Below, piece by piece: positions 1 to 64,000 of a stretch of DNA of 64,000 bases (positions within the stretch are counted from its first letter, which is position 1; every line of letters begins with the position of its first letter). Made by a program: the position numbers and the translations under genes. Below the pieces are notes generated by a model, which was not told the DNA's origin, made no database searches, and saw nothing but the letters and a program-made list of their open reading frames with translations. Source of the stretch: Hyphococcus sp. GTDB taxonomy: Bacteria > Pseudomonadota > Alphaproteobacteria > Caulobacterales > Parvularculaceae. The DNA is taken from assembly GCA_021776245.1 (NCBI GenBank), contig JAJFGF010000068.1:1-64000 (forward strand), read 5' to 3'.

Positions 1-140
1 CCGTCGAAAGATTCTTCAGCAAATTAAAGCACTTCAGAGCCATCGCCACCCGATATGATAAACGTGACGATAACTACCTCGCTTCCATTCAACTCGCTTC
101 AATGCGGATTTGGTTGCGGTTTAATGAGTCCGTGACCTAG
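1..140 (+). pseudogene. IS5-family transposase, 3' end only (window edge)
   Basis: The frame beginning at base 3 gives 45 residues ending at the TAG at 138-140. It opens with VERFFSKLKHFRAIATRYD and closes with RIWLRFNESVT, the typical C-terminus of IS5-family (IS427-like) DDE transposases. The E-x6-K signature that carries the last catalytic Glu is visible in the first nine residues. The upstream part lies outside the window, so whether the element is complete cannot be told. It sits at the left edge of the polysaccharide region, which fits a history of rearrangement there. Family assignment is from recognised sequence; intactness is unknown. Confidence 0.8.
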
Positions 141-152
141 CTTAAAAATTTC

Positions 153-188
153 AGAAGCTCCGACAGCCCTGCAGGCGTCGGAGCTTCT
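153..188 (-). terminator. Rho-independent terminator of the minus-strand methyltransferase
   Basis: Perfect 12-bp inverted repeat (153-164 with 177-188, 12-nt loop) placed 10 nt beyond the methyltransferase stop. Read on the minus strand the stem is followed by gaaatttttaag, a short T tract. It also lies just after the transposase stop on the plus strand, so it may separate both converging transcripts. Confidence 0.6.
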
Positions 189-197
189 AGGCTCTTG

Positions 198-905
198 TCA
201 TTCCGCCTTTGTAAAACGCATCATCATTTGATCACGCGGATGACCCCAATCTCCGATGCGCTCGGCGTTCCAGGGCAAACTTTCTGCTGCACACACTAAA
301 TCGGAGGCATGGTAGTGGAAGGGATCCTTGTCGCCGAATGAGACGACACCGCCCTTCTCGTGTTTTTGCGCGAGGAAAGTCGGCTGGTCCGAACGGGCCT
401 GGAAATAGCTGGCATAAAACTTTCCCCCAGCGTTCATTTTTGGGTGGAGCTTTTCTAGGCTCGTTCGAATACGATTAAATGAAATATGAGTGAATAAGGA
501 AATAGCAATTGCAAAGTCGAATTTCACCGGCAATCGCGAAAATTCGAAATCACCATCATGCACCAAGTGTTCGCGCGGTAATTTGTCCTGCAACTGCCTC
601 TCGGCGAGCTCAATGTCGTATCCAGCTTCAAGTAGCTCATTATTCAACTCTACGCCAAAATAATTCCGCGGTTCCAAATATTCTATAAAATGCACGCCGC
701 CGCGCAAACACCCACAACCGACGTCAAGCAGGGTATGACCCGGCTCCAAACCTGCGTCGACAAGCAAGGATTTTTGGAGGAGGCCTATCTTATCCCACAT
801 GCCGCCAATAAAACGCCGATGATCACCACGTTGAACGGCACCTTGAACTTGAGCTGGGTCGTCATAATGGCTCTCTTGATGTCTCACATTGTTGATTCCG
901 TTCAC
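198..905 (-). CDS. Class I SAM-dependent methyltransferase
   Basis: A 235-residue protein with a Rossmann-type methyltransferase core. The SAM-binding motif I reads LLDVGCGCLRGG at about residues 59-70, the acidic end of strand 2 is in YFGVELNNELLE, and the motif IV region reads FDFAIAISLFTHI near residue 130. There is no signal peptide or membrane segment, so it is cytosolic. The substrate cannot be deduced. Similar stand-alone enzymes often modify sugars in polysaccharide clusters, and it sits between an IS fragment and such a cluster, but it is transcribed away from the main run of genes and ends at its own terminator hairpin. Family is firm; role is inferred. Confidence 0.75.
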   Translation of the reverse strand: MNGINNVRHQESHYDDPAQVQGAVQRGDHRRFIGGMWDKIGLLQKSLLVDAGLEPGHTLLDVGCGCLRGGVHFIEYLEPRNYFGVELNNELLEAGYDIELAERQLQDKLPREHLVHDGDFEFSRLPVKFDFAIAISLFTHISFNRIRTSLEKLHPKMNAGGKFYASYFQARSDQPTFLAQKHEKGGVVSFGDKDPFHYHASDLVCAAESLPWNAERIGDWGHPRDQMMMRFTKAE

Positions 906-1325
906 TCATAATTCATTCGCACGAATCGAATTGTTACTGCGTATATCAGCCCACCTGGTTTGCAGAGTCACGCGGCGCAAGCATTATCATTTTTTTGAAT
1001 TCTGATCGATTGATCAGTTCTTTCTAGAATCTCGTCCTTTGAGAGCCCAGAGGTCCGCCAAATCAGCTCGTTGACTGTAATACCCCAATGCCGGGAAATC
1101 AGACGCCGCCAACACACTTTTTAGGGGAAGTTCATGATTTTATTGGCATTTTTTTTTGAAATTTCGTGGTGAATCGAATATTAACAAGTTGTACTGTTCG
1201 GCCAAAGGCGGTAGATATCAAGTGCTTGGTAGTATGCCTTATGGTTTTGATGCGGCGCTGATTTGGCTTTGAAGCCAACCTATCGCCTAAAGGGGCGAGT
1301 AACCCAATTGGGGAGAATTGTAACC
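906..1325. other. 420-bp divergent intergenic region
   Basis: Separates the minus-strand methyltransferase from the plus-strand PEP-CTERM gene and should hold both promoters. It contains a small palindrome ctgatc-gatt-gatcag at 1002-1017 and several A/T runs (for example 1148-1156). A short minus-strand frame at about 972-1115 has no convincing start or family. I see no gene here. Confidence 0.5.
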
Positions 1326-1976
1326 ATGAAGAGAATTCTAATAATCTTGGCGGTTTTGCCAATGGCGCTGATGGGCGCTGCGCAGGCGGTCACGATCACA
1401 AATGCCGATTTTGAAGACGCATATACGCTTAATCTTTCTGGGGCCGCCGGTAATTATGCCTTGGGCGCAGCCGGTTGGTCGTATACGGGGAACGCAGGCA
1501 CAATTGACCCGGATGATACAATCAGTGGAAATGTGTACGCAACATCTTCCGACCCCTACGGACGGGTTGGATGGGTAAATGCAAACTCAAGTCTTTCGCA
1601 AACTCTTGGCACCGTGATCGCTACGAACACAGATTATACGCTCTCAGCGTTGTTCGGTAACAGAAACGGACTTAGCTTCGGCGGCACGTTCGGTTTTTAC
1701 GCCGGTAATGCCAGCAACATCATTGGAACAACGTCACTGACCGATCCAGGCAATGGCCTGTGGTCGTCGCAGAGTTATACGCTTGATGCTGCGTTCCTGG
1801 CCAATTTTGTCGGCCAACAACTTGGCATCATCTTTTTCGGGACCGGCACGCAATTCCATTTTGACGATGTTGCCATTGCCGAAACGGTCGTTCCACTTCC
1901 CGCTGCGATCTGGCTTTTCGGCTCGGCTCTTTTGGGCGGCGGCCTCATCAAGCGCAGGCGTAAAAAATCTGTCTAA
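1326..1976 (+). CDS. PEP-CTERM-type secreted surface protein
   Basis: A 216-residue protein starting MKRILIILAVLPMALMGAAQA, a standard Sec signal peptide. The body is rich in Gly, Asn, Ser and Thr, resembles a beta-sandwich carbohydrate-binding fold and has no Cys. The C-terminus carries VPLPAAIWLFGSALLGG, a hydrophobic stretch, then RRRKK: the tripartite PEP-CTERM sorting signal of the VPLPAA variant. In known systems an exosortase cleaves this tail and the protein is sorted to the surface with extracellular polysaccharide; no exosortase is in the window. The ATG at 1326 is preferred over an in-frame ATG at 1263 because gggga lies just upstream and the signal peptide begins there. It is followed by a strong terminator and so is probably monocistronic. 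Confidence 0.8.
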   Translation: MKRILIILAVLPMALMGAAQAVTITNADFEDAYTLNLSGAAGNYALGAAGWSYTGNAGTIDPDDTISGNVYATSSDPYGRVGWVNANSSLSQTLGTVIATNTDYTLSALFGNRNGLSFGGTFGFYAGNASNIIGTTSLTDPGNGLWSSQSYTLDAAFLANFVGQQLGIIFFGTGTQFHFDDVAIAETVVPLPAAIWLFGSALLGGGLIKRRRKKSV

Positions 1977-2002
1977 GTCAAACTAAAATTACAGAACAAA
2001 AG

Positions 2003-2040
2003 ACCGCGAGGCTTGAACACAAGGGCGTCGCGGTTTTTTT
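2003..2040 (+). terminator. Rho-independent terminator after the PEP-CTERM gene
   Basis: Stem accgcga (2003-2009) pairs with tcgcggt (2028-2034) and is followed directly by a run of seven T. It starts 27 nt after the PEP-CTERM stop and is the clearest intrinsic terminator in the window. Confidence 0.8.
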
Positions 2041-2177
2041 ATGCGGCAGGTAAAACCGCAGCCTGCTTGGGTAAGCGTACAACAACGTTGGCGATGCACA
2101 AAAACCTCATGGATCACGTCGTTGCGCCAGCCATCTTGCAATGAAGCCCAACATAGGGATTATGGCGCGCCTGTGTC

Positions 2178-2203
2178 GCCGGCACCAAAAGCGCCGGCTT
2201 TTT
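2178..2203 (+). terminator. Terminator-like hairpin just upstream of rfbC
   Basis: gccggc (2178-2183) pairs with gccggc (2193-2198) around a 9-nt loop and is followed by five T. It ends only 19 nt before the rfbC ATG and lies about 140 nt after the previous terminator. It could end a small RNA, attenuate rfbC, or be a remnant of an older gene end. Confidence 0.5.
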
Positions 2204-2222
2204 ACCGCTCAGGGCCGAAAAT

Positions 2223-2774
2223 ATGGATATCATTTCGCTGGACATTCCCGACGTGAAGCTCGTTACGCCGAAGCGATTTTCCGACGATCGTGGTTTCTTT
2301 TCAGAAACCTACAATGCCGGCGCATACAAGGCGGCCGGTATCGATTGTCACTTCATTCAGGACAATCACTCCTGCTCGACGAAAGCGGGAACGTTACGCG
2401 GCCTCCACTATCAAGCGCCACCGTATGCTCAAGCAAAACTTGTTCGAGTGCTGCGCGGCACGATTATCGACGTCGCCGTGGACGCCCGCAAATCATCTTC
2501 AAGCTTCGGGAAATGGGTGAAGGCGAAGCTCAGCGCTAAGAATGGCGCGCAAATATTTGTACCCGCGGGATTCCTTCACGGCTTTCTCACGCTCGAGGCC
2601 GGCACAGAAGTCACCTACAAAGTTGACAATCACTATGATCGAGGTTGCGAAGGTTCTGTCATATGGAATGATCCGTCACTCAGAATCGACTGGGGCATTC
2701 GAGGCAGTGATGTCCTATTATCGGAAAAGGACGCCGTGGCTGCAGTTTGGACTGAGTTTCAATCGCCCTTTTGA
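2223..2774 (+). CDS. rfbC: dTDP-4-dehydrorhamnose 3,5-epimerase
   Basis: A 183-residue RmlC/RfbC-type cupin, the usual length. It epimerises C3 and C5 of dTDP-4-keto-6-deoxyglucose on the way to dTDP-L-rhamnose. The N-terminal KRFSDDRGFFSETY, the catalytic-His segment GTLRGLHYQ (His62), the cupin segment IIDVAVDARKSSSSFGKW and the C-terminal Tyr region YKVDNHYDR are all present. The other dTDP-rhamnose genes (rfbA, rfbB, rfbD) are not in the window, so either they lie elsewhere or the product feeds another deoxysugar route. It heads the plus-strand glycan gene run and the next gene starts 146 nt later. Confidence 0.9.
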   Translation: MDIISLDIPDVKLVTPKRFSDDRGFFSETYNAGAYKAAGIDCHFIQDNHSCSTKAGTLRGLHYQAPPYAQAKLVRVLRGTIIDVAVDARKSSSSFGKWVKAKLSAKNGAQIFVPAGFLHGFLTLEAGTEVTYKVDNHYDRGCEGSVIWNDPSLRIDWGIRGSDVLLSEKDAVAAVWTEFQSPF

Positions 2775-2920
2775 GATCCTGTCCCAGGGCCACCCACTCG
2801 TCGCTCACTGTGCTGGGAAATTCGCCAAATTCAGGCCATGTGCCGCCTTCTTGATGAAAGCCGCACTCTGCGCTAGTCCGGCTTGAATCCTATTACCTTA
2901 TCAACGGGCATACAGCAGCC

Positions 2921-5900
2921 ATGTCACCAAAAAAAATTGTTGTCGTCCTCGGTATGCATCGCAGCGGCACCAGCGCGCTAACACGCGGCCTACAAGTGCT
3001 GGGCGCGACGCTCGGCGACAATTTAATGCCGCCAGTGCAGGAAAACAACGAAAAGGGGTTTTGGGAAGATCTCGATATTTATCGCCTCAATGAATTGCTG
3101 CTGAAAAAGGCCGGCAGCGCCTGGCACTACATGGGGCCACTTGAAATTGCCGGATTTACATCAGACACCTACGCTGCGGAACGCCGTGATGCTTCCAAAT
3201 TGCTGGCTGAAAAACTCGCTATTACGGATGTCTTTGCATTTAAAGACCCTCGCACCGCCATCCTTTTACCATTCTGGCAGGCCGTTTTCGACGATATCGG
3301 CGCTAACGTATGCTATGTCATAGCAATTAGAAACCCACTGGAAATTGCCACTTCGCTTCAACGCCGCGACGGCATTGACTTGACAAAAGGCCTGATGCTT
3401 TGGGCGAAATATACGTTTAATGCGGTTCAATATACTAATGATATGAAACGTATCTTCGTATCGTTCGAAAATTTGCTTGAAAACCCGTCCCGAGAACTGA
3501 CTCGCATAGCGCATTCCATGGAATTGCCAGCTCCCGACCCGCTGAAAACTTCATTCAAGGATTATGCGCGCGAATTCTTGGACCAGAAATTTCGCCACAA
3601 TGTGTATTCGCGTGCTGAAATGGCGGCGTCGACGCATGGTTTGACGTTTCTTTCACGTCTTTACGAATTAGCAATTGACTGGTCAGCCCTTCCTGAAGGG
3701 GGGCCTTCCCGTCCAGACGAAAACGTATGGTGTGACCTCATCGCACAATTCGATGAAGATGCGCCGCTTCTAGCTTGTATCGATACCATCGAAGAACAAC
3801 GGGGCGAAGCAATCAAACTCAACGACCGTTTAGAAAAAGACAGTGCCACACTCACAAATGAAAATGCCGTACTCGCAAAAGACAATGCCACGCTCACAAA
3901 TGAAAACGCCGCACTCGCAAATGACGTAAACGCCCTCAAAGATGAGAAAAGTACGCTTAAAACAAAACTTCACGCCACTTGCGATAATCTTGACGCAATG
4001 ACGCAAAAAAACCGCGAATTAGTGCGCGAGATCGATGCGCGTAGTTCTACATTAACCGAGCTGGAAGTCGCTCATGGCCGAAATGCACGGGAACTACAAA
4101 TCGTTCAAAAAATGCTGGTCCAAAGCGAAGAAAACCTCCTAGTCGCCTATAATCAAATTGACGCAGTGCTACTAAGCACATCTTGGCGGATTACAGCGCC
4201 ACTGCGCGGAACAAAATCGTTTCTCAAAAATCCTATAATGGGCGTTCGCGTAGTTTTGTCAGTTTGTGTGCGACGAATTTCGCGTAGGATTCCGTTGCCT
4301 CCCCGAGCAAAGAGCGCACTGGTCGATGCGGCCTTTTCAGTATTCCCATTCGTCTTTGGTTGGTCAGCGACATACAAAGCTTGGCGTCAGGCAAAAGATA
4401 TCGAAAAAAAAAAAAGAACTAGAGCTAGCAGCCTAGCCAATGCAGCGACGCTTGATGGGTACACACCACTCCGCGCTCAAACCGCCCCATTTCGCTTAGA
4501 GGCGCGTGCGATCGCATTTTACCTCCCACAATTTCACACTATCCCGGAAAACGACGAGTGGTGGGGAAAGGGTTTTACGGAGTGGACGAATGTGCGCCGT
4601 GCCTCGCCGCAATTTCCGGGGCATTGTCAACCCCGCACGCCCGGAGAGCTGGGCTACTATGATCTCGTAAAAAACCCCAACATCCGCCGACGCCAAGTCG
4701 AATTGGCGATGCTCCACGGAGTCTCGGGATTTTGTTTCTATTTTTACTGGTTCGCCGGCAAACGATTACTCGAGCAACCCATTCTCGATTTTGCCGACGA
4801 CCCAGAAATAAATTTTCCATATTGTTTATGTTGGGCCAATGAGAATTGGGGCCGCCATTGGGATGGATTAGATGATGAAATCCTGATTGCGCAGGATCAT
4901 TCTGCCAGCGATGACATAAACTTCATCAGCCACATATCTCGTTTTCTGAAAAATGAAAACTATATAAGAATTGACGGAAAACCGCTCCTTATAGTGTACA
5001 GGCCCGCCTTGTTGCCAGACGCCTTGGAAACTTCTGAGAGGTGGCGTGATTGGTGCCGACGAAAGGACATCGGAGAGATCTACCTCGCCTATACTCAAAG
5101 CTTTGAAACCGTCGATCCGGCCGAAATCGGTTTTGACGCCGCCATTGAATTCCCTCCAAACAATTCTGGCCTGGTGGAAAAATCGCGGCGATCGGCAACG
5201 CCATCGCCAGAATTTTCTGGAAAAATCTATGACTGGACCGATCTCCACAAAAAAAGTTACGCCTATAGAATTCCCTCCTATGCGCTATTTCGGGGGATCA
5301 ATCCACGCTGGGATAATACGCCCCGTCGGTTGTCTCATGCGACAGTCCTTACAGGCGCTTCGCCGGAACTGTATTGTGACTGGCTGGCAAACGCCGCTGA
5401 AGAAACCAAGCAACGATTTAGCAATTGGGATGAGCGCCTGATCTTCATCAACGCGTGGAATGAATGGGCGGAAGGTGCCTATTTGGAGCCGGACAAAAGA
5501 GACGGCTATGCTTGGCTGGAAGCGACCCGCCGCGCACTTAACCCAAATGAGCGAAAAATCATCGTTGCGATCCACGATTTACACAAGCATGGCGCACAAT
5601 ATCTCGCCCTGAATATGGCCCAGACTCTGAAGGCCCGGTTTGGCCATGATGTCACGATAATCGCCGGCGAGGACGGCCTTCTGCGAGAGGCGTTTTCGAA
5701 ACTGGGACCCGTGCTGATCGTCAACAAAGACACTGCGTACGAAACAATCAAAAAGCTGTCGGATGACGGATACGCCAATGCAATCGTAAATTCATCAGCG
5801 GCAGGATGGTTGTCGCCTCATCTAAATCGCGCAGATATTCATTTTATCGGCCTCGTCCACGAACTGCCGTCTGTTGTTGAGGTCATGGATTTGGCGGGCA

Positions 5901-7531
5901 ACCTGATCGAAATGGACCGATATGCGCAACAGGTGGTATTTCCATCGCGAAGGGTCAGCAATCAGGACAGCGCCGCAATAGGGATTAAATGGCGTCGACC
6001 GACGATCCTGCCTCAGGGGTTATATAAGAGAGATGGCATTGCAAAAATTAAAGAGAAAGAAAAAGCCAGAAATTCTGTAATCGCCTGTCTCAGATTGCCT
6101 GAGGATGCACGTATTATGCTCGGCGCGGGCTATGGCGATCATCGCAAGGGCATCGACATATTCATCCGTTGGGGCCTCGCGCTGGCATCAGCAAGTCCAA
6201 ATGCGCATGCCGTCTGGATTGGTAATATCGACGCAGCGATGAAAGCAAAATGCGATGAATTGCTGGCCGAAGCGGGCGCGGCGGCGCGCAATATTCATTT
6301 TCCTGGTTTTGTTGACGACACCGGCGTGTTTTATGCCGCCGCCGATCTATATGCACTGAGCTCACGAGAGGATCCTTTTCCATCCACAGCTTTGGAAGCT
6401 CTGTCGGCTGGCGCGCCTGTCATCATGATTGCCGGCGCGGGTGGCATTGAGGATATCACAGAACGAGAGTGCGTTATTGCGCTTGATACGCTCGAGCCGG
6501 ACGGTTTTGTATATGAAGCCCTGGCGCTTATTGGCTCTGCGTCACGGAAACGATCGAGGCTGGGTCTGATCGGTAGCAACTTTGTTCGCGCCGAATTTGG
6601 ATTTGCAAGCTACATGGGCGATCTGCTGCGCATGGTGGGCGCGCCGTGCCCGCGAGTCTCCGTCGTTGTGCCAAATTATAATTACGCGACACATATAGCT
6701 CAACGGCTGCGTTCTATTCTCGACCAGACGCTTCCGCCATGGGAAATCATCTTCCTTGACGATGCCTCAAGCGATAATAGCATTGAAATAGCTGAGAGTG
6801 TCCTTTCCGAGTCTGACATCCGGTATCGCATTATCCGCAACGACAAGAATTCAGGCAGCGTGTTTTCACAATGGCGCAAAGGCGCCAACCTAGCACGCAG
6901 CGAATTGATATGGATCGCCGAAGCCGATGACTGGGCGGACCCGGCGTTTCTGGACGCCACGGCGACGCCGCTTGCCGCCGATGAACAGCTGGCGATCAGC
7001 TATACGCAATCAAATCAGGCAAACATCCAGGGGATCGTTACGTGCCCTGACTATCTCGACTATGTCGCGGATGTGAACCCTGACCGCTGGCAGCGTGGCT
7101 ATCGCTGTGACGGATGCGAGGAGATTCAGAAAGGAATGTCAGTGAAAAATACGATTCCCAATGTCAGCGCCGCTGTATTCCGCGGCGAAACCCTGCGGCG
7201 CGTGCTGAACGAAAAATTTGAAGAGATTTCACAATATCGCGTTGCTGGCGACTGGATGACGTATGTCAATATGCTGCGCTATGGCGGCGTGGTTTTTGAT
7301 GCGCGGTCATTAAATTACCACCGCCGACACGATAACAGCGTCACCATCAGCCGGTTTGGCCTTGAGGAATTCGCCGAAATCGCTCAAATGCAGGCTTATG
7401 TGGCGCAAGAATTCGGGATAGATGAGCCCGTGCGCCAGACGGCGCGCGCCTATTTGGACCACCTGGCGCAGGAATATGGCCTCGCAGACGATTTCGGCGC
7501 TGAGGCGGTGGCGAAAGCCATGGCCTCGTGA
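2921..7531 (+). CDS. Giant multidomain glycan enzyme: sulfotransferase-like / WbsX-like / GT4 / GT2
   Basis: A 1536-residue cytosolic fusion. Residues 1-280 resemble the sulfotransferase family: the N-terminal P-loop GMHRSGTSALTRGL matches a PAPS-binding loop. Residues about 300-400 form a coiled coil with near-identical repeats of NATLTNENAALA. The LLSTSWRITAPLR stretch near residue 420 is a linker often seen before glycosyltransferase domains. Residues about 525-870 are WbsX-like (FYLPQFH, WWGKGFTEWTNV, CWANENWG, FINAWNEWAEGAYLEPD). Residues about 875-1230 form a GT-B, family-4-like domain (HRKGIDIF, LSSREDPFPSTALEAL). Residues about 1243-1440 are a GT-A, family-2 domain (VSVVVPNYNYATH, LDDASSDNS, acidic EADDW). 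One polypeptide could therefore catalyse several steps of one repeat unit. The first ATG is used although no strong ribosome site precedes it. Confidence 0.8.
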   Translation: MSPKKIVVVLGMHRSGTSALTRGLQVLGATLGDNLMPPVQENNEKGFWEDLDIYRLNELLLKKAGSAWHYMGPLEIAGFTSDTYAAERRDASKLLAEKLAITDVFAFKDPRTAILLPFWQAVFDDIGANVCYVIAIRNPLEIATSLQRRDGIDLTKGLMLWAKYTFNAVQYTNDMKRIFVSFENLLENPSRELTRIAHSMELPAPDPLKTSFKDYAREFLDQKFRHNVYSRAEMAASTHGLTFLSRLYELAIDWSALPEGGPSRPDENVWCDLIAQFDEDAPLLACIDTIEEQRGEAIKLNDRLEKDSATLTNENAVLAKDNATLTNENAALANDVNALKDEKSTLKTKLHATCDNLDAMTQKNRELVREIDARSSTLTELEVAHGRNARELQIVQKMLVQSEENLLVAYNQIDAVLLSTSWRITAPLRGTKSFLKNPIMGVRVVLSVCVRRISRRIPLPPRAKSALVDAAFSVFPFVFGWSATYKAWRQAKDIEKKKRTRASSLANAATLDGYTPLRAQTAPFRLEARAIAFYLPQFHTIPENDEWWGKGFTEWTNVRRASPQFPGHCQPRTPGELGYYDLVKNPNIRRRQVELAMLHGVSGFCFYFYWFAGKRLLEQPILDFADDPEINFPYCLCWANENWGRHWDGLDDEILIAQDHSASDDINFISHISRFLKNENYIRIDGKPLLIVYRPALLPDALETSERWRDWCRRKDIGEIYLAYTQSFETVDPAEIGFDAAIEFPPNNSGLVEKSRRSATPSPEFSGKIYDWTDLHKKSYAYRIPSYALFRGINPRWDNTPRRLSHATVLTGASPELYCDWLANAAEETKQRFSNWDERLIFINAWNEWAEGAYLEPDKRDGYAWLEATRRALNPNERKIIVAIHDLHKHGAQYLALNMAQTLKARFGHDVTIIAGEDGLLREAFSKLGPVLIVNKDTAYETIKKLSDDGYANAIVNSSAAGWLSPHLNRADIHFIGLVHELPSVVEVMDLAGNLIEMDRYAQQVVFPSRRVSNQDSAAIGIKWRRPTILPQGLYKRDGIAKIKEKEKARNSVIACLRLPEDARIMLGAGYGDHRKGIDIFIRWGLALASASPNAHAVWIGNIDAAMKAKCDELLAEAGAAARNIHFPGFVDDTGVFYAAADLYALSSREDPFPSTALEALSAGAPVIMIAGAGGIEDITERECVIALDTLEPDGFVYEALALIGSASRKRSRLGLIGSNFVRAEFGFASYMGDLLRMVGAPCPRVSVVVPNYNYATHIAQRLRSILDQTLPPWEIIFLDDASSDNSIEIAESVLSESDIRYRIIRNDKNSGSVFSQWRKGANLARSELIWIAEADDWADPAFLDATATPLAADEQLAISYTQSNQANIQGIVTCPDYLDYVADVNPDRWQRGYRCDGCEEIQKGMSVKNTIPNVSAAVFRGETLRRVLNEKFEEISQYRVAGDWMTYVNMLRYGGVVFDARSLNYHRRHDNSVTISRFGLEEFAEIAQMQAYVAQEFGIDEPVRQTARAYLDHLAQEYGLADDFGAEAVAKAMAS
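3827..3935 (+). repeat. Imperfect internal tandem repeat encoding the coiled coil
   Basis: Within the fusion gene, units of about 42 nt encode DSATLTNENAVLAK, DNATLTNENAALAN and a partial third copy. Such repeats expand and contract by slippage, so spacer length between the sulfotransferase-like and glycosyltransferase parts may vary between strains. Confidence 0.6.
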
Positions 7532-7616
7532 AGCGAAACGAGCAAACTGTCAGCAAGTTGCCTCTTGGCCTCTATTCAATTGTTGGTTAAAGCAACGAAG
7601 ATCGGGGATACCTATA

Positions 7617-10600
7617 ATGCTTACGCGCAAACTTGAAAACCGTCGGTTGAATCGGCGCATAGGTGCGGTTTTTGACGCTGATTATTACCGCACGGAGAAT
7701 CCGGATGTAGCCGCGGCGGAAGTAGATCCTCTACAGCATTATCTCAACTTCGGATGGAAAGAAGGTCGCGATCCTAACCCACTGTTTGATTCTAATTGGT
7801 ATCTTCAACAGAACCCCGACGTCGCAGAAGCTGGCGCCGAGCCTTTGCAGCACTTTCTGACGCGAGGGTGGGAGGAAGGGCGCGATCCCAACCCTCTATT
7901 CGACACGGCCTGGTATCTGGAGCAGAACTTGGATGTCGCCCATGTTGGCGAAAATCCGCTTGTTCATTTTGCCCGCGACGGCTGGAGAGAAGGTCGCCTC
8001 CCCCATCCGCTCTTCAATACGGCCCAATATCTAATGAAATATCCGGATGTCGCCGCCGCAGGCGTCAATCCGCTTGCACATTATTTGATGGCTTGCCGCA
8101 AAGAAGGTCGTGAGCCGGAGCCTTTAGTTTCTAATACGCCTAATTCATCAACAAATATTAACGCAGAAAACGCCAACCTAACGGCGCACACGAAATGCGA
8201 TCCCAAAGACGCCAATGTTAGCTATATGGCATTACGCCAGGAAGTCTTAGACTCAGCCCTGTGGGACGAGAAATGGTATCTCTCTAAGTATTATAAGCAT
8301 TACCTTGATAGTAAAAGAAAAAGAGCGGATGGAGAGCTTTTTTTTCCGCTGGACTACTATTTGCAGGAGGGGTGGAAACTTGGTCACGAACCATCGAATT
8401 CATTACCAGTTCAGATCAATCAAAATCAAGTCGGATGCAGCAAGATTGAGTATTTTCTCAACCGAGTAAGGTTTGACGGATATCAGTTCGATGAAAACAC
8501 TTGGGAGCCATCCGGGAAACGGATAGAAGAATATCTCCGACAAAAACAATATCGAAATTCGACGAAGGTTATCTATACCTGCATCGCGCAAAATTATGAT
8601 GTGCTCATGCAGCCTTACTTCATTTCGGCTGATTGGGACTATGTTTGCTTCACGGATGATCCCGATCTGCTTGCCCAAGAGGATGTGGGCGTTTGGGAAA
8701 CCCGCCCAATGTCAGATACGCTGTCGAGCGGAACGAGAACTAATCGCTGGCACAAAATGCATCCGCATATCTTGTTCCCAGCATACGAAGAAAGCATCTA
8801 TGTCGATGGCAACATCAATATCTTGAGCGATTACTTTTTTGGCCAGATTGCAAATCGCGGCCCGTTAATTCTTTTGCCGCAGCATTTCAAGAGAAATTGT
8901 ATTTACCAAGAGATAGAGACTCTCCTCAAAAGCCGCCGGATAAGCGATGAGGACAAGTCTTTATTGCGCTCGCATCGTCGATTCCTCGAACAGGAAGGTT
9001 TCCCGGAAGAATTTGGCCTAAGTGAAAATAACCTGATTTATCGCAAACATCATGCCGATCTTATCGTCAAGCTTATGCGCGAATGGTGGAAAATGTATGA
9101 TGAATATTCATCACGCGATCAAACCTCCCTAGCCTACGTGTTTTGGAAAAATGACATTTCGCTGCATACGCACATGATTGCGAATTGTCGAGTAAATTAC
9201 AAAGACTTCTGGGTTGTGAAACACCTTCCAGACCGGCCAGGACAAATCTGTCTAACGCGGCAAGCGCTCGCTCCCGCGTTTGGCCGGAAAAATATCGCTG
9301 TGGTGTTTTCCACGAACGAGTATTTTATTCCGTATCTAGGCGTCGCGATATATTCCCTAATCGAAAATGCCGATGACAATTATAATTATGATATTGTGAT
9401 TCTCGCCAAGGGGCTGGGGTCGGCTCTGGCGAAGATTTGCAATCTGGCCCGTGATCGCAGCAATGTATCGATAAGAGTCTATGATACAACGGCGCTCATC
9501 GCATCTCTCCCGACGGACATATTTCACGTTGAAGGTTATGTGCCTGTCGAGACCTATAACAAATGTTTCATTACCGAAGTTTTGTCAGGATACGATAGGT
9601 GCCTCTACCTTGATTCAGATATTCTTGTATTGGACGACATTCAAAAATTGCACGACTTTGACCTCGCAGGGCATGCCATCGGCGCGAGTGTGAACGTGGC
9701 GAATGTGAATGCGGCATATTGCAAAAAAGTTATAAAGGGAAGGAGATTTAACGAGTATCTCGAGAAGAATCTTGGCGTTCTGGATCATAACAAATATTTC
9801 CAGGCAGGCGTTGTCGTGCTGGACATGAAAAAATTGGGTGCCATGAACTTGCGGCAGCTGACGATCGACGCATTGGAAAAAGTCAAAAAGCCGATATTTT
9901 TCGACCAATGCATATTTAATCGTATTTTTTATGGGGATGTGTGTTTCTTTTCCACGGGATGGAATCATGTCTGGTATATGCAGCAATATTCATACTTGCG
10001 CGGCTCTGTGCCGGACGATGTTTTCTTTGATTATGCGCATGGCAGGGTAGATCCGAAAATTATTCACTACGCCGGCAAGGCGAAGCCGCAAAACCATCTG
10101 GGTTGGACGCTTGCTGATAATTTCTGGAAGTACGCGTATGCGTCTCCCTTCTTTGAAGATATCCGAAAGGACATATTAACGCAAAACAATGGCATTGCGC
10201 CAATGATATCGCGAGAATCTAGCCATGAATGGTCGCGTATAAAGCCGCGTTTGCTTGTGCACGTACATTTGTATTATGCAGATCAGCTCGACGTTATGAT
10301 CGATGCATTGAAAACTATAACCGACTGCGACTACGATCTGTTCGTTACGATGGTTGAGAAGAATAACGTAGCGGAGAAAAGCATACTGGGAATATCAGAA
10401 GGGGCGCGTTTTTTCGTGCTTCCGAATGTCGGTTACGACGTTCATCCGTTTTTACATGTTCTAAAACAGGTTCGGTTGGCGAATTACGATTTTGTGTTGA
10501 AAATTCACACCAAGAACGCCAGACGACCTGGGCAGGATGAGGTATATGGCATAAAGGTCCCGGGGTATCATTGGAGAGATGAGTTGCTAAACGCCATCGT

Positions 10601-10958
10601 CGGCTCAAAGAAGATATTTGGGGAAAATCTGGCGCGATTCCTCGAAGACAAGGAATTGGGGTGCATCGGGGCGGGAAAATTTATTTTTTCTACACAAGAA
10701 AACAATGAGGAGAGGACGTATGGGCTCGCAGAATGGCGCCAGAAATGTGGTGTTACCGACGGAACACGGTACGTGGGCGGCTCCATGTTTTTCGCGAGGG
10801 CATATCCGTTTGAACGGTTAAAGGGATTAAATATGCAGACGGAAGATTTTGAATCTCCGCACGTGGGCACAAAGGATTACAAGAACACAGCGCATATATT
10901 TGAAAGACTGTTCGGAATCGTAATTGAGAGCGAAGGGTTTGAGATTAGAGGGACGTGA
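7617..10958 (+). CDS. Multidomain glycosyltransferase with N-terminal tandem repeats (DUF616-like / GT8 / RgpF-like)
   Basis: A 1113-residue protein. Residues about 19-170 hold four 34-35-residue repeats of the type FD-x2-WYL-x2-NPDVA-x6-PL-x-H-x12-EGRDPNPL; a degenerate fifth follows at about 215-265. Residues about 318-540 resemble DUF616/TOD1-type glycosyltransferases (IYTCIAQNYDVL, ADWDYVCFTDD, NRWHKMHPHILFP, YVDGNI). Residues about 560-845 form a GT8 domain with its metal-binding DxD in CLYLDSDILVLDD. Residues about 880-1113 resemble RgpF (LLVHVHLYYADQLD, NVGYDVHPFL, FVLKIHTKN), a family linked to rhamnan assembly. The start at 7617 has gggga upstream; the open frame extends back to 7422 but overlaps the previous gene and lacks the domain. 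The product probably adds several sugars to one glycan. Confidence 0.8.
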   Translation: MLTRKLENRRLNRRIGAVFDADYYRTENPDVAAAEVDPLQHYLNFGWKEGRDPNPLFDSNWYLQQNPDVAEAGAEPLQHFLTRGWEEGRDPNPLFDTAWYLEQNLDVAHVGENPLVHFARDGWREGRLPHPLFNTAQYLMKYPDVAAAGVNPLAHYLMACRKEGREPEPLVSNTPNSSTNINAENANLTAHTKCDPKDANVSYMALRQEVLDSALWDEKWYLSKYYKHYLDSKRKRADGELFFPLDYYLQEGWKLGHEPSNSLPVQINQNQVGCSKIEYFLNRVRFDGYQFDENTWEPSGKRIEEYLRQKQYRNSTKVIYTCIAQNYDVLMQPYFISADWDYVCFTDDPDLLAQEDVGVWETRPMSDTLSSGTRTNRWHKMHPHILFPAYEESIYVDGNINILSDYFFGQIANRGPLILLPQHFKRNCIYQEIETLLKSRRISDEDKSLLRSHRRFLEQEGFPEEFGLSENNLIYRKHHADLIVKLMREWWKMYDEYSSRDQTSLAYVFWKNDISLHTHMIANCRVNYKDFWVVKHLPDRPGQICLTRQALAPAFGRKNIAVVFSTNEYFIPYLGVAIYSLIENADDNYNYDIVILAKGLGSALAKICNLARDRSNVSIRVYDTTALIASLPTDIFHVEGYVPVETYNKCFITEVLSGYDRCLYLDSDILVLDDIQKLHDFDLAGHAIGASVNVANVNAAYCKKVIKGRRFNEYLEKNLGVLDHNKYFQAGVVVLDMKKLGAMNLRQLTIDALEKVKKPIFFDQCIFNRIFYGDVCFFSTGWNHVWYMQQYSYLRGSVPDDVFFDYAHGRVDPKIIHYAGKAKPQNHLGWTLADNFWKYAYASPFFEDIRKDILTQNNGIAPMISRESSHEWSRIKPRLLVHVHLYYADQLDVMIDALKTITDCDYDLFVTMVEKNNVAEKSILGISEGARFFVLPNVGYDVHPFLHVLKQVRLANYDFVLKIHTKNARRPGQDEVYGIKVPGYHWRDELLNAIVGSKKIFGENLARFLEDKELGCIGAGKFIFSTQENNEERTYGLAEWRQKCGVTDGTRYVGGSMFFARAYPFERLKGLNMQTEDFESPHVGTKDYKNTAHIFERLFGIVIESEGFEIRGT

Positions 10959-11191
10959 TCCACAGGGGGCGTCCGAGACGGCTGCCATCGCGTTTGATCA
11001 AGAAGTCTTCATAGACAGACATGATATCTCGTGGCGGCCTTGTTCTGGATCAAATCCTGTGGGGAGAATGGTCCGGACAGGGGCAAGCTCCGAAATCTGG
11101 GCGGGATGTTGCGATCCTCAAGACTCCGTAAAATTTTGCGCTGCAGATAGTGATATAACTTTCGATCCAGAAATAAAGAGGGGGCAAAACA

Positions 11192-12079
11192 ATGCTCACG
11201 GATGACATAAAAGCGCCGTTAGGCTTTGATTATGAGTTTTACAAAAAGGACAAGCCCTTTCTGCAATCAAGGGAAGAGGCTTATAATCATTTTGTAACGG
11301 TCGGAACGCAGGAGGGATTGAAAGGATCGCCTGCTTGTGATCAAGGGTATTTGCTCGATTATTTACGCAATTTACATCCGGAAAAAATCCTGGAAATCGG
11401 TCCGGGGTGTGCTCCTAAATTGAAGGGAAACAACGTATTTTATTTTGATGTCAAATCAAGAGAAGAATTGCAACAAAGATATAAGAACGATCCTGGTTTT
11501 CACAAAATACCGGAGAAAATTCACTATGTTGATAAAACGGGTTGTTTGACGAATATAAGTGACAAGTTTGATATTGTATTTTCTTCTCATGCAATTGAGC
11601 ACTCATTAGATTTGATCGATCATCTTAATGATGTGGAGTCAATATTGGATGAAAACGGCCTTTATGTTGTTGTGGCGCCGAATAAGAATTTTACGTTTGA
11701 TTACTTCAAACCTGTTTCCGTCGTTGAGGACGTCTTGGCCCGACACTTTGGCGGTTCGGGCGCAGCCTCATTGTCGCTTAGAACTGTATTGCTGGAAACC
11801 CATCGACGCACGCACAACTCGCCGGCACGCCATTGGGCCAATGATCATGGGGAAATGTGTTTTGATAAGAGCAATATACTGAATAGTATAGCCCGCTTTG
11901 ACAGCATTGTGAGTAATAACGTTACGTTAAGTGGATACCATAATTGGATTTTCACAGAAGAATCCTTTGTTAAGATTATAAATGCTCTGCACGAATTAGA
12001 GCTAATTTCCTTGAGGGCATATGAATCCTATAATACGCCATTCGGCGGTATGTCGTTTTCCGCAATTCTGGGGCGATGA
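11192..12079 (+). CDS. SAM-dependent methyltransferase with repeat-like N-terminus
   Basis: A 295-residue methyltransferase with motif I KILEIGPGCAPKL near residue 65 and the motif IV/V region FDIVFSSHAIEHSLDL near 130, typical of class I enzymes of the methyltransferase-11 type. Its first 45 residues (FDYEFYKKDKPFL ... HFVTVGTQEGLKGSP) resemble one degenerate unit of the repeats in the preceding gene, so the two proteins may share a docking module. The ATG is preceded by agaggggg. It lies 233 nt after the previous gene in markedly AT-rich DNA. Substrate unknown; a sugar or the growing glycan end is the likely target. Confidence 0.75.
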   Translation: MLTDDIKAPLGFDYEFYKKDKPFLQSREEAYNHFVTVGTQEGLKGSPACDQGYLLDYLRNLHPEKILEIGPGCAPKLKGNNVFYFDVKSREELQQRYKNDPGFHKIPEKIHYVDKTGCLTNISDKFDIVFSSHAIEHSLDLIDHLNDVESILDENGLYVVVAPNKNFTFDYFKPVSVVEDVLARHFGGSGAASLSLRTVLLETHRRTHNSPARHWANDHGEMCFDKSNILNSIARFDSIVSNNVTLSGYHNWIFTEESFVKIINALHELELISLRAYESYNTPFGGMSFSAILGR

Positions 12080-12446
12080 CCTAAGTCCCGTTTGGCTCCT
12101 GCCAATGATAACGTAGGAATAGTTTCGCAAATTGGAGTTGATCTGGCGGCTCTCCTTCTCTGGTTGAATGATGTTTTTGGTCAAATTCCACTCAAGCCTG
12201 AGTCGCGAGCCGTCAGCTCAAATTGGTCTTTGTGAAAGAAACACTAGGCTATCTGCGATAGCGCGCAGCTCGTTTCGAGAAGCTGGGACGAGACTTCCTG
12301 TCTATGCAGTTTCTGCCCGCCATCAAATAAGTCCGGACCCTAATTGGAGCAATTAGCGCAAGGGCGCTAATCTGGTGCGTGACGAATATTCGGTATAGAC
12401 TTATAAAATTGTGCAAAGGCAATATTGGGAGTTTGAAGGCATCGTA
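12080..12446 (+). other. 367-bp intergenic stretch with a hairpin
   Basis: No gene is convincing here. It holds an 8-bp perfect inverted repeat, attagcgc (12352-12359) with gcgctaat (12364-12371) around a 4-nt loop. No T tract follows, so it may be an operator, an mRNA-stabilising hairpin or a poor terminator. The promoter of the downstream LicD/methyltransferase unit probably lies between it and 12447. Confidence 0.45.
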
Positions 12447-13484
12447 ATGGATTTCTTTAGAAGCAGAGGAAAGAACACACAAATTCGACGCAAGCCTACC
12501 GCCGATAATCAATCGTTCAAGCGGTTTGGAGAACTCTTAATCGCCAACAATCAAGAAATTTCAGGCTGGGCGATTGGCGCTTCGTCGGAAGAGCCGCTGC
12601 TGGTTACATTGGTCATTAATGGCGTCGAAGCCGTCCAGGTGCGCGCCAACCTCAGTAATAAGCGCTTCCGGTCAACAGATGGGCATGATCGTCCGTGTGG
12701 GTTTAAATTCGCAATTCACGAATCGCTTAGGAGCAAATTGCCTGCAACCAATAAGATCGCGGTGCGATTGCCTGACGGAACGCTGCTGTCAACAGGCAAA
12801 GATTATGCCAGTGAGTTAACCGGTGCGGACGGCGTGTCGCCGCAGGCGCTAAGCGACGAGCTTGCCTCCGGACGCATTCTTATCCCTAAAAGCGGCGCAT
12901 TGCTGCGGCCGATCAGTGCGAGAGACGGCTGGACGGACAAAGCGCTAAAGTCCTATCAGGAAGCCGAAAAGATTTTGAGGGAGCAGATGGGCAAGAGGCT
13001 GTTTGTGGCATATGGAACGCTACTGGGCCTGATCCGCGAAAATACACTACTCGGACATGATGATGATGTGGATGCCATGTTTTTGTTGGACTCGACAGAC
13101 GCCAAATCGGCGGGAGAAGAGTTTTCCAACATAGCGCAGACATTGTCGTCAGCCGGCCAGAATATTACCAGCGTATTTCCCGGCGGGAATTTACATTGGA
13201 AAACTTCCAACGGAGTAGTTCTTGATGTCTTTGGATGCTGGGCTGACACAGAAACTCTAAATGGCTACATGTTTTCTTTTTCAGGTTCAAAATCTGATAT
13301 ATTTCCAACAGTCACTCGGAATTTACATGGTTTGAAAATTACGACGCCTGCAGCGCCGGAGCGTTTTCTGGAGGGCATCTATGGCGTTGAATGGCGCATC
13401 CCCGACCCGCAGTTCCAATGGCGGCCTAAACAAGAAACACTAAATCGAATGACAGAATTTGGAAAAGGGGTAAGAGGAGAGTGA
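12447..13484 (+). CDS. LicD-like phosphotransferase
   Basis: A 345-residue protein. The C-terminal two thirds match the LicD/fukutin-type nucleotidyltransferase fold: LFVAYGTLLGLIREN at about residues 190-205, then the metal-binding HDDDVDAMFLL and a GVVLDVFGC strand. LicD proteins transfer phosphocholine or a similar phospho-substituent from a CDP-linked donor to a sugar. The first 120 residues are a separate domain (WAIGASSEEPLLVTLVINGVE) with a beta-rich look that I cannot name. The ATG at 12447 is chosen because gaagg lies 8 nt upstream; a GTG at 12411 is in frame. The stop overlaps the next start in GTGA, so the three genes to 14913 are translationally coupled. Confidence 0.7.
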   Translation: MDFFRSRGKNTQIRRKPTADNQSFKRFGELLIANNQEISGWAIGASSEEPLLVTLVINGVEAVQVRANLSNKRFRSTDGHDRPCGFKFAIHESLRSKLPATNKIAVRLPDGTLLSTGKDYASELTGADGVSPQALSDELASGRILIPKSGALLRPISARDGWTDKALKSYQEAEKILREQMGKRLFVAYGTLLGLIRENTLLGHDDDVDAMFLLDSTDAKSAGEEFSNIAQTLSSAGQNITSVFPGGNLHWKTSNGVVLDVFGCWADTETLNGYMFSFSGSKSDIFPTVTRNLHGLKITTPAAPERFLEGIYGVEWRIPDPQFQWRPKQETLNRMTEFGKGVRGE

Positions 13485-14188
13485 ACGACACCAAGGCGAA
13501 TTTAGACGATATTGTATCTTCCTCTGCGGAATCAATTGTTCAGTATTGGGACTCGTTCTATCGTATGGCGGCCATGAGAACGCCATCGCAATTCGCAGCT
13601 CTTGTGGCGAGCGAGCTTAAGTCGCCACATATCATCATCGATGTCGGTTGCGGAAATGGGCGTGATACGTTCTTTTTTGGCGACATTGGTCATATAGTCA
13701 TTGGCCTTGACGCGTCGGGAACAGCAATCGATTCGAATTCATCGCAGATATCCGATGATTTGAAAGAGCGAATATTCTTTAGACAATTTACTGTGGGCGA
13801 AGATTCGTTTGACGCAGTTACTGACTTCATTGCGGGGGCCCAATTTGATCACCTGCCAGTCGTTATCTACAGTCGGTTTTTCCTGCATGCCATCACCTCT
13901 GTTGCGGAAGATGAGTTTGCGCAGCAGCTATCTGGAATATCACCTACTATTTCCGGAATATTTCTCGAATACCGGGACATAAGAGATGCCAATATGGTAA
14001 AAATTTATGCCGATCACTATCGCCGTTTCATCGATCCCGACGCTTTTTCGAAGAAATTAACATCCGACAGCGATTACAGTTTGCTGTATCAGGTCATCGG
14101 TCAAGGCTTCGCCAAATACGGGCGCGAGGATCCTTGGATCGCAAGGCAAATATTTGCGGCGCGCTCAAACATGAAAGCTGATCAATGA
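13481..14188 (+). CDS. Class I SAM-dependent methyltransferase
   Basis: A 235-residue methyltransferase. Motif I is IIIDVGCGNGRDTFFFG at about residues 48-64 and the strand-2 acid lies in HIVIGLDASGTAI. The GTG start overlaps the previous TGA and has aagaggaga immediately upstream, a strong ribosome site. It ends in an ATGA overlap with the next methyltransferase. The N-terminal segment SIVQYWDSFYRM resembles the lead-in of glycan-cluster methyltransferases. No membrane segments. Substrate unknown; it probably acts with its coupled neighbours on the same sugar. Confidence 0.75.
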   Translation: MNDTKANLDDIVSSSAESIVQYWDSFYRMAAMRTPSQFAALVASELKSPHIIIDVGCGNGRDTFFFGDIGHIVIGLDASGTAIDSNSSQISDDLKERIFFRQFTVGEDSFDAVTDFIAGAQFDHLPVVIYSRFFLHAITSVAEDEFAQQLSGISPTISGIFLEYRDIRDANMVKIYADHYRRFIDPDAFSKKLTSDSDYSLLYQVIGQGFAKYGREDPWIARQIFAARSNMKADQ

Positions 14189-14913
14189 CAGTCGACGCGG
14201 TCAAATACAGATTTGACGGGCGCTGCGATATTTGCAATGACGCAGTGCAATTCACTTCGACGCAAGGCTGGTTTCGCGATTATCTTTTATGTTCTGGGTG
14301 CAAATCAATACCGCGCGAGCGGGCGTTGATGAGGGTTATTAAGGAGCACTATCCAAATTACGCAACGCTAACTATCCATGAATCGTCCCCATGTGGGCGC
14401 GGTGTTTCGACTAAACTCGCAGACGAGTGCCCAAACTATTCCTACTCGCATTATTTCGTCGGTATCCCCCCCGGGGAATTTTCCCTGCAACACGGCGCCC
14501 GTAACGAAAATCTGGAAAAACTGACCTTCGCCGATCATTCATTAGATTTATTCATCACACAGGATGTGATGGAGCATATTTTTCATCCGGAGGCGGCGTT
14601 TCGCGAAATCGCCCGGGTGCTGCGCCCAGGCGGCGCGCACATCTTCACGGCGCCGCTGGTAAACAAGGCGAAACAGACCCAGAGGCGCGCGGAATTATCA
14701 GCGTCGGGCGACGTAATTCATCACTTTGAGCCGGAATTTCATGGCAACCCCGTCGATCCGGAAGGCTCACTTGTCACAATGAACTGGGGATACGACATCG
14801 CCGCTTTCATAATGGAAAAAGCGGGAACTCCGTCAATAATCATACAGATCGACGATATAAGCGCTGGCATTCGAGCGGAGTATATCGATGTTATCGCAAG
14901 CTTTAAACACTGA
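14185..14913 (+). CDS. SAM-dependent methyltransferase with N-terminal zinc ribbon
   Basis: A 242-residue protein. The N-terminus has two Cys pairs, CDIC (about 13-16) and CSGC (about 36-39), suggesting a small zinc-binding module. The methyltransferase part is recognised by LFITQDVMEHIFHPEAAFREIARVL and GGAHIFTAP, the late motifs of methyltransferase-11 enzymes; the glycine-rich motif I is degenerate (TIHESSPCGRGVS). ATGA overlap with the preceding gene. The combination is common in polysaccharide clusters and probably acts on a nucleotide sugar or nascent chain, by inference. Confidence 0.7.
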   Translation: MTVDAVKYRFDGRCDICNDAVQFTSTQGWFRDYLLCSGCKSIPRERALMRVIKEHYPNYATLTIHESSPCGRGVSTKLADECPNYSYSHYFVGIPPGEFSLQHGARNENLEKLTFADHSLDLFITQDVMEHIFHPEAAFREIARVLRPGGAHIFTAPLVNKAKQTQRRAELSASGDVIHHFEPEFHGNPVDPEGSLVTMNWGYDIAAFIMEKAGTPSIIIQIDDISAGIRAEYIDVIASFKH

Positions 14914-15024
14914 AAATAGGATTGATAATTCTAAGTGATTTGAGCGATAAGGCTGTGTTAATTATTGGCCGCCGGATCAAATCCAACAGAGCGGCGTGGC
15001 GCCGCCGCGAGCGTCGCTGACAAT

Positions 15025-15867
15025 ATGAGAGAAAGCCCGTTGTCTGATACTACTGTTTATTCCGCCTCTAACGCTGTTGGCGTTAATGCAGTGTTGATCG
15101 ATCTTGTTAAGGGCTGGCGCATGGATGAAGTGTGGCGGGCCTTTGCTTGGGATGAAATCCAGAATCGCTACCGTCGCAGCATATTCGGCGTCGCGTGGAT
15201 TTTTTTGTCGTTCATCATTTTTGTTGGCGGCATTGCGATTTTTTTTGGCGGGTTTTCATCCAAGGATGGCGTCGCGTTCATGGCGTTCGTTGCGTTGGGA
15301 TTTTCGTTATTTCAGTTTATAATCAGCATTATAACTGACGGATGCAATGTTTTTCGACTGTCAGCGACCTGGATTAAAAGCTCTACTCTGCCTTATTCTA
15401 TCTATGTCTACATGAGCGTTTCACGTTCGCTCTTTCCATTTCTTATTCATATTGTAACAACGATCGGCGGCATGGCGGTTTTTGGCCAGTTGGAACTGAG
15501 GTGGGAAGCGCTCGCTGCAATTCCGGCGCTTGCAATAATAATGCTAAACGCAGTCCCCGCGCAAATGCTGCTGGGCACTATCGCCGCAAGATATCGTGAC
15601 ATTACTCATCTGGTCACGTCGATCACGCGTATTCTTTTTTTTGCAACCCCGGTGTTATGGGTCCTTGAAGAACAGTCGGGATTTAGAGCGAAACTCGCGG
15701 AAATGAACCCGCTAACCCATTATATAGAAATCTTTCGCGCACCGCTTTTAGGAGGGGAGGCGCGCGCCTTAAGCTGGTATGTTGTTATTGGATGTACGTT
15801 GTTCCTATGGATTACGGCGATCGCAGTGATGGCGCAATTGCGCCGCCGGCTGCCGTTTTGGGTGTAA
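15025..15867 (+). CDS. Polysaccharide ABC-2 exporter, permease subunit (Wzm/KpsM-type)
   Basis: A 280-residue inner-membrane protein with about six hydrophobic helices. It begins with the cytoplasmic helix typical of the family (DEVWRAFAWDEIQNRYRRS), followed by GVAWIFLSFIIF, and ends ITAIAVMAQLRRRLPFWV. It forms the channel that carries a finished, lipid-linked polysaccharide across the inner membrane using the ATPase encoded next. The ATG at 15025 is preferred; a TTG at 14965 would add 20 residues that do not look like part of the family. The gap to the ATPase gene is 73 nt. Confidence 0.8.
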   Translation: MRESPLSDTTVYSASNAVGVNAVLIDLVKGWRMDEVWRAFAWDEIQNRYRRSIFGVAWIFLSFIIFVGGIAIFFGGFSSKDGVAFMAFVALGFSLFQFIISIITDGCNVFRLSATWIKSSTLPYSIYVYMSVSRSLFPFLIHIVTTIGGMAVFGQLELRWEALAAIPALAIIMLNAVPAQMLLGTIAARYRDITHLVTSITRILFFATPVLWVLEEQSGFRAKLAEMNPLTHYIEIFRAPLLGGEARALSWYVVIGCTLFLWITAIAVMAQLRRRLPFWV

Positions 15868-15940
15868 ATATGTGCCCCGACAATACGTCAAATACGCTGG
15901 CGCATATTCACCCTTGCCCCGATAATTGAATTCCACGTAA

Positions 15941-16702
15941 ATGTTTAGCATGACAAGTTTCGTTGCCGACGATATTTCACTCGCCTTTCCGCTCTATTCA
16001 AAGGCCCAGCAACAAGCTGCAGCCGGGGACCAGCATGATGACCGAATCATTATCTCTCCTACGGGGCAGATTCTCGCCGTCAAAGCCCTGAGCAATGTCT
16101 CTTTTTCGCTTAAAAGCGGAGATCGACTGGCGCTGATCGGACGCAACGGATCGGGCAAAACAAGCCTGCTTCAGGTGCTCGCCGGCATCATTCCGCCAGA
16201 CAGTGGGCGGGTAATAATGACCGGCAAACCAACCAGTCTTATCAATATCAATCTAGGCATGCGCCAAGAGGCAACTGGGCATTATAACATTACGCTACGC
16301 GGCCTCGCCGTTGGAAGACGCCGCCGGGAAATCGAAGAAAAGCGCCCTGAGATCGCTGAATTTTCCGAACTCGGTGAATTTCTCGACATGCCGGTTGAAA
16401 CATATTCAGCTGGTATGCGGATGCGGCTAAATTTCGCAATTGCAACCGCCTTTGATCCGGAGATCTTGCTGCTTGATGAATGGCTGAGCGCTGGTGATAC
16501 GGCGTTCCGGGCAAAGGCGACTTTGCGCATGCAGGCCTTTGCCGCTAAAGCCGGCATTATGGTGCTGGCTTCGCACAGCCAAAAATTGTTACTGGATAAC
16601 TGCAATGTTGCAATTTGGTTGGAGGATGGCCGAGTTCGTGAAAGCGGATCTGTCGAACCGATACTCGGGGCGTATGAGAAATCACTAACCAAGAATACGT
16701 AA
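15941..16702 (+). CDS. Polysaccharide ABC exporter, ATPase subunit (Wzt/KpsT-type)
   Basis: A 253-residue ABC ATPase. Walker A is IGRNGSGKTSLL, the signature region is YSAGMRMRLNFAIATAFDP and Walker B is ILLLDEWLSAGD, the wording typical of O-antigen and capsule exporters. The protein stops soon after the nucleotide-binding domain, so the C-terminal carbohydrate-binding domain that Wzt proteins use to recognise a capped O-antigen is absent. It therefore resembles KpsT/TagH-like subunits that export without end-cap recognition. A second ATG at 15950 is also possible. Pairs with the preceding permease. Confidence 0.85.
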   Translation: MFSMTSFVADDISLAFPLYSKAQQQAAAGDQHDDRIIISPTGQILAVKALSNVSFSLKSGDRLALIGRNGSGKTSLLQVLAGIIPPDSGRVIMTGKPTSLININLGMRQEATGHYNITLRGLAVGRRRREIEEKRPEIAEFSELGEFLDMPVETYSAGMRMRLNFAIATAFDPEILLLDEWLSAGDTAFRAKATLRMQAFAAKAGIMVLASHSQKLLLDNCNVAIWLEDGRVRESGSVEPILGAYEKSLTKNT

Positions 16703-16737
16703 CAAGCATCCGGCCCTAGCATCACAGGAATTCAAAT

Positions 16738-19245
16738 TTGAAAACTGCTATCCTTACAATATGTGCAAAGAATTACGCGGCATATGCGCTCACTCTTTAT
16801 GAGAGCCTGCAGCGCGCCGGTGAAATGTGCGATTTTTTCTGGATTGTTAGCGATGAATTCAACGGCAGCAACATCGAAACACCCAATGAAATGCACGTTA
16901 TAGAAGCGAAAAATATCATATCGCGTGGGTTCGCAGATATGGCTTTTCGCTATGATGTCACCGAGCTGTCTACGGCGATAAAACCATTCTGCATTCTTGC
17001 GCTGTTGGCACGCGACTATGATCGCGTGATTTATCTGGACCCTGACATTTATGTCATCTCGAAATTTGAAGAAGTTCATACTGCTTTTGACGCTGGCGCG
17101 AGCGCCGTCCTGACGCCTCATATCTGCGCGCCGCTTGAAGACGGGAAACATCCTGATGATCTGCAGATATTGCGCGTCGGGACGTTCAATCTCGGATTTG
17201 CCGCTTTCGCCGATAATCGGGACAGCCAGACTTTTCTGGAATGGTGGGCGCGGCGGCTGGAGTGCGATTGTCGTATCGAATTGGAGGCCGGCCTCTTTGT
17301 AGATCAAAAATTCGTCGATCTTGCGCCGTCATTCCTGGACGATCTCAAAATCCTGAAGCACCCGGGATACAACGTCGCTTACTGGAATCTTGCCCACCGC
17401 GCTATTGCAAGAACGGAAGGCGGCAGCTGGCGCGCCAACGGCCAGCCGGTGCGGTTTTTTCATTTTTCAGGCGTTTCGCCTGATAATCCCGATATCTATT
17501 CTAAACATCAAAACCGTTATGATGCGAGCAATATTGGGAAGCTCAGTGAGGCGTTGCGGGATTATATCAAAGCCCTGAACGCACATGGCTATCGCGAATC
17601 GAAATCTCACCCCTATTCTTACGATTATTACGCCTCCGGCGCCAAACTGCCGACCGTGGTGCGAAAAGCCTATGCGCGCACTGCACCAAGAGATGAAGCC
17701 CTGACCCTGAGCACAGCATTCGGAGAAAGCGCGCAGATCCCTCGGTTCTTAACGGCACCGATCGATGGGAACCCTTCGTCACTATCAAGACTTGAAACGG
17801 AGGCGCTGCTGCAGCGCCCCGATCTCGCCACAGCGTTCGTAATGCGACCACCAAAAGCGTTTAAATCGTGGTTTCGTAGTCATGGCAAAAACGAGTTTGA
17901 TTTGCCGGGTGCCCTAGCTGTTGAAGATGGCAAAGATGAGGAGCGGATGGGCGCACGTCTTGCCGGGAAAATATTGAATGCCCGCGCATTTATGCGACCT
18001 TTCTATAGATATTTACCGATGAGCCTGCGTACTGGTGTTAAGCGTGCTTTGTTGCGCCGCTACACAAGCAACGCCGATGAAATCCTGTTACCTACGACAG
18101 CAAATGGCGTTTTCGATCCCAATCGGCGCCCAGGTGTCCAACTATACGGGTTTTTCGGATCTGCCAGCGGCGTCGGGCAGAGCGCCCGCGGAACGATCAG
18201 CGCGATGAAGGCCGCAGATATTCCCTTTGCAACGACTAGATTGCGCAATCCCTATGACAATCGCGAAACGGCGCCGTTCCGAGAAAAGCCTGCGCCGCCA
18301 GCAGGATTCAGAATCGCGCTTTTGCACCTTAACGCAGAACAATTGCTCCGCATCGGAGAACTGATGCCAACGCGACATTTGGTGGGACAATATCGGATCG
18401 GCGTTTGGGCGTGGGAACTTGCGAAGTTTCCATTGGAATGGAAGGCGGCTATGAAATATGTTGACGAGATATGGGCACCAACCGCCTTTGTCGCCAACTC
18501 TATAAAACAGGAGACAGATAAACCCGTCCATGTTGTTCCACACGTCATTGACGTGGAACACAAACAGGAAGTCCTAGCCGAAGAGCGCGCCTTTATCGGG
18601 GCCCGAACGAGTTTTCTGACAGCGTTTGACGCAAAATCTTTCATTAGCCGGAAGAATCCAGGCGCCGCAATTACTGCCTTCAAGAAGACCTTCCCAGCGA
18701 GCGATGCTTCGGGACCCGTTCTTGTTGTCAAAGCAAATGGTGTCGATGACTTGCGACCTAATCTTCGGGATCTGGTCGAGCTCATCGGCGGCGCAAACAA
18801 TATCCGACTGGTCACGAGGTCCATGCAGCGAGATGAGTATCTCTCTTTAATGACAGCTGTGGACTGTTTCATCTCGCTTCATCGTAGCGAAGGATTTGGT
18901 CTCAACATCGCGGAAGCCATGGCGCTGGGAAAACCAGTCATCGCCACGAATTACTCCGGCGAGATCGATTTTTATGACGGAAAGGTTGGCGCGACAGTAT
19001 CATTTGATCTTGTCCCAACACCTGAAGACGCATACCCTTTTGCAACGGGGCAGGTCTGGGCAGAGCCACACGTTGATGCAGCCGCGGACGCGTTGCGCAA
19101 ACTCGCCGCTTTGCCTGAATTGCGTCAGGAACTGGGAAAAGCTAGCGCCGCGCGAATAAAGGAAAACTTTTCGGCGTCCGCGATCGGCAGGAAAATGCGC
19201 ACGCGAATTCACCATATCGATCCTGATTTACCGCTATCCCAATGA
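16738..19245 (+). CDS. Bifunctional glycosyltransferase, GT8-like plus GT4
   Basis: An 835-residue two-domain enzyme. Residues 1-300 form a GT8-like GT-A domain: MKTAILTICAKNYAAYALTL, then RVIYLDPDIYVIS with the metal-binding DPD, and a later GTFNLGFAAF. Residues about 460-835 are a GT-B domain of family 4: GFFGSASGVGQSARG, the hinge GVWAWELAKFP, and the donor site HRSEGFGLNIAEAMALGKPVIATNYSGEIDF. The start is a TTG at 16738, supported by aggaa eight nt upstream; no ATG fits near the conserved N-terminus. It lies 35 nt after the exporter ATPase gene and so is probably co-transcribed. Confidence 0.8.
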   Translation: MKTAILTICAKNYAAYALTLYESLQRAGEMCDFFWIVSDEFNGSNIETPNEMHVIEAKNIISRGFADMAFRYDVTELSTAIKPFCILALLARDYDRVIYLDPDIYVISKFEEVHTAFDAGASAVLTPHICAPLEDGKHPDDLQILRVGTFNLGFAAFADNRDSQTFLEWWARRLECDCRIELEAGLFVDQKFVDLAPSFLDDLKILKHPGYNVAYWNLAHRAIARTEGGSWRANGQPVRFFHFSGVSPDNPDIYSKHQNRYDASNIGKLSEALRDYIKALNAHGYRESKSHPYSYDYYASGAKLPTVVRKAYARTAPRDEALTLSTAFGESAQIPRFLTAPIDGNPSSLSRLETEALLQRPDLATAFVMRPPKAFKSWFRSHGKNEFDLPGALAVEDGKDEERMGARLAGKILNARAFMRPFYRYLPMSLRTGVKRALLRRYTSNADEILLPTTANGVFDPNRRPGVQLYGFFGSASGVGQSARGTISAMKAADIPFATTRLRNPYDNRETAPFREKPAPPAGFRIALLHLNAEQLLRIGELMPTRHLVGQYRIGVWAWELAKFPLEWKAAMKYVDEIWAPTAFVANSIKQETDKPVHVVPHVIDVEHKQEVLAEERAFIGARTSFLTAFDAKSFISRKNPGAAITAFKKTFPASDASGPVLVVKANGVDDLRPNLRDLVELIGGANNIRLVTRSMQRDEYLSLMTAVDCFISLHRSEGFGLNIAEAMALGKPVIATNYSGEIDFYDGKVGATVSFDLVPTPEDAYPFATGQVWAEPHVDAAADALRKLAALPELRQELGKASAARIKENFSASAIGRKMRTRIHHIDPDLPLSQ

Positions 19246-19285
19246 TTTTTGCAGTCGCCGTGGGCGTTGATCAACCAGATGGGCG

Positions 19286-20293
19286 ATGCTGGCGAAACTT
19301 TCAATGACTGCGCCGGAAATCACAACCATTATTGTAAATTACAATGCTGGCGATCGACTACGAATGTGCCTCGAACACCTTGAGGCGCAAACTTTTCAAA
19401 ACTTTGAGACTATTATTGTCGATAACGCATCGACAGACCAATCGATGGCCAGTGCGGTAAGCGATAGCCTGTCGCTCCAGAAAATTGAACCAGGATCAAA
19501 TATTGGATTTGCTGCCGCCAACAATCTTGCCGCTGCGCGCGCCCGCGGCATATGGCTAGCGTTTTTAAACCCCGATGCTTATCCGGAAAAAGACTGGCTC
19601 GCACGGCTTTTGGATGCTGCAAAACGTTTCCCTTTTGCGGATGCATTCGGCTCGACGCAGCTTGATGCCAAAAACCCAGCTATTATTGACGGAGCAGGCG
19701 ATGTCTATCACGCCTTTGGCATACCGTATCGCGGACATTTCGGCTGGCCGGTTGAGAGGCTGCCGCCGGAAGGCGCCTGTTTCGCGCCTTGCGCCGCTGC
19801 GGCGATGTATCGGCGCGCGACATTCGATTGGCTCGGGGGGTTTGATGAGAGCTTCTTTTGCTATGGCGAGGATGTGGATCTCGGCTTTCGGCTGCGTCTT
19901 TCTGGAGGGACCTGCATTCAGGTCCGCGAAGCAAAAGTTCGCCATGAAGGGTCCGGCATCACGGGACGGCAAAGCGATTTCACGATCTACCACGGCCATC
20001 GAAATCGTATCTGGACATTTTATAAAAACATGCCTGCGCCGCTCCTATTGTTGCTAACGCCGTTTAACATTTTGACCAATCTATATCTTTTAGCCCGCGC
20101 CCTTCCCGCAGGTTTTGCAAGGGCATATTTCCGAGCTTTTCGAGACGGTTATCTCGGCCTGGGGACGGTGATGAAAAAAAGGCGCGCCGTTCAGCGAGCG
20201 CGCAACGCCAGCTGGCTAAGGATTGCCAAATCTCTGACCTGGTCGACAGTGAAAGTTTCAAAAAGAGAGGCTGACGTTCGCCCGTTGCCGTAA
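19286..20293 (+). CDS. Family 2 glycosyltransferase (rhamnosyltransferase-like)
   Basis: A 335-residue GT-A enzyme. The N-terminus reads ITTIIVNYNAGDRL, followed by VDNASTDQS and the GSNIGFAAANNLA loop; the acceptor-side motif FDESFFCYGEDVDLGFRLRL follows. This is the pattern of WcaA/RfbF-like rhamnosyl or related transferases. The C-terminal third has a hydrophobic stretch (LLLLLTPFNILTNLYLLA) that may sit on the membrane surface. Start at 19286; an ATG at 19304 is equally placed relative to the domain. Last plus-strand gene of this run; it converges on the secretion operon. Confidence 0.8.
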   Translation: MLAKLSMTAPEITTIIVNYNAGDRLRMCLEHLEAQTFQNFETIIVDNASTDQSMASAVSDSLSLQKIEPGSNIGFAAANNLAAARARGIWLAFLNPDAYPEKDWLARLLDAAKRFPFADAFGSTQLDAKNPAIIDGAGDVYHAFGIPYRGHFGWPVERLPPEGACFAPCAAAAMYRRATFDWLGGFDESFFCYGEDVDLGFRLRLSGGTCIQVREAKVRHEGSGITGRQSDFTIYHGHRNRIWTFYKNMPAPLLLLLTPFNILTNLYLLARALPAGFARAYFRAFRDGYLGLGTVMKKRRAVQRARNASWLRIAKSLTWSTVKVSKREADVRPLP

Positions 20294-20325
20294 AAGCAGC
20301 GAAGTTCAGCGCGATATTTTACCCG

Positions 20326-21642
20326 CTATTTGTCGCGCAGCGCTTTATCGCCGATATTTGATAGCGGCTTAATGAGGTAGGCGAGTATTGTGCGCTTGCC
20401 GTTCAGCACAGAGACGTCCGCTGACATGCCGGGCAAAATCTTCAGATCCCCACGCCGGCTTGACAACGACTCGGCGGTCGTGCGCACCTTGATCGTGTAA
20501 TACCATTCACCGGTTTGTTCGTTTTGTATTGCATCGGGGCTGATGGTTTCGATTTCACCTGTCATCGACCCATAGAGAGACGAATCATAAGCCGAGATAT
20601 TGACTTTTGCGCCCTGCCCCACATGCAAAAAACCAATATCGGCGGGCTTTATTTGCGCCTCAACCAGCAAGGAGTCTTCGGATGGAACGATTTCGACAAT
20701 CGTTTCACCCGGCGCCACAACGCCGCCAATTGTCGAGACGAGAACGCGATTGACAAGGCCCGCAACAGGCGAACGCACATCCGTGCGCGTTACCTTGTCC
20801 TGTAACGCGGGCAGTTCGCCCCTTAAATCTTCCAGCTCAGCCTTTGTCTTGTTGAGCTCATCGGCAGCCGCAGCCGAAAATCCTTTTTTGATGCGTTCGA
20901 TTTCGCCTTCGGCCTCTGCTGTTTCCAGCTCAATGCGGCTTACCGCGATCTGGCCCCGCTGCAAATCGCCAAGGGCGGCGGCTTCGCGTTGCCGCGCCCG
21001 CAAAAGTTCAACCTGCGGCTCAATCCCTTTCTCCACCAGCCTGCGCATAATCGAGTGCTCTTCTGCAGCCAGCGTGTGGGCCTCCCGGGCGGTTTTCAAA
21101 ACCACTTTTGAGTCTTCCTGTGTCTGGCGGCGCTGGTTCAGTTTGCTGAGCGCCACCGAAAGCGAAGCGGCGAGCTCGGCCTGGCGCGCATCATAAAGCG
21201 CACGCTCATTTGCGGCGATCCGAGGCGCGCCGGCCTCAAAATTTGGCGCGAAGGACACCGGCTGCAGCGCCGCCTCCGCCTCCAGCCTCGCAATACGGGC
21301 GGCGAGCTGATTGTAGCCTTCCTGACCTTGCGTAAACTCTACGCTCATTTGCGTCGGGTCCAGCTTTACAAGCACCTGTCCCTCGGTGACGCGATCGCCG
21401 GCGGAAACAAGGATTTCCTCAACAATCCCGCCTTCGAGATATTGCACTTCCTGCAATTGGTTTGACGTCACCACACGCCCCTGACCGCGCGTCACGCGAT
21501 CAAGTTTCGCAACCGACGCCCAGACCAATGCGACAAAGAAAAACCCCGCGATGGTGTATAAGAGATATTGCGCGGCGCGCGCCGGCTCAATCGGCATCGC
21601 CTCATCAATATCAATGATCGCGAGATCTCTGTCTGCGCTCAT
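20326..21642 (-). CDS. Type I secretion periplasmic adaptor (HlyD family)
   Basis: A 438-residue membrane fusion protein. A short cytoplasmic N-terminus precedes one membrane helix (LLYTIAGFFFVALVWASV, about residues 27-44). Next come the lipoyl-like half (GRVVTSNQLQEVQYLEGGIV), a long coiled-coil hairpin and the second half ending ILPGMSADVSVLNGKRTI. It bridges the inner-membrane ABC transporter and the TolC-like outer-membrane channel. Its ATG overlaps the stop of the transporter gene (ATGA at 21641-21644 in reverse), so it is translationally coupled. Last gene of the tolC-like, ABC, hlyD order. Confidence 0.9.
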   Translation of the reverse strand: MSADRDLAIIDIDEAMPIEPARAAQYLLYTIAGFFFVALVWASVAKLDRVTRGQGRVVTSNQLQEVQYLEGGIVEEILVSAGDRVTEGQVLVKLDPTQMSVEFTQGQEGYNQLAARIARLEAEAALQPVSFAPNFEAGAPRIAANERALYDARQAELAASLSVALSKLNQRRQTQEDSKVVLKTAREAHTLAAEEHSIMRRLVEKGIEPQVELLRARQREAAALGDLQRGQIAVSRIELETAEAEGEIERIKKGFSAAAADELNKTKAELEDLRGELPALQDKVTRTDVRSPVAGLVNRVLVSTIGGVVAPGETIVEIVPSEDSLLVEAQIKPADIGFLHVGQGAKVNISAYDSSLYGSMTGEIETISPDAIQNEQTGEWYYTIKVRTTAESLSSRRGDLKILPGMSADVSVLNGKRTILAYLIKPLSNIGDKALRDK

Positions 21643-23417
21643 CAGGCGGCCCTCGTTGAGACAAGCTTCGGCGGTCCCAATTGTTTGGTTTTCAACTGCC
21701 TCGCCGACGCCATTGCCTGAAGCACAGTATCGCGCGCGCCATCAATGACGACGCGGCCCCGGTCAAGGACAATGATCCGATCCACAAGCTTTACCATCGA
21801 CATGCGATGGGTCACGATCAGCAATGTCCGCCCGCGCGTTGCTTTCTCGAGGCGCGCGATCAACGCCGCTTCCGCGTGACTGTCCAAAGCGCTTGACGGT
21901 TCATCAAGGAGCAGAATCGATGGCCTTCCCGCCAGCGCCCGCGCCAACGCAATCGCCTGACGCTGACCGCCTGACAGACCTTCGCCGCGCTCTGCTATCC
22001 GCTGGTCGTAGCCGCCCGCCGTAGCGCCGACAAATTCGTGGACGCCGGCAATTTTTGCAGCGAGCAAAATGTCATCGTCGGAAATTTTTTCAAGACCAAG
22101 CGCAATGTTCTCCTTGATGCTGCCCGAGAAAAGACAAACATCCTGCAGCACGGCGCCGATATTGCCGCGCAAATCGGATGGCCTGATCTGCCGAATATCG
22201 GAATCGTCGACCAGGACGGAGCCTTCGGTTGGTTGATAGACGCCCGTTATCTGACGCACGACTGTCGATTTTCCGGAACCGTTCTTGCCGAGAATTGCCA
22301 CACGCTCGCCCGGTTCAATCGTAAAAGACACTTCGTCCAGCGCCCTGGTCGTTTGACCGGGATAGGTAAACGTCACTTCGCGAAATTCGATTTTACCCTG
22401 CAATTTCGGGCGCGCCAGGTAATCGCGCTGCGGATCAATTTCAGACTGCGCCGTCATGAGCTGATTAAGCGATTTATACGAGCTCAAAGCGCCGCTAACC
22501 CGGCTTAGAAGTGATGCAACCTGGCCCAACGGCGCCATCGCGCGGCCGGTCAAAATAACGCTGGCAATCAAGGCGCCGGTCGTTATCTCATTTGCGCCGA
22601 CAAGGAAAACACCGATCACAACGACGCCGACCTGGCTGAATTGCTGTGCGAATCCCGCCATATTGACGGCGAATTGACTAACAAACCGGCCAAGAGTGGC
22701 GACTTTGGCTTGCCTTAGAACGCCGCCGCGCCAGCGTGAACGCATCAAATTACCGGCGTCCACACTTTTTACGGTTTCCAACCCCGCAAGCGTTTCAATA
22801 AGCACGGCGTGCTTATTGTGGCCCTCGACCATCGTTTGTTGTGTTCGCTTCATGATCAAGGGCTGAATAATGACGCCGGCTGTAAGCGCGATTAAGACGC
22901 CAATCAGGGGCACCAGCGCGATCGGCCCGCCGATCAGCGCGATGGTTCCGATAAAGAGAAAAATAAAAGGCAAATCGACGATCGTTACAAGCGTCGCTGA
23001 GCTGAAGAAGTCGCGTAGATTTTCAAACTCTTTGACCAGGCCGGCAAGTGCGCCTGTCGATCCGCGTTTCGCATCAAGGCGCATCGACATAAGACTGTCG
23101 AATACTGTCGCTCCAACGCTTGCATCCAGACGCTGGCCGGCAATATCGATGAAATAGCCGCGCAGCGACTTCAGGGCGAAATCAAAAATATGCGCGATAG
23201 CAACGCCAATCGTCAGTGCGATCAGCGATTCGATCGCCTGATTTGGCAAAACCTTGTCATAGACAGTCATAATGAAAAAAGATGAGACAAGCGCAAGGAT
23301 ATTTATGATTGTCGCCGCCAAAATGGTCTGGGCGTATATTTTGGCGTTATCGCGCAAAGGCCCGAATAGCCAGTGCGAGGTTGGTACGAGGCTTTTGAAA
23401 AAACTGCTACTGGTCAT
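21642..23417 (-). CDS. Type I secretion ABC transporter, permease/ATPase (LapB/PrtD-like)
   Basis: A 591-residue fusion of a six-helix membrane domain and an ATPase. Walker A is LGKNGSGKSTVV, the signature is LSGGQRQAIALARAL and Walker B is ILLLDEPSSALDS. The N-terminus starts directly with SSSFFKSLVPTSHWLFGP; there is no peptidase C39 domain, and the degenerate C39-like domain of full-length LapB/HlyB proteins is also missing, so the substrate is probably exported without leader cleavage. It overlaps the upstream tolC-like gene by 11 nt. The substrate is likely an RTX-type or adhesin protein encoded elsewhere; none is visible in the window. Confidence 0.88.
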   Translation of the reverse strand: MTSSSFFKSLVPTSHWLFGPLRDNAKIYAQTILAATIINILALVSSFFIMTVYDKVLPNQAIESLIALTIGVAIAHIFDFALKSLRGYFIDIAGQRLDASVGATVFDSLMSMRLDAKRGSTGALAGLVKEFENLRDFFSSATLVTIVDLPFIFLFIGTIALIGGPIALVPLIGVLIALTAGVIIQPLIMKRTQQTMVEGHNKHAVLIETLAGLETVKSVDAGNLMRSRWRGGVLRQAKVATLGRFVSQFAVNMAGFAQQFSQVGVVVIGVFLVGANEITTGALIASVILTGRAMAPLGQVASLLSRVSGALSSYKSLNQLMTAQSEIDPQRDYLARPKLQGKIEFREVTFTYPGQTTRALDEVSFTIEPGERVAILGKNGSGKSTVVRQITGVYQPTEGSVLVDDSDIRQIRPSDLRGNIGAVLQDVCLFSGSIKENIALGLEKISDDDILLAAKIAGVHEFVGATAGGYDQRIAERGEGLSGGQRQAIALARALAGRPSILLLDEPSSALDSHAEAALIARLEKATRGRTLLIVTHRMSMVKLVDRIIVLDRGRVVIDGARDTVLQAMASARQLKTKQLGPPKLVSTRAA

Positions 23418-24945
23418 TAACGCCCTCAGAAATTGCGTCCAAATATTCCTGCTGCGGCGAAAAGAATCGCTGGAGTTCGCCCGTATGCTCCATCAGCGCA
23501 TAGATCGCCATGTCGCGGTTAATAAGACCTGTAAGATATGCGTAGCCAGCTTCAAAATAATCATTTTCCGCCTGCAGAACATCTATTAAATCGCCGCGCG
23601 ACAGTCGGTATCGCTCTAAAACAAGGTCACGTGTTTCGTCATGAGCAATCACGGATGTCGCCAATGCTTCAAGGCGCGCCTCGGCGCCGTCGCGGCGCTC
23701 AAATGCGATGGACGCCTCGCGGGCGATTTCCAACCGCACTTGTTCTTCGCCGAATTTTTCTCGCCGCGCACGCGATCCCGCGACAGAAATTTCAGCCGCA
23801 CGGGCGCCGCCGCCGAATATATTATAATTTACATTAACGCCGGCGCGGACATCAAAATCATTACCGCTGTCAAAAACATCATATTTTGTAGCATCGACTG
23901 AAAGGCGCACTTCTGGAAGCCGGGAGCCTTTCGCCGCCTTATAGTCAGCACGCGCAGCATCGGCGCGGGAAACCGCCGCTGCAATTTCTGGATTGCGGGT
24001 CATCGCCGACGCCACAGCCTGGTCGCGCGTATCCACTGTCATTCCCGAAAAAGACGGCAGTACAAGAAGTCCCGGCTGCTCTTTAAAAAACTCACCATAG
24101 CGTATCTCCGCAAGCTGCTGGCTTTCACGGATTTCCGAAACCCGCGCCTGCGCCGAAGCAAGCCGCGCGACGGCGCGCGTGACGTCCGCTTTTGATCCGG
24201 CGCCCAGGCGTTCGCGCTCTTTTACATCTTCGAGAATTTCCTCATGGCGCCGGATAAACGCTTCACCCATAGCTAACAAAGCCTGGTTGGTCGCCAGGTC
24301 GTGATAGACAGCCAATGTCGAGAGCGCCAAATCATTGATTCGCGTACTCAACGCATTTTTGAATTCAACATCGCGCGCCCGCGCGCCCTTGATACGCTGC
24401 AACGTGGCGCCGCCGTCAAAGATCAGCTGCGAAGCGGTAATACCTGCGGTCAGCTGCTCGCGCGGCCTTAGCGACTCAACGACATTGTCGGTGTTGGCGG
24501 CGAAATCACGGCTAATCGAATAATCACCGCGAAATTGTGTCGACAGTTGTGGATAAAGCGCCGCCCGCGCACGGCGGCGTTCAGCGCGGGATTCGTCGAG
24601 CGTTGACGCCTGAGCGTGAAAAGCCGGGTGTGAACCCACCGCGCGGCGGATTTTGGCGTTGAAATCAGCACTGACCCCGGTCGCCATCACCAGATACCCG
24701 GCGGGTCCCAGCGACTTTTGCAGCTTTGAATTTGCGGCATAGGGCTGGCGCAACAGCGGCGCCGGACGCAACGCTGGCGTATCGCTCTGCTTCACGTCAA
24801 CCGGAGCATCAGCCTGAGCGACCTCTGCGGGATAGAGCGATCCGTAATATTTCGGGTCCGCAGGCGTCGCCGCCGCGACACCGGCAGTGACACAAAAGCC
24901 TGTGGCCACGCCTATAATGAAAGTCGCCCTACGCCGGGTCATCAA
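23407..24945 (-). CDS. TolC-family outer-membrane channel of the type I secretion system
   Basis: A 512-residue protein. The signal peptide is MMTRRRATFIIGVATGFCVT and onward to about residue 25. A Pro/Ala-rich spacer of about 80 residues follows, then two outer-membrane-efflux-protein repeats with long helices (for example SADFNAKIRRAVGSHPAF and LTAGITASQLIFDGGATLQRI). The GDLIDVLQAENDYFEAGYAYL motif near the end is typical of TolC/AggA-like secretion channels. First gene of the three-gene operon; its upstream region carries a CtrA-type site. Confidence 0.85.
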   Translation of the reverse strand: MMTRRRATFIIGVATGFCVTAGVAAATPADPKYYGSLYPAEVAQADAPVDVKQSDTPALRPAPLLRQPYAANSKLQKSLGPAGYLVMATGVSADFNAKIRRAVGSHPAFHAQASTLDESRAERRRARAALYPQLSTQFRGDYSISRDFAANTDNVVESLRPREQLTAGITASQLIFDGGATLQRIKGARARDVEFKNALSTRINDLALSTLAVYHDLATNQALLAMGEAFIRRHEEILEDVKERERLGAGSKADVTRAVARLASAQARVSEIRESQQLAEIRYGEFFKEQPGLLVLPSFSGMTVDTRDQAVASAMTRNPEIAAAVSRADAARADYKAAKGSRLPEVRLSVDATKYDVFDSGNDFDVRAGVNVNYNIFGGGARAAEISVAGSRARREKFGEEQVRLEIAREASIAFERRDGAEARLEALATSVIAHDETRDLVLERYRLSRGDLIDVLQAENDYFEAGYAYLTGLINRDMAIYALMEHTGELQRFFSPQQEYLDAISEGVNDQ

Positions 24946-25005
24946 ATTACCTGCCGCTCAAATACGCCAAAACGCTTTGCATAACGCCTAATGTCGCGGC
25001 GCAGC

Positions 25006-25017
25006 ATTAACGTTAAT
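25006..25017. promoter_or_regulatory. 12-bp palindrome attaacgttaat upstream of the secretion operon
   Basis: Perfect palindrome 61-72 nt upstream of the tolC-like start. Its place in a promoter region suggests a transcription-factor site; the factor is unknown. Confidence 0.35.
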
Positions 25018-25125
25018 ACAATTTGATAGGCTTTGATAACTGACAAAGGCTTAATCTACCGGTGTTGCGACCGATGAACGCTACATTTGACGATGAAACT
25101 TTCTTAAAATTTCTGGGCTGAGAAT

Positions 25126-25140
25126 TTAATCAGTTTTTAA
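25126..25140. promoter_or_regulatory. Candidate CtrA binding site (TTAA-N7-TTAA)
   Basis: TTAA at 25126-25129 and 25137-25140 with exactly seven bases between them, the established full CtrA consensus in Caulobacter-related Alphaproteobacteria. It lies about 180 nt upstream of the type I secretion operon. The local DNA is AT-rich, so chance occurrence is possible. Confidence 0.4.
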
Positions 25141-25155
25141 TAAATTCTGGCGGTT

Positions 25156-25404
25156 TTACTCGCCGAGAGCCCCATAAAAAGCCGCTGCTAACTCAGATAT
25201 CGCCTCACTCCGGTCGCACCGCCGCGCGGTCACAATTGCCGCCGCAGACATTTTTCCCCAATCTTCAGGCGAAAGCTTCAGCATCCGCTCGGCCTGGACG
25301 ACAATTTCCGCCAAGCTTCGTTCAAACAGCGCGCCAATATCTTCTGTGGCAATCTGCAGGGCGGCGCCGGTGGGCCGGCGAATAAAATGCCGGATCGAGC
25401 GCAC
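25156..25404 (-). pseudogene. Probable glycosyltransferase C-terminal remnant
   Basis: An 82-residue frame with only a GTG start and no clear ribosome site. The sequence RRPTGAALQIATEDIGALFE, then AERMLKLSPEDWGKMSAAA and ARRCDRSEAISELAAAFY, resembles the last helices of GT4 enzymes, where a similar segment (LPPEEWRRMSEAA) closes the protein. The rest of such an enzyme is missing: 25405-25565 shows stops in all frames. I read it as the 3' stub of a deleted gene between the flippase and the secretion operon; a small free-standing protein is the alternative. Confidence 0.4.
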
Positions 25405-25565
25405 TACGCAGCCTTGATCCGGACCAGATGATCAAACAGCCTCTCCTGTTACCTGTTCAGGCCAAATACCAAGAACGGCGTGAAAGCCTGACGCTGCGTT
25501 CCGGCTGAAAAATCCGAGGGCTGTAAAAGGGGCCTCATTCGCAAAAGCGCCAAAGCAATGGTTTA

Positions 25566-26960
25566 TTAGGGCCCATGGGCGGGCGCCGGTCCCATGGATA
25601 ACAAAACAGCTACGACGATGGCAGCTGCGGCGACCATGCGACTTTCGGCCCACCAGTCGATGGGCATGACTTTGCCGGTGATGCGCCAGGCGGCAGGAAG
25701 TGCGGTCGCCGTCACACAAGCGAAAAAGACGACCCCCACATTATCTCCAAAAATCGAGATCATTGCGGGGGTCACCGCCAAGGCGGAAAAGCCTGTCATA
25801 AACGTTATCAATGTGAAGCTTTTGCTGTTGCCGCTGGAAAGAATAATATAGTTGAGCATTCTATACGGATACAGAATAATAATTGGCGACAACAGCTTCA
25901 AATAATATGACGCATCGCTGAAGTTGGCGGGGTAAATTATCTCAAAAACAAAATCGGAAAAAAATAAGATTCCAATCCCGACAAAAAGGGCGAGTGCGTC
26001 GACGGCTAATCTGCCTTGCCGATATGCATTCGCAATGTCTTCCGGCCGATCTCGCAAAATTTCGCTGAACGCCGGATAAAACAACCGTCGCGTGATCGAT
26101 TCCAATAAAATGAATGCGGCGGTGATCCAAATCGACGCAACCGCATATAGGCCAAATTGCGAGGTTTCCATCGCCCACCCAAAGATCATGTGGTCGCCCT
26201 TGTTGGTCATGAACCCAAAAAAAGACGCCAAAATAAGCCATTTTCCGAAGTTCAAAATCTCAACGACAAATGTTCGATCCAGACGAAACTTCATGCTTGG
26301 TCCCGGAAACAAAAACGTTATGTGAGAACAAATTGTTGAAAATGTTGCGCCGGTAAGAATGGCCAACACAAAGGACCAAACGCCAAACCCTGAATAAGCG
26401 GCGGCAATAGTCACGACAGAAGCAACCAACTGCGTGCCAAGTTCGACCGGCAATAATCTGCGCATCTCCAATCGGCGTTCAGCCATCACTTTGTTCGTCG
26501 ATTCAAAACCCGCAATGATAAGTTGAACCGCCGTCGCCGCCATCAGCCAGGGCAGTATTGGGTCCGTGAATGTGCTGGCTGGCAGAGTCAAACCAGATTT
26601 TGTCAGCATCGCCAAAGTGAAAGCGATCAAATTCACCAATGCCCAAATCAACGAGTTTCGCAAAATATTCATCGTCCAGGCGGTACGCAGGAAAGTCGGA
26701 TTATTGCTGTTGGGGCTGCGCACGATGCTGGTGCCGATGCCGATATCCGTGATCATTATCGCAAGAACATTAAATGCGACGACGGCCGCCATCAGCCCAA
26801 AGGCCTCAGGCATCAAAACTCGCGTTACAATGAGGTTCGACCCAAGCCGGATTGCTTGGCCAATTCCAAAACCGGCAAGAAAAAGCTGCCCACCCTGTGT
26901 AATGCGTTTACGCAGGGTGTGCGGCGAGTTCGCTGCGCTGGAATTGTCGTCTTTAGCCAT
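25566..26960 (-). CDS. Polysaccharide flippase (Wzx-like)
   Basis: A 464-residue membrane protein with about 12 hydrophobic helices, matching the polysaccharide-synthesis/flippase families of the MOP superfamily. The opening FLAGFGIGQAIRLGSNLIVTRVLMPEAFGLMAAVVAFNV is typical: amphipathic first helix, then the RVLxPEAFG loop. It would move an undecaprenyl-linked repeat unit to the periplasm. The C-terminus ends somewhat early (VAVLLSMGPAPAHGP) next to a suspected deletion scar, so the last helix may be shortened. Divergent from the polymerase-like gene; together they suggest a Wzx/Wzy branch in addition to the ABC exporter. Confidence 0.8.
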   Translation of the reverse strand: MAKDDNSSAANSPHTLRKRITQGGQLFLAGFGIGQAIRLGSNLIVTRVLMPEAFGLMAAVVAFNVLAIMITDIGIGTSIVRSPNSNNPTFLRTAWTMNILRNSLIWALVNLIAFTLAMLTKSGLTLPASTFTDPILPWLMAATAVQLIIAGFESTNKVMAERRLEMRRLLPVELGTQLVASVVTIAAAYSGFGVWSFVLAILTGATFSTICSHITFLFPGPSMKFRLDRTFVVEILNFGKWLILASFFGFMTNKGDHMIFGWAMETSQFGLYAVASIWITAAFILLESITRRLFYPAFSEILRDRPEDIANAYRQGRLAVDALALFVGIGILFFSDFVFEIIYPANFSDASYYLKLLSPIIILYPYRMLNYIILSSGNSKSFTLITFMTGFSALAVTPAMISIFGDNVGVVFFACVTATALPAAWRITGKVMPIDWWAESRMVAAAAIVVAVLLSMGPAPAHGP

Positions 26961-27107
26961 ATTGCGAAATAACGTTTGCTGCGGTCATCGACTAGGCGAA
27001 TCAATTAAGCTAAACGAAACGTCCACGCTAGTTTAACCTGCCAAACCTGATTGTGGCGCGTCCCATGCAATGGTTGCGCCGAGATCGGCAGTCACTCGAA
27101 AAAGACC

Positions 27108-28670
27108 ATGAGTTCAAACTTTAAAGCGTTTGCGGTCGTTTTTGCAGTATCGCTGATCGTACTTTTCTTTTTTGCAAAACCATATGGAAAAGCCGTCGGG
27201 TCGAAACGATACGGAAACTGGCTAATCCTCTGGCTTTCCATCACGACCGCCGCATTTGTTGTTAGCGACTTTTTGTTGTTCGCAGGAATCTCGGCAATAT
27301 TGGTCTTTGCATTCTCACGCGCCGAGCCGGCAAAACCAGCGATATATGCACTGCTGATCGCCGCGACACCCGCATACGACATTCCGTTAAAGGGTTTTGC
27401 GGGAATGAATATGCTTATCAATGTTAGCTTGCCATTAGTCGTAGCCGCGATCGTCTTGTTGCCCACATTGTTTTCCGCCAAGAGAATGAAAAAGACCACA
27501 AAAGTCGGAATTACGGCGGACCGGTTCTTTCTGCTTTGGCTTTTGTTAGAATTGGCGCTGGCCACACGCGCTCCAACCTTCACCCATATGCTGCGGACAG
27601 GCTTGGAGTCATTCTTGATGATGGCGCCCCTATATTATGGCTTCAGTCGCTATCCCAAGGCCTTTGACAATGTCCGCGTCATATCCGCCGCGTTTATTCT
27701 TCCGGTGATTATCCTTTCGGCGCTTTCAATTATCGAAATCGTCCTTTCATGGCATTTCTATGATGGCGTAATCAGAAACTGGTACGGACAGTTGCCTTTC
27801 GGATACAAGCTCCGCGGAGGGTTTTTGCGCGCATCCGTATCTGCTTTTAACCCGCTCGCCTGGGGATTCGTTGCGATGTCGGCAATCGGGGTCGCAATGG
27901 CCGTATTCAATGATCGGTTTTCCAAGTTTTACAGATACGCGGGATTTCTTATTTTAGCGGCGGGCCTGTTGACATCCTTGTCCCGCGGGCCATGGGTTGG
28001 CGCTCTTGTCGCCATCGCTGTATTTATTATGGTCAGCCGCAAGGCCGTAACGAGAACATTTCAACTTTCATTTGGGCTTCTTGTCGCATTCGGCATCGCG
28101 TCAACGACTTCTTTTGGCCGGAGCATTTTAAGTTTTCTGCCATTTCTCGGGGAATCCGGCGGCGACACAATTTCGTACCGGCAGCAGCTGCTCAGTGCCG
28201 CAATGGAGGTCATTAGAGAAAACCCATTATTTGGTTCGGCCAACTATCTGGCGCACCCCAAACTGCAGGCAATGCGCCAAGGCGAAGGCATTATCGATCT
28301 TGTCAACGTTTATGTTGAAATCGCACTGAAAAGCGGCGTAATCGGTGTTGTATTTTTTATTGGCATATTTTTGAGCACATTAGCGGCGCTCAGAAATGCA
28401 ATGAAGTCCGCGAGGAATTATAACCCGAAGCTGGCGCTTTATTGCCAAGCCTATTTTGCGACAATTGCCGGTATGATGGTCGCAATTTCCACAACCAGCA
28501 ATATTGGTCAGATACCGCTTTTCAGCTGGTCATTTTTAGGCGTCGGTATCGCTCTCGCGCGCATTGAGAAAGCGCAACGCGAGGCTAAAGGTCAAAGCGT
28601 TGACGTGGAGAGAACTGGAATAAATAAAGCGAATGGTACCGCCTCCCCGGATCGAACGGGGGACCTCTAG
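27108..28670 (+). CDS. O-antigen ligase/polymerase-like membrane protein (Wzy/WaaL)
   Basis: A 520-residue protein with about 12 hydrophobic helices and a large periplasmic loop. The SRGPWVGALVAIAVFIMV segment (about residues 290-310) is the hallmark of the O-antigen ligase (Wzy_C) family, and GESGGDTISYRQQLLSAAMEVIRENPLFG follows as the expected loop. It polymerises repeat units or transfers glycan to an acceptor in the periplasm. ATG at 27108 chosen over a TTG at 27051. The last 12 or so residues (TASPDRTGDL) are encoded by the complement of tRNA-His, so the native end may have been lost. Confidence 0.75.
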   Translation: MSSNFKAFAVVFAVSLIVLFFFAKPYGKAVGSKRYGNWLILWLSITTAAFVVSDFLLFAGISAILVFAFSRAEPAKPAIYALLIAATPAYDIPLKGFAGMNMLINVSLPLVVAAIVLLPTLFSAKRMKKTTKVGITADRFFLLWLLLELALATRAPTFTHMLRTGLESFLMMAPLYYGFSRYPKAFDNVRVISAAFILPVIILSALSIIEIVLSWHFYDGVIRNWYGQLPFGYKLRGGFLRASVSAFNPLAWGFVAMSAIGVAMAVFNDRFSKFYRYAGFLILAAGLLTSLSRGPWVGALVAIAVFIMVSRKAVTRTFQLSFGLLVAFGIASTTSFGRSILSFLPFLGESGGDTISYRQQLLSAAMEVIRENPLFGSANYLAHPKLQAMRQGEGIIDLVNVYVEIALKSGVIGVVFFIGIFLSTLAALRNAMKSARNYNPKLALYCQAYFATIAGMMVAISTTSNIGQIPLFSWSFLGVGIALARIEKAQREAKGQSVDVERTGINKANGTASPDRTGDL

Positions 28671-28710
28671 ATCCACAATCTAGCGCTCTAACCTACTGAG
28701 CTAAGGCGGC
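28634..28710 (-). tRNA. tRNA-His (anticodon GUG)
   Basis: Read on the minus strand it folds into a full cloverleaf: acceptor stem GCCGCCU with AGGCGGU, D stem GCUC/GAGC, anticodon stem CUAGA/UCUAG around loop UUGUGGA (anticodon GUG), and T arm CCCCG-UUCGAUC-CGGGG. The discriminator is A73, CCA is encoded (28634-28636), and the base before position 1 is C, so no G-1 is encoded. That is the atypical tRNA-His known from many Alphaproteobacteria. Its 3' half overlaps the end of the polymerase-like frame on the other strand. Confidence 0.93.
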
Positions 28711-28785
28711 GCGCCCATCGCAAGAAGCGGCGGACCCTATCGCCGGCCCCATGGCATTGCAAGCCTGTGTTTCCGCGGCGATTTA

Positions 28786-29556
28786 TTAACCGCCAAGGAG
28801 GGCGACTTCCCGCTTCAGCTGCGTAATTCGGGTGGCGTCGCTTGGATGCGTCGACAGAAATTCCGGCGGCTGGCCAGACTTCTTCGCCGCCATTTTCTCC
28901 CAGAACCGGACCGCTTCGCCCGGATTATAGCGCGCACGCGACATGTAACGGACGCCAAATTTATCCGCCTCCAATTCATGCTTGCGGGAGAACGGCAAAA
29001 TAACCCCGAGCGAGGCGCCGGCGCCCAGAACGCCCAAAATCTGGTTTTGATATTGGCTGCCCGATACGGCGACCTGCGCCACTGTCAATCCAGCGCCGGC
29101 CAATGACGACTGGCTGTAGCGCTCACCCGCATGGTTGAAATTCACATGAGCGATTTCATGGCCCATGACCGTCGCGATCTGATCATCATTTTCCATAATA
29201 TCCAGAATGCCGGTATAAAATCCGATTCTGCCGCCGGGCAGTGCGAATGCGTTTAACTGGTCAGATTGAAAAACCTGTACTTCCCATTGCGCCGGATCCC
29301 CTCCGGCGGCCTGAATCATGCGCGGCGCAACGCGTTGCATGCGACGGAGATATTTTGGATCGGTTGAAATTTTTTCCTGTTTTTTGAGGTCGGACCATGC
29401 CGAGGCGGCGAGTTGCGCCATCTGGCCTTGACTGACAAACAGCAGCTGATTGCGTCCAAGCGTTTCATTATAGGCGCAGCCCGGCGCAATGACGACGACG
29501 CTGCCGGCTGCGAGGCCGCGAATAATTTCGCGGCGCGACATGGTCACGGTTTGCAT
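28786..29556 (-). CDS. M48-family metallopeptidase, probable Tat-exported lipoprotein
   Basis: A 256-residue protein. The zinc site HEIAH is at residues 133-137 (VMGHEIAHVNFNH) and the third ligand lies in RKHELEADKFG, as in BepA/YfgC-like and Oma1-like M48 enzymes. The N-terminus SRREIIRGLAAGSVVV has a twin-arginine pattern followed by IAPGC, a possible lipobox with Cys27, so it is probably a periplasmic lipoprotein for outer-membrane protein quality control. A strong ribosome site (ggaggag) precedes the ATG. Confidence 0.85.
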   Translation of the reverse strand: MQTVTMSRREIIRGLAAGSVVVIAPGCAYNETLGRNQLLFVSQGQMAQLAASAWSDLKKQEKISTDPKYLRRMQRVAPRMIQAAGGDPAQWEVQVFQSDQLNAFALPGGRIGFYTGILDIMENDDQIATVMGHEIAHVNFNHAGERYSQSSLAGAGLTVAQVAVSGSQYQNQILGVLGAGASLGVILPFSRKHELEADKFGVRYMSRARYNPGEAVRFWEKMAAKKSGQPPEFLSTHPSDATRITQLKREVALLGG

Positions 29557-29658
29557 AAGTTTAACTCCTCCATCAGCTCCCAGGCCGCCCTATCATAAGC
29601 GAAACCCTGCCCCGTCACAACGCGGCAGCGCACGATAAGGACCGCATTTGCCATTGAA

Positions 29659-30225
29659 TTAAGGCTCGAGCTCGGAATCCCAATAGAGAAAATCCTGCCA
29701 GCTCTCGTGAAGGTAGTGGGGTGGAAAAGCCCGCCCGCACTCATTCAGCTCAAACATCGTCGGGCGCGTCGGTTTGCGCGCCGGAAACATTTTTGTCTCT
29801 TTCGGAAGGCGTCCGCCTTTTTTTATGTTGCAGGGGCTGCAGGCTGCGACAATGTTTTCCCATGTCGTACGCCCGCCGCGCGAGCGCGGAATAACGTGAT
29901 CAAAAGTCAAATGATCGCGCATGGTTGAGCTGCAATATTGACATGTAAAACTGTCGCGAAGAAACACATTGAACCGAGTGAAGGCTGGCGTGCGCGTGTG
30001 CTTCACATAGGTCTTGAGCGACACCACCGATGGCAGACGCATTTCGAAACTGGGGCTTCGAACCGTGGTTTGGTATTGCGCGACAACGTCAACGCGATCG
30101 AGGAATACCGCTTTGAGGGCGTCCTGCCACGACCACAGCGAAAGGGGAAAATAACTCAATGGTCGGAAATCGGCATTCAGAACAAGCGCCGGACAAGCGT
30201 CAGGGGCGCGGCTTGCAAGATTCAT
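29659..30225 (-). CDS. HNH endonuclease family protein
   Basis: A 188-residue protein. The HNH core spans about residues 93-140: CQYCSSTM, then LTFDHVIPRSRGG, NIVAACSPCNIKKGGR, with two CxxC pairs for structural zinc and the DH plus Asn/His catalytic residues. The N-terminus ALVLNADFRPLSYFPLSLW is shared by a conserved stand-alone family in Alphaproteobacteria that is not tied to phages or restriction systems. Its target is unknown. Confidence 0.85.
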   Translation of the reverse strand: MNLASRAPDACPALVLNADFRPLSYFPLSLWSWQDALKAVFLDRVDVVAQYQTTVRSPSFEMRLPSVVSLKTYVKHTRTPAFTRFNVFLRDSFTCQYCSSTMRDHLTFDHVIPRSRGGRTTWENIVAACSPCNIKKGGRLPKETKMFPARKPTRPTMFELNECGRAFPPHYLHESWQDFLYWDSELEP

Positions 30226-30407
30226 CGCCCTCTCCCCGAGGCAAACGCCTTATTAAAAACTCGATGCTTACGCGTGGCCTGGAAAACGGGATCTCCCCTG
30301 CTGCATCTTTAGAATAGCCGGATTGTGGGGAAAACCCATAACTGATTCCCCATGACAAAAGTTTGACGAAAAGGGCTGTATTTTCGCAACAGGCGCTGAA
30401 AATGGCT

Positions 30408-31049
30408 CTAAATAGGCGTCCGTCCACGAATATGGGCATAATAGGTCCACAGAATATGCGCGGCAATCCCCCGCCAGGGGGCCCATTTTTGCGCGTTTTC
30501 GTCGAACTTTTGCATCATCGGGACAGGCCCGCGCAACCGCGCAGATTTGTACGCGCCAAGCAGCGCCACATCGCCACGCGGCCAGATATCGATCCGGCCC
30601 TCACAGAACAGGAGATAGATCGCCGCTGTCCAGGGCCCTATCCCCTTGATCGACTGCAGCTCCCGCGCTGCGGTTTCGTCGTCGAACGCCGCGACAGCGT
30701 TGATGTCGAGATCGCCGCTGTCGATCGCCTCAGCAAGGGATATGACATAGCGCGCCTTGGGGCCGGAAAGCCCGCACGCCCTGAGTCCATCTTCGCCCAA
30801 ACAAAGCGCGCCAGGCGCTGTCATCGGTTTGACGTCCTTGCGGCAACGCGACCAGATTGCCTGGGCGCTGGCGACAGAAACCTGTTGCTCGACAATGATA
30901 CGAAAAAGGCCGCTAAACCCGCCAGAACGGCGGCGGATATGCGGGACGCCGATCGCCTCAAGAGCGCGCGCCAGCGCTTTGTCTTTTTTTGCCAGCGCTG
31001 CGCAAGCCGCCGACACATCGCCAAAAACATCGAGGCGGTCTTCGGCCAT
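30408..31049 (-). CDS. DNA-3-methyladenine glycosylase II (AlkA-type, HhH-GPD)
   Basis: A 213-residue base-excision repair glycosylase that removes alkylated purines. The helix-hairpin-helix LQSIKGIGPWTAAIYLL and the catalytic Asp region DIWPRGDVAL (about residues 150-182) define the HhH-GPD superfamily. There is no Fe-S cluster Cys set, as expected for AlkA rather than Nth/MutY. The short form lacks the N-terminal AlkA domain. Its ATG is 3 nt from the stop of gshA, which suggests co-transcription. Confidence 0.88.
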   Translation of the reverse strand: MAEDRLDVFGDVSAACAALAKKDKALARALEAIGVPHIRRRSGGFSGLFRIIVEQQVSVASAQAIWSRCRKDVKPMTAPGALCLGEDGLRACGLSGPKARYVISLAEAIDSGDLDINAVAAFDDETAARELQSIKGIGPWTAAIYLLFCEGRIDIWPRGDVALLGAYKSARLRGPVPMMQKFDENAQKWAPWRGIAAHILWTYYAHIRGRTPI

Positions 31050-31052
31050 AGC

Positions 31053-32432
31053 TCAATATTTGTATTCTTCAAACAGGCGCCCGGCGTCGCACCCGAGCTC
31101 ACCCATAAAGCGCTCAGCAGTATATTCGCCCATGGTGACACCACTTTTGGCGACCTTCACCAGCGGATCAAGATACGTTGTCTCATCTTCCTTCAGATTT
31201 CCCCTAATAGCGCGGCGGCGAAGTCCGTCCCTGGATATCGCCAGCACGTCGATAGCGATATCCTGAACCGTCCGTTCACCAACTTTCGCCCGCAACCCAT
31301 CTTTGGCGGCAGCGGCGCGCAGCATTTCGCGCTCTTCCGTAGTCCAGTTTTTCGCAATATCCCATGCCGCCGCGAGCGCGCCATCGTCATATAAAAGCCC
31401 GGCCCAGAACGCTGGCAGCGCGCAAATGCGCGCCCATGGCCCGCCATCGGCGCCGCGCATTTCAAGAAACGTTTTGAGACGCACTTCCGGAAACGCGGTC
31501 GACAAATGATCTTCCCAGTCGCTGATCGTCGGCTTTACGCCGGGCAGGATCGACAACTCGCCTTTTAAAAAATCACGAAACGACAAACCCGCCGCATCAA
31601 TATATATTCCGTCGCGGCGAACGAAATACATTGGCACATCGAGCATATAATCAACGTAACGCTCAAAACCGAACCCGTCCTCGAAGACAAAACTCAAAAG
31701 CCCGGTACGGTCAGGATCCGTATCAGTCCAGATATGTGCGCGATAGGATGCATAGCCCGAAGGTTTTCCTTCATAGAGACCGGAATTTGCAAACAGCGCT
31801 GTCGCAATCGGCTGCAGCGCCAGCGATGTTCGAAACTTCGCCGCCATATCTGCTTCCGAAGAAAAATCGAGATTGACCTGTACAGTGCAGGTGCGGTGCA
31901 TCATATCGAGACCAAGGGCGCCCTTTTTTGGCATATAACGGCGCATGATGTCATAGCGCGGTTTCGGCATTCGCGGGGTTTCATCAAGCGTCCAGGTCGG
32001 CGCAAAACCCATCCCGAGAAAAGCAACGCCCATGGGCTCGCAGACTTTTTTGATCGCGTCGAGATGCACATGCACTTCGTCGCAAGTTTGATGCACATTA
32101 TCGAGCGGTGCGCCGGAAAGCTCCACCTGCCCGCCGGGCTCAAGAGAAACGCTGGCGCCCTCTCCGGTTAAGCCGATCGGCAGACCATTTTCACGAATAA
32201 TCGACCAGCCGGTCTCTTCGGCCAGCTTTTCAAGAATCGCGCGAATCCCTGCATCACCCTCATAAGGAACGGGCTTCAGATTTGTGCGGCAAAACACGAA
32301 TTTTTCGTGCTCGGTGCCAATCTTCCACTGATCTTTCGGTTTCGATCCGGCGGCGAGATAGGCCGCCAGCTGATCGATCGATTCAATTTCCGGCTGATCG
32401 CCGGTTTGTTCCTTCGCCGTGCTCAATCTCAT
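31053..32432 (-). CDS. gshA: Glutamate-cysteine ligase (plant/alphaproteobacterial class)
   Basis: A 459-residue enzyme for the first step of glutathione synthesis, joining glutamate and cysteine with ATP. It has the features of the alphaproteobacterial/plant class: WKIGTEHEKFVF near residue 40, GASVSLEPGGQVELSG near 110, the MRRYMPKKGALGLDMMHRTCTVQVNLDF segment and FLEMRGADGGPW. Length matches the class. It lies downstream of rsmE in the order commonly seen in Alphaproteobacteria. Confidence 0.92.
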   Translation of the reverse strand: MRLSTAKEQTGDQPEIESIDQLAAYLAAGSKPKDQWKIGTEHEKFVFCRTNLKPVPYEGDAGIRAILEKLAEETGWSIIRENGLPIGLTGEGASVSLEPGGQVELSGAPLDNVHQTCDEVHVHLDAIKKVCEPMGVAFLGMGFAPTWTLDETPRMPKPRYDIMRRYMPKKGALGLDMMHRTCTVQVNLDFSSEADMAAKFRTSLALQPIATALFANSGLYEGKPSGYASYRAHIWTDTDPDRTGLLSFVFEDGFGFERYVDYMLDVPMYFVRRDGIYIDAAGLSFRDFLKGELSILPGVKPTISDWEDHLSTAFPEVRLKTFLEMRGADGGPWARICALPAFWAGLLYDDGALAAAWDIAKNWTTEEREMLRAAAAKDGLRAKVGERTVQDIAIDVLAISRDGLRRRAIRGNLKEDETTYLDPLVKVAKSGVTMGEYTAERFMGELGCDAGRLFEEYKY

Positions 32433-32520
32433 CTCCCACGCATTGGCGCGCTGCTGTCATATCGCTCTATCGCGCGCGCGCGCAAAGGCCAAGCGGCATT
32501 GGCATCACCGATCCGTGACT

Positions 32521-33291
32521 TTAGCGACGACGCCAGTCGCCGCGCGCCGCCTGCAACAGGACAAGCGCCGCGAGTGCTGCTGTATCCGCTCGCAAAATGC
32601 GAGGACCGAGAGTTACCGGCGTCACAAAGTCAGCGTCGCGCAGCAAGCCCCGTTCGGCAAGGGTGAACCCCCCTTCCGGTCCGGTCAAAATCGCCCATGC
32701 GTCAGCATTGCTGTCAATTAGACTTAGCGCATCTAACGCGGGCGCCGCGCGGCCCTCAGATCCGCCCCATTCTGCAGCATCGTCATCGCCCGCTTCATCG
32801 CAGAAAATAAGATGGCGCCCGGCGGGCCAGTCTTTGATCAGCGTCGCAAGCTTTACCGGTTCGCCTACGGATGGAATGCTCAACCGACCGCATTGTTCCG
32901 CAGCTTCCGTTGCGATCGCCTGTATTCGTTGGGTATTCACCTTGGGCGCGACAGTTCGGTCGGTGACGACAGGAACAAGCCGCGCGGCGCCGATTTCCGT
33001 CGCTTTTTGTATGATATGCTCAAGCGGCCCGCGTTTGACCGGCGCGAAACAAAGCGCCAGATCAGCCTCTGCTTCTTGCTTTCGTGTTTGCTTCTTGACC
33101 GCCGCTATGGCGCTTCGCTTTTTGAGTTCAGCGATCTGCGCGCTAAATTCGCCGTCGCGGCCATTGAACAGACGCAGCTCGTCGCCAATGTCTCGACGCA
33201 ACACGTTTTTGAGGTAATGCGCTTGCTCCGTGCTCAGAGGCGCGGCAATGCCGGCCTCAAGCCTGGAGTCAATGTATAGTCGAGGAATCAT
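32521..33291 (-). CDS. rsmE: 16S rRNA m3U1498 methyltransferase
   Basis: A 256-residue SPOUT-class enzyme that methylates N3 of U1498 in 16S rRNA. The N-terminal PUA-like part contains AHYLKNVLRRDIGDELRLFNG. The SAM-binding knot is recognised by AILTGPEGGFTLAERGLL and VTLGPRILRADTAALAAL near the C-terminus, both diagnostic. Divergent from ubiA with a 111-bp shared upstream region. Confidence 0.92.
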   Translation of the reverse strand: MIPRLYIDSRLEAGIAAPLSTEQAHYLKNVLRRDIGDELRLFNGRDGEFSAQIAELKKRSAIAAVKKQTRKQEAEADLALCFAPVKRGPLEHIIQKATEIGAARLVPVVTDRTVAPKVNTQRIQAIATEAAEQCGRLSIPSVGEPVKLATLIKDWPAGRHLIFCDEAGDDDAAEWGGSEGRAAPALDALSLIDSNADAWAILTGPEGGFTLAERGLLRDADFVTPVTLGPRILRADTAALAALVLLQAARGDWRRR

Positions 33292-33402
33292 CGCACTGTT
33301 TCACCTGAGACGGTTCAAGAGGTCAAGAAACAGAATCCCTACCGGGATTGCCGTCTGCCCAAGCTAATTTACGCTTCGGCCAAGCACGTATAAATAGCGC
33401 CC

Positions 33403-34347
33403 ATGACGAGCCCGTCTTCGAGCCCTCTACCGTCCACGCCAGACGCTGTTCCGAACAGCTGGGTCGATCATGCGCCAGGCTTCGCTCAACAATACCTTCG
33501 GCTCATGCGGGCCGATCGGCCGATTGGGACATGGCTGTTGCTGCTGCCCTGCTGGTGGGGGATCGCCATGGCGGCCGCGGCAGGCCACGAAAATTTCTAC
33601 CTTGTCGACGAAGCGGTTCTATTTGCCATCGGCGCGTTTGTGATGCGTGGAGCAGGCTGCGCCTATAATGACATTGTCGATCGCGATATCGACGCAAAGG
33701 TCGCGCGCACCGCCTTGCGGCCCATTCCATCCGGACAGATTTCTCTTGCGCAGGCTTGGACGTTCCTGGCAGCCTTAAGCCTTACCGGCTTGGTCGTCCT
33801 GCTGCAGTTCAATTTTTTGACGATTGTCATCGGGCTTTCATCACTGGTGCTGGTTGCCGCCTATCCCTTTATGAAACGCATAACCTATTGGCCCCAGGCC
33901 TGGCTCGGTTTGACATTTAACTGGGGCGCATTGGTTGGCTATGCGGCAATCGCTGAAATGCTTTCTGTCGCCGCAATGATGATTTATGTGGCTGGAATAT
34001 TCTGGACGCTTGGATATGATACGATATACGCCCATCAGGACACGGAAGACGATGCCTTGATTGGCGTCAAGTCAACCGCGTTAAAATTCGGCGCGGCAAC
34101 GAAGGGATGGCTCACCGCATTTTATGTGCTGACGATCACGTGTTTTTTCATTGCCGGCGTTTTTTCCGGTTTCGGCCCTGTATACTTTCTGGCGCTGGCG
34201 CCCGCCGCTTTGCATTTCATCTGGCAAATCAAAAAACTCGAGATTCATAATAGTCACAATTGCTTGACCATATTCAAATCGAACCGTGAGGCGGGATTGT
34301 TGCTATTGTTGGCGCCAATTTGTGAGCTCGCTGTCCACTTGATCTGA
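33403..34347 (+). CDS. ubiA: 4-hydroxybenzoate polyprenyltransferase
   Basis: A 314-residue membrane prenyltransferase of ubiquinone synthesis, attaching the polyprenyl tail to 4-hydroxybenzoate. The first Asp-rich motif is NDIVDRDIDAKVARTALRP (about residue 88) and the second is DTIYAHQDTEDD (about 205); eight or nine hydrophobic helices follow the usual pattern. The N-terminal 35 residues are a polar extension common in Alphaproteobacteria. ATG at 33403. Confidence 0.92.
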   Translation: MTSPSSSPLPSTPDAVPNSWVDHAPGFAQQYLRLMRADRPIGTWLLLLPCWWGIAMAAAAGHENFYLVDEAVLFAIGAFVMRGAGCAYNDIVDRDIDAKVARTALRPIPSGQISLAQAWTFLAALSLTGLVVLLQFNFLTIVIGLSSLVLVAAYPFMKRITYWPQAWLGLTFNWGALVGYAAIAEMLSVAAMMIYVAGIFWTLGYDTIYAHQDTEDDALIGVKSTALKFGAATKGWLTAFYVLTITCFFIAGVFSGFGPVYFLALAPAALHFIWQIKKLEIHNSHNCLTIFKSNREAGLLLLLAPICELAVHLI

Positions 34348-34406
34348 GCGAGTTCCGGCTTAACTATCCGCGAAGGATTTCGAGCCAACGCAACAGGGAT
34401 CAATCA

Positions 34407-34910
34407 GTGACCAAACTTACAAGACGCAATTTAACGATCGCGCTGATGGGCGCCGGCGCTGCTGCATTTGGACTCAAAGAGACAGCTTTGGCAAAGAAAG
34501 AAACCGCCGCCATTCCCGATTACGATAAATGGCAATTGTCAAACAAGGAATGGAAAACCCGGTTATCGCCGGAAGCCTATGCTGTATTGCGCCGCGAAGC
34601 GACGGAACGTCCGCGATCAAGTCCGCTGGATAACGAAAAACGTGAAGGAATATTTGCCTGCGCAGGCTGCGGGTTTGATCTTTTCCAATCCGATCAGAAA
34701 TACGACTCAGGAACCGGCTGGCCTTCATTTGCCGATTATATTCGCGGCGCGCTCGAGACGAAGCAAGACTACAGGCTAATCGTGCCGCGCACAGAATATC
34801 ACTGCGCGCGTTGCGGCGGTCACCAGGGTCATCTTTTTAAGGATGGTCCGCCGCCGACAGGTCTGCGCTACTGCAATAATGGCGTCGCCCTTACATTCAA
34901 GCCAGCGTAA
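34407..34910 (+). CDS. msrB: Peptide-methionine (R)-S-oxide reductase with Tat-type signal
   Basis: A 167-residue MsrB. The zinc-binding CxxC pairs are in GIFACAGCGFDLF and YHCARCGGHQGHLF, the GTGWPSF motif is present, and the catalytic Cys is in LRYCNNGVALTF. The N-terminus TKLTRRNLTIALMGAGAAAFG looks like a twin-arginine signal, so this enzyme probably repairs oxidised methionines in the periplasm. The start is GTG at 34407, with aggga upstream. Confidence 0.9.
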   Translation: MTKLTRRNLTIALMGAGAAAFGLKETALAKKETAAIPDYDKWQLSNKEWKTRLSPEAYAVLRREATERPRSSPLDNEKREGIFACAGCGFDLFQSDQKYDSGTGWPSFADYIRGALETKQDYRLIVPRTEYHCARCGGHQGHLFKDGPPPTGLRYCNNGVALTFKPA

Positions 34911-35089
34911 GATCGCCGGGCGCCACAGGCGTATCCCGGACAAACCCTTCGCTGCTTGCCCTGCGAATTAAGACAAGCGCAATACACTGACATGCGCAAG
35001 CCTTACGTCCGTTTCTCCTCGGACGACGCCGTTTTGCGCCCGGCGCGGATCGCCCTATAGGGAACGCCCGAAATCAAAAGGAGAAACAA

Positions 35090-35953
35090 ATGCTGCAGGA
35101 TGGCGGACAACAGGTTGCGGCGTCGGAAAATATCGATATCGCCATGACATTTGCGCAAGGACTTGTTGAGAGGGCTGTGGAGTTTCTACCCAGCGTCGTC
35201 GGCGCGGTTTTTGTTTTGGTTGTCGGATTGTGGATAGCGGGGCGCATCAAAAAGCTTGTTGAAAAAGCCCTTGGCAAAAGCGGCAAGATTGACGCCACGC
35301 TGACCGGGTTTCTATCGAGTCTCACTCACTACGGTCTAATTGTACTTGTCATCATCACTACGCTCGGCATCTTTGGCGTGCCGACAACAAGCTTCGCAGC
35401 GATCATTGGCGCCGCCGGACTTGCCATCGGCCTGGCCTTGCAGGGAACGCTGGGCCACATAGCCTCAGGCGTCATGATGCTTGGCTTTCGTCCTTTTGAT
35501 GTAGGTGATTTCGTTGAGACCGCAGGGCAAGCCGGAACGGTAAAGCATATCGGTTTAGTCACGACCGAGCTCGCAACAAGCGACAACAAAAAAATCATCA
35601 TCCCGAACGGCAAGATTTTTGAAAGCGTTATCACCAACTATGCGGGATACTCCACACGTCGTGTTGATTTTGTATTCGGTGTTTCCTACAGCGACAATCT
35701 CGATAAGGCGATGGACCTCATTCGCGCTGAAGTCGAAAACGAAAGCCGCGTGCAGCCCGATCCGGAACCGGTCATTGTTGTGGACGCGCTGGGCGCGTCT
35801 TCCGTTGACATTATCTGTCGCGTCTGGGTCTCGCGCGCTGATTATTTCCCGGTCAAATGGGCGCTCACCAAGGCGGTTAAGGAACGTTTTGACGCTGCGG
35901 GCGTAACAATCCCGTTCCCGTCGCGCACTGTATATACGCAAAATGCAGCATAA
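35090..35953 (+). CDS. MscS-family mechanosensitive channel
   Basis: A 287-residue small-conductance channel. Three hydrophobic helices span about residues 35-130. The pore-lining third helix is Gly/Ala-rich (AAIIGAAGLAIGLALQGTLGHIASG), and the beta domain starts PFDVGDFVETAGQAGTVKHIGL. Length equals E. coli MscS. It opens under hypo-osmotic stress and releases solutes. Strong ribosome site aaaggag nine nt before the ATG. Confidence 0.92.
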   Translation: MLQDGGQQVAASENIDIAMTFAQGLVERAVEFLPSVVGAVFVLVVGLWIAGRIKKLVEKALGKSGKIDATLTGFLSSLTHYGLIVLVIITTLGIFGVPTTSFAAIIGAAGLAIGLALQGTLGHIASGVMMLGFRPFDVGDFVETAGQAGTVKHIGLVTTELATSDNKKIIIPNGKIFESVITNYAGYSTRRVDFVFGVSYSDNLDKAMDLIRAEVENESRVQPDPEPVIVVDALGASSVDIICRVWVSRADYFPVKWALTKAVKERFDAAGVTIPFPSRTVYTQNAA

Positions 35954-36146
35954 AGCCCCAATCGGCGCTTCTAAACAACAACTCGCCGCAACACGCATTG
36001 ATGTCAGCGCCCACGGCATTCAAATAGAGGCCTCTCGATTGCGCAGGGCAACGAAACAACAAACGAACGGAGCGCTGGTGAATACGCACCGTCGACACCC
36101 GCCAAAGGTCAACGGAAGCGCAATCCAGAATGAAAAGGGAAAACCA

Positions 36147-36689
36147 ATGTTACAACAGCTTCAAACAACAAGCGCCAAACATTCTGTCGAAAAACTCTTC
36201 ATGATCGGCGCAGCTATTTTTGCCTTCGCTGTTGCGGCGCCCGCCGCTGCGAATGCGCGCAGCGCCAATATCTCCATAGACGGGCTCGACTTCGGCGATG
36301 ACGAGGACTTGCTCGAACAGCTCATCGAGCTTGACGCTGACGATATAGAGGATCTGCGCGACGAAATGGCTGACGCCCGTGAGGATATTGCGGACGCCAT
36401 TCTTGAAATCGAGGACGCCCGCGAAGAAGTCAAAGAGGCGCCCGGCGGCGCTGTGATGATGAAAATTGCACTTGGCGCAGCAAGTACTGTTGTCACAAAA
36501 GCGACGAATAAAGTTTTTGACGAGGTTAAAGCCAGCCTGAATGAAGCAGCTGATGAACTTGAAACTGTACGAGATGAGATTGGCGATGCGGAATATCGTG
36601 AAACCAAAATGGCAATTTTCGTGATACGCGAAGAACTTGCCAAGCTTGAAGCAGCGCTAGCGGAACTCACCGACGCCATGCGGGCATAG
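36147..36689 (+). CDS. Secreted acidic coiled-coil protein of unknown function
   Basis: A 180-residue protein. The signal peptide ends VAAPAAANA; the mature part is strongly acidic and helical (ELDADDIEDLRDEMADARED, then heptad-like LNEAADELETVRDEIGDAEY). In the middle is a less polar stretch, AVMMKIALGAASTVVTKATNKV. No family recognised. The ATG at 36147 follows aaggga; an open frame runs back to 35943 but lacks coding character. It may be a periplasmic structural or binding protein; the MscS gene lies 193 nt upstream. Confidence 0.65.
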   Translation: MLQQLQTTSAKHSVEKLFMIGAAIFAFAVAAPAAANARSANISIDGLDFGDDEDLLEQLIELDADDIEDLRDEMADAREDIADAILEIEDAREEVKEAPGGAVMMKIALGAASTVVTKATNKVFDEVKASLNEAADELETVRDEIGDAEYRETKMAIFVIREELAKLEAALAELTDAMRA

Positions 36690-36808
36690 TTTATCCCCTT
36701 ACAATCATACGCCGCGGAACGGTAAATAGATAAAAGCCGTCCCGCGCGAGATTATCATGTCGGTGTCTTAACCCGCTAATCGCTTAGAAAATACCGGCCG
36801 CATGTTTA

Positions 36809-37165
36809 CTATTCCGCCGCATCCATATGCATCAATTTTTCCATTCGCGCGATATAGGCAATCCAGGATTCGCGGCCCTTTTTTGACAGATGACAGATCG
36901 TCAACGGCCGACGCTCGGCGAATTTTTTTTCCACTTTAAGATAGCCCGCTTCTTCAAGCTTTCGAATGTGAACGGATAGATTGCCATCCGTAACGCCGAT
37001 TTTCTGGCGCAACAGGGTAAAATCCGCCGATCCCGCGCCCGATAGATACGCCATCACGCTTAGCCGCACGCGGCCATGGATAATGTCGTCAATCTCGCGA
37101 TAATCATACCCGCTTTTTTCGGGCTTTTTGCCTGCCATTTGCTCAGACAATCTCCGACGGTTCAT
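36809..37165 (-). CDS. Winged-helix transcriptional regulator
   Basis: A 118-residue DNA-binding protein of the short winged-helix family related to ArsR/MarR. ARLSVMAYLSGAGSADFTLLRQKIGVTDGNLSVHIRKLEEAGYLKVEK-type wording places the recognition helix at DGNLSVHIRKLEEAGYL (about residues 55-71). Members commonly repress an operon with a membrane protein partner. It overlaps the upstream membrane-protein gene by 23 nt, and a candidate operator lies in front of that gene. Confidence 0.8.
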   Translation of the reverse strand: MNRRRLSEQMAGKKPEKSGYDYREIDDIIHGRVRLSVMAYLSGAGSADFTLLRQKIGVTDGNLSVHIRKLEEAGYLKVEKKFAERRPLTICHLSKKGRESWIAYIARMEKLMHMDAAE

Positions 37166-37778
37166 TGCGCATCAAAATGAGCCCCGGCGCCGCAACACCG
37201 AGGAAACACCCAATCACCGCAACAAGCATTTGATGAGGGCTCGCCATCAGCACCATTGATATCGCTGACATTATCCAGGACAGCGCCGCGAACCATCTGA
37301 GCCATGTCGCACGCGCAGCAGTCGCAGTTGCATAGAGCGCAACGCCGTAGAGCCCAAAGAACATCGGGAACATTAATCCAAAAAGAAAATACGGCGGCAC
37401 GCCGACGTCGGTAAAATTGCCATGAATCGCCATCAATACGAACCAGAATCCTGTTATGAACACGCCAACAGAAAACCAAACCGCTGTCGCAGTCTTGTTG
37501 CCAAGCGTCGCCGCGCCTGGCTTGCGACTCGTGCGGCGGCCCAAAATGATCGACAATACCCAACCGATTGCACTTGCCGTTAGCCACGGCGCGTATCCCG
37601 CCATTGGCCCCAGGTTGATCCAACGCATTGCATGGGCGTAAACGAGGAGCGCCGCGGCGCCGATCAACCCGCCCCAGATCACATACATAATCCCGCCGAC
37701 GAGCGGCGTATCACGGCCTTCCTCGGCCAGCGCTTTTACATACGCAAGATCGTCGCTGATATCGTCTTTAGTGGACAT
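37143..37778 (-). CDS. Integral membrane protein paired with the winged-helix regulator
   Basis: A 211-residue protein with five or six hydrophobic helices after a polar start (MSTKDDISDDLAYVKALAEEG). Segments include GGIMYVIWGGLIGAAALLVY and VWFSVGVFITGFWFVLMAI. I do not recognise the family, but this gene order (membrane protein, then regulator) is a common two-gene unit in Proteobacteria. It could be a sensor or target of its regulator. Translationally overlapped with the downstream gene. Confidence 0.65.
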   Translation of the reverse strand: MSTKDDISDDLAYVKALAEEGRDTPLVGGIMYVIWGGLIGAAALLVYAHAMRWINLGPMAGYAPWLTASAIGWVLSIILGRRTSRKPGAATLGNKTATAVWFSVGVFITGFWFVLMAIHGNFTDVGVPPYFLFGLMFPMFFGLYGVALYATATAARATWLRWFAALSWIMSAISMVLMASPHQMLVAVIGCFLGVAAPGLILMRNEPSEIV

Positions 37779-37834
37779 CTTAATACCGCCCTCTTGGAGG
37801 TTTCCTGCGAGGCGCAGAAACGCGCCAGCAGTTC

Positions 37835-37851
37835 ACTTTAAAAAACAAAGT
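37835..37851. promoter_or_regulatory. Inverted repeat acttt-N7-aaagt, candidate operator
   Basis: 5-bp arms at 37835-37839 and 37847-37851, about 57 nt upstream of the membrane-protein start. Position fits autoregulation by the winged-helix regulator encoded two genes down. Short and AT-rich, so tentative. Confidence 0.35.
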
Positions 37852-38006
37852 TAGTTATGCGGCGCGTTTTTGTCAAGGATTCGAGGATTTTGCAAAGCAT
37901 TCGTTGAATGAATTGAATATCTAACAAGATGCTGCGGCGAACCGGCCGGAACACAAGACGATCCGAATTGCGCCTTGTGGCTGGGATTTTTAGATTACCT
38001 GCGGGC

Positions 38007-38927
38007 ATGAAAAACACATTTCATTTTGATCGCCGTCAGTTTGTTGCCGCTGCCGCGAGCATTCTCGCACCACTCGCCCGCGCTCAATTTAACACGCCGC
38101 TTGCACAAATACACAAAATCATCCCCTCCAGCGGCGAGGCGATTCCAGCAATCGGCATGGGGTCCTGGCTGACGTTTGATGTGGGCGCCGACAGCGCAGC
38201 GCGCGCGCAACGCGTGCAAGTGCTGCGCAGTTTTTTTGAGCTGGGCGGTGCCCTTATTGATTCGTCTCCAATGTATGGCTCCTCGCAATCCGTCATCGGT
38301 CATGCGCTGGGACAACTAAAACCTCGCACGCTGTTCACCGCAGACAAGCTTTGGGTCCGGGGCGGCGTGAATGGACCGGCGCAGATTAATGAAAGCGCAC
38401 GGCACTGGGGCGTCAGTCAATTTGATTTGTTGCAGGTCCACAATCTTGTGAGTTGGCGCGCGCATATCGACACGCTGTTTCAGATGAAAGCCGAGGGGTG
38501 TCTTCGATATGTCGGCGTCACCAGCTATGCGGGGCTGCGCTACGGTGAGATTGAGCGCATCATGGAAAATCACCCGCTCGATTTCATACAAATCACCTAT
38601 AACCTCGCGGATCGCGAGGCCGAACGCCGGCTTTTGCCGCTGGCGCTTGAAAAAGGCGTTGCTGTCATCGCCAATCGGCCGTTTCGCGAAAGCGCGCTCA
38701 TTGATGCTGTGATGCGCCGCCCCCTGCCTGATCATGCCGCCGAGATCAACGCGGCGAACTGGGCGCAATATCTTTTAAAGTTTATTGTCTCACATCCCGC
38801 TTTGACAGTCGCGATACCAGCGACAAGGCGCGTCGATCACATGCGAGAAAATATGGGCGCGTTAACGGGGCCACTGCCCGACGCAGCATTCCGTCGCAGA
38901 ATGATCGCTGCATTTGAAGATGCCTGA
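38007..38927 (+). CDS. Aldo/keto reductase family protein with Tat-type signal
   Basis: A 306-residue TIM-barrel oxidoreductase. AIGMGSWLTFDVG near residue 50, the catalytic-type segment ALIDSSPMYGSSQSVIGHAL with Asp and Tyr, the LLQVHNLVSW strand and YVGVTSYAGLRYGEIE mark the family. The N-terminus DRRQFVAAAASILAPLARAQ suggests export by the Tat route. The ATG at 38007 is chosen because the signal begins there; the frame is open back to 37929. Substrate unknown. Confidence 0.8.
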   Translation: MKNTFHFDRRQFVAAAASILAPLARAQFNTPLAQIHKIIPSSGEAIPAIGMGSWLTFDVGADSAARAQRVQVLRSFFELGGALIDSSPMYGSSQSVIGHALGQLKPRTLFTADKLWVRGGVNGPAQINESARHWGVSQFDLLQVHNLVSWRAHIDTLFQMKAEGCLRYVGVTSYAGLRYGEIERIMENHPLDFIQITYNLADREAERRLLPLALEKGVAVIANRPFRESALIDAVMRRPLPDHAAEINAANWAQYLLKFIVSHPALTVAIPATRRVDHMRENMGALTGPLPDAAFRRRMIAAFEDA

Positions 38928-38948
38928 CACAGCCTGGTTATTTGTCTT

Positions 38949-40667
38949 CTAGTCGCCAGCGCTAAATTTCTCTTCGCCAGCAATAATAGTACGCAGCACA
39001 CGAACATCCTGGATATTAACCGGATCGACGGCGAATAAATCTTCTGACAGGACAACGAAATCAGCATACTTCCCTGGCTCCAGCGTCCCCAGAATATCTT
39101 CCTGATAGCCCGCATAGGCATTTGCCATCGTATAAGCGTGAAGCGCCTGCCCGACCGAAATCTTTTGCTCGGGAACCCAGCCATCGGGATTTGCGCCATC
39201 GGTTGTCTGCCGGGTTACGGCTGCAAAAATCCCGGCAAGCGGATCAATCGGCGCCACTGTCCAGTCCGATCCAAAGGTCAGTGTCGCGCCGGCGCCCAAC
39301 AAGGAGCGAAAGGCGTAAGTCGTTTTGATTCGTTCGGGCCCGATTCTTTTTGCCGCCCAGCGCCCATCATCAATAGCGTGATATGGCTGCATCGACGCAA
39401 TAACTCCGGCCTCAGCGAAGCGAGAAATGGCGGCGCGGGTCAAATGCTGCGCATGTTCAATGCGAAAGCGACGATCTAACGACCCGGCGCTGCGAGGGCC
39501 ATTTTCAGCGACCGTCTGCGCGAACACATCAAGCAGCAAATCATTGGCGCGATCGCCAATGGCGTGAATGGCGACATGAAGGCCGGCCGCATCGGCGCCC
39601 GTCAGCCAGCTTTGAAGCTCGCCTGGATCTTGAAGTGCAAAGCCGCTGGTTTCCGGGGCGTCGTCGTAAGGCTCATAAAACCAGGCGGTAGTGGAACCAA
39701 GGGAGCCATCGACAAATCCTTTTAAGCCGCCCCAGCGCAACCAGTCATCGCCACGGCCTTCCTGGGCGACAAATGCATCCACAAGCTGCCAATCCGACAG
39801 GGGAAGAAACGAATAGATTCGCAATTCCAGCGCGCCGCGCGCATAGGCTCGCCGGAAGGCGGCAAAACTATCCCATTCGCCATCGCTCATATCGTGAATC
39901 TGGGTGACGCCGCGAGAAAGCGCATGTTCCATCGCGGCAGCCAGCGCTTCATCAAATTCTTCGTCCGTAGGCGTTGGGATTGCCGCGGCAATTAAGCCCA
40001 TCGCAGTATCTTTGAATACGCCCGTAAGGTCGCCATTTTCATCACGAATGATTTCCCCGCCGGGCGGACTTTGTGTTTCCGCGGTAACGCCGGCAAGCGC
40101 CATCGCTTTCGAGTTTGCAAAAGCCATATGACCATCGAGGCGCATGACAAAGACCGGATAATCAGACGTTTGCGCATCCACCCAATCTTTTTGCGGCAGC
40201 GCTCCGCCCCAGGCTTCATGATCCCAATCGCCAAAACGAATCCAGCGTCCAGGCGGCTGCGCGGCGGCAAAATCGGCAATGCGGCGCGTAAACTCTTCAG
40301 GTGTTTTCGCGTCACGCAAATTAACGCTGGAAAGTCCAAACCCGCCGGTTAAAAAATGCGTATGATTGTCAATAAATCCTGGAACAACGAATGCGCCTTC
40401 AAGGTCAATCATTTGCGTGTCGTCGCTGCGCAGCGCATCCACTTCCGCATTCGTCCCCACTTGAACGATACGTCCATCGGCAATTGCGATTGCATCGGCC
40501 CGCGCCGCGCCGTCCACGCCTGTCCAGATCGATCCATGATGGTAAATCTGTTTGGCGACTAATTGCGGCGCCGTTTCCGGCGCCGCTGCGCGATCAGAAC
40601 AAGAAACGGAAAGCCCGGCAAAAACGATTACCAGCGCCGTATGCCGGATGCGAAGAAGAATTTTCAT
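38949..40667 (-). CDS. YtcJ-like amidohydrolase, probable lipoprotein
   Basis: A 572-residue metal-dependent hydrolase of the amidohydrolase-3/YtcJ group. Metal ligands are visible in FIDNHTHFLTGG (about residue 80), HAIGDRANDLLLD and RIEHAQHL, and the late TFGSDWTVAPIDPLAGI carries the final Asp. A signal with lipobox LSVSC (Cys near 23) suggests anchoring to a membrane. The ATG at 40667 is preferred over 40682 because ggggag precedes it. Substrates of the family vary (formamides, aryl esters) and cannot be told here. Confidence 0.85.
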   Translation of the reverse strand: MKILLRIRHTALVIVFAGLSVSCSDRAAAPETAPQLVAKQIYHHGSIWTGVDGAARADAIAIADGRIVQVGTNAEVDALRSDDTQMIDLEGAFVVPGFIDNHTHFLTGGFGLSSVNLRDAKTPEEFTRRIADFAAAQPPGRWIRFGDWDHEAWGGALPQKDWVDAQTSDYPVFVMRLDGHMAFANSKAMALAGVTAETQSPPGGEIIRDENGDLTGVFKDTAMGLIAAAIPTPTDEEFDEALAAAMEHALSRGVTQIHDMSDGEWDSFAAFRRAYARGALELRIYSFLPLSDWQLVDAFVAQEGRGDDWLRWGGLKGFVDGSLGSTTAWFYEPYDDAPETSGFALQDPGELQSWLTGADAAGLHVAIHAIGDRANDLLLDVFAQTVAENGPRSAGSLDRRFRIEHAQHLTRAAISRFAEAGVIASMQPYHAIDDGRWAAKRIGPERIKTTYAFRSLLGAGATLTFGSDWTVAPIDPLAGIFAAVTRQTTDGANPDGWVPEQKISVGQALHAYTMANAYAGYQEDILGTLEPGKYADFVVLSEDLFAVDPVNIQDVRVLRTIIAGEEKFSAGD

Positions 40668-40706
40668 CAGCGCGCTCCCCATATTGCATGCCCTGGAAGG
40701 CCGTGC

Positions 40707-41123
40707 CTACTCTGTACGCCTGACAGGAATTGTCTGCATCACAATTTCCTGCTGCAAATCATAAATTACGATCATGGCGCCGTCTTGCATGTTAACATGC
40801 ACCGCAAGACGGTCGCCGTCCAATGCCATTGACTCGATTACAGCATCACCTGGCAAAATGAAGCCGCCGCCGTTCTCCGGCGAATGTATTGAAGTTGACT
40901 GCGCAATCGCCGGCGCAGCACTGGCGCGTTCTCCAGGCCGGCCAAAGACGGCAATAATCAGCCCCACCACAATGAGAAAAACAAAGGGCATCGTGATGAT
41001 AATAATCTTCAGGTTCTTTGTACCGATCATCGCGGCGAAAGAATCGGCGGATGTGGGTTGAGCATTAAATGCCGACCTGTCTTCGCCGGCAGGCTGTTGA
41101 TTTTCTTCCACTCTATTCATCAT
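40707..41123 (-). CDS. Single-pass membrane protein (DUF6476-like)
   Basis: A 138-residue protein with a polar N-terminus of about 35 residues, one membrane helix (IIIITMPFVFLIVVGLIIAV) and a C-terminal domain that reads like a small beta strand series (DRLAVHVNMQDGAMIVIYDL). Small proteins of this build are found divergently next to the rluD-rpoH pair in other Alphaproteobacteria, which is the main reason for the family guess. The open frame extends upstream to 41234; the ATG at 41123 or 41120 is preferred because the extension overlaps the divergent gene. Confidence 0.6.
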   Translation of the reverse strand: MMNRVEENQQPAGEDRSAFNAQPTSADSFAAMIGTKNLKIIIITMPFVFLIVVGLIIAVFGRPGERASAAPAIAQSTSIHSPENGGGFILPGDAVIESMALDGDRLAVHVNMQDGAMIVIYDLQQEIVMQTIPVRRTE

Positions 41124-41202
41124 CGGTCCCCGCCAATATTCGCCAGGCCGTTTGACTTGCGCGCTGCGCTCGCTAAACCGCTCTTTTGGACAATTAGGGC
41201 TT

Positions 41203-42270
41203 ATGACCCGCGACGGCGAACCGCTCAACCCCAATCATGCCCAGCCCCAAGCAGAAGGCGATGTCTTCGAGCTTTGCGTTGACGCCGATGCTGCGGGCTC
41301 GCGGCTCGACAAATGGCTTTCGGCCATGATTAATGAGTTAACGCGCACGCGTCTCAAGGCATTGATTGAAGCAGGGGCGGTAACACGCAACAACCTCGCC
41401 GTCACCGACCCGTCTCTAAAGGTGAAGGAAGACGAGAATTTCTGCGTCGCCGTGCCCCGCGCCGCCGATCCGGAGCCAAAGGGCGAGGCAATCGCCCTGG
41501 ATGTGGTTTTTGAGGACGCCGATCTCATCATCATCAACAAACCCGCGGGCATGGTGGTCCATCCCGCCGCGGGGAACTGGAGCGGCACGCTTGTAAATGC
41601 GCTGATCCATCATTGTGGCGATAGCCTTTCAGGCGTCGGCGGCGTTGCGCGTCCCGGCATTGTCCACCGCATCGACAAGGATACCTCTGGACTTCTCGTC
41701 GCCGCCAAAAATGATGCGGCTCATCAGGGACTGTCTGCGGCGTTTTCGACCCATGATATCGAACGCGTTTACGAAGCCATCGCGGTTGGGGCGCCGCGGC
41801 CGGGTGTCGGAACGATCAACGCGCTGCTTGCCCGGTCGCTAACAGACCGGAAAAAAATGGCGGTGGTGAAAAACCCGCAGCGCGTCGACGCACGCAAGGC
41901 CGTTACGCATTACAAGCTTTTGGAAAGCTTCGGCCGGAAACGCGCAAAACTCCCCGGCGACGCTATCGCATCGCGGCTTCAATGCCGGCTCGAAACCGGC
42001 CGCACACATCAGATTCGCGTTCACTTGTCGTCGATCGGCCATCCGCTGATCGGTGATCCACTTTATGGCCGCGGGCCGGGCCTCTCCGGATTAAAACCCG
42101 GCGCACCCGAAACAGACCGCGCCATCGAAGGCATCAAAAGCTTTCGGCGCCAAGCACTGCACGCTAAAGTTTTGGGGTTCGTCCACCCGGTCACTGGCGA
42201 AACCTTACGATTTGAGCGCGATGCGCCCGCTGATTTTCAGAAATTATTGGCCCTCCTTCGGCAAATCTAG
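41203..42270 (+). CDS. rluD: RluA/RluD-type 23S rRNA pseudouridine synthase
   Basis: A 355-residue enzyme that isomerises uridines of 23S rRNA (helix 69 for RluD). An S4-like RNA-binding part (GSRLDKWLSAMINELTRTRLKALIEAGAV) precedes the catalytic domain, with the active-site Asp in GIVHRIDKDTSGLLVAAK and the C-terminal QCRLETGRTHQIRVHL. The ATG at 41203 is used; upstream TTG at 41152 is unlikely. The neighbour rpoH supports the RluD assignment over RluC. Confidence 0.85.
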   Translation: MTRDGEPLNPNHAQPQAEGDVFELCVDADAAGSRLDKWLSAMINELTRTRLKALIEAGAVTRNNLAVTDPSLKVKEDENFCVAVPRAADPEPKGEAIALDVVFEDADLIIINKPAGMVVHPAAGNWSGTLVNALIHHCGDSLSGVGGVARPGIVHRIDKDTSGLLVAAKNDAAHQGLSAAFSTHDIERVYEAIAVGAPRPGVGTINALLARSLTDRKKMAVVKNPQRVDARKAVTHYKLLESFGRKRAKLPGDAIASRLQCRLETGRTHQIRVHLSSIGHPLIGDPLYGRGPGLSGLKPGAPETDRAIEGIKSFRRQALHAKVLGFVHPVTGETLRFERDAPADFQKLLALLRQI

Positions 42271-42318
42271 GGCGTTTCCGAGATAAAGTGGTTTCCGGTT
42301 TATCGTCCGGAAACGCCC
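42270..42318. repeat. Palindromic intergenic element, copy 1 (terminator-like hairpin after rluD)
   Basis: gggcgtttcc (42270-42279) pairs with ggaaacgccc (42309-42318), and inner gataaa pairs with tttatc. The interior aaagtggtttccggttta is the core of a palindromic repeat seen in many Alphaproteobacteria. It begins on the last base of the rluD stop, so it likely forms the 3' end of that mRNA. Confidence 0.65.
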
Positions 42319-42333
42319 CAGATTGTTACCCAA

Positions 42334-42380
42334 GCGCGTTTCTTTTCGGAAAACCGCTTCACACTGTTCTGGACATGCGC
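42334..42380. repeat. Palindromic intergenic element, copy 2
   Basis: Bounded by gcgc at both ends, with interior tcggaaaaccgcttcacac, which matches the reverse complement of copy 1 in its core (aaaccg, then cac, then ggaa/ggac). Copies 1 and 2 form a tandem pair in opposite orientation, similar in layout to rhizobial intergenic mosaic elements. Confidence 0.55.
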
Positions 42381-42495
42381 CGGGTCGATCACAGATATGT
42401 GCCCGCCCGCACGCCGAGTTGATTGGCGTTTTGCCCAAATTTGGTCGAAAATCCCGAATATCAAGGGACTGCGCCGGAGATTTGGGTCTCGCCCG

Positions 42496-42501
42496 TATAA
42501 T
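42496..42501 (+). promoter_or_regulatory. Candidate -10 box of rpoH
   Basis: tataat, 94 nt before the rpoH ATG, with no convincing -35 hexamer. A second A/T-rich box (tatata) follows at 42505-42510. If used, the leader is about 90 nt. Confidence 0.3.
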
Positions 42502-42594
42502 ACCTATATATGGTCCAGAGCGTCCTTCGGGGCGTATCCTGAGGGGCCACCCACCAAGAGACCCGACCAATCGCGCCAAGGAGAGATCGCGCCG

Positions 42595-43524
42595 ATGAGC
42601 AATGCTTTAACCACCACGCCCGCGCTGACCCCGGAAGGGAGCCTGTCCCGCTATCTTGCAGAAATCCGCAAATTCCCGATGCTTGAAAAAGATCAGGAAT
42701 ATATGCTCGCCAAGCGGTTCAGCGAACATAACGATCCCGATGCGGCGCAACAACTGATCACCAGTCATCTGCGGCTCGTGGCGAAGATCGCCATGGGTTA
42801 TCGCGGCTATGGTCTGCCAATTGGCGAGGTTATTTCCGAAGGCAATGTCGGCCTGATGCAGGCGGTCAAAAAATTCGACCCCGAGCGGGGCTTTCGCCTG
42901 GCGACATACGCCATGTGGTGGATTCGCGCCTCAATCCAGGAATATGTCCTGCGCTCGTGGTCCCTCGTTAAGATCGGCACCACTGCTGCACAGAAAAAAC
43001 TCTTCTTCAACCTGCGCAAAATCAAGGGCCAGATTGACGCCGTGGACGAAGGCGACTTGCATCCCGATCAGGTCGAACATATCGCGACAAAACTTGGCGT
43101 CACCAATGACGACGTCGTATCAATGAACCGGCGCATGTCCGGCGGCGAAGCTTCATTGAATGCCCCTATGTCGAAAGACGCCGATGGCGGCGGCGAATGG
43201 CAGGACTGGCTCGTCGATGACGATGCGGTTAATCCGGAACTGAAGCTCGCCCATGAAGACGAATATGAAATGCGCATGGGCCTTCTTGAGCAGGCGCTTG
43301 CAACACTCAATGAACGCGAACAGCATATTTTGACCGAACGGCGCCTCAAAGATAACCCATCGACGCTGGAAGAGCTCTCGCAAGTTTATGGCGTGTCGAG
43401 GGAACGAGTGCGCCAAATCGAAGTGCGCGCTTTTGAAAAGCTGCAAAAATCGATGAAGAACCTCGATCGCGAGGCAAGAGCCCCGCGTGACGTTGAAGAC
43501 ATCGAGGCGGAAATCAACGCATAA
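42595..43524 (+). CDS. rpoH: RNA polymerase sigma-32 factor
   Basis: A 309-residue heat-shock sigma factor. Region 2 is seen in LRLVAKIAMGYRGYGLPIGEVISEGNVGLMQAV and FRLATYAMWWIRASIQEY; the diagnostic RpoH box follows as QKKLFFNLRKIKG; region 4 ends GVSRERVRQIEVRAFEKLQ. The ATG at 42595 has aaggaga upstream and the correct N-terminus (LTPEGSLSRYLAEIRKFPML); the long upstream frame is not coding. rluD-rpoH order is conserved in Alphaproteobacteria. Confidence 0.96.
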   Translation: MSNALTTTPALTPEGSLSRYLAEIRKFPMLEKDQEYMLAKRFSEHNDPDAAQQLITSHLRLVAKIAMGYRGYGLPIGEVISEGNVGLMQAVKKFDPERGFRLATYAMWWIRASIQEYVLRSWSLVKIGTTAAQKKLFFNLRKIKGQIDAVDEGDLHPDQVEHIATKLGVTNDDVVSMNRRMSGGEASLNAPMSKDADGGGEWQDWLVDDDAVNPELKLAHEDEYEMRMGLLEQALATLNEREQHILTERRLKDNPSTLEELSQVYGVSRERVRQIEVRAFEKLQKSMKNLDREARAPRDVEDIEAEINA

Positions 43525-43548
43525 TTCGAGAATGCGCTGCAATATCGA

Positions 43549-44610
43549 TTAACGGCGCGGTAGATCACGGCTTGTCGTCCATGTCGATTTGGTAAAAAGG
43601 CTCGCGACAAAAAATGAAAGCAAGCCTGCCAGCCACGCATAGGGCGCCCATGACGTCGACTGCAGCGTCATGCCGAACGCAATAATTGCCGCGCCGACAA
43701 GCACCAGGCTTATCCAATCGTTAATAGTGCGGAGGATCGCCCAAAGCCGTGCGGCATTTTCACGAATAGCGCCGCGAAACAAGAAAAGGATAAGGGCGAT
43801 GACGGCGACAATCGCGTAGTCCGCCACAACGCTTGTTGGAATATTGACGAGCCCATGGGCGATGATTGCCGGGATCAACGACCCTGTCCGATAAACCGCG
43901 TAACCCATAATGACCGAGCCCCAAACGAGCGCAATCAGGCTGCCGAGCGCATAGAAATCCGACTTGTGATATTGCGTATGGGCCGCTGCGAATATCAGCC
44001 CCATGATCAACAATGCGCCGCCGGGAGAGAAACTTTCCCGAAGCCGGCCCAACAGATATCCGCGTGCGACACTTTCCTCGACAATCGGAACAACGAAAAA
44101 ACTTGAAACGGCCATATACACCCAAAAGTCGACGTCCCATTCGACTTCCTTCATCAAGCTCCAGAATGGCGTACCGGGACCGATGTCAAAAAAACTGTCA
44201 GTAAGACGCAGCGCCAGACTGGGAATGTGCATGACAGCGAATGCGCCCACACCAAAGGCGACGAGCAACAACACTGAACGCCACCCGGTTGTCAGCCCAT
44301 AAGAGGCGCGCCCGCGACGCCGGCGCATTCGTCCAATGAAATAGATGGCAACAATGATCAAACCATATCGTATCGCGTGCCACTGGCTTTCAGCAATCGC
44401 GGCAGCGCGAAAATCCGGGACGACGTCTTCGCCGAACAAAAAAGTGTCCGCGTCGGCAAAGCCCAGCGATCGAAATAACATCCGCGCAATAAGGACAAGC
44501 GCCAGCAATACAAACAACGCCTCACCAACGGACGCGAAGCGAAAGAAGACACCTTTGACGCCGCCGCGCGATTGATGCAAAAGCCACTGGGTTTTCTGAT
44601 CGTCATTCAT
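43549..44610 (-). CDS. CPBP-family intramembrane metallopeptidase
   Basis: A 353-residue protein with about eight hydrophobic helices. The glutamate motif VVPIVEESVARGYLLGRL (about residue 190), the first His motif IFAAAHTQYH and the second in IIAHGLVNI define the CAAX/Rce1-like CPBP family. Such enzymes cleave within membranes or mature small peptides; the target is unknown. It is divergent from a GntR-type regulator with a palindrome between them, which suggests regulation by that neighbour. Converges with rpoH, 24 nt apart. Confidence 0.85.
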   Translation of the reverse strand: MNDDQKTQWLLHQSRGGVKGVFFRFASVGEALFVLLALVLIARMLFRSLGFADADTFLFGEDVVPDFRAAAIAESQWHAIRYGLIIVAIYFIGRMRRRRGRASYGLTTGWRSVLLLVAFGVGAFAVMHIPSLALRLTDSFFDIGPGTPFWSLMKEVEWDVDFWVYMAVSSFFVVPIVEESVARGYLLGRLRESFSPGGALLIMGLIFAAAHTQYHKSDFYALGSLIALVWGSVIMGYAVYRTGSLIPAIIAHGLVNIPTSVVADYAIVAVIALILFLFRGAIRENAARLWAILRTINDWISLVLVGAAIIAFGMTLQSTSWAPYAWLAGLLSFFVASLFTKSTWTTSRDLPRR

Positions 44611-44652
44611 CTCTTTTTGTACTCACCTTGTCGCAATATGCGGCCACAATTG

Positions 44653-44671
44653 AGATTAGAATTGCTAATCT
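44653..44671. promoter_or_regulatory. Palindrome agattag-N5-ctaatct, candidate GntR operator
   Basis: Perfect 7-bp arms around aattg in the divergent gap between the CPBP peptidase and the GntR-type gene. A second palindrome, gttctagaac, lies at 44705-44714. Either could serve the neighbouring regulator. Confidence 0.45.
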
Positions 44672-44733
44672 GCAGCAGGTTGCAATAAACTTGCCCGTGA
44701 ACGCGTTCTAGAACAGTGGGGCGGGCTCGCCTT

Positions 44734-45720
44734 ATGCAGCGAAAGATCGATTTCCATTTGATTGGAGAATTGTTAGCGCCCGACCGGTCGCGCAAGCAAT
44801 CCCTGTCCGAGCAGATCGCTGTTGTCATCAGATATCTTATCGCAACAAATGCAATCAAACCCGGTGACGCTTTACCGGCCCTGCGCGAGGGTGCAGCCTC
44901 TCTGGGCGTTAATCCGCACACATTGCGGCAGGCTTATCGTCTGCTTGACGACGACGGATATGTCGAAATTGTGCCGTCTGTCGGTGTACGAACGGCAAGA
45001 TTTTCACCGGCGGCGGCTGGCGCGCCTCAGCCAGGCTCAATTTCCGAATTCCTCGATCATATCGAATGGGAAGCGAAGAACAGATACGGCCTCGACCCCT
45101 GTGACCTTGCAACCTTGTTATGCGCGCGGGCAAAGAGCGCCAAAAAACACGACATCAATTTCATCGAGTGCTCGCAGGGTCAGGCCGAAATGCATGCAGA
45201 GCAGGTCGCCAAAATTATCGGACAAGATTGCCGGCCTGTCGTTATTCGGGAAGGTTCGCCGGCGCCAAGCGGATTTTCGGTCACAACTCTTTTTCATCTT
45301 GATGATATAGAGCGCATCTGGCCCGGTCGCCGGGCAGATTTGCATTTCGTGCATATCAATATTGCCAGCGCGATGGCGCAACGCGTTGCTAGTATCGCCC
45401 CACCAGGCGCCATTGTGGCAATAGTTGAAACCGATTTGATGCTGGGTAAGCATATCGCACGCGACCTCGCAACGATTGCTGATCGTGATCCGAGTGACTT
45501 TACTGTTCGTCAGGTTTCAGGCGTCGGTGATTGCACGTTTTTCCAGAAAGAACGCATGCCGTCTCTGATTACGCCGCGTCTCTGGAACAGGCTTCCGGAA
45601 CAGATCAAGGCGCGCAGGAACACCGAGCAAATATTGTATGATATTGACAGGAATGACGCGCGGGTCTTGGCGGCGAAATATCTGCGTTTTACGTCCGGAC
45701 TTCAACAACAGGTCCATTGA
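44734..45720 (+). CDS. GntR-family transcriptional regulator with unusual C-terminal domain
   Basis: A 328-residue protein. The N-terminal 85 residues are a GntR winged helix: SLSEQIAVVIRYLIATNAIKPGDALPALRE then LGVNPHTLRQAYRLLDDDGYVEI. The remaining 240 residues are not an aminotransferase (too short for MocR) nor a clear UTRA domain; they alternate strands and helices (HDINFIECSQGQAEMHAEQVA, LHFVHINIASAMAQRVASI) like a periplasmic-binding-protein-type sensor, by inference. The ATG at 44734 or a GTG at 44716 are both possible. The product may control the divergent CPBP gene. Confidence 0.75.
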   Translation: MQRKIDFHLIGELLAPDRSRKQSLSEQIAVVIRYLIATNAIKPGDALPALREGAASLGVNPHTLRQAYRLLDDDGYVEIVPSVGVRTARFSPAAAGAPQPGSISEFLDHIEWEAKNRYGLDPCDLATLLCARAKSAKKHDINFIECSQGQAEMHAEQVAKIIGQDCRPVVIREGSPAPSGFSVTTLFHLDDIERIWPGRRADLHFVHINIASAMAQRVASIAPPGAIVAIVETDLMLGKHIARDLATIADRDPSDFTVRQVSGVGDCTFFQKERMPSLITPRLWNRLPEQIKARRNTEQILYDIDRNDARVLAAKYLRFTSGLQQQVH

Positions 45721-45761
45721 GGATAGGCTTGCTAAAAGCAACCGCACGAAGGATATCGACC

Positions 45762-46775
45762 ATGCCCGATCGCCAATATCTTCCTAATCGCCGCACTCTC
45801 CTTGGGGGCGCATCCGCGCTGGCGACCGCCGCAATAGTCGCCCGAAGAGCGGCGGCTCAGGACGCAGCGGCAATTCCCGATTTTTCCGGCAAATCCGTGT
45901 TGATCACGGGAACGAGTTCAGGATTTGGCCGGTTGACGTCGCTTTATCTCGCCAGGCTTGGCGCCACAGTAATCGCCTCGATGCGCAATTTCGACGGCGG
46001 CAATCGGCGTGAGGCGATAGAATTGCGGCAAATCGCCAATGATGAAAACTTGAACCTCTCTGTCGTTGAAATCGACGTGATGGATGACGCGCTGGTTGCT
46101 TCCGGCGTTGCCGACGCCGAAGCGATCGCCGGCGGCGCGATTGACGTTCTTGTCAACAATGCCGGTATCGGCATGGCGGGCCCGATTGAGATCAACGACA
46201 TGGAAGCAGTGAAGCAGATCTTTGAAACCAATTTGTTCGGCTATCACCGAATGGCGCATGAGGTCTTGCCGAAAATGCGCGCCAGGGGCGAAGGCCAGAT
46301 TTTTAATATCTCATCGCAGCTTGGTCGCATCCTCCTTCCGAATATCGGCATGTATTGCGCAACGAAATTCGGCGTTGAAGCAATGTTTGAGACACTCGCT
46401 TATGAACTTGCGCCCTTTGGCGTAGACATCACCATCATTCAGCCCGGCGGTTATCCCACGAAAATCTGGGACAATGGCGCGCGGTATTTTGAAGATTTGA
46501 TCGCTCGCGTCGATAATGAGAGAAAAGAGGCGTATGGCGCGCATCTGCAGTTGGCGCAGGGCTTTTTCAACGGCGGCGGTTCAACCGATCCTATGGATGT
46601 TCCCCACGCCATTGCCGAGATCATTGCTATGCCCGCAGGCAAGCGACCTTTGCGCCGGCCGGTCCACCCCAATACCGCAGCGACAGACAACGCAAATGCC
46701 GCCATGGCGCAACTTCAGACGGCTGTCCTCGCCAATGGCCGCTATAATAGTTGGCATACGGCCGTAACGGACTAA
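45762..46775 (+). CDS. Short-chain dehydrogenase/reductase with Tat-type signal
   Basis: A 337-residue SDR. After NRRTLLGGASALATAAIVARRAAAQ, a twin-arginine-type signal, comes the Rossmann motif VLITGTSSGFGRL; then VLVNNAGIGMAGP, the Ser of NISSQLG and the active-site YCATK. An exported SDR is unusual because NAD(P)H is scarce in the periplasm, unless the cofactor is bound before Tat export. The ATG at 45762 has gaagga upstream. Substrate unknown. It follows the GntR gene by 41 nt. Confidence 0.8.
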   Translation: MPDRQYLPNRRTLLGGASALATAAIVARRAAAQDAAAIPDFSGKSVLITGTSSGFGRLTSLYLARLGATVIASMRNFDGGNRREAIELRQIANDENLNLSVVEIDVMDDALVASGVADAEAIAGGAIDVLVNNAGIGMAGPIEINDMEAVKQIFETNLFGYHRMAHEVLPKMRARGEGQIFNISSQLGRILLPNIGMYCATKFGVEAMFETLAYELAPFGVDITIIQPGGYPTKIWDNGARYFEDLIARVDNERKEAYGAHLQLAQGFFNGGGSTDPMDVPHAIAEIIAMPAGKRPLRRPVHPNTAATDNANAAMAQLQTAVLANGRYNSWHTAVTD

Positions 46776-46819
46776 CAAACACGGCAAATGATGACGAGCG
46801 ATTCTTTCTGGAGCCCTCT

Positions 46820-48673
46820 ATGAGAAAAGCATTTCTGGCGCTCTACGCCGCCGGTATGGCCGCGCTTGCCGCCGCTCATGCGCAAGAGGGCGCGCCTGTC
46901 GCCTATCGCGTATCATTCGAAAATGCCGCGCATCACGAAGCGCAGATCAGCGCAACGTTTCGCGATATAGGAGACCAGCCGCTCGAATTGCGCATGTCGC
47001 GTGCATCGCCAGGGCGTTACGCACTCCATGAATTTGCAAAAAATGTTTACGCAGTCACAGCAATTGACGGCGCCGGTCAAAAGCTAGCCGTCACGCGCAC
47101 CGATCCTTATTCTTGGCGCATTATAGACCATGACGGGTCGGCAACCGTGACCTATACGCTTTATGCTGATCTTGGCGATGGCACCTATAGCCAGATTGAC
47201 CTGACCCACGCGCATTTGAATATGCCTGCCACATTCATGTGGGCGCGGAAGTTTGAGAACCGGCCAATTACAATTTCTTTCGACCCGGCGCAGGGCAATT
47301 GGAAAGCGGCGACACAACTGCAACCAACGCGCCGCGCGCTTAGCTTTTCGGCGCCTGACCTTCAATATTTTATGGACAGCCCTATCGAGCTCAGCAATTT
47401 CGGCCTTCGGCAATGGCGCATTGGCGAAGGCGATGCGCGTCAGATGGTCCGCCTTGCTGTACACCATGATGGCGAGGATGGAGATCTCGATATATTTGCT
47501 GAAAAAGCAAAAATCATAGTCGCCGAGCACATCAAAATGTTCGGCGAGGCGCCGCAATTCGATTATGGCGTCTATACGTTCATCGCCGACTATCTACCCA
47601 CTGTAGACGGCGATGGCATGGAACATCGCAACTCGACAATCCTGACGCGAAGCGGCTCTTTATTCGAAGACGATTTCGCGCAAATTCACACGCTGTCCCA
47701 TGAATTTTTTCATGTCTGGAATGTGGAACGGCTGCGCCCGGCGGAACTTGAGCCGTTTGATTTCAGTAAAGCCAATCCAACGCCGAGCCTCTGGTTCGCT
47801 GAAGGCTTTACCTCCTATTACGGTCCACTGATGATCCGGCGCGCCGGCGAAAGTTCGGTCGAAGATTTTTTGTCCGGTTTGAGCGGGCAGTTTGATTATG
47901 TTTTCAACGCGCCAGGTCGTCAATTTGCGTCGCCGCAGAAAATGAGCTTGCGCGCGCCCTTTGCCGATGACGCAACTACCAACGATCCAACAAACTTTGC
48001 GAACACTTTCGTCTCATACTACCCTTATGGCGCAATCGTCGCGCTCGCGCTCGATTTGTCGATCCGTCGGCAATTCAACGATCTCTCCCTTGACGATTAT
48101 ATGCGGTATTTGTGGAACACCTTTGGCAAGCCGGAAAAACCCTACACCCACGACGACCTTCGCGATGGGCTGGGCGATGTCACTGGGGATCGACTTTTCG
48201 CAGAGAAATTTTTCGCGCGTTACATAGAAAATGGCAATCTGCCAGATTTTGCGCCGCTGCTTGAGCAAGCGGGCCTGAAAATACAGCCCAAGAACAAGGG
48301 CGATGCGTGGCTCGGAAGAGTAAGGTTTGAAGAAAACGGAAAAACGCTGATAATCGACTCCAACACCATTATTGGCAGCCCGCTATATCAAGCCGGCCTG
48401 GATCGCGGCGACGAAGTGGTAAGCATCGGACGCTTCAATATTAATAGCGAGAAAGACTGGAAGCGAGCATTGGCGCGCCACAAGCCTGGCGAAACAACGA
48501 TCATTAAATTTGTCGGCCGCAGCGGCGTAAGCAGCGCCGAAATCACTTTTATTGAAGACCAGACACTTATGATTGCGCCTGCTGAAGATGGTGATACTGA
48601 ACTTTCCGAAACGCAAATTGCTTTTCGCAAGGCTTGGCTGGGGCGTGAGGCGGATGAGGCGGAAAGCGACTGA
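46820..48673 (+). CDS. M61-family peptidase (glycyl aminopeptidase-like) with PDZ domain
   Basis: A 617-residue exported protein (signal MRKAFLALYAAGMAALAAAHAQ cut near residue 22). After a beta-rich N-terminal domain, the zinc site HEFFHVWN and third ligand in SLWFAEGFTSYYG (about residues 295-330) mark family M61. A C-terminal PDZ-like domain follows (GSPLYQAGLDRGDEVVSIGRF). Relatives cleave N-terminal Gly or Ala from peptides in the periplasm. Ribosome site tggag before the ATG. Confidence 0.9.
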   Translation: MRKAFLALYAAGMAALAAAHAQEGAPVAYRVSFENAAHHEAQISATFRDIGDQPLELRMSRASPGRYALHEFAKNVYAVTAIDGAGQKLAVTRTDPYSWRIIDHDGSATVTYTLYADLGDGTYSQIDLTHAHLNMPATFMWARKFENRPITISFDPAQGNWKAATQLQPTRRALSFSAPDLQYFMDSPIELSNFGLRQWRIGEGDARQMVRLAVHHDGEDGDLDIFAEKAKIIVAEHIKMFGEAPQFDYGVYTFIADYLPTVDGDGMEHRNSTILTRSGSLFEDDFAQIHTLSHEFFHVWNVERLRPAELEPFDFSKANPTPSLWFAEGFTSYYGPLMIRRAGESSVEDFLSGLSGQFDYVFNAPGRQFASPQKMSLRAPFADDATTNDPTNFANTFVSYYPYGAIVALALDLSIRRQFNDLSLDDYMRYLWNTFGKPEKPYTHDDLRDGLGDVTGDRLFAEKFFARYIENGNLPDFAPLLEQAGLKIQPKNKGDAWLGRVRFEENGKTLIIDSNTIIGSPLYQAGLDRGDEVVSIGRFNINSEKDWKRALARHKPGETTIIKFVGRSGVSSAEITFIEDQTLMIAPAEDGDTELSETQIAFRKAWLGREADEAESD

Positions 48674-48751
48674 GTTAGATATGCTCAAGCCGCAAGAACC
48701 GGGCGGTTTTGTCGGCTAATGCGCTTATGATGCGCAAAAGGAATTCACGCC

Positions 48752-49567
48752 ATGACCCTTACAGAAAAAGTCTCAAGATTTCGCGCATTGCATCAGCAAA
48801 GCGCGCCTTTTGTCATCCCGAACCCCTGGGACGCAGGTTCTGCGCGCATTCTCGAAGGACTTGGCTTTAGCGCGCTGGCGACAACAAGTTCGGGTTTTGC
48901 GCTCACGAAAGGCCAGCGCGATTATGGCGTCACACGCGAAGAAGCACTAACCCATTGCCGGGATATCGCCGCGGCGGTAGATATTCCGGTTACAGCGGAT
49001 CTCGAGAACGGTTTCGGATCAAAACCGGAAGACGCCGCGGAGACAATAAGACTTGCCGCAGCGACAGGTATTTGCGGCGGCTCCATTGAGGACGCTTCCG
49101 GCGATGACGCCAATCCAATTTACAATTTGTCACTGGCGATTGAACGGATCACTGCATCGGTGGAAGCAGCCCGGGAGAGTAAGAACGGTTTTGTTCTTAC
49201 GGCCCGCGCTGAAGCTTATCTTCGCGGGCAAGGCGATCTTAACGCAGTGATTGCCCGCTTGCAGGCTTATGAAGAAGCCGGCGCCGACGTTCTGTACGCG
49301 CCGGGTCTGCCGGATCTCGACGCGGTGCGGGCCGTCTGTGCAAGCGTTTCAAAGCCAGTCAATGTGTTGGTCTATGGCGGTCTTGTACGCAATGACGTCA
49401 AGGACTTCGTGAATGTCGGCGCCACTCGCCTTTCAGTCGGCGGCGCGCTCGCCTGGTCCGCCTATGGAACGCTGGTTGACGCCGCGTCAATGTTGAACGA
49501 AGGAGGTTTTGCCTCCTTGTCTGCCAACAGGAAAGGCGCAAAAGAGGTTGGACGCTGGCTCAAATAG
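48752..49567 (+). CDS. Isocitrate lyase/PEP mutase family enzyme
   Basis: A 271-residue TIM-barrel protein. FVIPNPWDAGSARILEGLGF near the start, then VTADLENGFGS, a magnesium-binding loop, and GICGGSIEDASGD place it in the phosphoenolpyruvate mutase/oxaloacetase group that cleaves or forms C-C or C-P bonds next to a carboxylate. The KxxxCG loop of true isocitrate lyases is not seen. Exact substrate unknown. Apparently monocistronic. Confidence 0.8.
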   Translation: MTLTEKVSRFRALHQQSAPFVIPNPWDAGSARILEGLGFSALATTSSGFALTKGQRDYGVTREEALTHCRDIAAAVDIPVTADLENGFGSKPEDAAETIRLAAATGICGGSIEDASGDDANPIYNLSLAIERITASVEAARESKNGFVLTARAEAYLRGQGDLNAVIARLQAYEEAGADVLYAPGLPDLDAVRAVCASVSKPVNVLVYGGLVRNDVKDFVNVGATRLSVGGALAWSAYGTLVDAASMLNEGGFASLSANRKGAKEVGRWLK

Positions 49568-49743
49568 TGTCGCCGCCAACCCGCACCGATCTATTGGCCA
49601 ACCCACGATCCATTTAGCCTGAAGAATCGCGCCCAAGCCGGGCGGTTCTCAGTCCTGCTCGGCCCTCGCATCTATGTTTCTCAAGGCCCAGCTTGACTCG
49701 AATAGTTAAATATGCAATTTTTTGCGCAATTATAGGCGCAATT

Positions 49744-50250
49744 ATGACAATAACGATTACTGAAAATATCTTCGGCATGCGGATTCGGCGGGCGGCTGAA
49801 TTGATCAAAGAGCAGGGCCGCGAGGCGTTTTGGCGAACCGGCGTCGCGCTCGACGCCAAACTGACGTCCGTTGTCATCTCCCTTTACGAAAAAGACGGTC
49901 AAACCTCATCGGAATTGGCCGCCACTGGATTATCCAGACAACTGGTTGAGCGACGACTGAAACAACTGGAAAAAGACGGGTACGTTACATCTCGGCGAAG
50001 CGACAACGATGCGCGCAAGCGCGCCTATTCACTATCGCCGGATCGCCGCGAAGAGATTTCCCGCGTTGTCGCGACAATGACGGACTTCGAAAAAGTCTAC
50101 GAAGAATTATGGCGCGAAATCGGCGTCGATCTTGGCGAGGCCGTCTTGAAACTCGAGCGGGCGCTTCACGCAAAACCTCTTTTAGCGCGCCTTTGCACCG
50201 AGTTTCCACAATATAACAGTCTTATAAAGGTCAAGAGCAATGAGAATTAA
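49744..50250 (+). CDS. MarR-family transcriptional regulator
   Basis: A 168-residue winged-helix protein. The wing region reads RLKQLEKDGYVTSRRSDNDARKRAYSLSPDRRE, and the recognition helix SSELAATGLSRQLVERRLKQL precedes it. The ATG at 49744 is preferred; a TTG at 49693 would add a hydrophobic stretch unlike the family. Its last 11 nt overlap the serine hydrolase start, so the two are translationally coupled and probably functionally linked. Direct repeats gcgcaattat at 49724 and 49736 overlap the start region and may be its own operator. Confidence 0.8.
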   Translation: MTITITENIFGMRIRRAAELIKEQGREAFWRTGVALDAKLTSVVISLYEKDGQTSSELAATGLSRQLVERRLKQLEKDGYVTSRRSDNDARKRAYSLSPDRREEISRVVATMTDFEKVYEELWREIGVDLGEAVLKLERALHAKPLLARLCTEFPQYNSLIKVKSNEN

Positions 50251-51370
50251 TGCATATGCAAAAACCGGTGTGATCGCCTTATGCGTGCTTCTCGCTGGAT
50301 GTGTCACCTTGGGTCCACCCCCTACAAATGACGCCCTGGCGCAACGCGCAAAGCTGGCCGCTACACGCGCAATAGAAACTTATGATGAAACTGGCCCCGG
50401 CGCCGCTTATGTGGTTGCAAAAAATGGAGAAATATTGGTTTCTGGCGGCGTTGGAATCGCCGACATGGAATGGGGCTCACAAATTACTGACGATACCGTC
50501 TTTCGACTGGGGTCCATTTCGAAAACAATCACTGCGGTCGCCGTTATGCAGCTGGTCGAAGAAGGACTGATCGATCTCGATCGAAAGATTGCCGTCTACG
50601 CACCCAATCTTCCTCAACAGATGGGCGCCGTTACCATGCGCCAACTGATGAGTCACCGATCAGGCCTCGCTGAGCATGCCTGGAATCCGGACCTATTGCC
50701 GTTCATCTGGCAACCGGTGACCACGCAACAGATGATCGACCTGCAAAAGGACGTGCCTATCGATTTCGCGCCAGGCGAAAAGTACAGCTACGTCAATTTC
50801 AATTATGTCGTTGTTGCACACATCATTGAGCATGTTTCGGGCAAGACGTATGTGGATTTCATCAATGAACGATTCGCTGCACAGGAGATGTATAACTCAC
50901 ATTATGATTGGCACGACACGATCATTCCGGGCCGCGCCGAGTTTTACGATAAACGCGATGGCGTAATCTTAAACTCCCAGGAAGTTGACCTTACCCATGT
51001 CAGCGCTGCGGGGGCGTTGATGTCCTCTGCAAAAGACATGGCGCACTGGGCGGGACTGCTCGCCGGTAATGAACTAGTCAGTGAAGCCGCCCTCGCGGAA
51101 ACACGGACGCCAGCGCCCCTGCCCGACGGAACACCCACAAAATACGGCCTCGGCTTTAATATCGGGGAACTCGCGGGAGAACAATTGATCTGGCACAACG
51201 GCCTTACCCCAGGGTCTCAAAGCGCCTTCGGCATCGCGCCTGACCAAGGATTATTCGTAGCGGTCCTGAGCAACGGTTTTTATTTGCCGAGTACGACAAC
51301 ATTGATGGACGAAATGATGGCCATCATGCTCACCGGCGCATTACCTGAAGCTGAATCCGAACCTCAATAG
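50240..51370 (+). CDS. Class C beta-lactamase-like serine hydrolase, lipoprotein
   Basis: A 376-residue penicillin-binding/esterase-type hydrolase. The lipobox is VLLAGC (Cys21). The catalytic S-x-x-K is GSISKT (Ser92, Lys95), the Tyr motif is PGEKYSYVNFNY (YVN in place of YSN) and the third box appears as WHNGLTPG. Such enzymes act as esterases, D-aminopeptidases or transpeptidase-like hydrolases; true beta-lactamase activity cannot be claimed. Coupled to the MarR gene. A C-terminal relic of a similar gene occurs at 52392-52442. Confidence 0.85.
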   Translation: MRINAYAKTGVIALCVLLAGCVTLGPPPTNDALAQRAKLAATRAIETYDETGPGAAYVVAKNGEILVSGGVGIADMEWGSQITDDTVFRLGSISKTITAVAVMQLVEEGLIDLDRKIAVYAPNLPQQMGAVTMRQLMSHRSGLAEHAWNPDLLPFIWQPVTTQQMIDLQKDVPIDFAPGEKYSYVNFNYVVVAHIIEHVSGKTYVDFINERFAAQEMYNSHYDWHDTIIPGRAEFYDKRDGVILNSQEVDLTHVSAAGALMSSAKDMAHWAGLLAGNELVSEAALAETRTPAPLPDGTPTKYGLGFNIGELAGEQLIWHNGLTPGSQSAFGIAPDQGLFVAVLSNGFYLPSTTTLMDEMMAIMLTGALPEAESEPQ

Positions 51371-51485
51371 AATAACGGAAGAGGCCATATTCTAACCTCG
51401 ACTAAATTCGCGTTCGATATTCTGGGAAATAAAAACTGTCGCAGCACCGATTTTAGGTCGCGCCATGCAAAAGGAGTGCGAGCCC

Positions 51486-52391
51486 ATGACGGCTATACTT
51501 TTCAATATGAACCGATTTTACGCTCTCGTCACGGTGATTTTCTTCGCCATAATTTTTCCTGGTGGGGCATTTGCTGATGTGATCGAAGACGCGCATAAAG
51601 AACGTGTAATGATCAAAGCCGGGAACGTCACGCTGGGGGCGACACTTTACCGGCCGGCTGGCGCTTTGGGCAAACTGCCGGGTATTGTTACGGTGCATGG
51701 TTCGGCGCCGTCGACACGAGAAGATGTTGGCTTTTACACCTACCGTGCTTTGCAAATGGGGTTTGCCGTCCTTTCTTTTGACAAGAGGGGTACGGGAGAA
51801 TCGACTGGCGATTATGTGCGTTTTTCCGTCGAGAAAAGCGAAGAAATGATGCAGGATCTCGCAGCGGATGTTGTTTATTCGATTGAATGGCTCGCGCAAC
51901 AACCTGGTATTGACGACACACGCTTGGGTTTATTCGGCGGCAGTCAGGCCGGCTGGATTATGCCGCTCGCCGCCTCAAAAGTATCCATGGTCAAATTTAT
52001 TGTTGCCGGTGAAGGGGCTCCTGTGACGGCGGGTGAAGAAGCCACTCACGGCGATGTTGGCGGCGATGGTGAAGGATGGGATCGCAATAAAATTCAGAAG
52101 GCCGACACCGCTCTATGGCAGTATCAAGGAGATCATGGCTTTGATCCCGCTCCAATTCTCCAGGATTTGAATACGCCAACTTTGTGGATATTCGGCCTGC
52201 GCGACGACGTAATCCCGGTCTATCCCTCACTTGAAAGACTGGAAAATCTGATCAGGGACGGCAAAACAAATAACGCCGTCCATATCTTTCCGTTTGGGGA
52301 TCACAACTTTCGAAACACCGCTACGGGCGATAGATATGATGTCAGAAAAGTCGCACAAGACTGGCTGACGGACATCGGGATTCTTGAATAA
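51486..52391 (+). CDS. Exported alpha/beta hydrolase
   Basis: A 301-residue protein with signal peptide (LVTVIFFAIIFPGGAFA). The oxyanion segment is GIVTVHGSAPSTRED, the nucleophile elbow GLFGGSQAGW (G-x-S-x-A/G form with Ser), an acid near LWIFGLRDDVIP, and the His in FPFGDHNF complete the triad. Close in type to acyl peptidase/dienelactone hydrolase-like esterases. The ATG at 51486 follows aaggag at an 11-nt spacing; the frame is open to 51465. It may act on a substrate shared with the preceding serine hydrolase. Confidence 0.82.
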   Translation: MTAILFNMNRFYALVTVIFFAIIFPGGAFADVIEDAHKERVMIKAGNVTLGATLYRPAGALGKLPGIVTVHGSAPSTREDVGFYTYRALQMGFAVLSFDKRGTGESTGDYVRFSVEKSEEMMQDLAADVVYSIEWLAQQPGIDDTRLGLFGGSQAGWIMPLAASKVSMVKFIVAGEGAPVTAGEEATHGDVGGDGEGWDRNKIQKADTALWQYQGDHGFDPAPILQDLNTPTLWIFGLRDDVIPVYPSLERLENLIRDGKTNNAVHIFPFGDHNFRNTATGDRYDVRKVAQDWLTDIGILE

Positions 52392-52442
52392 ACAGAGACT
52401 GTCTTGTTCACCGGCGCGCTGCCTGACACGTCAGAAGAATAA
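52392..52442 (+). pseudogene. C-terminal relic of a class C serine hydrolase
   Basis: Directly after the hydrolase stop and in the same frame, 16 codons read TETVLFTGALPDTSEE and then TAA. This resembles the very end of the serine hydrolase at 50240-51370 (MAIMLTGALPEAESEPQ), with ten identical bases in tcaccggcgc. It suggests that a second copy of that gene once lay here and was replaced or lost during the insertion of the alpha/beta hydrolase. Confidence 0.45.
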
Positions 52443-52446
52443 TCTC

Positions 52447-53862
52447 CTATCCCCGCATCGTCTCCCATGGCCCTTCGATCGCAAGTGTAAATCCCGGTTC
52501 CTGAATATTGACGAACAGCACTTTGCCATCCGGTGAAAAGCACGCGCCGCAAAACTCACTTTTTGCTTCATGCGCATTGTGTGCAATGTCATAGAGGCGA
52601 CCGTCTGGCGCTAGCCCTCTTAGATACTGATCACCTGGGCCGTCCTCACACAGAATGAGATCACCCCACGGCGCAAAGGCGAGGTTGTCGCACATATCGA
52701 GTTTGTCGGAACTGTCGCTTTCATAAACGAGTGCGAGCGTTCCAGGCGCATTGCGCTCGCGGCGGCGTCCTTCGAAAGCGCTGGGTTGATATCGCCAAAC
52801 CTGCCCGGCGCGCAAAGCGCCGCCTTGCGTGCAGTTAAAATAGATCGATCCGCGCTCGTCGTCAGGATGGCGGCCATACGCCATGCCTTCACCGCGGCAA
52901 AAGCGGGCGGCGCCGGCTGCGTAACCGCGTGCGGCAAGATCGCCGGCCGGCGATTCGACATCTTCCAGATCGACCCATTGAACCTCATAACTTTCGCCAA
53001 TTGAAAAGGCGCCGGCGCCGCCCGAATCCCAGTCGCGCGGCCAGTTGCGCGTGTCGGCGGAGCGCTGCTCCTTAATCATCAGCGCCTGAAGCTTTCCGCC
53101 GCGCCCTAATTCTTTTCGGCGCCGCGGGACGAACCGGTAGAAAAGGCCCGTCATATTATCTTCGGTCAGATAGACTATATCCGTATCAGGATCGATGGCG
53201 GCGGCTTCATGGGCAAATCGGCCCATTGCTTTTAACGGCGTTGCATCAACAGGCCCTTGCGCGTTTGCCGGAACTTCAAAGACAAAGCCGTGGGATTTAT
53301 TGGCGCCGTCCGCGGGCAGGATTGCCGATTCCTCACAGCTCAGCCATGAGCCCCAGGGCGTGGCGCCGCCGGCGCAATTACCGGTTGTTCCGGCCAGCGT
53401 TAAATAATCGCGCTCCAGTTTTTTGTTTTTGACGTCATAAACAACATTAGTAACGCCGCCCAAAAAGGGCCGGCCATCGGCTTTGCGATCATAAAGTTTA
53501 CCGTGGGCAAACCTTTCGGCAAGTGCGCCATCCTCCCCATAGGGGCTGCCCTCGATTGTGTCCGGCCACATCTCGTGATTGCGCGTCAATATGCATTTAT
53601 CAGGATCTGTCTCGTCTGCAAAACACGCCATCCCGTCCGGACGGCCAGGGCGGAAGAAACCATCTGACATCATGCCACCTGTTTCCGACACCAATGTGTA
53701 AGAAAACCCTTCGGGCAAATCGAGCAAGCCATTGGGATCAGCGATCAGAGGCAGGCCGGCATTTGCGCTATAGGCGCCTGACTTGCCAATCAGCGAAAAG
53801 GCGGCATAGGAAAGGCCGACTCCGTAGGCCGTTTGCAAAAATAGGCGGCGTGAAACTGACAT
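52447..53862 (-). CDS. PhoX-like (DUF839) Tat-exported protein
   Basis: A 471-residue protein of the PhoX/DUF839 family, whose characterised member is a calcium- and iron-dependent alkaline phosphatase. The Tat signal is SRRLFLQTAYGVGLSYAAF. Family features include PEGFSYTLVSETGG, ILTRNHEMWP, CAGGATPWGSWLSCEE, then AYLTEDNMTGLFYRF-type wording (IVYLTEDNMTGLFYRFVP) and FSPDGKVLFVNIQEPG. Shorter than classical PhoX, like the group-2 members of this family. Ribosome site aaggag precedes the ATG. Phosphatase activity is an inference. Confidence 0.85.
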   Translation of the reverse strand: MSVSRRLFLQTAYGVGLSYAAFSLIGKSGAYSANAGLPLIADPNGLLDLPEGFSYTLVSETGGMMSDGFFRPGRPDGMACFADETDPDKCILTRNHEMWPDTIEGSPYGEDGALAERFAHGKLYDRKADGRPFLGGVTNVVYDVKNKKLERDYLTLAGTTGNCAGGATPWGSWLSCEESAILPADGANKSHGFVFEVPANAQGPVDATPLKAMGRFAHEAAAIDPDTDIVYLTEDNMTGLFYRFVPRRRKELGRGGKLQALMIKEQRSADTRNWPRDWDSGGAGAFSIGESYEVQWVDLEDVESPAGDLAARGYAAGAARFCRGEGMAYGRHPDDERGSIYFNCTQGGALRAGQVWRYQPSAFEGRRRERNAPGTLALVYESDSSDKLDMCDNLAFAPWGDLILCEDGPGDQYLRGLAPDGRLYDIAHNAHEAKSEFCGACFSPDGKVLFVNIQEPGFTLAIEGPWETMRG

Positions 53863-54117
53863 TGAGCACTCCTTGAAATTTGACGGCAGGTATAGACCAT
53901 CAACCTACATCACAAATTAAATATTGTCGCAGCGTTGCGGAATTGATCCGCCGCAAGAGACAAGCCAATGGGATTTTACGACAAACCGGTTTTTCGCAAA
54001 ACCCGTCATTGCCGCCGCTGGCCGACGCCAATAGGACAGGATTCCCATTTCAATTACCGCACCAATTGGGCTAAACAATTTTTTGCACTTAAATTCATGA
54101 GGCGCAGAGGATCATCC

Positions 54118-55530
54118 GTGATAGCGCCAGATAAATCTACACCGCAAAGCGGCGCAACAGTCGCGCCAAACGGCACGCTGGCCTGGCGGCGCGAGTTCAT
54201 CGCGTTGATGGCGATTGGCGTGCCGATGGGGCTTACGCAACTTGTCCAGTTTTCAATCAATACCGTCGATCTTTTAATGATTGGCCGGCTTGGACCCGAA
54301 GCGCTCGGCGGCGCCGCGCTTGGCCTCGTAATGTATTATGTTCTTTTCCTCCTGGGGCTTGGACCCGCTATGGCAGTCTCACCGCTCGTTTCGCAAGCGC
54401 TCGGCGCCAACCCTGACGGAATTGAGGATCCGCGCCGCTCGGTGCGCATGGGGCTATGGGCAATTGCCATGGCAATTCCCCCCTTATCGCTGATCTATTT
54501 TCTGGGCGAGGACATCGCCCTCATTCTTGGGCAGCCGCCGGAACTGGCGCGTCTCGCCGCGCCTTATATTCTGGCGCTGGCGCCGGGTTTGCCGTTCATG
54601 CTCGGTGTCGTGGTGTTGCGAAATTTTCTCGCCGCCATCGAGCGAACCCGCGCGCCCCTGGTCATCATTATCCTGACAACTGCGGTGAATGCAGTTCTAA
54701 ATTATCTTTTGATCTACGGTAATTTTGGCCTGCCGCGGCTTGAGCTGGTTGGCGCGGGCATCGCGTCTTCGATTTCCCATTTAGTGGGATTTTTGGCGCT
54801 CATCGCTTATATCAAACTGGAAAAAACCAGCCGCCGCTTTGACCTTTTCAAAGATGTCCTGACCCCGGATTGGCCGCGTCTGCGCGAAATCGTCAATCTT
54901 GGCTGGCCGATCGGCATAACAATCGCCTTTGAAGCGATGCTGTTTAACGCGGCCACAATTTTAATGGGCCGCATCGGCGTCAATGAAGTCGCCGCCTATC
55001 AGGTTGCAGTAAACGTGGCCGCTATTGCTTTTATGATGCCGCTCGGGCTTTCCATGGCCGGCAGCGTCCGCGTTGGATTAAGAGCCGGCGCTGGCGACAC
55101 AAATGGCGTACGCCGTGCAGCGATTATTTCAGTTGTATCCAGCATTGGCGCCATCATGATTGTCGCTGTTCCGGTGATGATCGCGCCCCGCATTATAGCC
55201 GGGCTGTATCTTGATGCGGACGATCCGATGAACGCAGTGGTGATCGCTCTGGTTGCGTCATTTCTGCCAATCGCTGCAGCATTTGCTTTGTTTGACGCAA
55301 CGCAAGTTGCAGCGGCGCAAGCCCTGCGCGGGTTAAAGGACGTCCGCATCCCGATGGTGATGACAGCGATCAGCTATTGGGCGGTCGGATTTCCAATTTC
55401 GGCCTGGCTTGGACTTTTTACGCCCCTGGGCGCCGTCGGCGTCTGGTGGGGGCTTTTGGCGGCGCTGGCGAGTGCGGCCGCCCTTCTTGGCGGCCGGCTC
55501 TTGCTTGTTACGCGCCATCGCCGAACATAA
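54118..55530 (+). CDS. MATE-family efflux transporter
   Basis: A 470-residue protein with 12 hydrophobic helices in two halves. The first helix begins IALMAIGVPMGLTQLVQFSINTVDLLMIGRLG, the usual MATE opening. Later repeats include VNLGWPIGITIAFEAMLFNAATILMGRIG. It exchanges cations for drugs or dyes. A GTG at 54118 is preferred because cagagg precedes it by 7 nt; an ATG at 54097 would add seven residues and the open frame to 53968 is unlikely. The 3' end overlaps the convergent cupin gene by 23 bp. Confidence 0.9.
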   Translation: MIAPDKSTPQSGATVAPNGTLAWRREFIALMAIGVPMGLTQLVQFSINTVDLLMIGRLGPEALGGAALGLVMYYVLFLLGLGPAMAVSPLVSQALGANPDGIEDPRRSVRMGLWAIAMAIPPLSLIYFLGEDIALILGQPPELARLAAPYILALAPGLPFMLGVVVLRNFLAAIERTRAPLVIIILTTAVNAVLNYLLIYGNFGLPRLELVGAGIASSISHLVGFLALIAYIKLEKTSRRFDLFKDVLTPDWPRLREIVNLGWPIGITIAFEAMLFNAATILMGRIGVNEVAAYQVAVNVAAIAFMMPLGLSMAGSVRVGLRAGAGDTNGVRRAAIISVVSSIGAIMIVAVPVMIAPRIIAGLYLDADDPMNAVVIALVASFLPIAAAFALFDATQVAAAQALRGLKDVRIPMVMTAISYWAVGFPISAWLGLFTPLGAVGVWWGLLAALASAAALLGGRLLLVTRHRRT

Positions 55531-56302
55531 AGAGAAAACCAAAAGCCGGCGCTTCGCCTTCATTGATAAACTGATGAGAAATTCCGGCGGGAACGAACAT
55601 GGCGTTGCCTTCTTTGAAGACGATCTCTTCGTCGCCAACAAGCGCGGTTACTTCACCGTGGATCATAATAAACATGGAAGGAAACGGATTATCGCGGCTG
55701 CGTTCATCTTCGTTCACATGATCACCAGGCCGGATATCGAACCAGCCGCTGCGAAATCCAGGTTGATAATAAAATATGCCGGCATTCGATCCATGAGTTA
55801 CTTGTGTCATTTCCGGGCCAAAGGGAATCAGCTCTGGATTGCCCCTCGTCCAAAAATGAAATGTCAGCTGCAAAATCATTTCGCCGAAATCTTCCGGAGG
55901 CTGAAAACCTTCCTGCACTTCGATATCCATTGGCGTTACATCGGACGAAAATGCTTTCGCCATGAGGGTGAGCGGATTGAATTCCTGCCGGTAAAGTTTG
56001 CCCAGATAATCGGCGTCCTTCAGCGTGAAATAAAACACCGGCAGGTCGGGCGCGCCTTTTCTGACAATCACACTGGCTTCATTCCCATCGGAAGCCGGAT
56101 TTGCCATAATCGTATAAAAATCTCCCCCGATATCGACGCCAAAAGTCGTGGCGACATTGAACGTGGGATCAGATTTATAGTCCTCGGCATATTCCGACAG
56201 GATCGCCAGATTGGATTTTTCAGGCTCGGCGGCTTGGACGTGGCCGGCGGCGGTTGCACCAACCAACGCGGCTAGAATTGCCTTTAAAAGTCGTACATTC
56301 AT
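55508..56302 (-). CDS. Exported cupin-domain protein
   Basis: A 264-residue protein with a signal peptide (ILAALVGATAAGHVQA). The C-terminal cupin is recognised by GWFDIRPGDHVNEDE, then MIHGEVTALVGDEEIVFKEGNAMFVPAGISHQFIN (Gly-rich turn and C-terminal His of motif 2); the N-terminal 130 residues may form a degenerate second cupin. Function unknown. A perfect inverted repeat lies 69 nt upstream, next to the TetR gene in the same orientation, so TetR control is likely. Convergent with MATE. Confidence 0.75.
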   Translation of the reverse strand: MNVRLLKAILAALVGATAAGHVQAAEPEKSNLAILSEYAEDYKSDPTFNVATTFGVDIGGDFYTIMANPASDGNEASVIVRKGAPDLPVFYFTLKDADYLGKLYRQEFNPLTLMAKAFSSDVTPMDIEVQEGFQPPEDFGEMILQLTFHFWTRGNPELIPFGPEMTQVTHGSNAGIFYYQPGFRSGWFDIRPGDHVNEDERSRDNPFPSMFIMIHGEVTALVGDEEIVFKEGNAMFVPAGISHQFINEGEAPAFGFLFMFGDGA

Positions 56303-56370
56303 TTGAATTTTTCCTTTTCTTTTCTGAAAGCGCGGCCACGGTCTTTATGCGCCGCTACACCCGCTTCCTG

Positions 56371-56402
56371 ACTATTAATTAATCGGTTATTCAATTAATA
56401 GT
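56371..56402. promoter_or_regulatory. TetR-type operator: actattaatt-N12-aattaatagt
   Basis: Perfect 10-bp inverted repeat around aatcggttattc, between the TetR gene and the cupin gene it precedes. The length and spacing fit TetR-family dimers. The half-sites overlap the last base of the tetR stop. Confidence 0.55.
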
Positions 56403-57097
56403 CAAGCCGGTTTGCCGTCGCGGCCCCTCGGTTCAACCCGCTTTACGCCGTCAAGGATCAATGATTCCAGATGCCGGGAAAATTCTTCAACATTGGGGTT
56501 GCCGATATCGCGGGATAGCCGCTCAACGGTCCGCGCCCGAAACTCAATCGTCAAACTGAAATGAATAAGCGGACCAATGATGGAAAGATGCAGTTTGTGG
56601 GGATCGAGCTTTCGAAAAACTTTCTTTTTCCGGCCGGCCTCATAAAGCCGCTCGGTCATGCGATAAAACTGGAGCACCTGCCTGAACGGCCCTTCGCGTT
56701 CCTGCATTGACCCGCCAATATATTCCCGCATCAATATTGCAGGGAACGAGGGCCGCGCTGCAAAGGCATGCGCCAAAGCGCGAATATAGGAACGAAAATT
56801 TCTGACTGGATCGGCCCCTTCATCGAGGCTTGCGGAGACTGCGCCAACAACGTCAGTCACGATCGCGGCGATCACCGCGTCGTAAAGTCCTTCCTTCGAT
56901 CCGAAATAATATGAAACAAGCGCTTTGTTTGCGCCGGACGTCTTCGCCAGCATGTCCAGCGTAACGCCGTGAAAGCCGTGCCTTGAAAACAGGGCCTCAC
57001 CTGCCTCGATCAATGCTAATTGCGTCGCATCGCGATCGCGCTTCTGAATGCGTTTAGCGCCTTTTCGTCGCTTCGGTAACGTTTTTTCCATCGGCAT
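56402..57097 (-). CDS. TetR/AcrR-family transcriptional regulator
   Basis: A 231-residue regulator. The HTH is FSRHGFHGVTLDMLAKTSGANKALVSYYFGSKEGLYDAVI (about residues 38-78), a textbook TetR N-terminus. The ligand domain contains AALVEYIGGSM-like helices (FPAILMREYIGGSM) as in CerR-type TetR_C domains. The ATG at 57097 or 57091 fits; the frame extends to 57175 and overlaps the neighbour. Likely binds the operator at 56371-56402 and controls the cupin gene. Confidence 0.85.
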   Translation of the reverse strand: MPMEKTLPKRRKGAKRIQKRDRDATQLALIEAGEALFSRHGFHGVTLDMLAKTSGANKALVSYYFGSKEGLYDAVIAAIVTDVVGAVSASLDEGADPVRNFRSYIRALAHAFAARPSFPAILMREYIGGSMQEREGPFRQVLQFYRMTERLYEAGRKKKVFRKLDPHKLHLSIIGPLIHFSLTIEFRARTVERLSRDIGNPNVEEFSRHLESLILDGVKRVEPRGRDGKPA

Positions 57098-57147
57098 AAT
57101 GTAATCGTTTAACGGCAATCGGAAAATTTGAAAAGCGCCGCACCAGG

Positions 57148-57855
57148 TCAGATCGGCGCGCCTACGGCCTCGCAAAGAAACTTCATCAAAGGTTTGCCGT
57201 CCCTCATTGCGGCTTCGACATCATCGACAAAAGCAGGCTTTTTCGCCTGAGCAGGCTTTTTCGCCTGAGCAGGTTTTCCTTCAGCCATGGCAAAAAAGCT
57301 TTTGCGTTTGATTTCCTCAATCAAAGGGTGGTCGCCGTCAAAACCGCGCGGCGGCCGGGTCAATCCTTCGCCGCGTACGCTCTTAAATCGTTTTTTGAAG
57401 GTCGCGCCCGTGATCGCTGATGTCCATGACTTACCCTTATCGCGGATCGCCTCACGAATATTCAACAATTGTGGCGCCGGCGGATGCCAAATGCCGCCGC
57501 CGTAAAATATTTCGTCTGGCGCGAGATGAACATAGAAGCCCGGCGCATGGGCATCCTTGCCGCGGGCATGGCGAAACTGGACGCCGCCATGTGTCTTATA
57601 GGGCGATTTATCTTTGGAAAACCGGCCATCCTTATAGATGCGAAAAACCGAGCCGCCATTAAGCCGCGGGTCGGCGACAAAATGCTTAGATATTTTCTTC
57701 AGCCGCGGCGCCATCGCCTCAACAAAAGCGGCGAGCGGTTCCTAGACGCTTTCTCTAAATCGCGGCTTGTTGTCGTTGAACCATTCGCGATTGTTGTTCT
57801 CTTTTAGCTCGTTAAAAAACGCAAAATAGTCTCGCGGCAGGCCTGTAAACGCCAT
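57148..57855 (-). pseudogene. DUF2461 protein gene interrupted by an in-frame TAG
   Basis: The full frame starts at ATG 57855 (MAFTGLPRDYFAFFNELKEN) and reads without shift to 57148, 235 codons, the usual DUF2461 length. Codon 38, at 57744-57742, is TAG (ESV-stop-EPLAAFVEAM); one base change from CAG would restore Gln. The part after the stop has the conserved core (RIYKDGRFSKDKSPYKTHGG, GFYVHLAP, FYGGGIWHPP). An ATG at 57714 could restart a shortened 188-residue protein. Function of DUF2461 is unknown. Either a recent nonsense mutation or a base-call error. Confidence 0.75.
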
Positions 57856-57872
57856 AACAACTACCTCTGTCC

Positions 57873-58055
57873 TTACTTACTTCCTGTGCCACCGCAGCTG
57901 GTGCATGTAATTTCGCCGCTGCCGCGGCACCTAGCACAAGCTGACCATCTAGTGGTTGCGCCGGACTTTCTTTGTTCTGCTCGACCAGTGCCATTGCAGC
58001 CTTTGCACGACACTGAACCAGATCCGCGGCAAGTGGTGCAGGTTTCTTTCGACAT
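57873..58055 (-). CDS. CxxCxGxG zinc-finger miniprotein (DnaJ-like)
   Basis: A 60-residue protein that is almost entirely a DnaJ-type cysteine-rich domain: CTTCRGSG, CKGCNGTG, CARCRGSG and CTSCGGTG, four motifs that can bind two zinc ions. No J domain or substrate domain is attached. The ribosome site aaggagg lies 7 nt before the ATG, so it is a genuine gene. It is downstream of the pentapeptide-repeat gene by 17 nt and probably in the same operon. Possible role as a small chaperone-like or adaptor protein. Confidence 0.75.
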   Translation of the reverse strand: MSKETCTTCRGSGSVSCKGCNGTGRAEQRKSGATTRWSACARCRGSGEITCTSCGGTGSK

Positions 58056-58072
58056 CCAAGCCTCCTTGAGCT

Positions 58073-58852
58073 CTATTTTGATGTGAGCTGTGATCGTTGT
58101 TCGTCCGTCAATTGCTCATCGCCTAAACTAACTTCCGAAAAATCTGCGCCCTCCACTTTGGTACCTTCGAATGTTGCCTCATCAACTATTGCCTGCGCAA
58201 GAATCGAATTTTTGAGATTCGAATATGAAAAATTGGCATGAGAAAAATCTGACCCACTGAGAACTGCACTGGCGAGATTAGCTCGGCGGATGGTTGCACG
58301 TTTGAAGTACACGCCGCGAAGCTCGGCCCGCACCAACACGGCCTCATCTAAATTCGCATCTGAGAAGTCAGCCCCATTCAGTTCAATCACAGGTGGCGAT
58401 TGAATAAGGTTGGCCTCATACAGAAATTGAAGCAATTGCGCCTTGCGAGCCCCATCCAGCAAACGCAATGCGGTTAGCGTGCGGGTGCGCGCCAAATCGC
58501 GAGCAATGTCTGTTTCTGTCGCTCCAATTAGATGACCCTCTAGGATCAATTCCGATATAGTGTCGATGTATTTTTCCAGAATTTGTTGACGTTGACGATC
58601 GCTTTCAACTTCTTGCTGAGATCGTTTCCGCGATCTATCAAAAAAATAGCCCCCGAAGCCCAGAACCACCGGCACAATAAGTAGGTCAAGCCAATCCCAA
58701 AGTGTCTTGCGCGGTGTGATCTCTGATGCAAGCTGCGCTTGGGCACCGAATCCAGTCCACGAAACAGTATACCCCTTCAATATGAAATATAGAATCGCTG
58801 CCACAACGATGACTCCGCAGACAATTGTGATGAGCGTTTTTTGTTGAGACAC
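58073..58852 (-). CDS. Membrane-anchored pentapeptide-repeat protein
   Basis: A 259-residue protein. Two N-terminal helices (LITIVCGVIVVAAILYFIL and LLIVPVVLGFGGYFF) are followed by a charged region (FDRSRKRSQQEVESDRQRQQ), a helical segment, and about 16 pentapeptide-type repeats from residue 155 (LNGADFSDANLDEAVLVRAEL, ASAVLSGSDFSHANFSYSNLK), forming a right-handed beta-helix on the cytosolic side. Starts at GTG 58852. Function unknown; similar membrane-linked pentapeptide proteins occur with signalling or defence genes. Middle gene of a three-gene unit. Confidence 0.75.
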   Translation of the reverse strand: MSQQKTLITIVCGVIVVAAILYFILKGYTVSWTGFGAQAQLASEITPRKTLWDWLDLLIVPVVLGFGGYFFDRSRKRSQQEVESDRQRQQILEKYIDTISELILEGHLIGATETDIARDLARTRTLTALRLLDGARKAQLLQFLYEANLIQSPPVIELNGADFSDANLDEAVLVRAELRGVYFKRATIRRANLASAVLSGSDFSHANFSYSNLKNSILAQAIVDEATFEGTKVEGADFSEVSLGDEQLTDEQRSQLTSK

Positions 58853-58885
58853 CCGGTTCCAATTCCTTACCTCTAAAGGCTGTTT

Positions 58886-59191
58886 TCACATCCCTTGCTG
58901 TCGACCACGGTTTTCCACTGCCATCTTCGAAAGTTTCAATCCCAGCCCCGTTGCTTCGCGCAAAACTTTAATTGCTTCAATTTTCTTGCGGTCTGACAAA
59001 AGACGATCGATCTCCTCCCATTTCGACGCTGATAGCCCCGACACCGCCGTTTCAATTTCCGCTTCCTCAACCAATCTTCGGCGCTCACGTTCTTGCGGGT
59101 CAACGGGTTTAGTCGCACGACCGAAAAGAAACGCGACATAGGCGACCGCCGCCATCAAAAGCCAAAGCTGGACCGGGCTGAAATTTTGCAT
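58886..59191 (-). CDS. Membrane protein with ribosomal L7/L12 C-terminal-like domain
   Basis: A 101-residue protein. One membrane helix (LWLLMAAVAYVAFLF) is followed by a basic linker and a helical region. The C-terminus KKIEAIKVLREATGLGLKLSKMAVEN matches the L7/L12 C-terminal fold (K-x2-VIK-VRE-x-TGLGLKEAK), here not ribosomal. The ATG at 59191 with gaagga eleven nt upstream is chosen over a GTG at 59200. First gene of the trio with the pentapeptide and zinc-finger proteins. Confidence 0.7.
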   Translation of the reverse strand: MQNFSPVQLWLLMAAVAYVAFLFGRATKPVDPQERERRRLVEEAEIETAVSGLSASKWEEIDRLLSDRKKIEAIKVLREATGLGLKLSKMAVENRGRQQGM

Positions 59192-59267
59192 TGAAAACAC
59201 GTTCCTTCATTGCCGCTCTTCTTAACATAGTGCGCGCGCAACCATTTCGGAATATTGTCTCCAATAA

Positions 59268-59708
59268 TTAGTGATTAGCCATCGCGGCGGCGGGACCGCC
59301 TTCAGGCATTTCCGCAAAGGAAGGCAATGCCGGATCCATCTTGTCCCATGAGGGCGCACGGCTCGCATAAACAATCATTTGCGGCGTCACTGAATTAGGG
59401 TCATCCAGGCTGGACGCCCGCAAAAACGCCATCCCGGTCATTGCGGAATTTCGCGACAGGATCGCCGAGCCGCAATTTGCGCAAAATCCCCGGCTGACCA
59501 CATGACCGCTATCTGCGGGGTGATCGTAAAACTTCAGCTCACCTTCAACGCGAAGCGTAGACTCCGCCAAACCAACATGGGTGCCGTGCCCGGTGCCGCT
59601 GGTTTTGCGGCAATCAACGCAATGACAATGGCCAACAATTTGCGGCTCCGCATCCGCTTCATAGGTAACGCTGCCGCACAAGCAGCCGCCTTTAAGATTG
59701 GTCGCCAT
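59268..59708 (-). CDS. GFA-family (CENP-V/GFA domain) protein
   Basis: A 146-residue zinc protein. The Cys sets CLCGSVTYEA (about 9-18), GHCHCVDCRKTSG (27-39) and GFCANCGSAIL are the family's zinc ligands. The family includes glutathione-dependent formaldehyde-activating enzyme, though most members lack proven activity. ATG with aggaga upstream. Divergent from an HxlR-type regulator that may control it through the shared gap. Confidence 0.85.
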   Translation of the reverse strand: MATNLKGGCLCGSVTYEADAEPQIVGHCHCVDCRKTSGTGHGTHVGLAESTLRVEGELKFYDHPADSGHVVSRGFCANCGSAILSRNSAMTGMAFLRASSLDDPNSVTPQMIVYASRAPSWDKMDPALPSFAEMPEGGPAAAMANH

Positions 59709-59750
59709 GGGATCTCTCCTGATGATGTTTCGAGATCACCATATCAAAGT

Positions 59751-59783
59751 CACTTGTTACTTGCAATTAACAATTGACTTGTG
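59751..59783. promoter_or_regulatory. Candidate HxlR operator (caatt-aac-aattg with acttg repeats)
   Basis: caattaacaattg at 59764-59776 forms a 5-3-5 palindrome flanked by acttg repeats (59752, 59758 and 59777). It lies between the divergent GFA and HxlR genes. Confidence 0.45.
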
Positions 59784-59842
59784 AAGCGAAATAATTTGTT
59801 GTGGCTGTATCCCTGAAATTTTAGGATCGTTACGACTGAAGA

Positions 59843-60220
59843 ATGATGAGCAAATCTCAAACCAGCCCCCACCGCTCGGGATGCCCCATTGCAACAACCC
59901 TCGACATCGTCGGCGACCGGTGGACGCTGGTGATTCTGCGCGACATGATCAATGGCAAAAAACGGTTTTCAGAATTTTTAGACGGACCCGAACGGATCGC
60001 CACCAATGTGCTGACGGACAGGCTTGCGCTGATCGAAGCCGCAGGTCTCGCCACACGGCAAGCCTATCAGCAACGCCCGAAGCGTTTTGAATATGAGCTA
60101 ACCAGGAAGGGCCGCGGCCTGCTGCCCGTTCTCCAGAAAATTTGCCTTTGGGCAAACAAGCACTACCCCGAAACATGGACGCCGCCGCCGAGCTTTATGG
60201 CTTCGCAGAAAAGAATCTGA
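59843..60220 (+). CDS. HxlR-family transcriptional regulator
   Basis: A 125-residue winged helix. CPIATTLDIVGDRWTLVILRDMINGKKRFSEFL, then PERIATNVLTDRLALIEAAGLATRQAY and YELTRKGRGLLPVL are the standard HxlR wording, including the N-terminal Cys used for redox or electrophile sensing in relatives. Two ATGs (59843, 59846) are equivalent. The divergent GFA gene is the obvious target. Confidence 0.88.
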   Translation: MMSKSQTSPHRSGCPIATTLDIVGDRWTLVILRDMINGKKRFSEFLDGPERIATNVLTDRLALIEAAGLATRQAYQQRPKRFEYELTRKGRGLLPVLQKICLWANKHYPETWTPPPSFMASQKRI

Positions 60221-60261
60221 CCGCCGGCTTTTATGGTCGTCGCGTAACCCAGTAGGAACGG

Positions 60262-60675
60262 TTATCCGATCAGCGTAACCAAGTTCCGAATGGCGATGAC
60301 GAATAGCGGAATTGTTGACGCCACAAATAGCGAAAATCGCACCATCACTTTCTTCAACACAATCTGCGCAAAGGAATGAGCAGTCCGCAAGCCAACATAG
60401 CTCCAAGCCAGCCAGATACTGAGCGGGTCCGATGCGCCAACCAAATGCGTGTAAAAAATGAGGGCGTAAAAGATCACCGGCTGTTCAAGCAGGTGATTGT
60501 AATTATCAGCAACCACCCGGGCGTTTGTCGGCAAAATGGATAGCGCCCCCGCATGGAGCGCTGTTTGCGGATTTACGTTCGCTTTCTTCATCGCCGGAAT
60601 GCGCGTTGCGTACATCCAGACCCATATCACAAGGGTCCAGATGATGAGAGCGAGCACCGGCGTCAGAATCGACAT
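60262..60675 (-). CDS. MAPEG-family membrane protein
   Basis: A 137-residue protein with four hydrophobic helices. The family signature is seen as ADNYNHLLEQPVIFYALIFYTHL with the Arg/Asn-rich loop before it and the TAHSFAQIVLKKVMVRF helix. Relatives bind glutathione or form small membrane trimers. The ATG at 60675 is used (60690 is an in-frame alternative). Function uncertain. Confidence 0.8.
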   Translation of the reverse strand: MSILTPVLALIIWTLVIWVWMYATRIPAMKKANVNPQTALHAGALSILPTNARVVADNYNHLLEQPVIFYALIFYTHLVGASDPLSIWLAWSYVGLRTAHSFAQIVLKKVMVRFSLFVASTIPLFVIAIRNLVTLIG

Positions 60676-60702
60676 TGTTACGCCTTTCAAAAATAAAAAA
60701 TG

Positions 60703-61926
60703 TCAAACAGCATTTGAATGCTTTTTGAACTCCATGCGCGCAATTGAACGGCAGTGAACTTCATCCGGCCCGTCCGCAAGGCGCAAGGTCCGAAGCATCG
60801 AATACATGCGAGCAAGACCAAAATCTGTCGTGACGCCAGCCCCGCCATGGGCCTGGATCGCGTCATCGATAATTTTCAGCGCAATGCGCGGCGCCGCGAC
60901 CTTGATCATTGCGATCTCACCTTGCGCGACTTTATTGCCGACCGTATCCATCATCCACGCGGCCTTTAGCGTTAAGAGCCGCGTCATTTCGATATCGATC
61001 CGCGCTTCAGCGACGCGCTGCTCCCAGATCGAATGCTTAAAGATCGGCTTGCCAAACGCCTCACGGGTGAGAATGCGTTTGACCATTTTTTCAAGCGCTG
61101 CTTCGGCCGCCCCGATCGTGCGCATGCAGTGATGAATACGCCCCGGCCCCAAGCGGCCTTGGGCGATTTCAAATCCGCGCCCTTCGCCGAGAATCAAGTT
61201 TTCCTTTGGCACGCGAACATTTTTGAGCTCGATTTCCATATGTCCGTGCGGCGCATCGTCATAACCAAAAACAGGCAGGTGACGAATGATGTTCACGCCA
61301 GGCGCATCGGCGGGAACAAGGATCTGCGATTGCTGGATGTGACGCGGCGCCGATTTGTCTGTTTTTCCCATCACAATGTAAATTTTGCAGCGCGGATCGC
61401 CAGCGCCTGACGACCACCATTTGCGGCCATTGATGACATACTCATCCCCGTCCCGCGTGATTTCAGTTTCGATATTGGTGGCGTCCGACGAAGCAACCGC
61501 GGGCTCCGTCATCAAAAACGCAGAGCGAATTTTCCCGTCGAGCAGCGGCTTAAGCCATTGTTCCTGCTGTTCCGGCGATCCGTATTTTGACAGCACTTCC
61601 ATATTGCCCGTATCAGGCGCCGCGCAATTAAAGACTTCCGGCGCGATCAGGCAACGGCCGGTCAACTCGGCAATCGGCGCATAATCGGCATTGGAAAGCC
61701 CCGGCCCGAATTTAGGATCGGGGTGAAACATATTCCAAAGGCCTTCAGCTTTTGCCTTGTCCTTTAATTCGTCAATGATCGGCGGAATTTTCCACCGGCC
61801 CTCGCCCGGCCCGAATTCCGCATGCTGATGTTCATAAATCTCGGCGCCTTCATAGACATGCGCGTCCATGAATTCGGAAACGCGCTTTAAATAATCATTG
61901 CATCGGTCGGAATAGGCGAATTCCAT
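60703..61926 (-). CDS. Acyl-CoA dehydrogenase
   Basis: A 407-residue flavoenzyme for the first step of fatty-acid or branched-chain acyl-CoA beta-oxidation. FAD/substrate regions are seen in [21 protein letters not shown] and [13 protein letters not shown]. The late helices contain [40 protein letters not shown]. The ATG has gaagga upstream. It is probably of the ACAD10/11-like group by its length and the GAGDPRCK segment; the chain-length preference is not readable. Confidence 0.9.
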
Positions 61927-62012
61927 CGGGGCTTTCCTTCATTTAAAGCGACGGGCGAAAAAGCAGATTCGGGTATTTCGCATTATCCGGCGCGCAGCAG
62001 CGAATTTGGAGT

Positions 62013-62040
62013 GTCGAGCGCTTGTATGTGATCGCTCGAC
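62013..62040. repeat. Inverted repeat gtcgagcg-N12-cgctcgac
   Basis: 8-bp perfect arms between tadA and the acyl-CoA dehydrogenase gene (both minus strand), 87 nt upstream of the dehydrogenase start. No T tract on either side, so it is more likely an operator or RNA structure than a terminator. Confidence 0.35.
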
Positions 62041-62095
62041 AAGTTAAGCGCATGATAGCGGGCGCGCAAAAAGGTGAAAGCCTGAAGCGCAGTTG

Positions 62096-62548
62096 CTATC
62101 GGCGCGCCTTAAAGAAATCCTTGAGCAACTGGCCAGCCTCGTTGGCAAAAGGTCCCTCAACCAATTGGGGCCGCCAATGGCAGGTCGACTGATCGAAGAA
62201 TTTGGGGCCGTGCCAGATCGCGCCGCCTTTGGGATCGCTTGCCGCAATCACCAGCCGCGCAACGCGCGCAAGGGAAATCGCGCCCGCGCACATGGCGCAG
62301 GGCTCCAGCGTTACGTATAGCGTCGTGTCAGGCAGCCGATAATTGCCAAGTTTCTCGGCGGCGGCGCGAAGCGCGCGGATCTCGGCATGCCCGGTTGGAT
62401 CATGCGTCGCGATTGGGGCATTGCCTGCCGAAGCCATGATTTCACCCGAACGAGCGACGAGAACAGCGCCGACGGGCGCCTCGCCGGCGGCGGCGGCGGC
62501 GCGCGCCTCAACAAGGGCGCAGTTCATAAAATCCTGATCTCCACTCAT
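62096..62548 (-). CDS. tadA: tRNA-specific adenosine deaminase
   Basis: A 150-residue deaminase that converts A34 to inosine in tRNA-Arg. The zinc/catalytic motif is HAEIRAL (His and Glu) and LEPCAMCAGAI supplies the two Cys. Length and motif spacing match TadA. The neighbouring rluB-type gene is a common partner in Alphaproteobacteria, though a methyltransferase gene now lies between them. Confidence 0.9.
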   Translation of the reverse strand: MSGDQDFMNCALVEARAAAAAGEAPVGAVLVARSGEIMASAGNAPIATHDPTGHAEIRALRAAAEKLGNYRLPDTTLYVTLEPCAMCAGAISLARVARLVIAASDPKGGAIWHGPKFFDQSTCHWRPQLVEGPFANEAGQLLKDFFKARR

Positions 62549-62585
62549 CAGGCGCTTTTACGCGTCAGTTGTTTGTTGCGCTATA

Positions 62586-62629
62586 GCGCATTCACAAAAA
62601 GTGCTCGCGGTTTTTGGGTTCGAATGCGC
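62586..62629. repeat. Palindromic intergenic element, copy 3
   Basis: gcgcattc (62586-62593) pairs with gaatgcgc (62622-62629), with interior aaaaagtgctcgcggtttttgg. The layout aaagtg-x5-cggttt matches the rluD-rpoH copies. Lies between tadA and the methyltransferase gene. Confidence 0.55.
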
Positions 62630-62654
62630 GATAAAACAATAATGCGGACCACGT

Positions 62655-63449
62655 TCACCGATTCAATGGCTTGCGAACGTGGTCTTGTGCCGCGGGTTTT
62701 TCTGCCAGGCAAAACGCCGTCACCCCCGCAAGGCGATTGAATGGAAAAAGCGTCATGCGTTCCAGATCGTGGAGCGCCGTCAGAGAATTGTTAAGCCAGG
62801 CGGGCGCAGTTTTGAGATGGCTTCGCTTTGGTGGATTCTTGCGGCGTAACAAATTGTCGGCAAGCCGCATCGCCGCCGCCGCCGGAAACAAAAATCCAAA
62901 GAAATACCGCATATCAAGCGGGACCAATCCTGCTGCTTCAACGGTATTTCGAAGCATCGCTAGCGAATATCGACGATGGTGTTCGAGAAAAACATCGTGG
63001 GACGACCACAGAAACTGAAAAGCGGGAACCGCAATCAGAAATCTGGTCCCCGGCGCCGCGCCGTCAGCATAGTCACAAATCAGCGCCAGGTCGTCATCCA
63101 CATGCTCGATGACATCAATCATTAGAACCGTGTCGGCGTTTACGGCGTTTGCTGTCCGCACATAATCGACTTTGTCCGTACGCCGCTGGCCGATGAACTC
63201 CTCTTCATAATTTGGGTCGACGCATAGTGCTTTGGCCGCGCATCCTTCATCCGTCAGCATGACTGAAAACGCGCCCGACCCGGCCCCCACATCAAGTAGC
63301 AGGTCAATTGGCTTTTTGCCCAGAAGGGCCTTGATCGCGCGGCCCTTGGATATGTAGTACCAATGGGCGGCAGGATCGCCGTCAATCGCATTTTCCTCTT
63401 TGAGATCCACTCGTTCCCCCGAGCCTTTCTGCTGCACTTTGTAAAACAC
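62655..63449 (-). CDS. Class I SAM-dependent methyltransferase
   Basis: A 264-residue methyltransferase. Motif I is LLLDVGAGSGAFSVMLTDEG (about residues 50-69), the acidic strand-2 end is ALCVDPNYEEEF, and motif IV is TVLMIDVIEHVDDD. The C-terminal region has a hydrophobic patch (FFGFLFPAAAAMRLADN) and HHRRYSLAMLRNTVEAAGL, the pattern of ubiquinone/glycan-type methyltransferase-23 relatives. The start is GTG at 63449 (a GTG at 63437 is possible). Divergent from rluB by 22 bp. Confidence 0.78.
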   Translation of the reverse strand: MFYKVQQKGSGERVDLKEENAIDGDPAAHWYYISKGRAIKALLGKKPIDLLLDVGAGSGAFSVMLTDEGCAAKALCVDPNYEEEFIGQRRTDKVDYVRTANAVNADTVLMIDVIEHVDDDLALICDYADGAAPGTRFLIAVPAFQFLWSSHDVFLEHHRRYSLAMLRNTVEAAGLVPLDMRYFFGFLFPAAAAMRLADNLLRRKNPPKRSHLKTAPAWLNNSLTALHDLERMTLFPFNRLAGVTAFCLAEKPAAQDHVRKPLNR

Positions 63450-63471
63450 GTCTTTTAAGGACTTCTAAACT

Positions 63472-64000
63472 ATGGCTGATCCGACGGCGAGGCCGGAATT
63501 TGAGGGCGAACGCATCGCCAAATTCCTGGCCCGCGCTGGCGTCGCCTCGCGCCGGGAAGCTGAAAAGCTGATTGAACAGGGCATCGTGACCGTCAATGGC
63601 GAGGTGCTTTCGACACCGGCCTTTAAGGTGACCCCGGATATGGACATCCGCGTTGACGGGACGCGGGTCGCCAAACCCCAACCGCCGCGCATGTGGCGAT
63701 TTCATAAACCTGACGGGCTCGTCACCACCCACAAGGACCCGCAGGGGCGCCCTACTGTCTTTCAGGCCCTCGAAGGACGGCTGCCGCGGGTTATTTCCAT
63801 CGGACGCCTGGATCTCACGACCGAAGGGCTCTTATTGCTGACCAACTCCGGCGCGCTGTCGCGACAGCTCGAGCTGCCCGCTAACGCGTGGACGCGCCGC
63901 TATCGCGTCCGCGCTTATGGCCGCACCACCCAAAAGGCGCTCGATGGGCTGCAGGAAGGCGTCAATATTGACGGCATTGAGTACGGCCCGATCCGCGCAA
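63472..64000 (+). CDS. rluB: 23S rRNA pseudouridine synthase, RluB-type (5' part)
   Basis: The frame from ATG 63472 runs open to the window end (176 codons seen). An S4 domain (ERIAKFLARAGVASRREAEKLIEQ) is followed by the RsuA/RluB catalytic start FHKPDGLVTTHKDPQGRPTV and the active-site Asp region ISIGRLDLTTEGLLLLTN. RluB isomerises U2605 of 23S rRNA; RsuA-like alternatives share the motifs, but the tadA neighbourhood favours RluB. Truncated by the window edge. Confidence 0.88.
   Translation, partial: MADPTARPEFEGERIAKFLARAGVASRREAEKLIEQGIVTVNGEVLSTPAFKVTPDMDIRVDGTRVAKPQPPRMWRFHKPDGLVTTHKDPQGRPTVFQALEGRLPRVISIGRLDLTTEGLLLLTNSGALSRQLELPANAWTRRYRVRAYGRTTQKALDGLQEGVNIDGIEYGPIRA

Follow-up and report, generated by a model that had tools for sequence, protein, structure and literature searches.

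A gene in the 64,000-nucleotide stretch of Hyphococcus sp. DNA analysed here (hereafter the window) raises the question of what a sulfotransferase-like domain does at the head of a protein whose other domains point to polysaccharide assembly. The sequence-only reading of this gene had proposed that one polypeptide joins a sulfotransferase-like, a WbsX-like, a GT4 and a GT2 domain and thereby brings sulfation and assembly of one repeat unit onto a single scaffold. The features discussed are listed in Table 1.

Table 1. Four-domain gene of the window, parts of its product and genes of the adjoining glycan cluster (residue numbers refer to the 1536-aa protein).
Feature	Position	Strand	Basis and remarks
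Four-domain gene: sulfotransferase - coiled coil - WbsX (GH99-like) - GT4 - GT2	2921..7531	+	complete, 1536 aa
Sulfotransferase head, residues 1-290	2921..3790	+	P-loop GMHRSGTS (11-18), K108-D-P-R, R137, S145
Coiled coil, residues 296-385	3806..4075	+	heptad test; Pro/Gly-free; coil-like on to about 412
Basic amphipathic stretch from SWRITAPLR, residues 421-460	4181..4300	+	hydrophobic moments; putative membrane contact
WbsX domain, GH99-like	4493..5536	+	Pfam; E848, E851 align with GH99 Glu positions
GT4 domain, residues 880-1235	5558..6625	+	Pfam; R1075-K1076, E1150-D1151...E1159
GT2 domain, residues 1240-1490	6638..7390	+	Pfam; D1280-D1281, D1336-D1337, D1444-W1445, R1468
TOD1/MUCI70-like - GT8 - RgpF, second multidomain protein	7617..10958 (ORF opens 7422)	+	Pfam
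Methyltransferase-like	11192..12079	+	matches below Pfam cut-offs
LicD-like	12411..13484	+	below Pfam cut-off
Methyltransferase-like	13481..14188	+	Pfam scan
Methyltransferase	14185..14913	+	Pfam scan
Wzm-type ABC permease	14965..15867	+	Pfam over cut-off; NCBIfam Wzm 201.9 bits, below cut-off 380
Wzt-type ATPase, 253 aa	15941..16702	+	no Wzt_C match
GT4 glycosyltransferase	16738..19245	+	domain match
GT2 glycosyltransferase	19286..20293	+	domain match

Integrity and domain order of the gene

The frame is free of stops over its 1536 codons, and a Pfam scan of the product recovered the four domains in the order proposed (Sulfotransfer_3 at residues 7-206, WbsX at 531-869, Glycos_transf_1 at 1058-1180, Glycos_transf_2 at 1247-1355; a second GT4 model matches at 1073-1203). 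The identical order within one ORF is found in the genome of a congener (G020, locus L114), and the same fusion occurs in more distant bacteria. Its recurrence in other assemblies rules out the assembly error joining separate genes that the sequence-only reading had allowed for, and an annotation artefact was rejected on the same ground; a misjoin was rejected because GC3 varies only mildly along the gene (0.42-0.62, with no sharp break). The own genome (4.14 Mb) has no second close match to the gene, three other matches being weak and lying in glycosyltransferase regions. The four-domain protein is real, conserved and modular. The domain limits initially assigned proved good overall, except that the GT2 domain is taken here to about residue 1490 instead of 1440, since the conserved D1444 and R1468 lie beyond the latter.

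The sulfotransferase head

The head of the window protein bears both the 5'-phosphosulfate P-loop and the 3'-phosphate Arg/Ser signatures; we take R137 and S145 to form the latter, and the roles of these and the P-loop residues in PAPS binding are presumed. A domain search alone gives a weak answer for this N-terminus: Sulfotransfer_3 is matched with E 4.8e-4 and 20.9 bits in the whole protein, and with 24.3 bits when the head is scored by itself, both below the curated cut-off of 27. The answer becomes firmer when related heads are considered together. The window head was aligned with 19 head domains no shorter than 180 aa, taken from loci L005-L084, with one minus-strand domain and the loci of a separate genome search omitted. 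At least 90% of the 20 sequences retain GMHRSGTS, K108, R137 and S145, and all of them P110; the head of L005 lacks the P-loop. The profile built from these heads matches solved sulfotransferases, at best with E 4.3e-6 over profile positions 126-231 only, the P-loop falling outside the matched stretch. Of the 18 best rows (E up to 0.026), 17 bear the name of a sulfotransferase and the other is a "polyketide synthase" (4gox), presumably a sulfotransferase domain; in the full set of 43 rows (E up to 1) some of the weaker ones are unrelated proteins. The profile stretch RNPxEVAxS (RNPLEIATS in the window) aligns with RNPKDVAVS of a solved SULT chain, which we take to be its 3'-phosphate site. With E no higher than 0.01, 18 of the 20 heads match Sulfotransfer_3 (lowest E 1.2e-12), and nine match Sulfotransfer_1 at E 0.01. 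The N-termini of L005, L011 and L012, labelled as sulfotransferases by the profile, are without a Pfam match at E 0.001, and certain heads have thus diverged strongly.

APS kinase makes PAPS, the sulfate donor. In the own genome an APS kinase domain lies within a 664-aa frame, presumably resembling CysNC, and the explanation that PAPS is lacking was rejected for this genome. The kinase occurs in 14 of 15 other genomes with this head (no APS kinase was detected in the L006 genome, a MAG) and in 18 of 19 genomes whose cores lack it; being about equally frequent with and without the head, it permits sulfation and does not single it out. From these motif and profile data the head is probably an active PAPS-dependent sulfotransferase, although we know of no sulfated product.

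The coiled coil and a possible membrane-contact stretch

The coiled coil noted in the sequence-only reading, here placed between head and core, is supported: residues 296-385 form a run of 90 residues devoid of proline and glycine, whose heptad score, a crude measure of our own rather than a published predictor, was equalled in none of 1000 shuffles. Pfam coiled-coil matches at 285-404 are all below cut-off. Among the matches listed, the heptad test gave p<0.05 in five of nine full fusions (window counted) and in one of seven ORFs consisting of sulfotransferase and WbsX, ORFs without a testable stretch being scored as misses. At the usual helix rise a coil of about 90-120 residues spans roughly 13-18 nm, and the modifying domain, being N-terminal, stands at its far side from the core.

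In the basic stretch that follows the coil, 18-residue hydrophobic moments reach the 0.993 quantile of the same protein, and this segment may contact the membrane. Its motif SW[RK]x[TS]xP[LFIVM][RK] is present in 11 of 91 WbsX ORFs among the matches listed, and six of these 11 carriers belong to the nine full fusions.

The WbsX, GT4 and GT2 domains

The WbsX domain (PF14307) is matched with 428.2 bits against a curated cut-off of 25.1. A profile of 35 such domains (window plus 34 of 83) weakly matches PDB entries 4ad1, 5lyr and 4acy with their variants (E 9e-4 to 0.013); the structure records name these chains "family 71" or endo-alpha-mannosidase, and we take them to be GH99 endo-mannosidases. 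The NEWAE motif of WbsX falls on NEWHE of these chains, so that both glutamates of NEWxE are shared, though in a profile match as weak as E 9e-4; two further short stretches also match. The matches include solved chains in which Gln replaces the first Glu (4v28, 5mel) or the second (6fwo), presumably made as inactive enzymes. Glutamates E848 and E851 are invariant across all 44 aligned cores among the matches listed, and public annotation of plasmid relatives reads glycoside hydrolase family 99-like. This weak profile match suggests that the WbsX domain resembles GH99 endo-mannosidases, and sugar transfer by it is unproven; the three sugar-transfer domains of the sequence-only reading are therefore not established. 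We know of no GH99 enzymes that are parts of polymerases.

Both glycosyltransferase modules look active, judging by their conserved residues. Among the matches listed, all 44 cores have R1075, K1076 and D1151 of the GT4 domain, and 43 of them E1159; for the GT2 domain, D1280 and D1281 are kept in all 44, and D1336, D1337 and D1444 in 43 of 43, one row being gapped.

Gene neighbourhood and the exporter

The glycan cluster extends over 2921-20293 and includes Wzm/Wzt exporter genes. For the second multidomain protein, the ATG at 7617 is probably the start rather than the ORF opening, since it clears the overlap. In the congener the four-domain gene, the large glycosyltransferase gene, a methyltransferase, Wzm and Wzt are kept. 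At E 1e-7 no Wzt_C domain was found in the Wzt of the window, nor in those of L113, L114, L042 and L009, and it is present in those of L011, L014, L044, L067 and L078, that is, in five of the ten Wzt scanned (window, L113, L114 and seven loci with this head; L045 and L072 were left out).

A Wzt or Wzm relative lies in the available DNA of six of seven sulfotransferase-WbsX loci, three of seven full-fusion loci (window and congener not counted, several contigs being short), 10 of 27 WbsX-GT4-GT2 loci without this head and seven of 31 bare WbsX loci; these counts are affected by contig ends and kinship and carry no test of association.

Other genes of the window lie close by. Beside the cluster, on the minus strand (20326-24945), are HlyD, ABC exporter and TolC-like genes of a type I secretion-like system; at 25566-28710 a flippase-like gene (-) and an O-antigen-ligase-like gene (+) are divergent and adjoin tRNA-His; and before the cluster, at 1263-1976, an HpiC1-like domain is followed by a PEP-CTERM/VPLPA-CTERM-like tail (below cut-off).

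Relatives and the exchange of heads

Relatives were collected at 103 loci with 91 WbsX-containing ORFs, the main search contributing the best 80 of at least 590 related stretches. Among the matches listed there are nine ORFs of the order sulfotransferase-WbsX-GT4-GT2 (window included), seven sulfotransferase-WbsX, 30 WbsX-GT4-GT2, three GT2-WbsX-GT4-GT2, two WbsX-GT4-GT2-GT4, 35 WbsX alone, four WbsX-GT4 and one GT2-WbsX. The full fusion occurs, among others, in Alphaproteobacteria, a Pseudomonadales MAG, Dyella and an Acidobacteriaceae MAG. A survey across the class (385 genomes, E 1e-20) found WbsX in eight, one of them being the own genome, and a plasmid search returned 366 matching records, none with 80% coverage.

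The head of the window type is carried by 16 of the 91 WbsX ORFs among the matches listed (the window included) and is absent in-frame from the other 75. Ten long N-termini without it comprise, by Pfam, two methyltransferases, two Sulfotransfer_2 domains, one pyruvyltransferase, one sulfatase fold, one DUF4915 and three without a match, so that enzymes adding a substituent make up five of the ten; six further N-terminal pieces, two being as short as 125 aa, gave one TPR and five times nothing. The Pfam scan of the L025 and L065 N-termini was without a match. The WbsX-GT4-GT2 core is widespread and bears two sulfotransferase types, a methyltransferase, a pyruvyltransferase, GT2 and other heads, and this variety on the same core indicates that heads are exchangeable. 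The sulfotransferase-like head, held to be unusual by the sequence-only reading, thus turns out to be one of several alternatives.

In G040 (L113, same order as the window organism) the sulfotransferase, a long coil and a terminal SSSWRLTRPLR form a separate protein of 537 aa, and a WbsX-GT4-GT2 protein, Wzm and Wzt lie within the same 20 kb. In G029 (L116, G029:C2) a 749-aa sulfotransferase-coil frame ends in the first WbsX residues and a second match beyond it contains a stop; a decayed fusion is the likely explanation. In a tree of 44 cores the proteins with a sulfotransferase head are not grouped in a single clade: the head state requires nine changes for nine rows (shuffled mean 8.3), or seven once four rows cut at the locus edge are left unlabelled. 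Since 11 of the 40 forks of this quick tree are open and for some headless rows the head may be encoded by a gene of its own, as in G040, we read it only as gain, loss or exchange, without a number of events. The cores of L005 (a Parvularculaceae record) and L088 (G035, a genome from the same family as the window) are identical; they probably stem from a single genome or from near copies, and one of them therefore adds nothing.

Comparison with known systems

In all cases of ABC-exported O polysaccharides treated in the comparison paper, a coiled-coil ruler bears the terminator enzyme at its far end, and in the described systems a C-terminal carbohydrate-binding module of Wzt recognises the finished chain, the caps described being methyl, methylphosphate and Kdo (PMC11231755). 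The closest likeness is to WbbB of Klebsiella/Raoultella O12, in which terminator and polymerase are joined in one chain: like the window protein, it combines an N-terminal terminator position, a coil, C-terminal polymerising modules and ABC export. However, WbbB caps with beta-Kdo by means of a glycosyltransferase, whereas the window protein has a sulfotransferase head, a core of GH99-like, GT4 and GT2 domains and a Wzt without Wzt_C (PMC11231755). ORF6 of Klebsiella O7 likewise has a modifying head, a coil and two C-terminal glycosyltransferase modules, a further glycosyltransferase being a separate gene, but its head is a methyltransferase-kinase with a CBM, both modules are GT2 and no WbsX is described for it there (PMC11231755). 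WbdD of E. coli O9a consists of head, coil and membrane helix, and the split form in G040 resembles it; WbdD, though, is a kinase-methyltransferase with a separate polymerase, WbdA, whereas in the window a sulfotransferase is fused to the core (PMC11231755, PMC3482155). The main text of PMC11231755 contains no word beginning with "sulf", and at the level of titles and abstracts, with subscription papers mostly outside, the literature gave nothing on this fusion or on a sulfate terminator. By this comparison the window protein has the layout of the terminator-ruler-polymerase plan, with a sulfotransferase in the place of the terminator; lacking Wzt_C in its Wzt, it is likened to WbbB and O7 ORF6 in its working and is not a strict member of their kind.

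Proposed function and alternatives

We suppose, with a probability of roughly one half, that the protein is a single-chain glycan polymerase with a built-in ruler, whose head sulfates the end of a chain exported by Wzm/Wzt. The core would extend a lipid-linked chain at the membrane, the GT4 and GT2 domains adding sugars and the GH99-like domain acting on the chain by some reaction, while the basic amphipathic stretch would sit on the membrane and the coil would keep the PAPS-dependent head away from the membrane-bound core. Only a chain end that had grown sufficiently would then reach the head and be sulfated, whereupon growth would stop. The layout of head, coil and polymerase, which matches the proteins of PMC11231755, favours the chain end over each repeat as the target, and the split protein of G040 beside its core, like WbdD beside WbdA, counts for the same reading. 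In its favour are also the retained sulfotransferase signatures and GT4/GT2 residues, the profile match to solved sulfotransferases, the five substituent-adding enzymes among ten other long N-termini and, as a permissive condition only, APS kinase. Several observations count against it: the absence of Wzt_C from the Wzt of the window, the heptad test being passed by only five of nine full fusions and one of seven sulfotransferase-WbsX ORFs, the P-loop-less head of L005, the N-termini of L005, L011 and L012 without Pfam matches, the undetected APS kinase of L006, the Sulfotransfer_3 score of the window below the cut-off and the exporter relatives at only three of seven full fusions.

Alternatively, the head would sulfate a sugar inside each repeat during growth, the coil being only a flexible or oligomerising tether. 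The anatomy is the same for such sulfation and the sulfotransferase motifs are kept; without Wzt_C no cap seems needed for export; and sulfated capsules with ABC-transporter clusters have been reported (PMC11641403, PMC11766843). We nevertheless consider it rather unlikely, though next in likelihood to capping, as a head at the far end of the coil that is swapped for a methyltransferase, a pyruvyltransferase and others is the pattern of terminators (PMC11231755). Sulfation and assembly on one scaffold are a reasonable reading in view of the sulfotransferase signatures, the GT4/GT2 motifs and the APS kinase, whereas the repeat unit, which the sequence-only reading took for the target, gives way to the chain end as the more plausible one. 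It is improbable that the head has kept the sulfotransferase fold without sulfating, its role being to bind nucleotide or acceptor for recruitment or structural purposes; the weak Pfam score in the window, L005 and the one MAG would agree with this, but conservation of the P-loop, K108, R137 and S145 is as expected for PAPS binding and the own genome has APS kinase. Independently of what the head does, the WbsX domain might be a true glycosyltransferase, making three sugar-transfer domains after all, which we find possible but somewhat doubtful: its Pfam name and its constant position ahead of the GT4 and GT2 domains in 44 ORFs among the matches listed favour this, while the profile picks up GH99 endo-mannosidases and aligns both glutamates for which certain solved chains carry Gln, and at title and abstract level no test behind the name was found in the literature.

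With a sulfotransferase in the capping place, the sequence by itself would suffice to predict a new surface group, and a conserved core with exchangeable heads would offer a simple route to predicting chain ends across several phyla. The question is also raised of what an apparently intact GH99-like active site does inside a polysaccharide synthase. A wider picture, in which a sulfate cap ends the chain, exchangeable heads on one core cap with sulfate, methyl, pyruvate or other groups, and the GH99-like domain works catalytically, perhaps trimming or re-joining the chain, is tentative and on the unlikely side.

Further arrangements among the relatives

Several frames depart from the arrangements counted above. 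A five-part frame (L012:7968-13547) consists of sulfotransferase, WbsX, GT4, GT2 and a C-terminal methyltransferase. In an archaeal frame (Methanoperedenaceae, L020:5433-12305) the same core is headed by a sulfatase fold and accompanied by an extra GT4, and a record named Acetatifactor muris (L027:6381-8672) has a pyruvyltransferase head on this core. In Thermodesulfobacterium (L024:7992-12437) a 435-aa sulfotransferase frame directly precedes a WbsX-GT4-GT2 frame starting inside WbsX, which represents either separate genes or a broken fusion. Finally, sulfotransferase heads occur without WbsX on other sets of glycosyltransferases (L021:11913-17222, L071:599-4024, L072:13377-17918).
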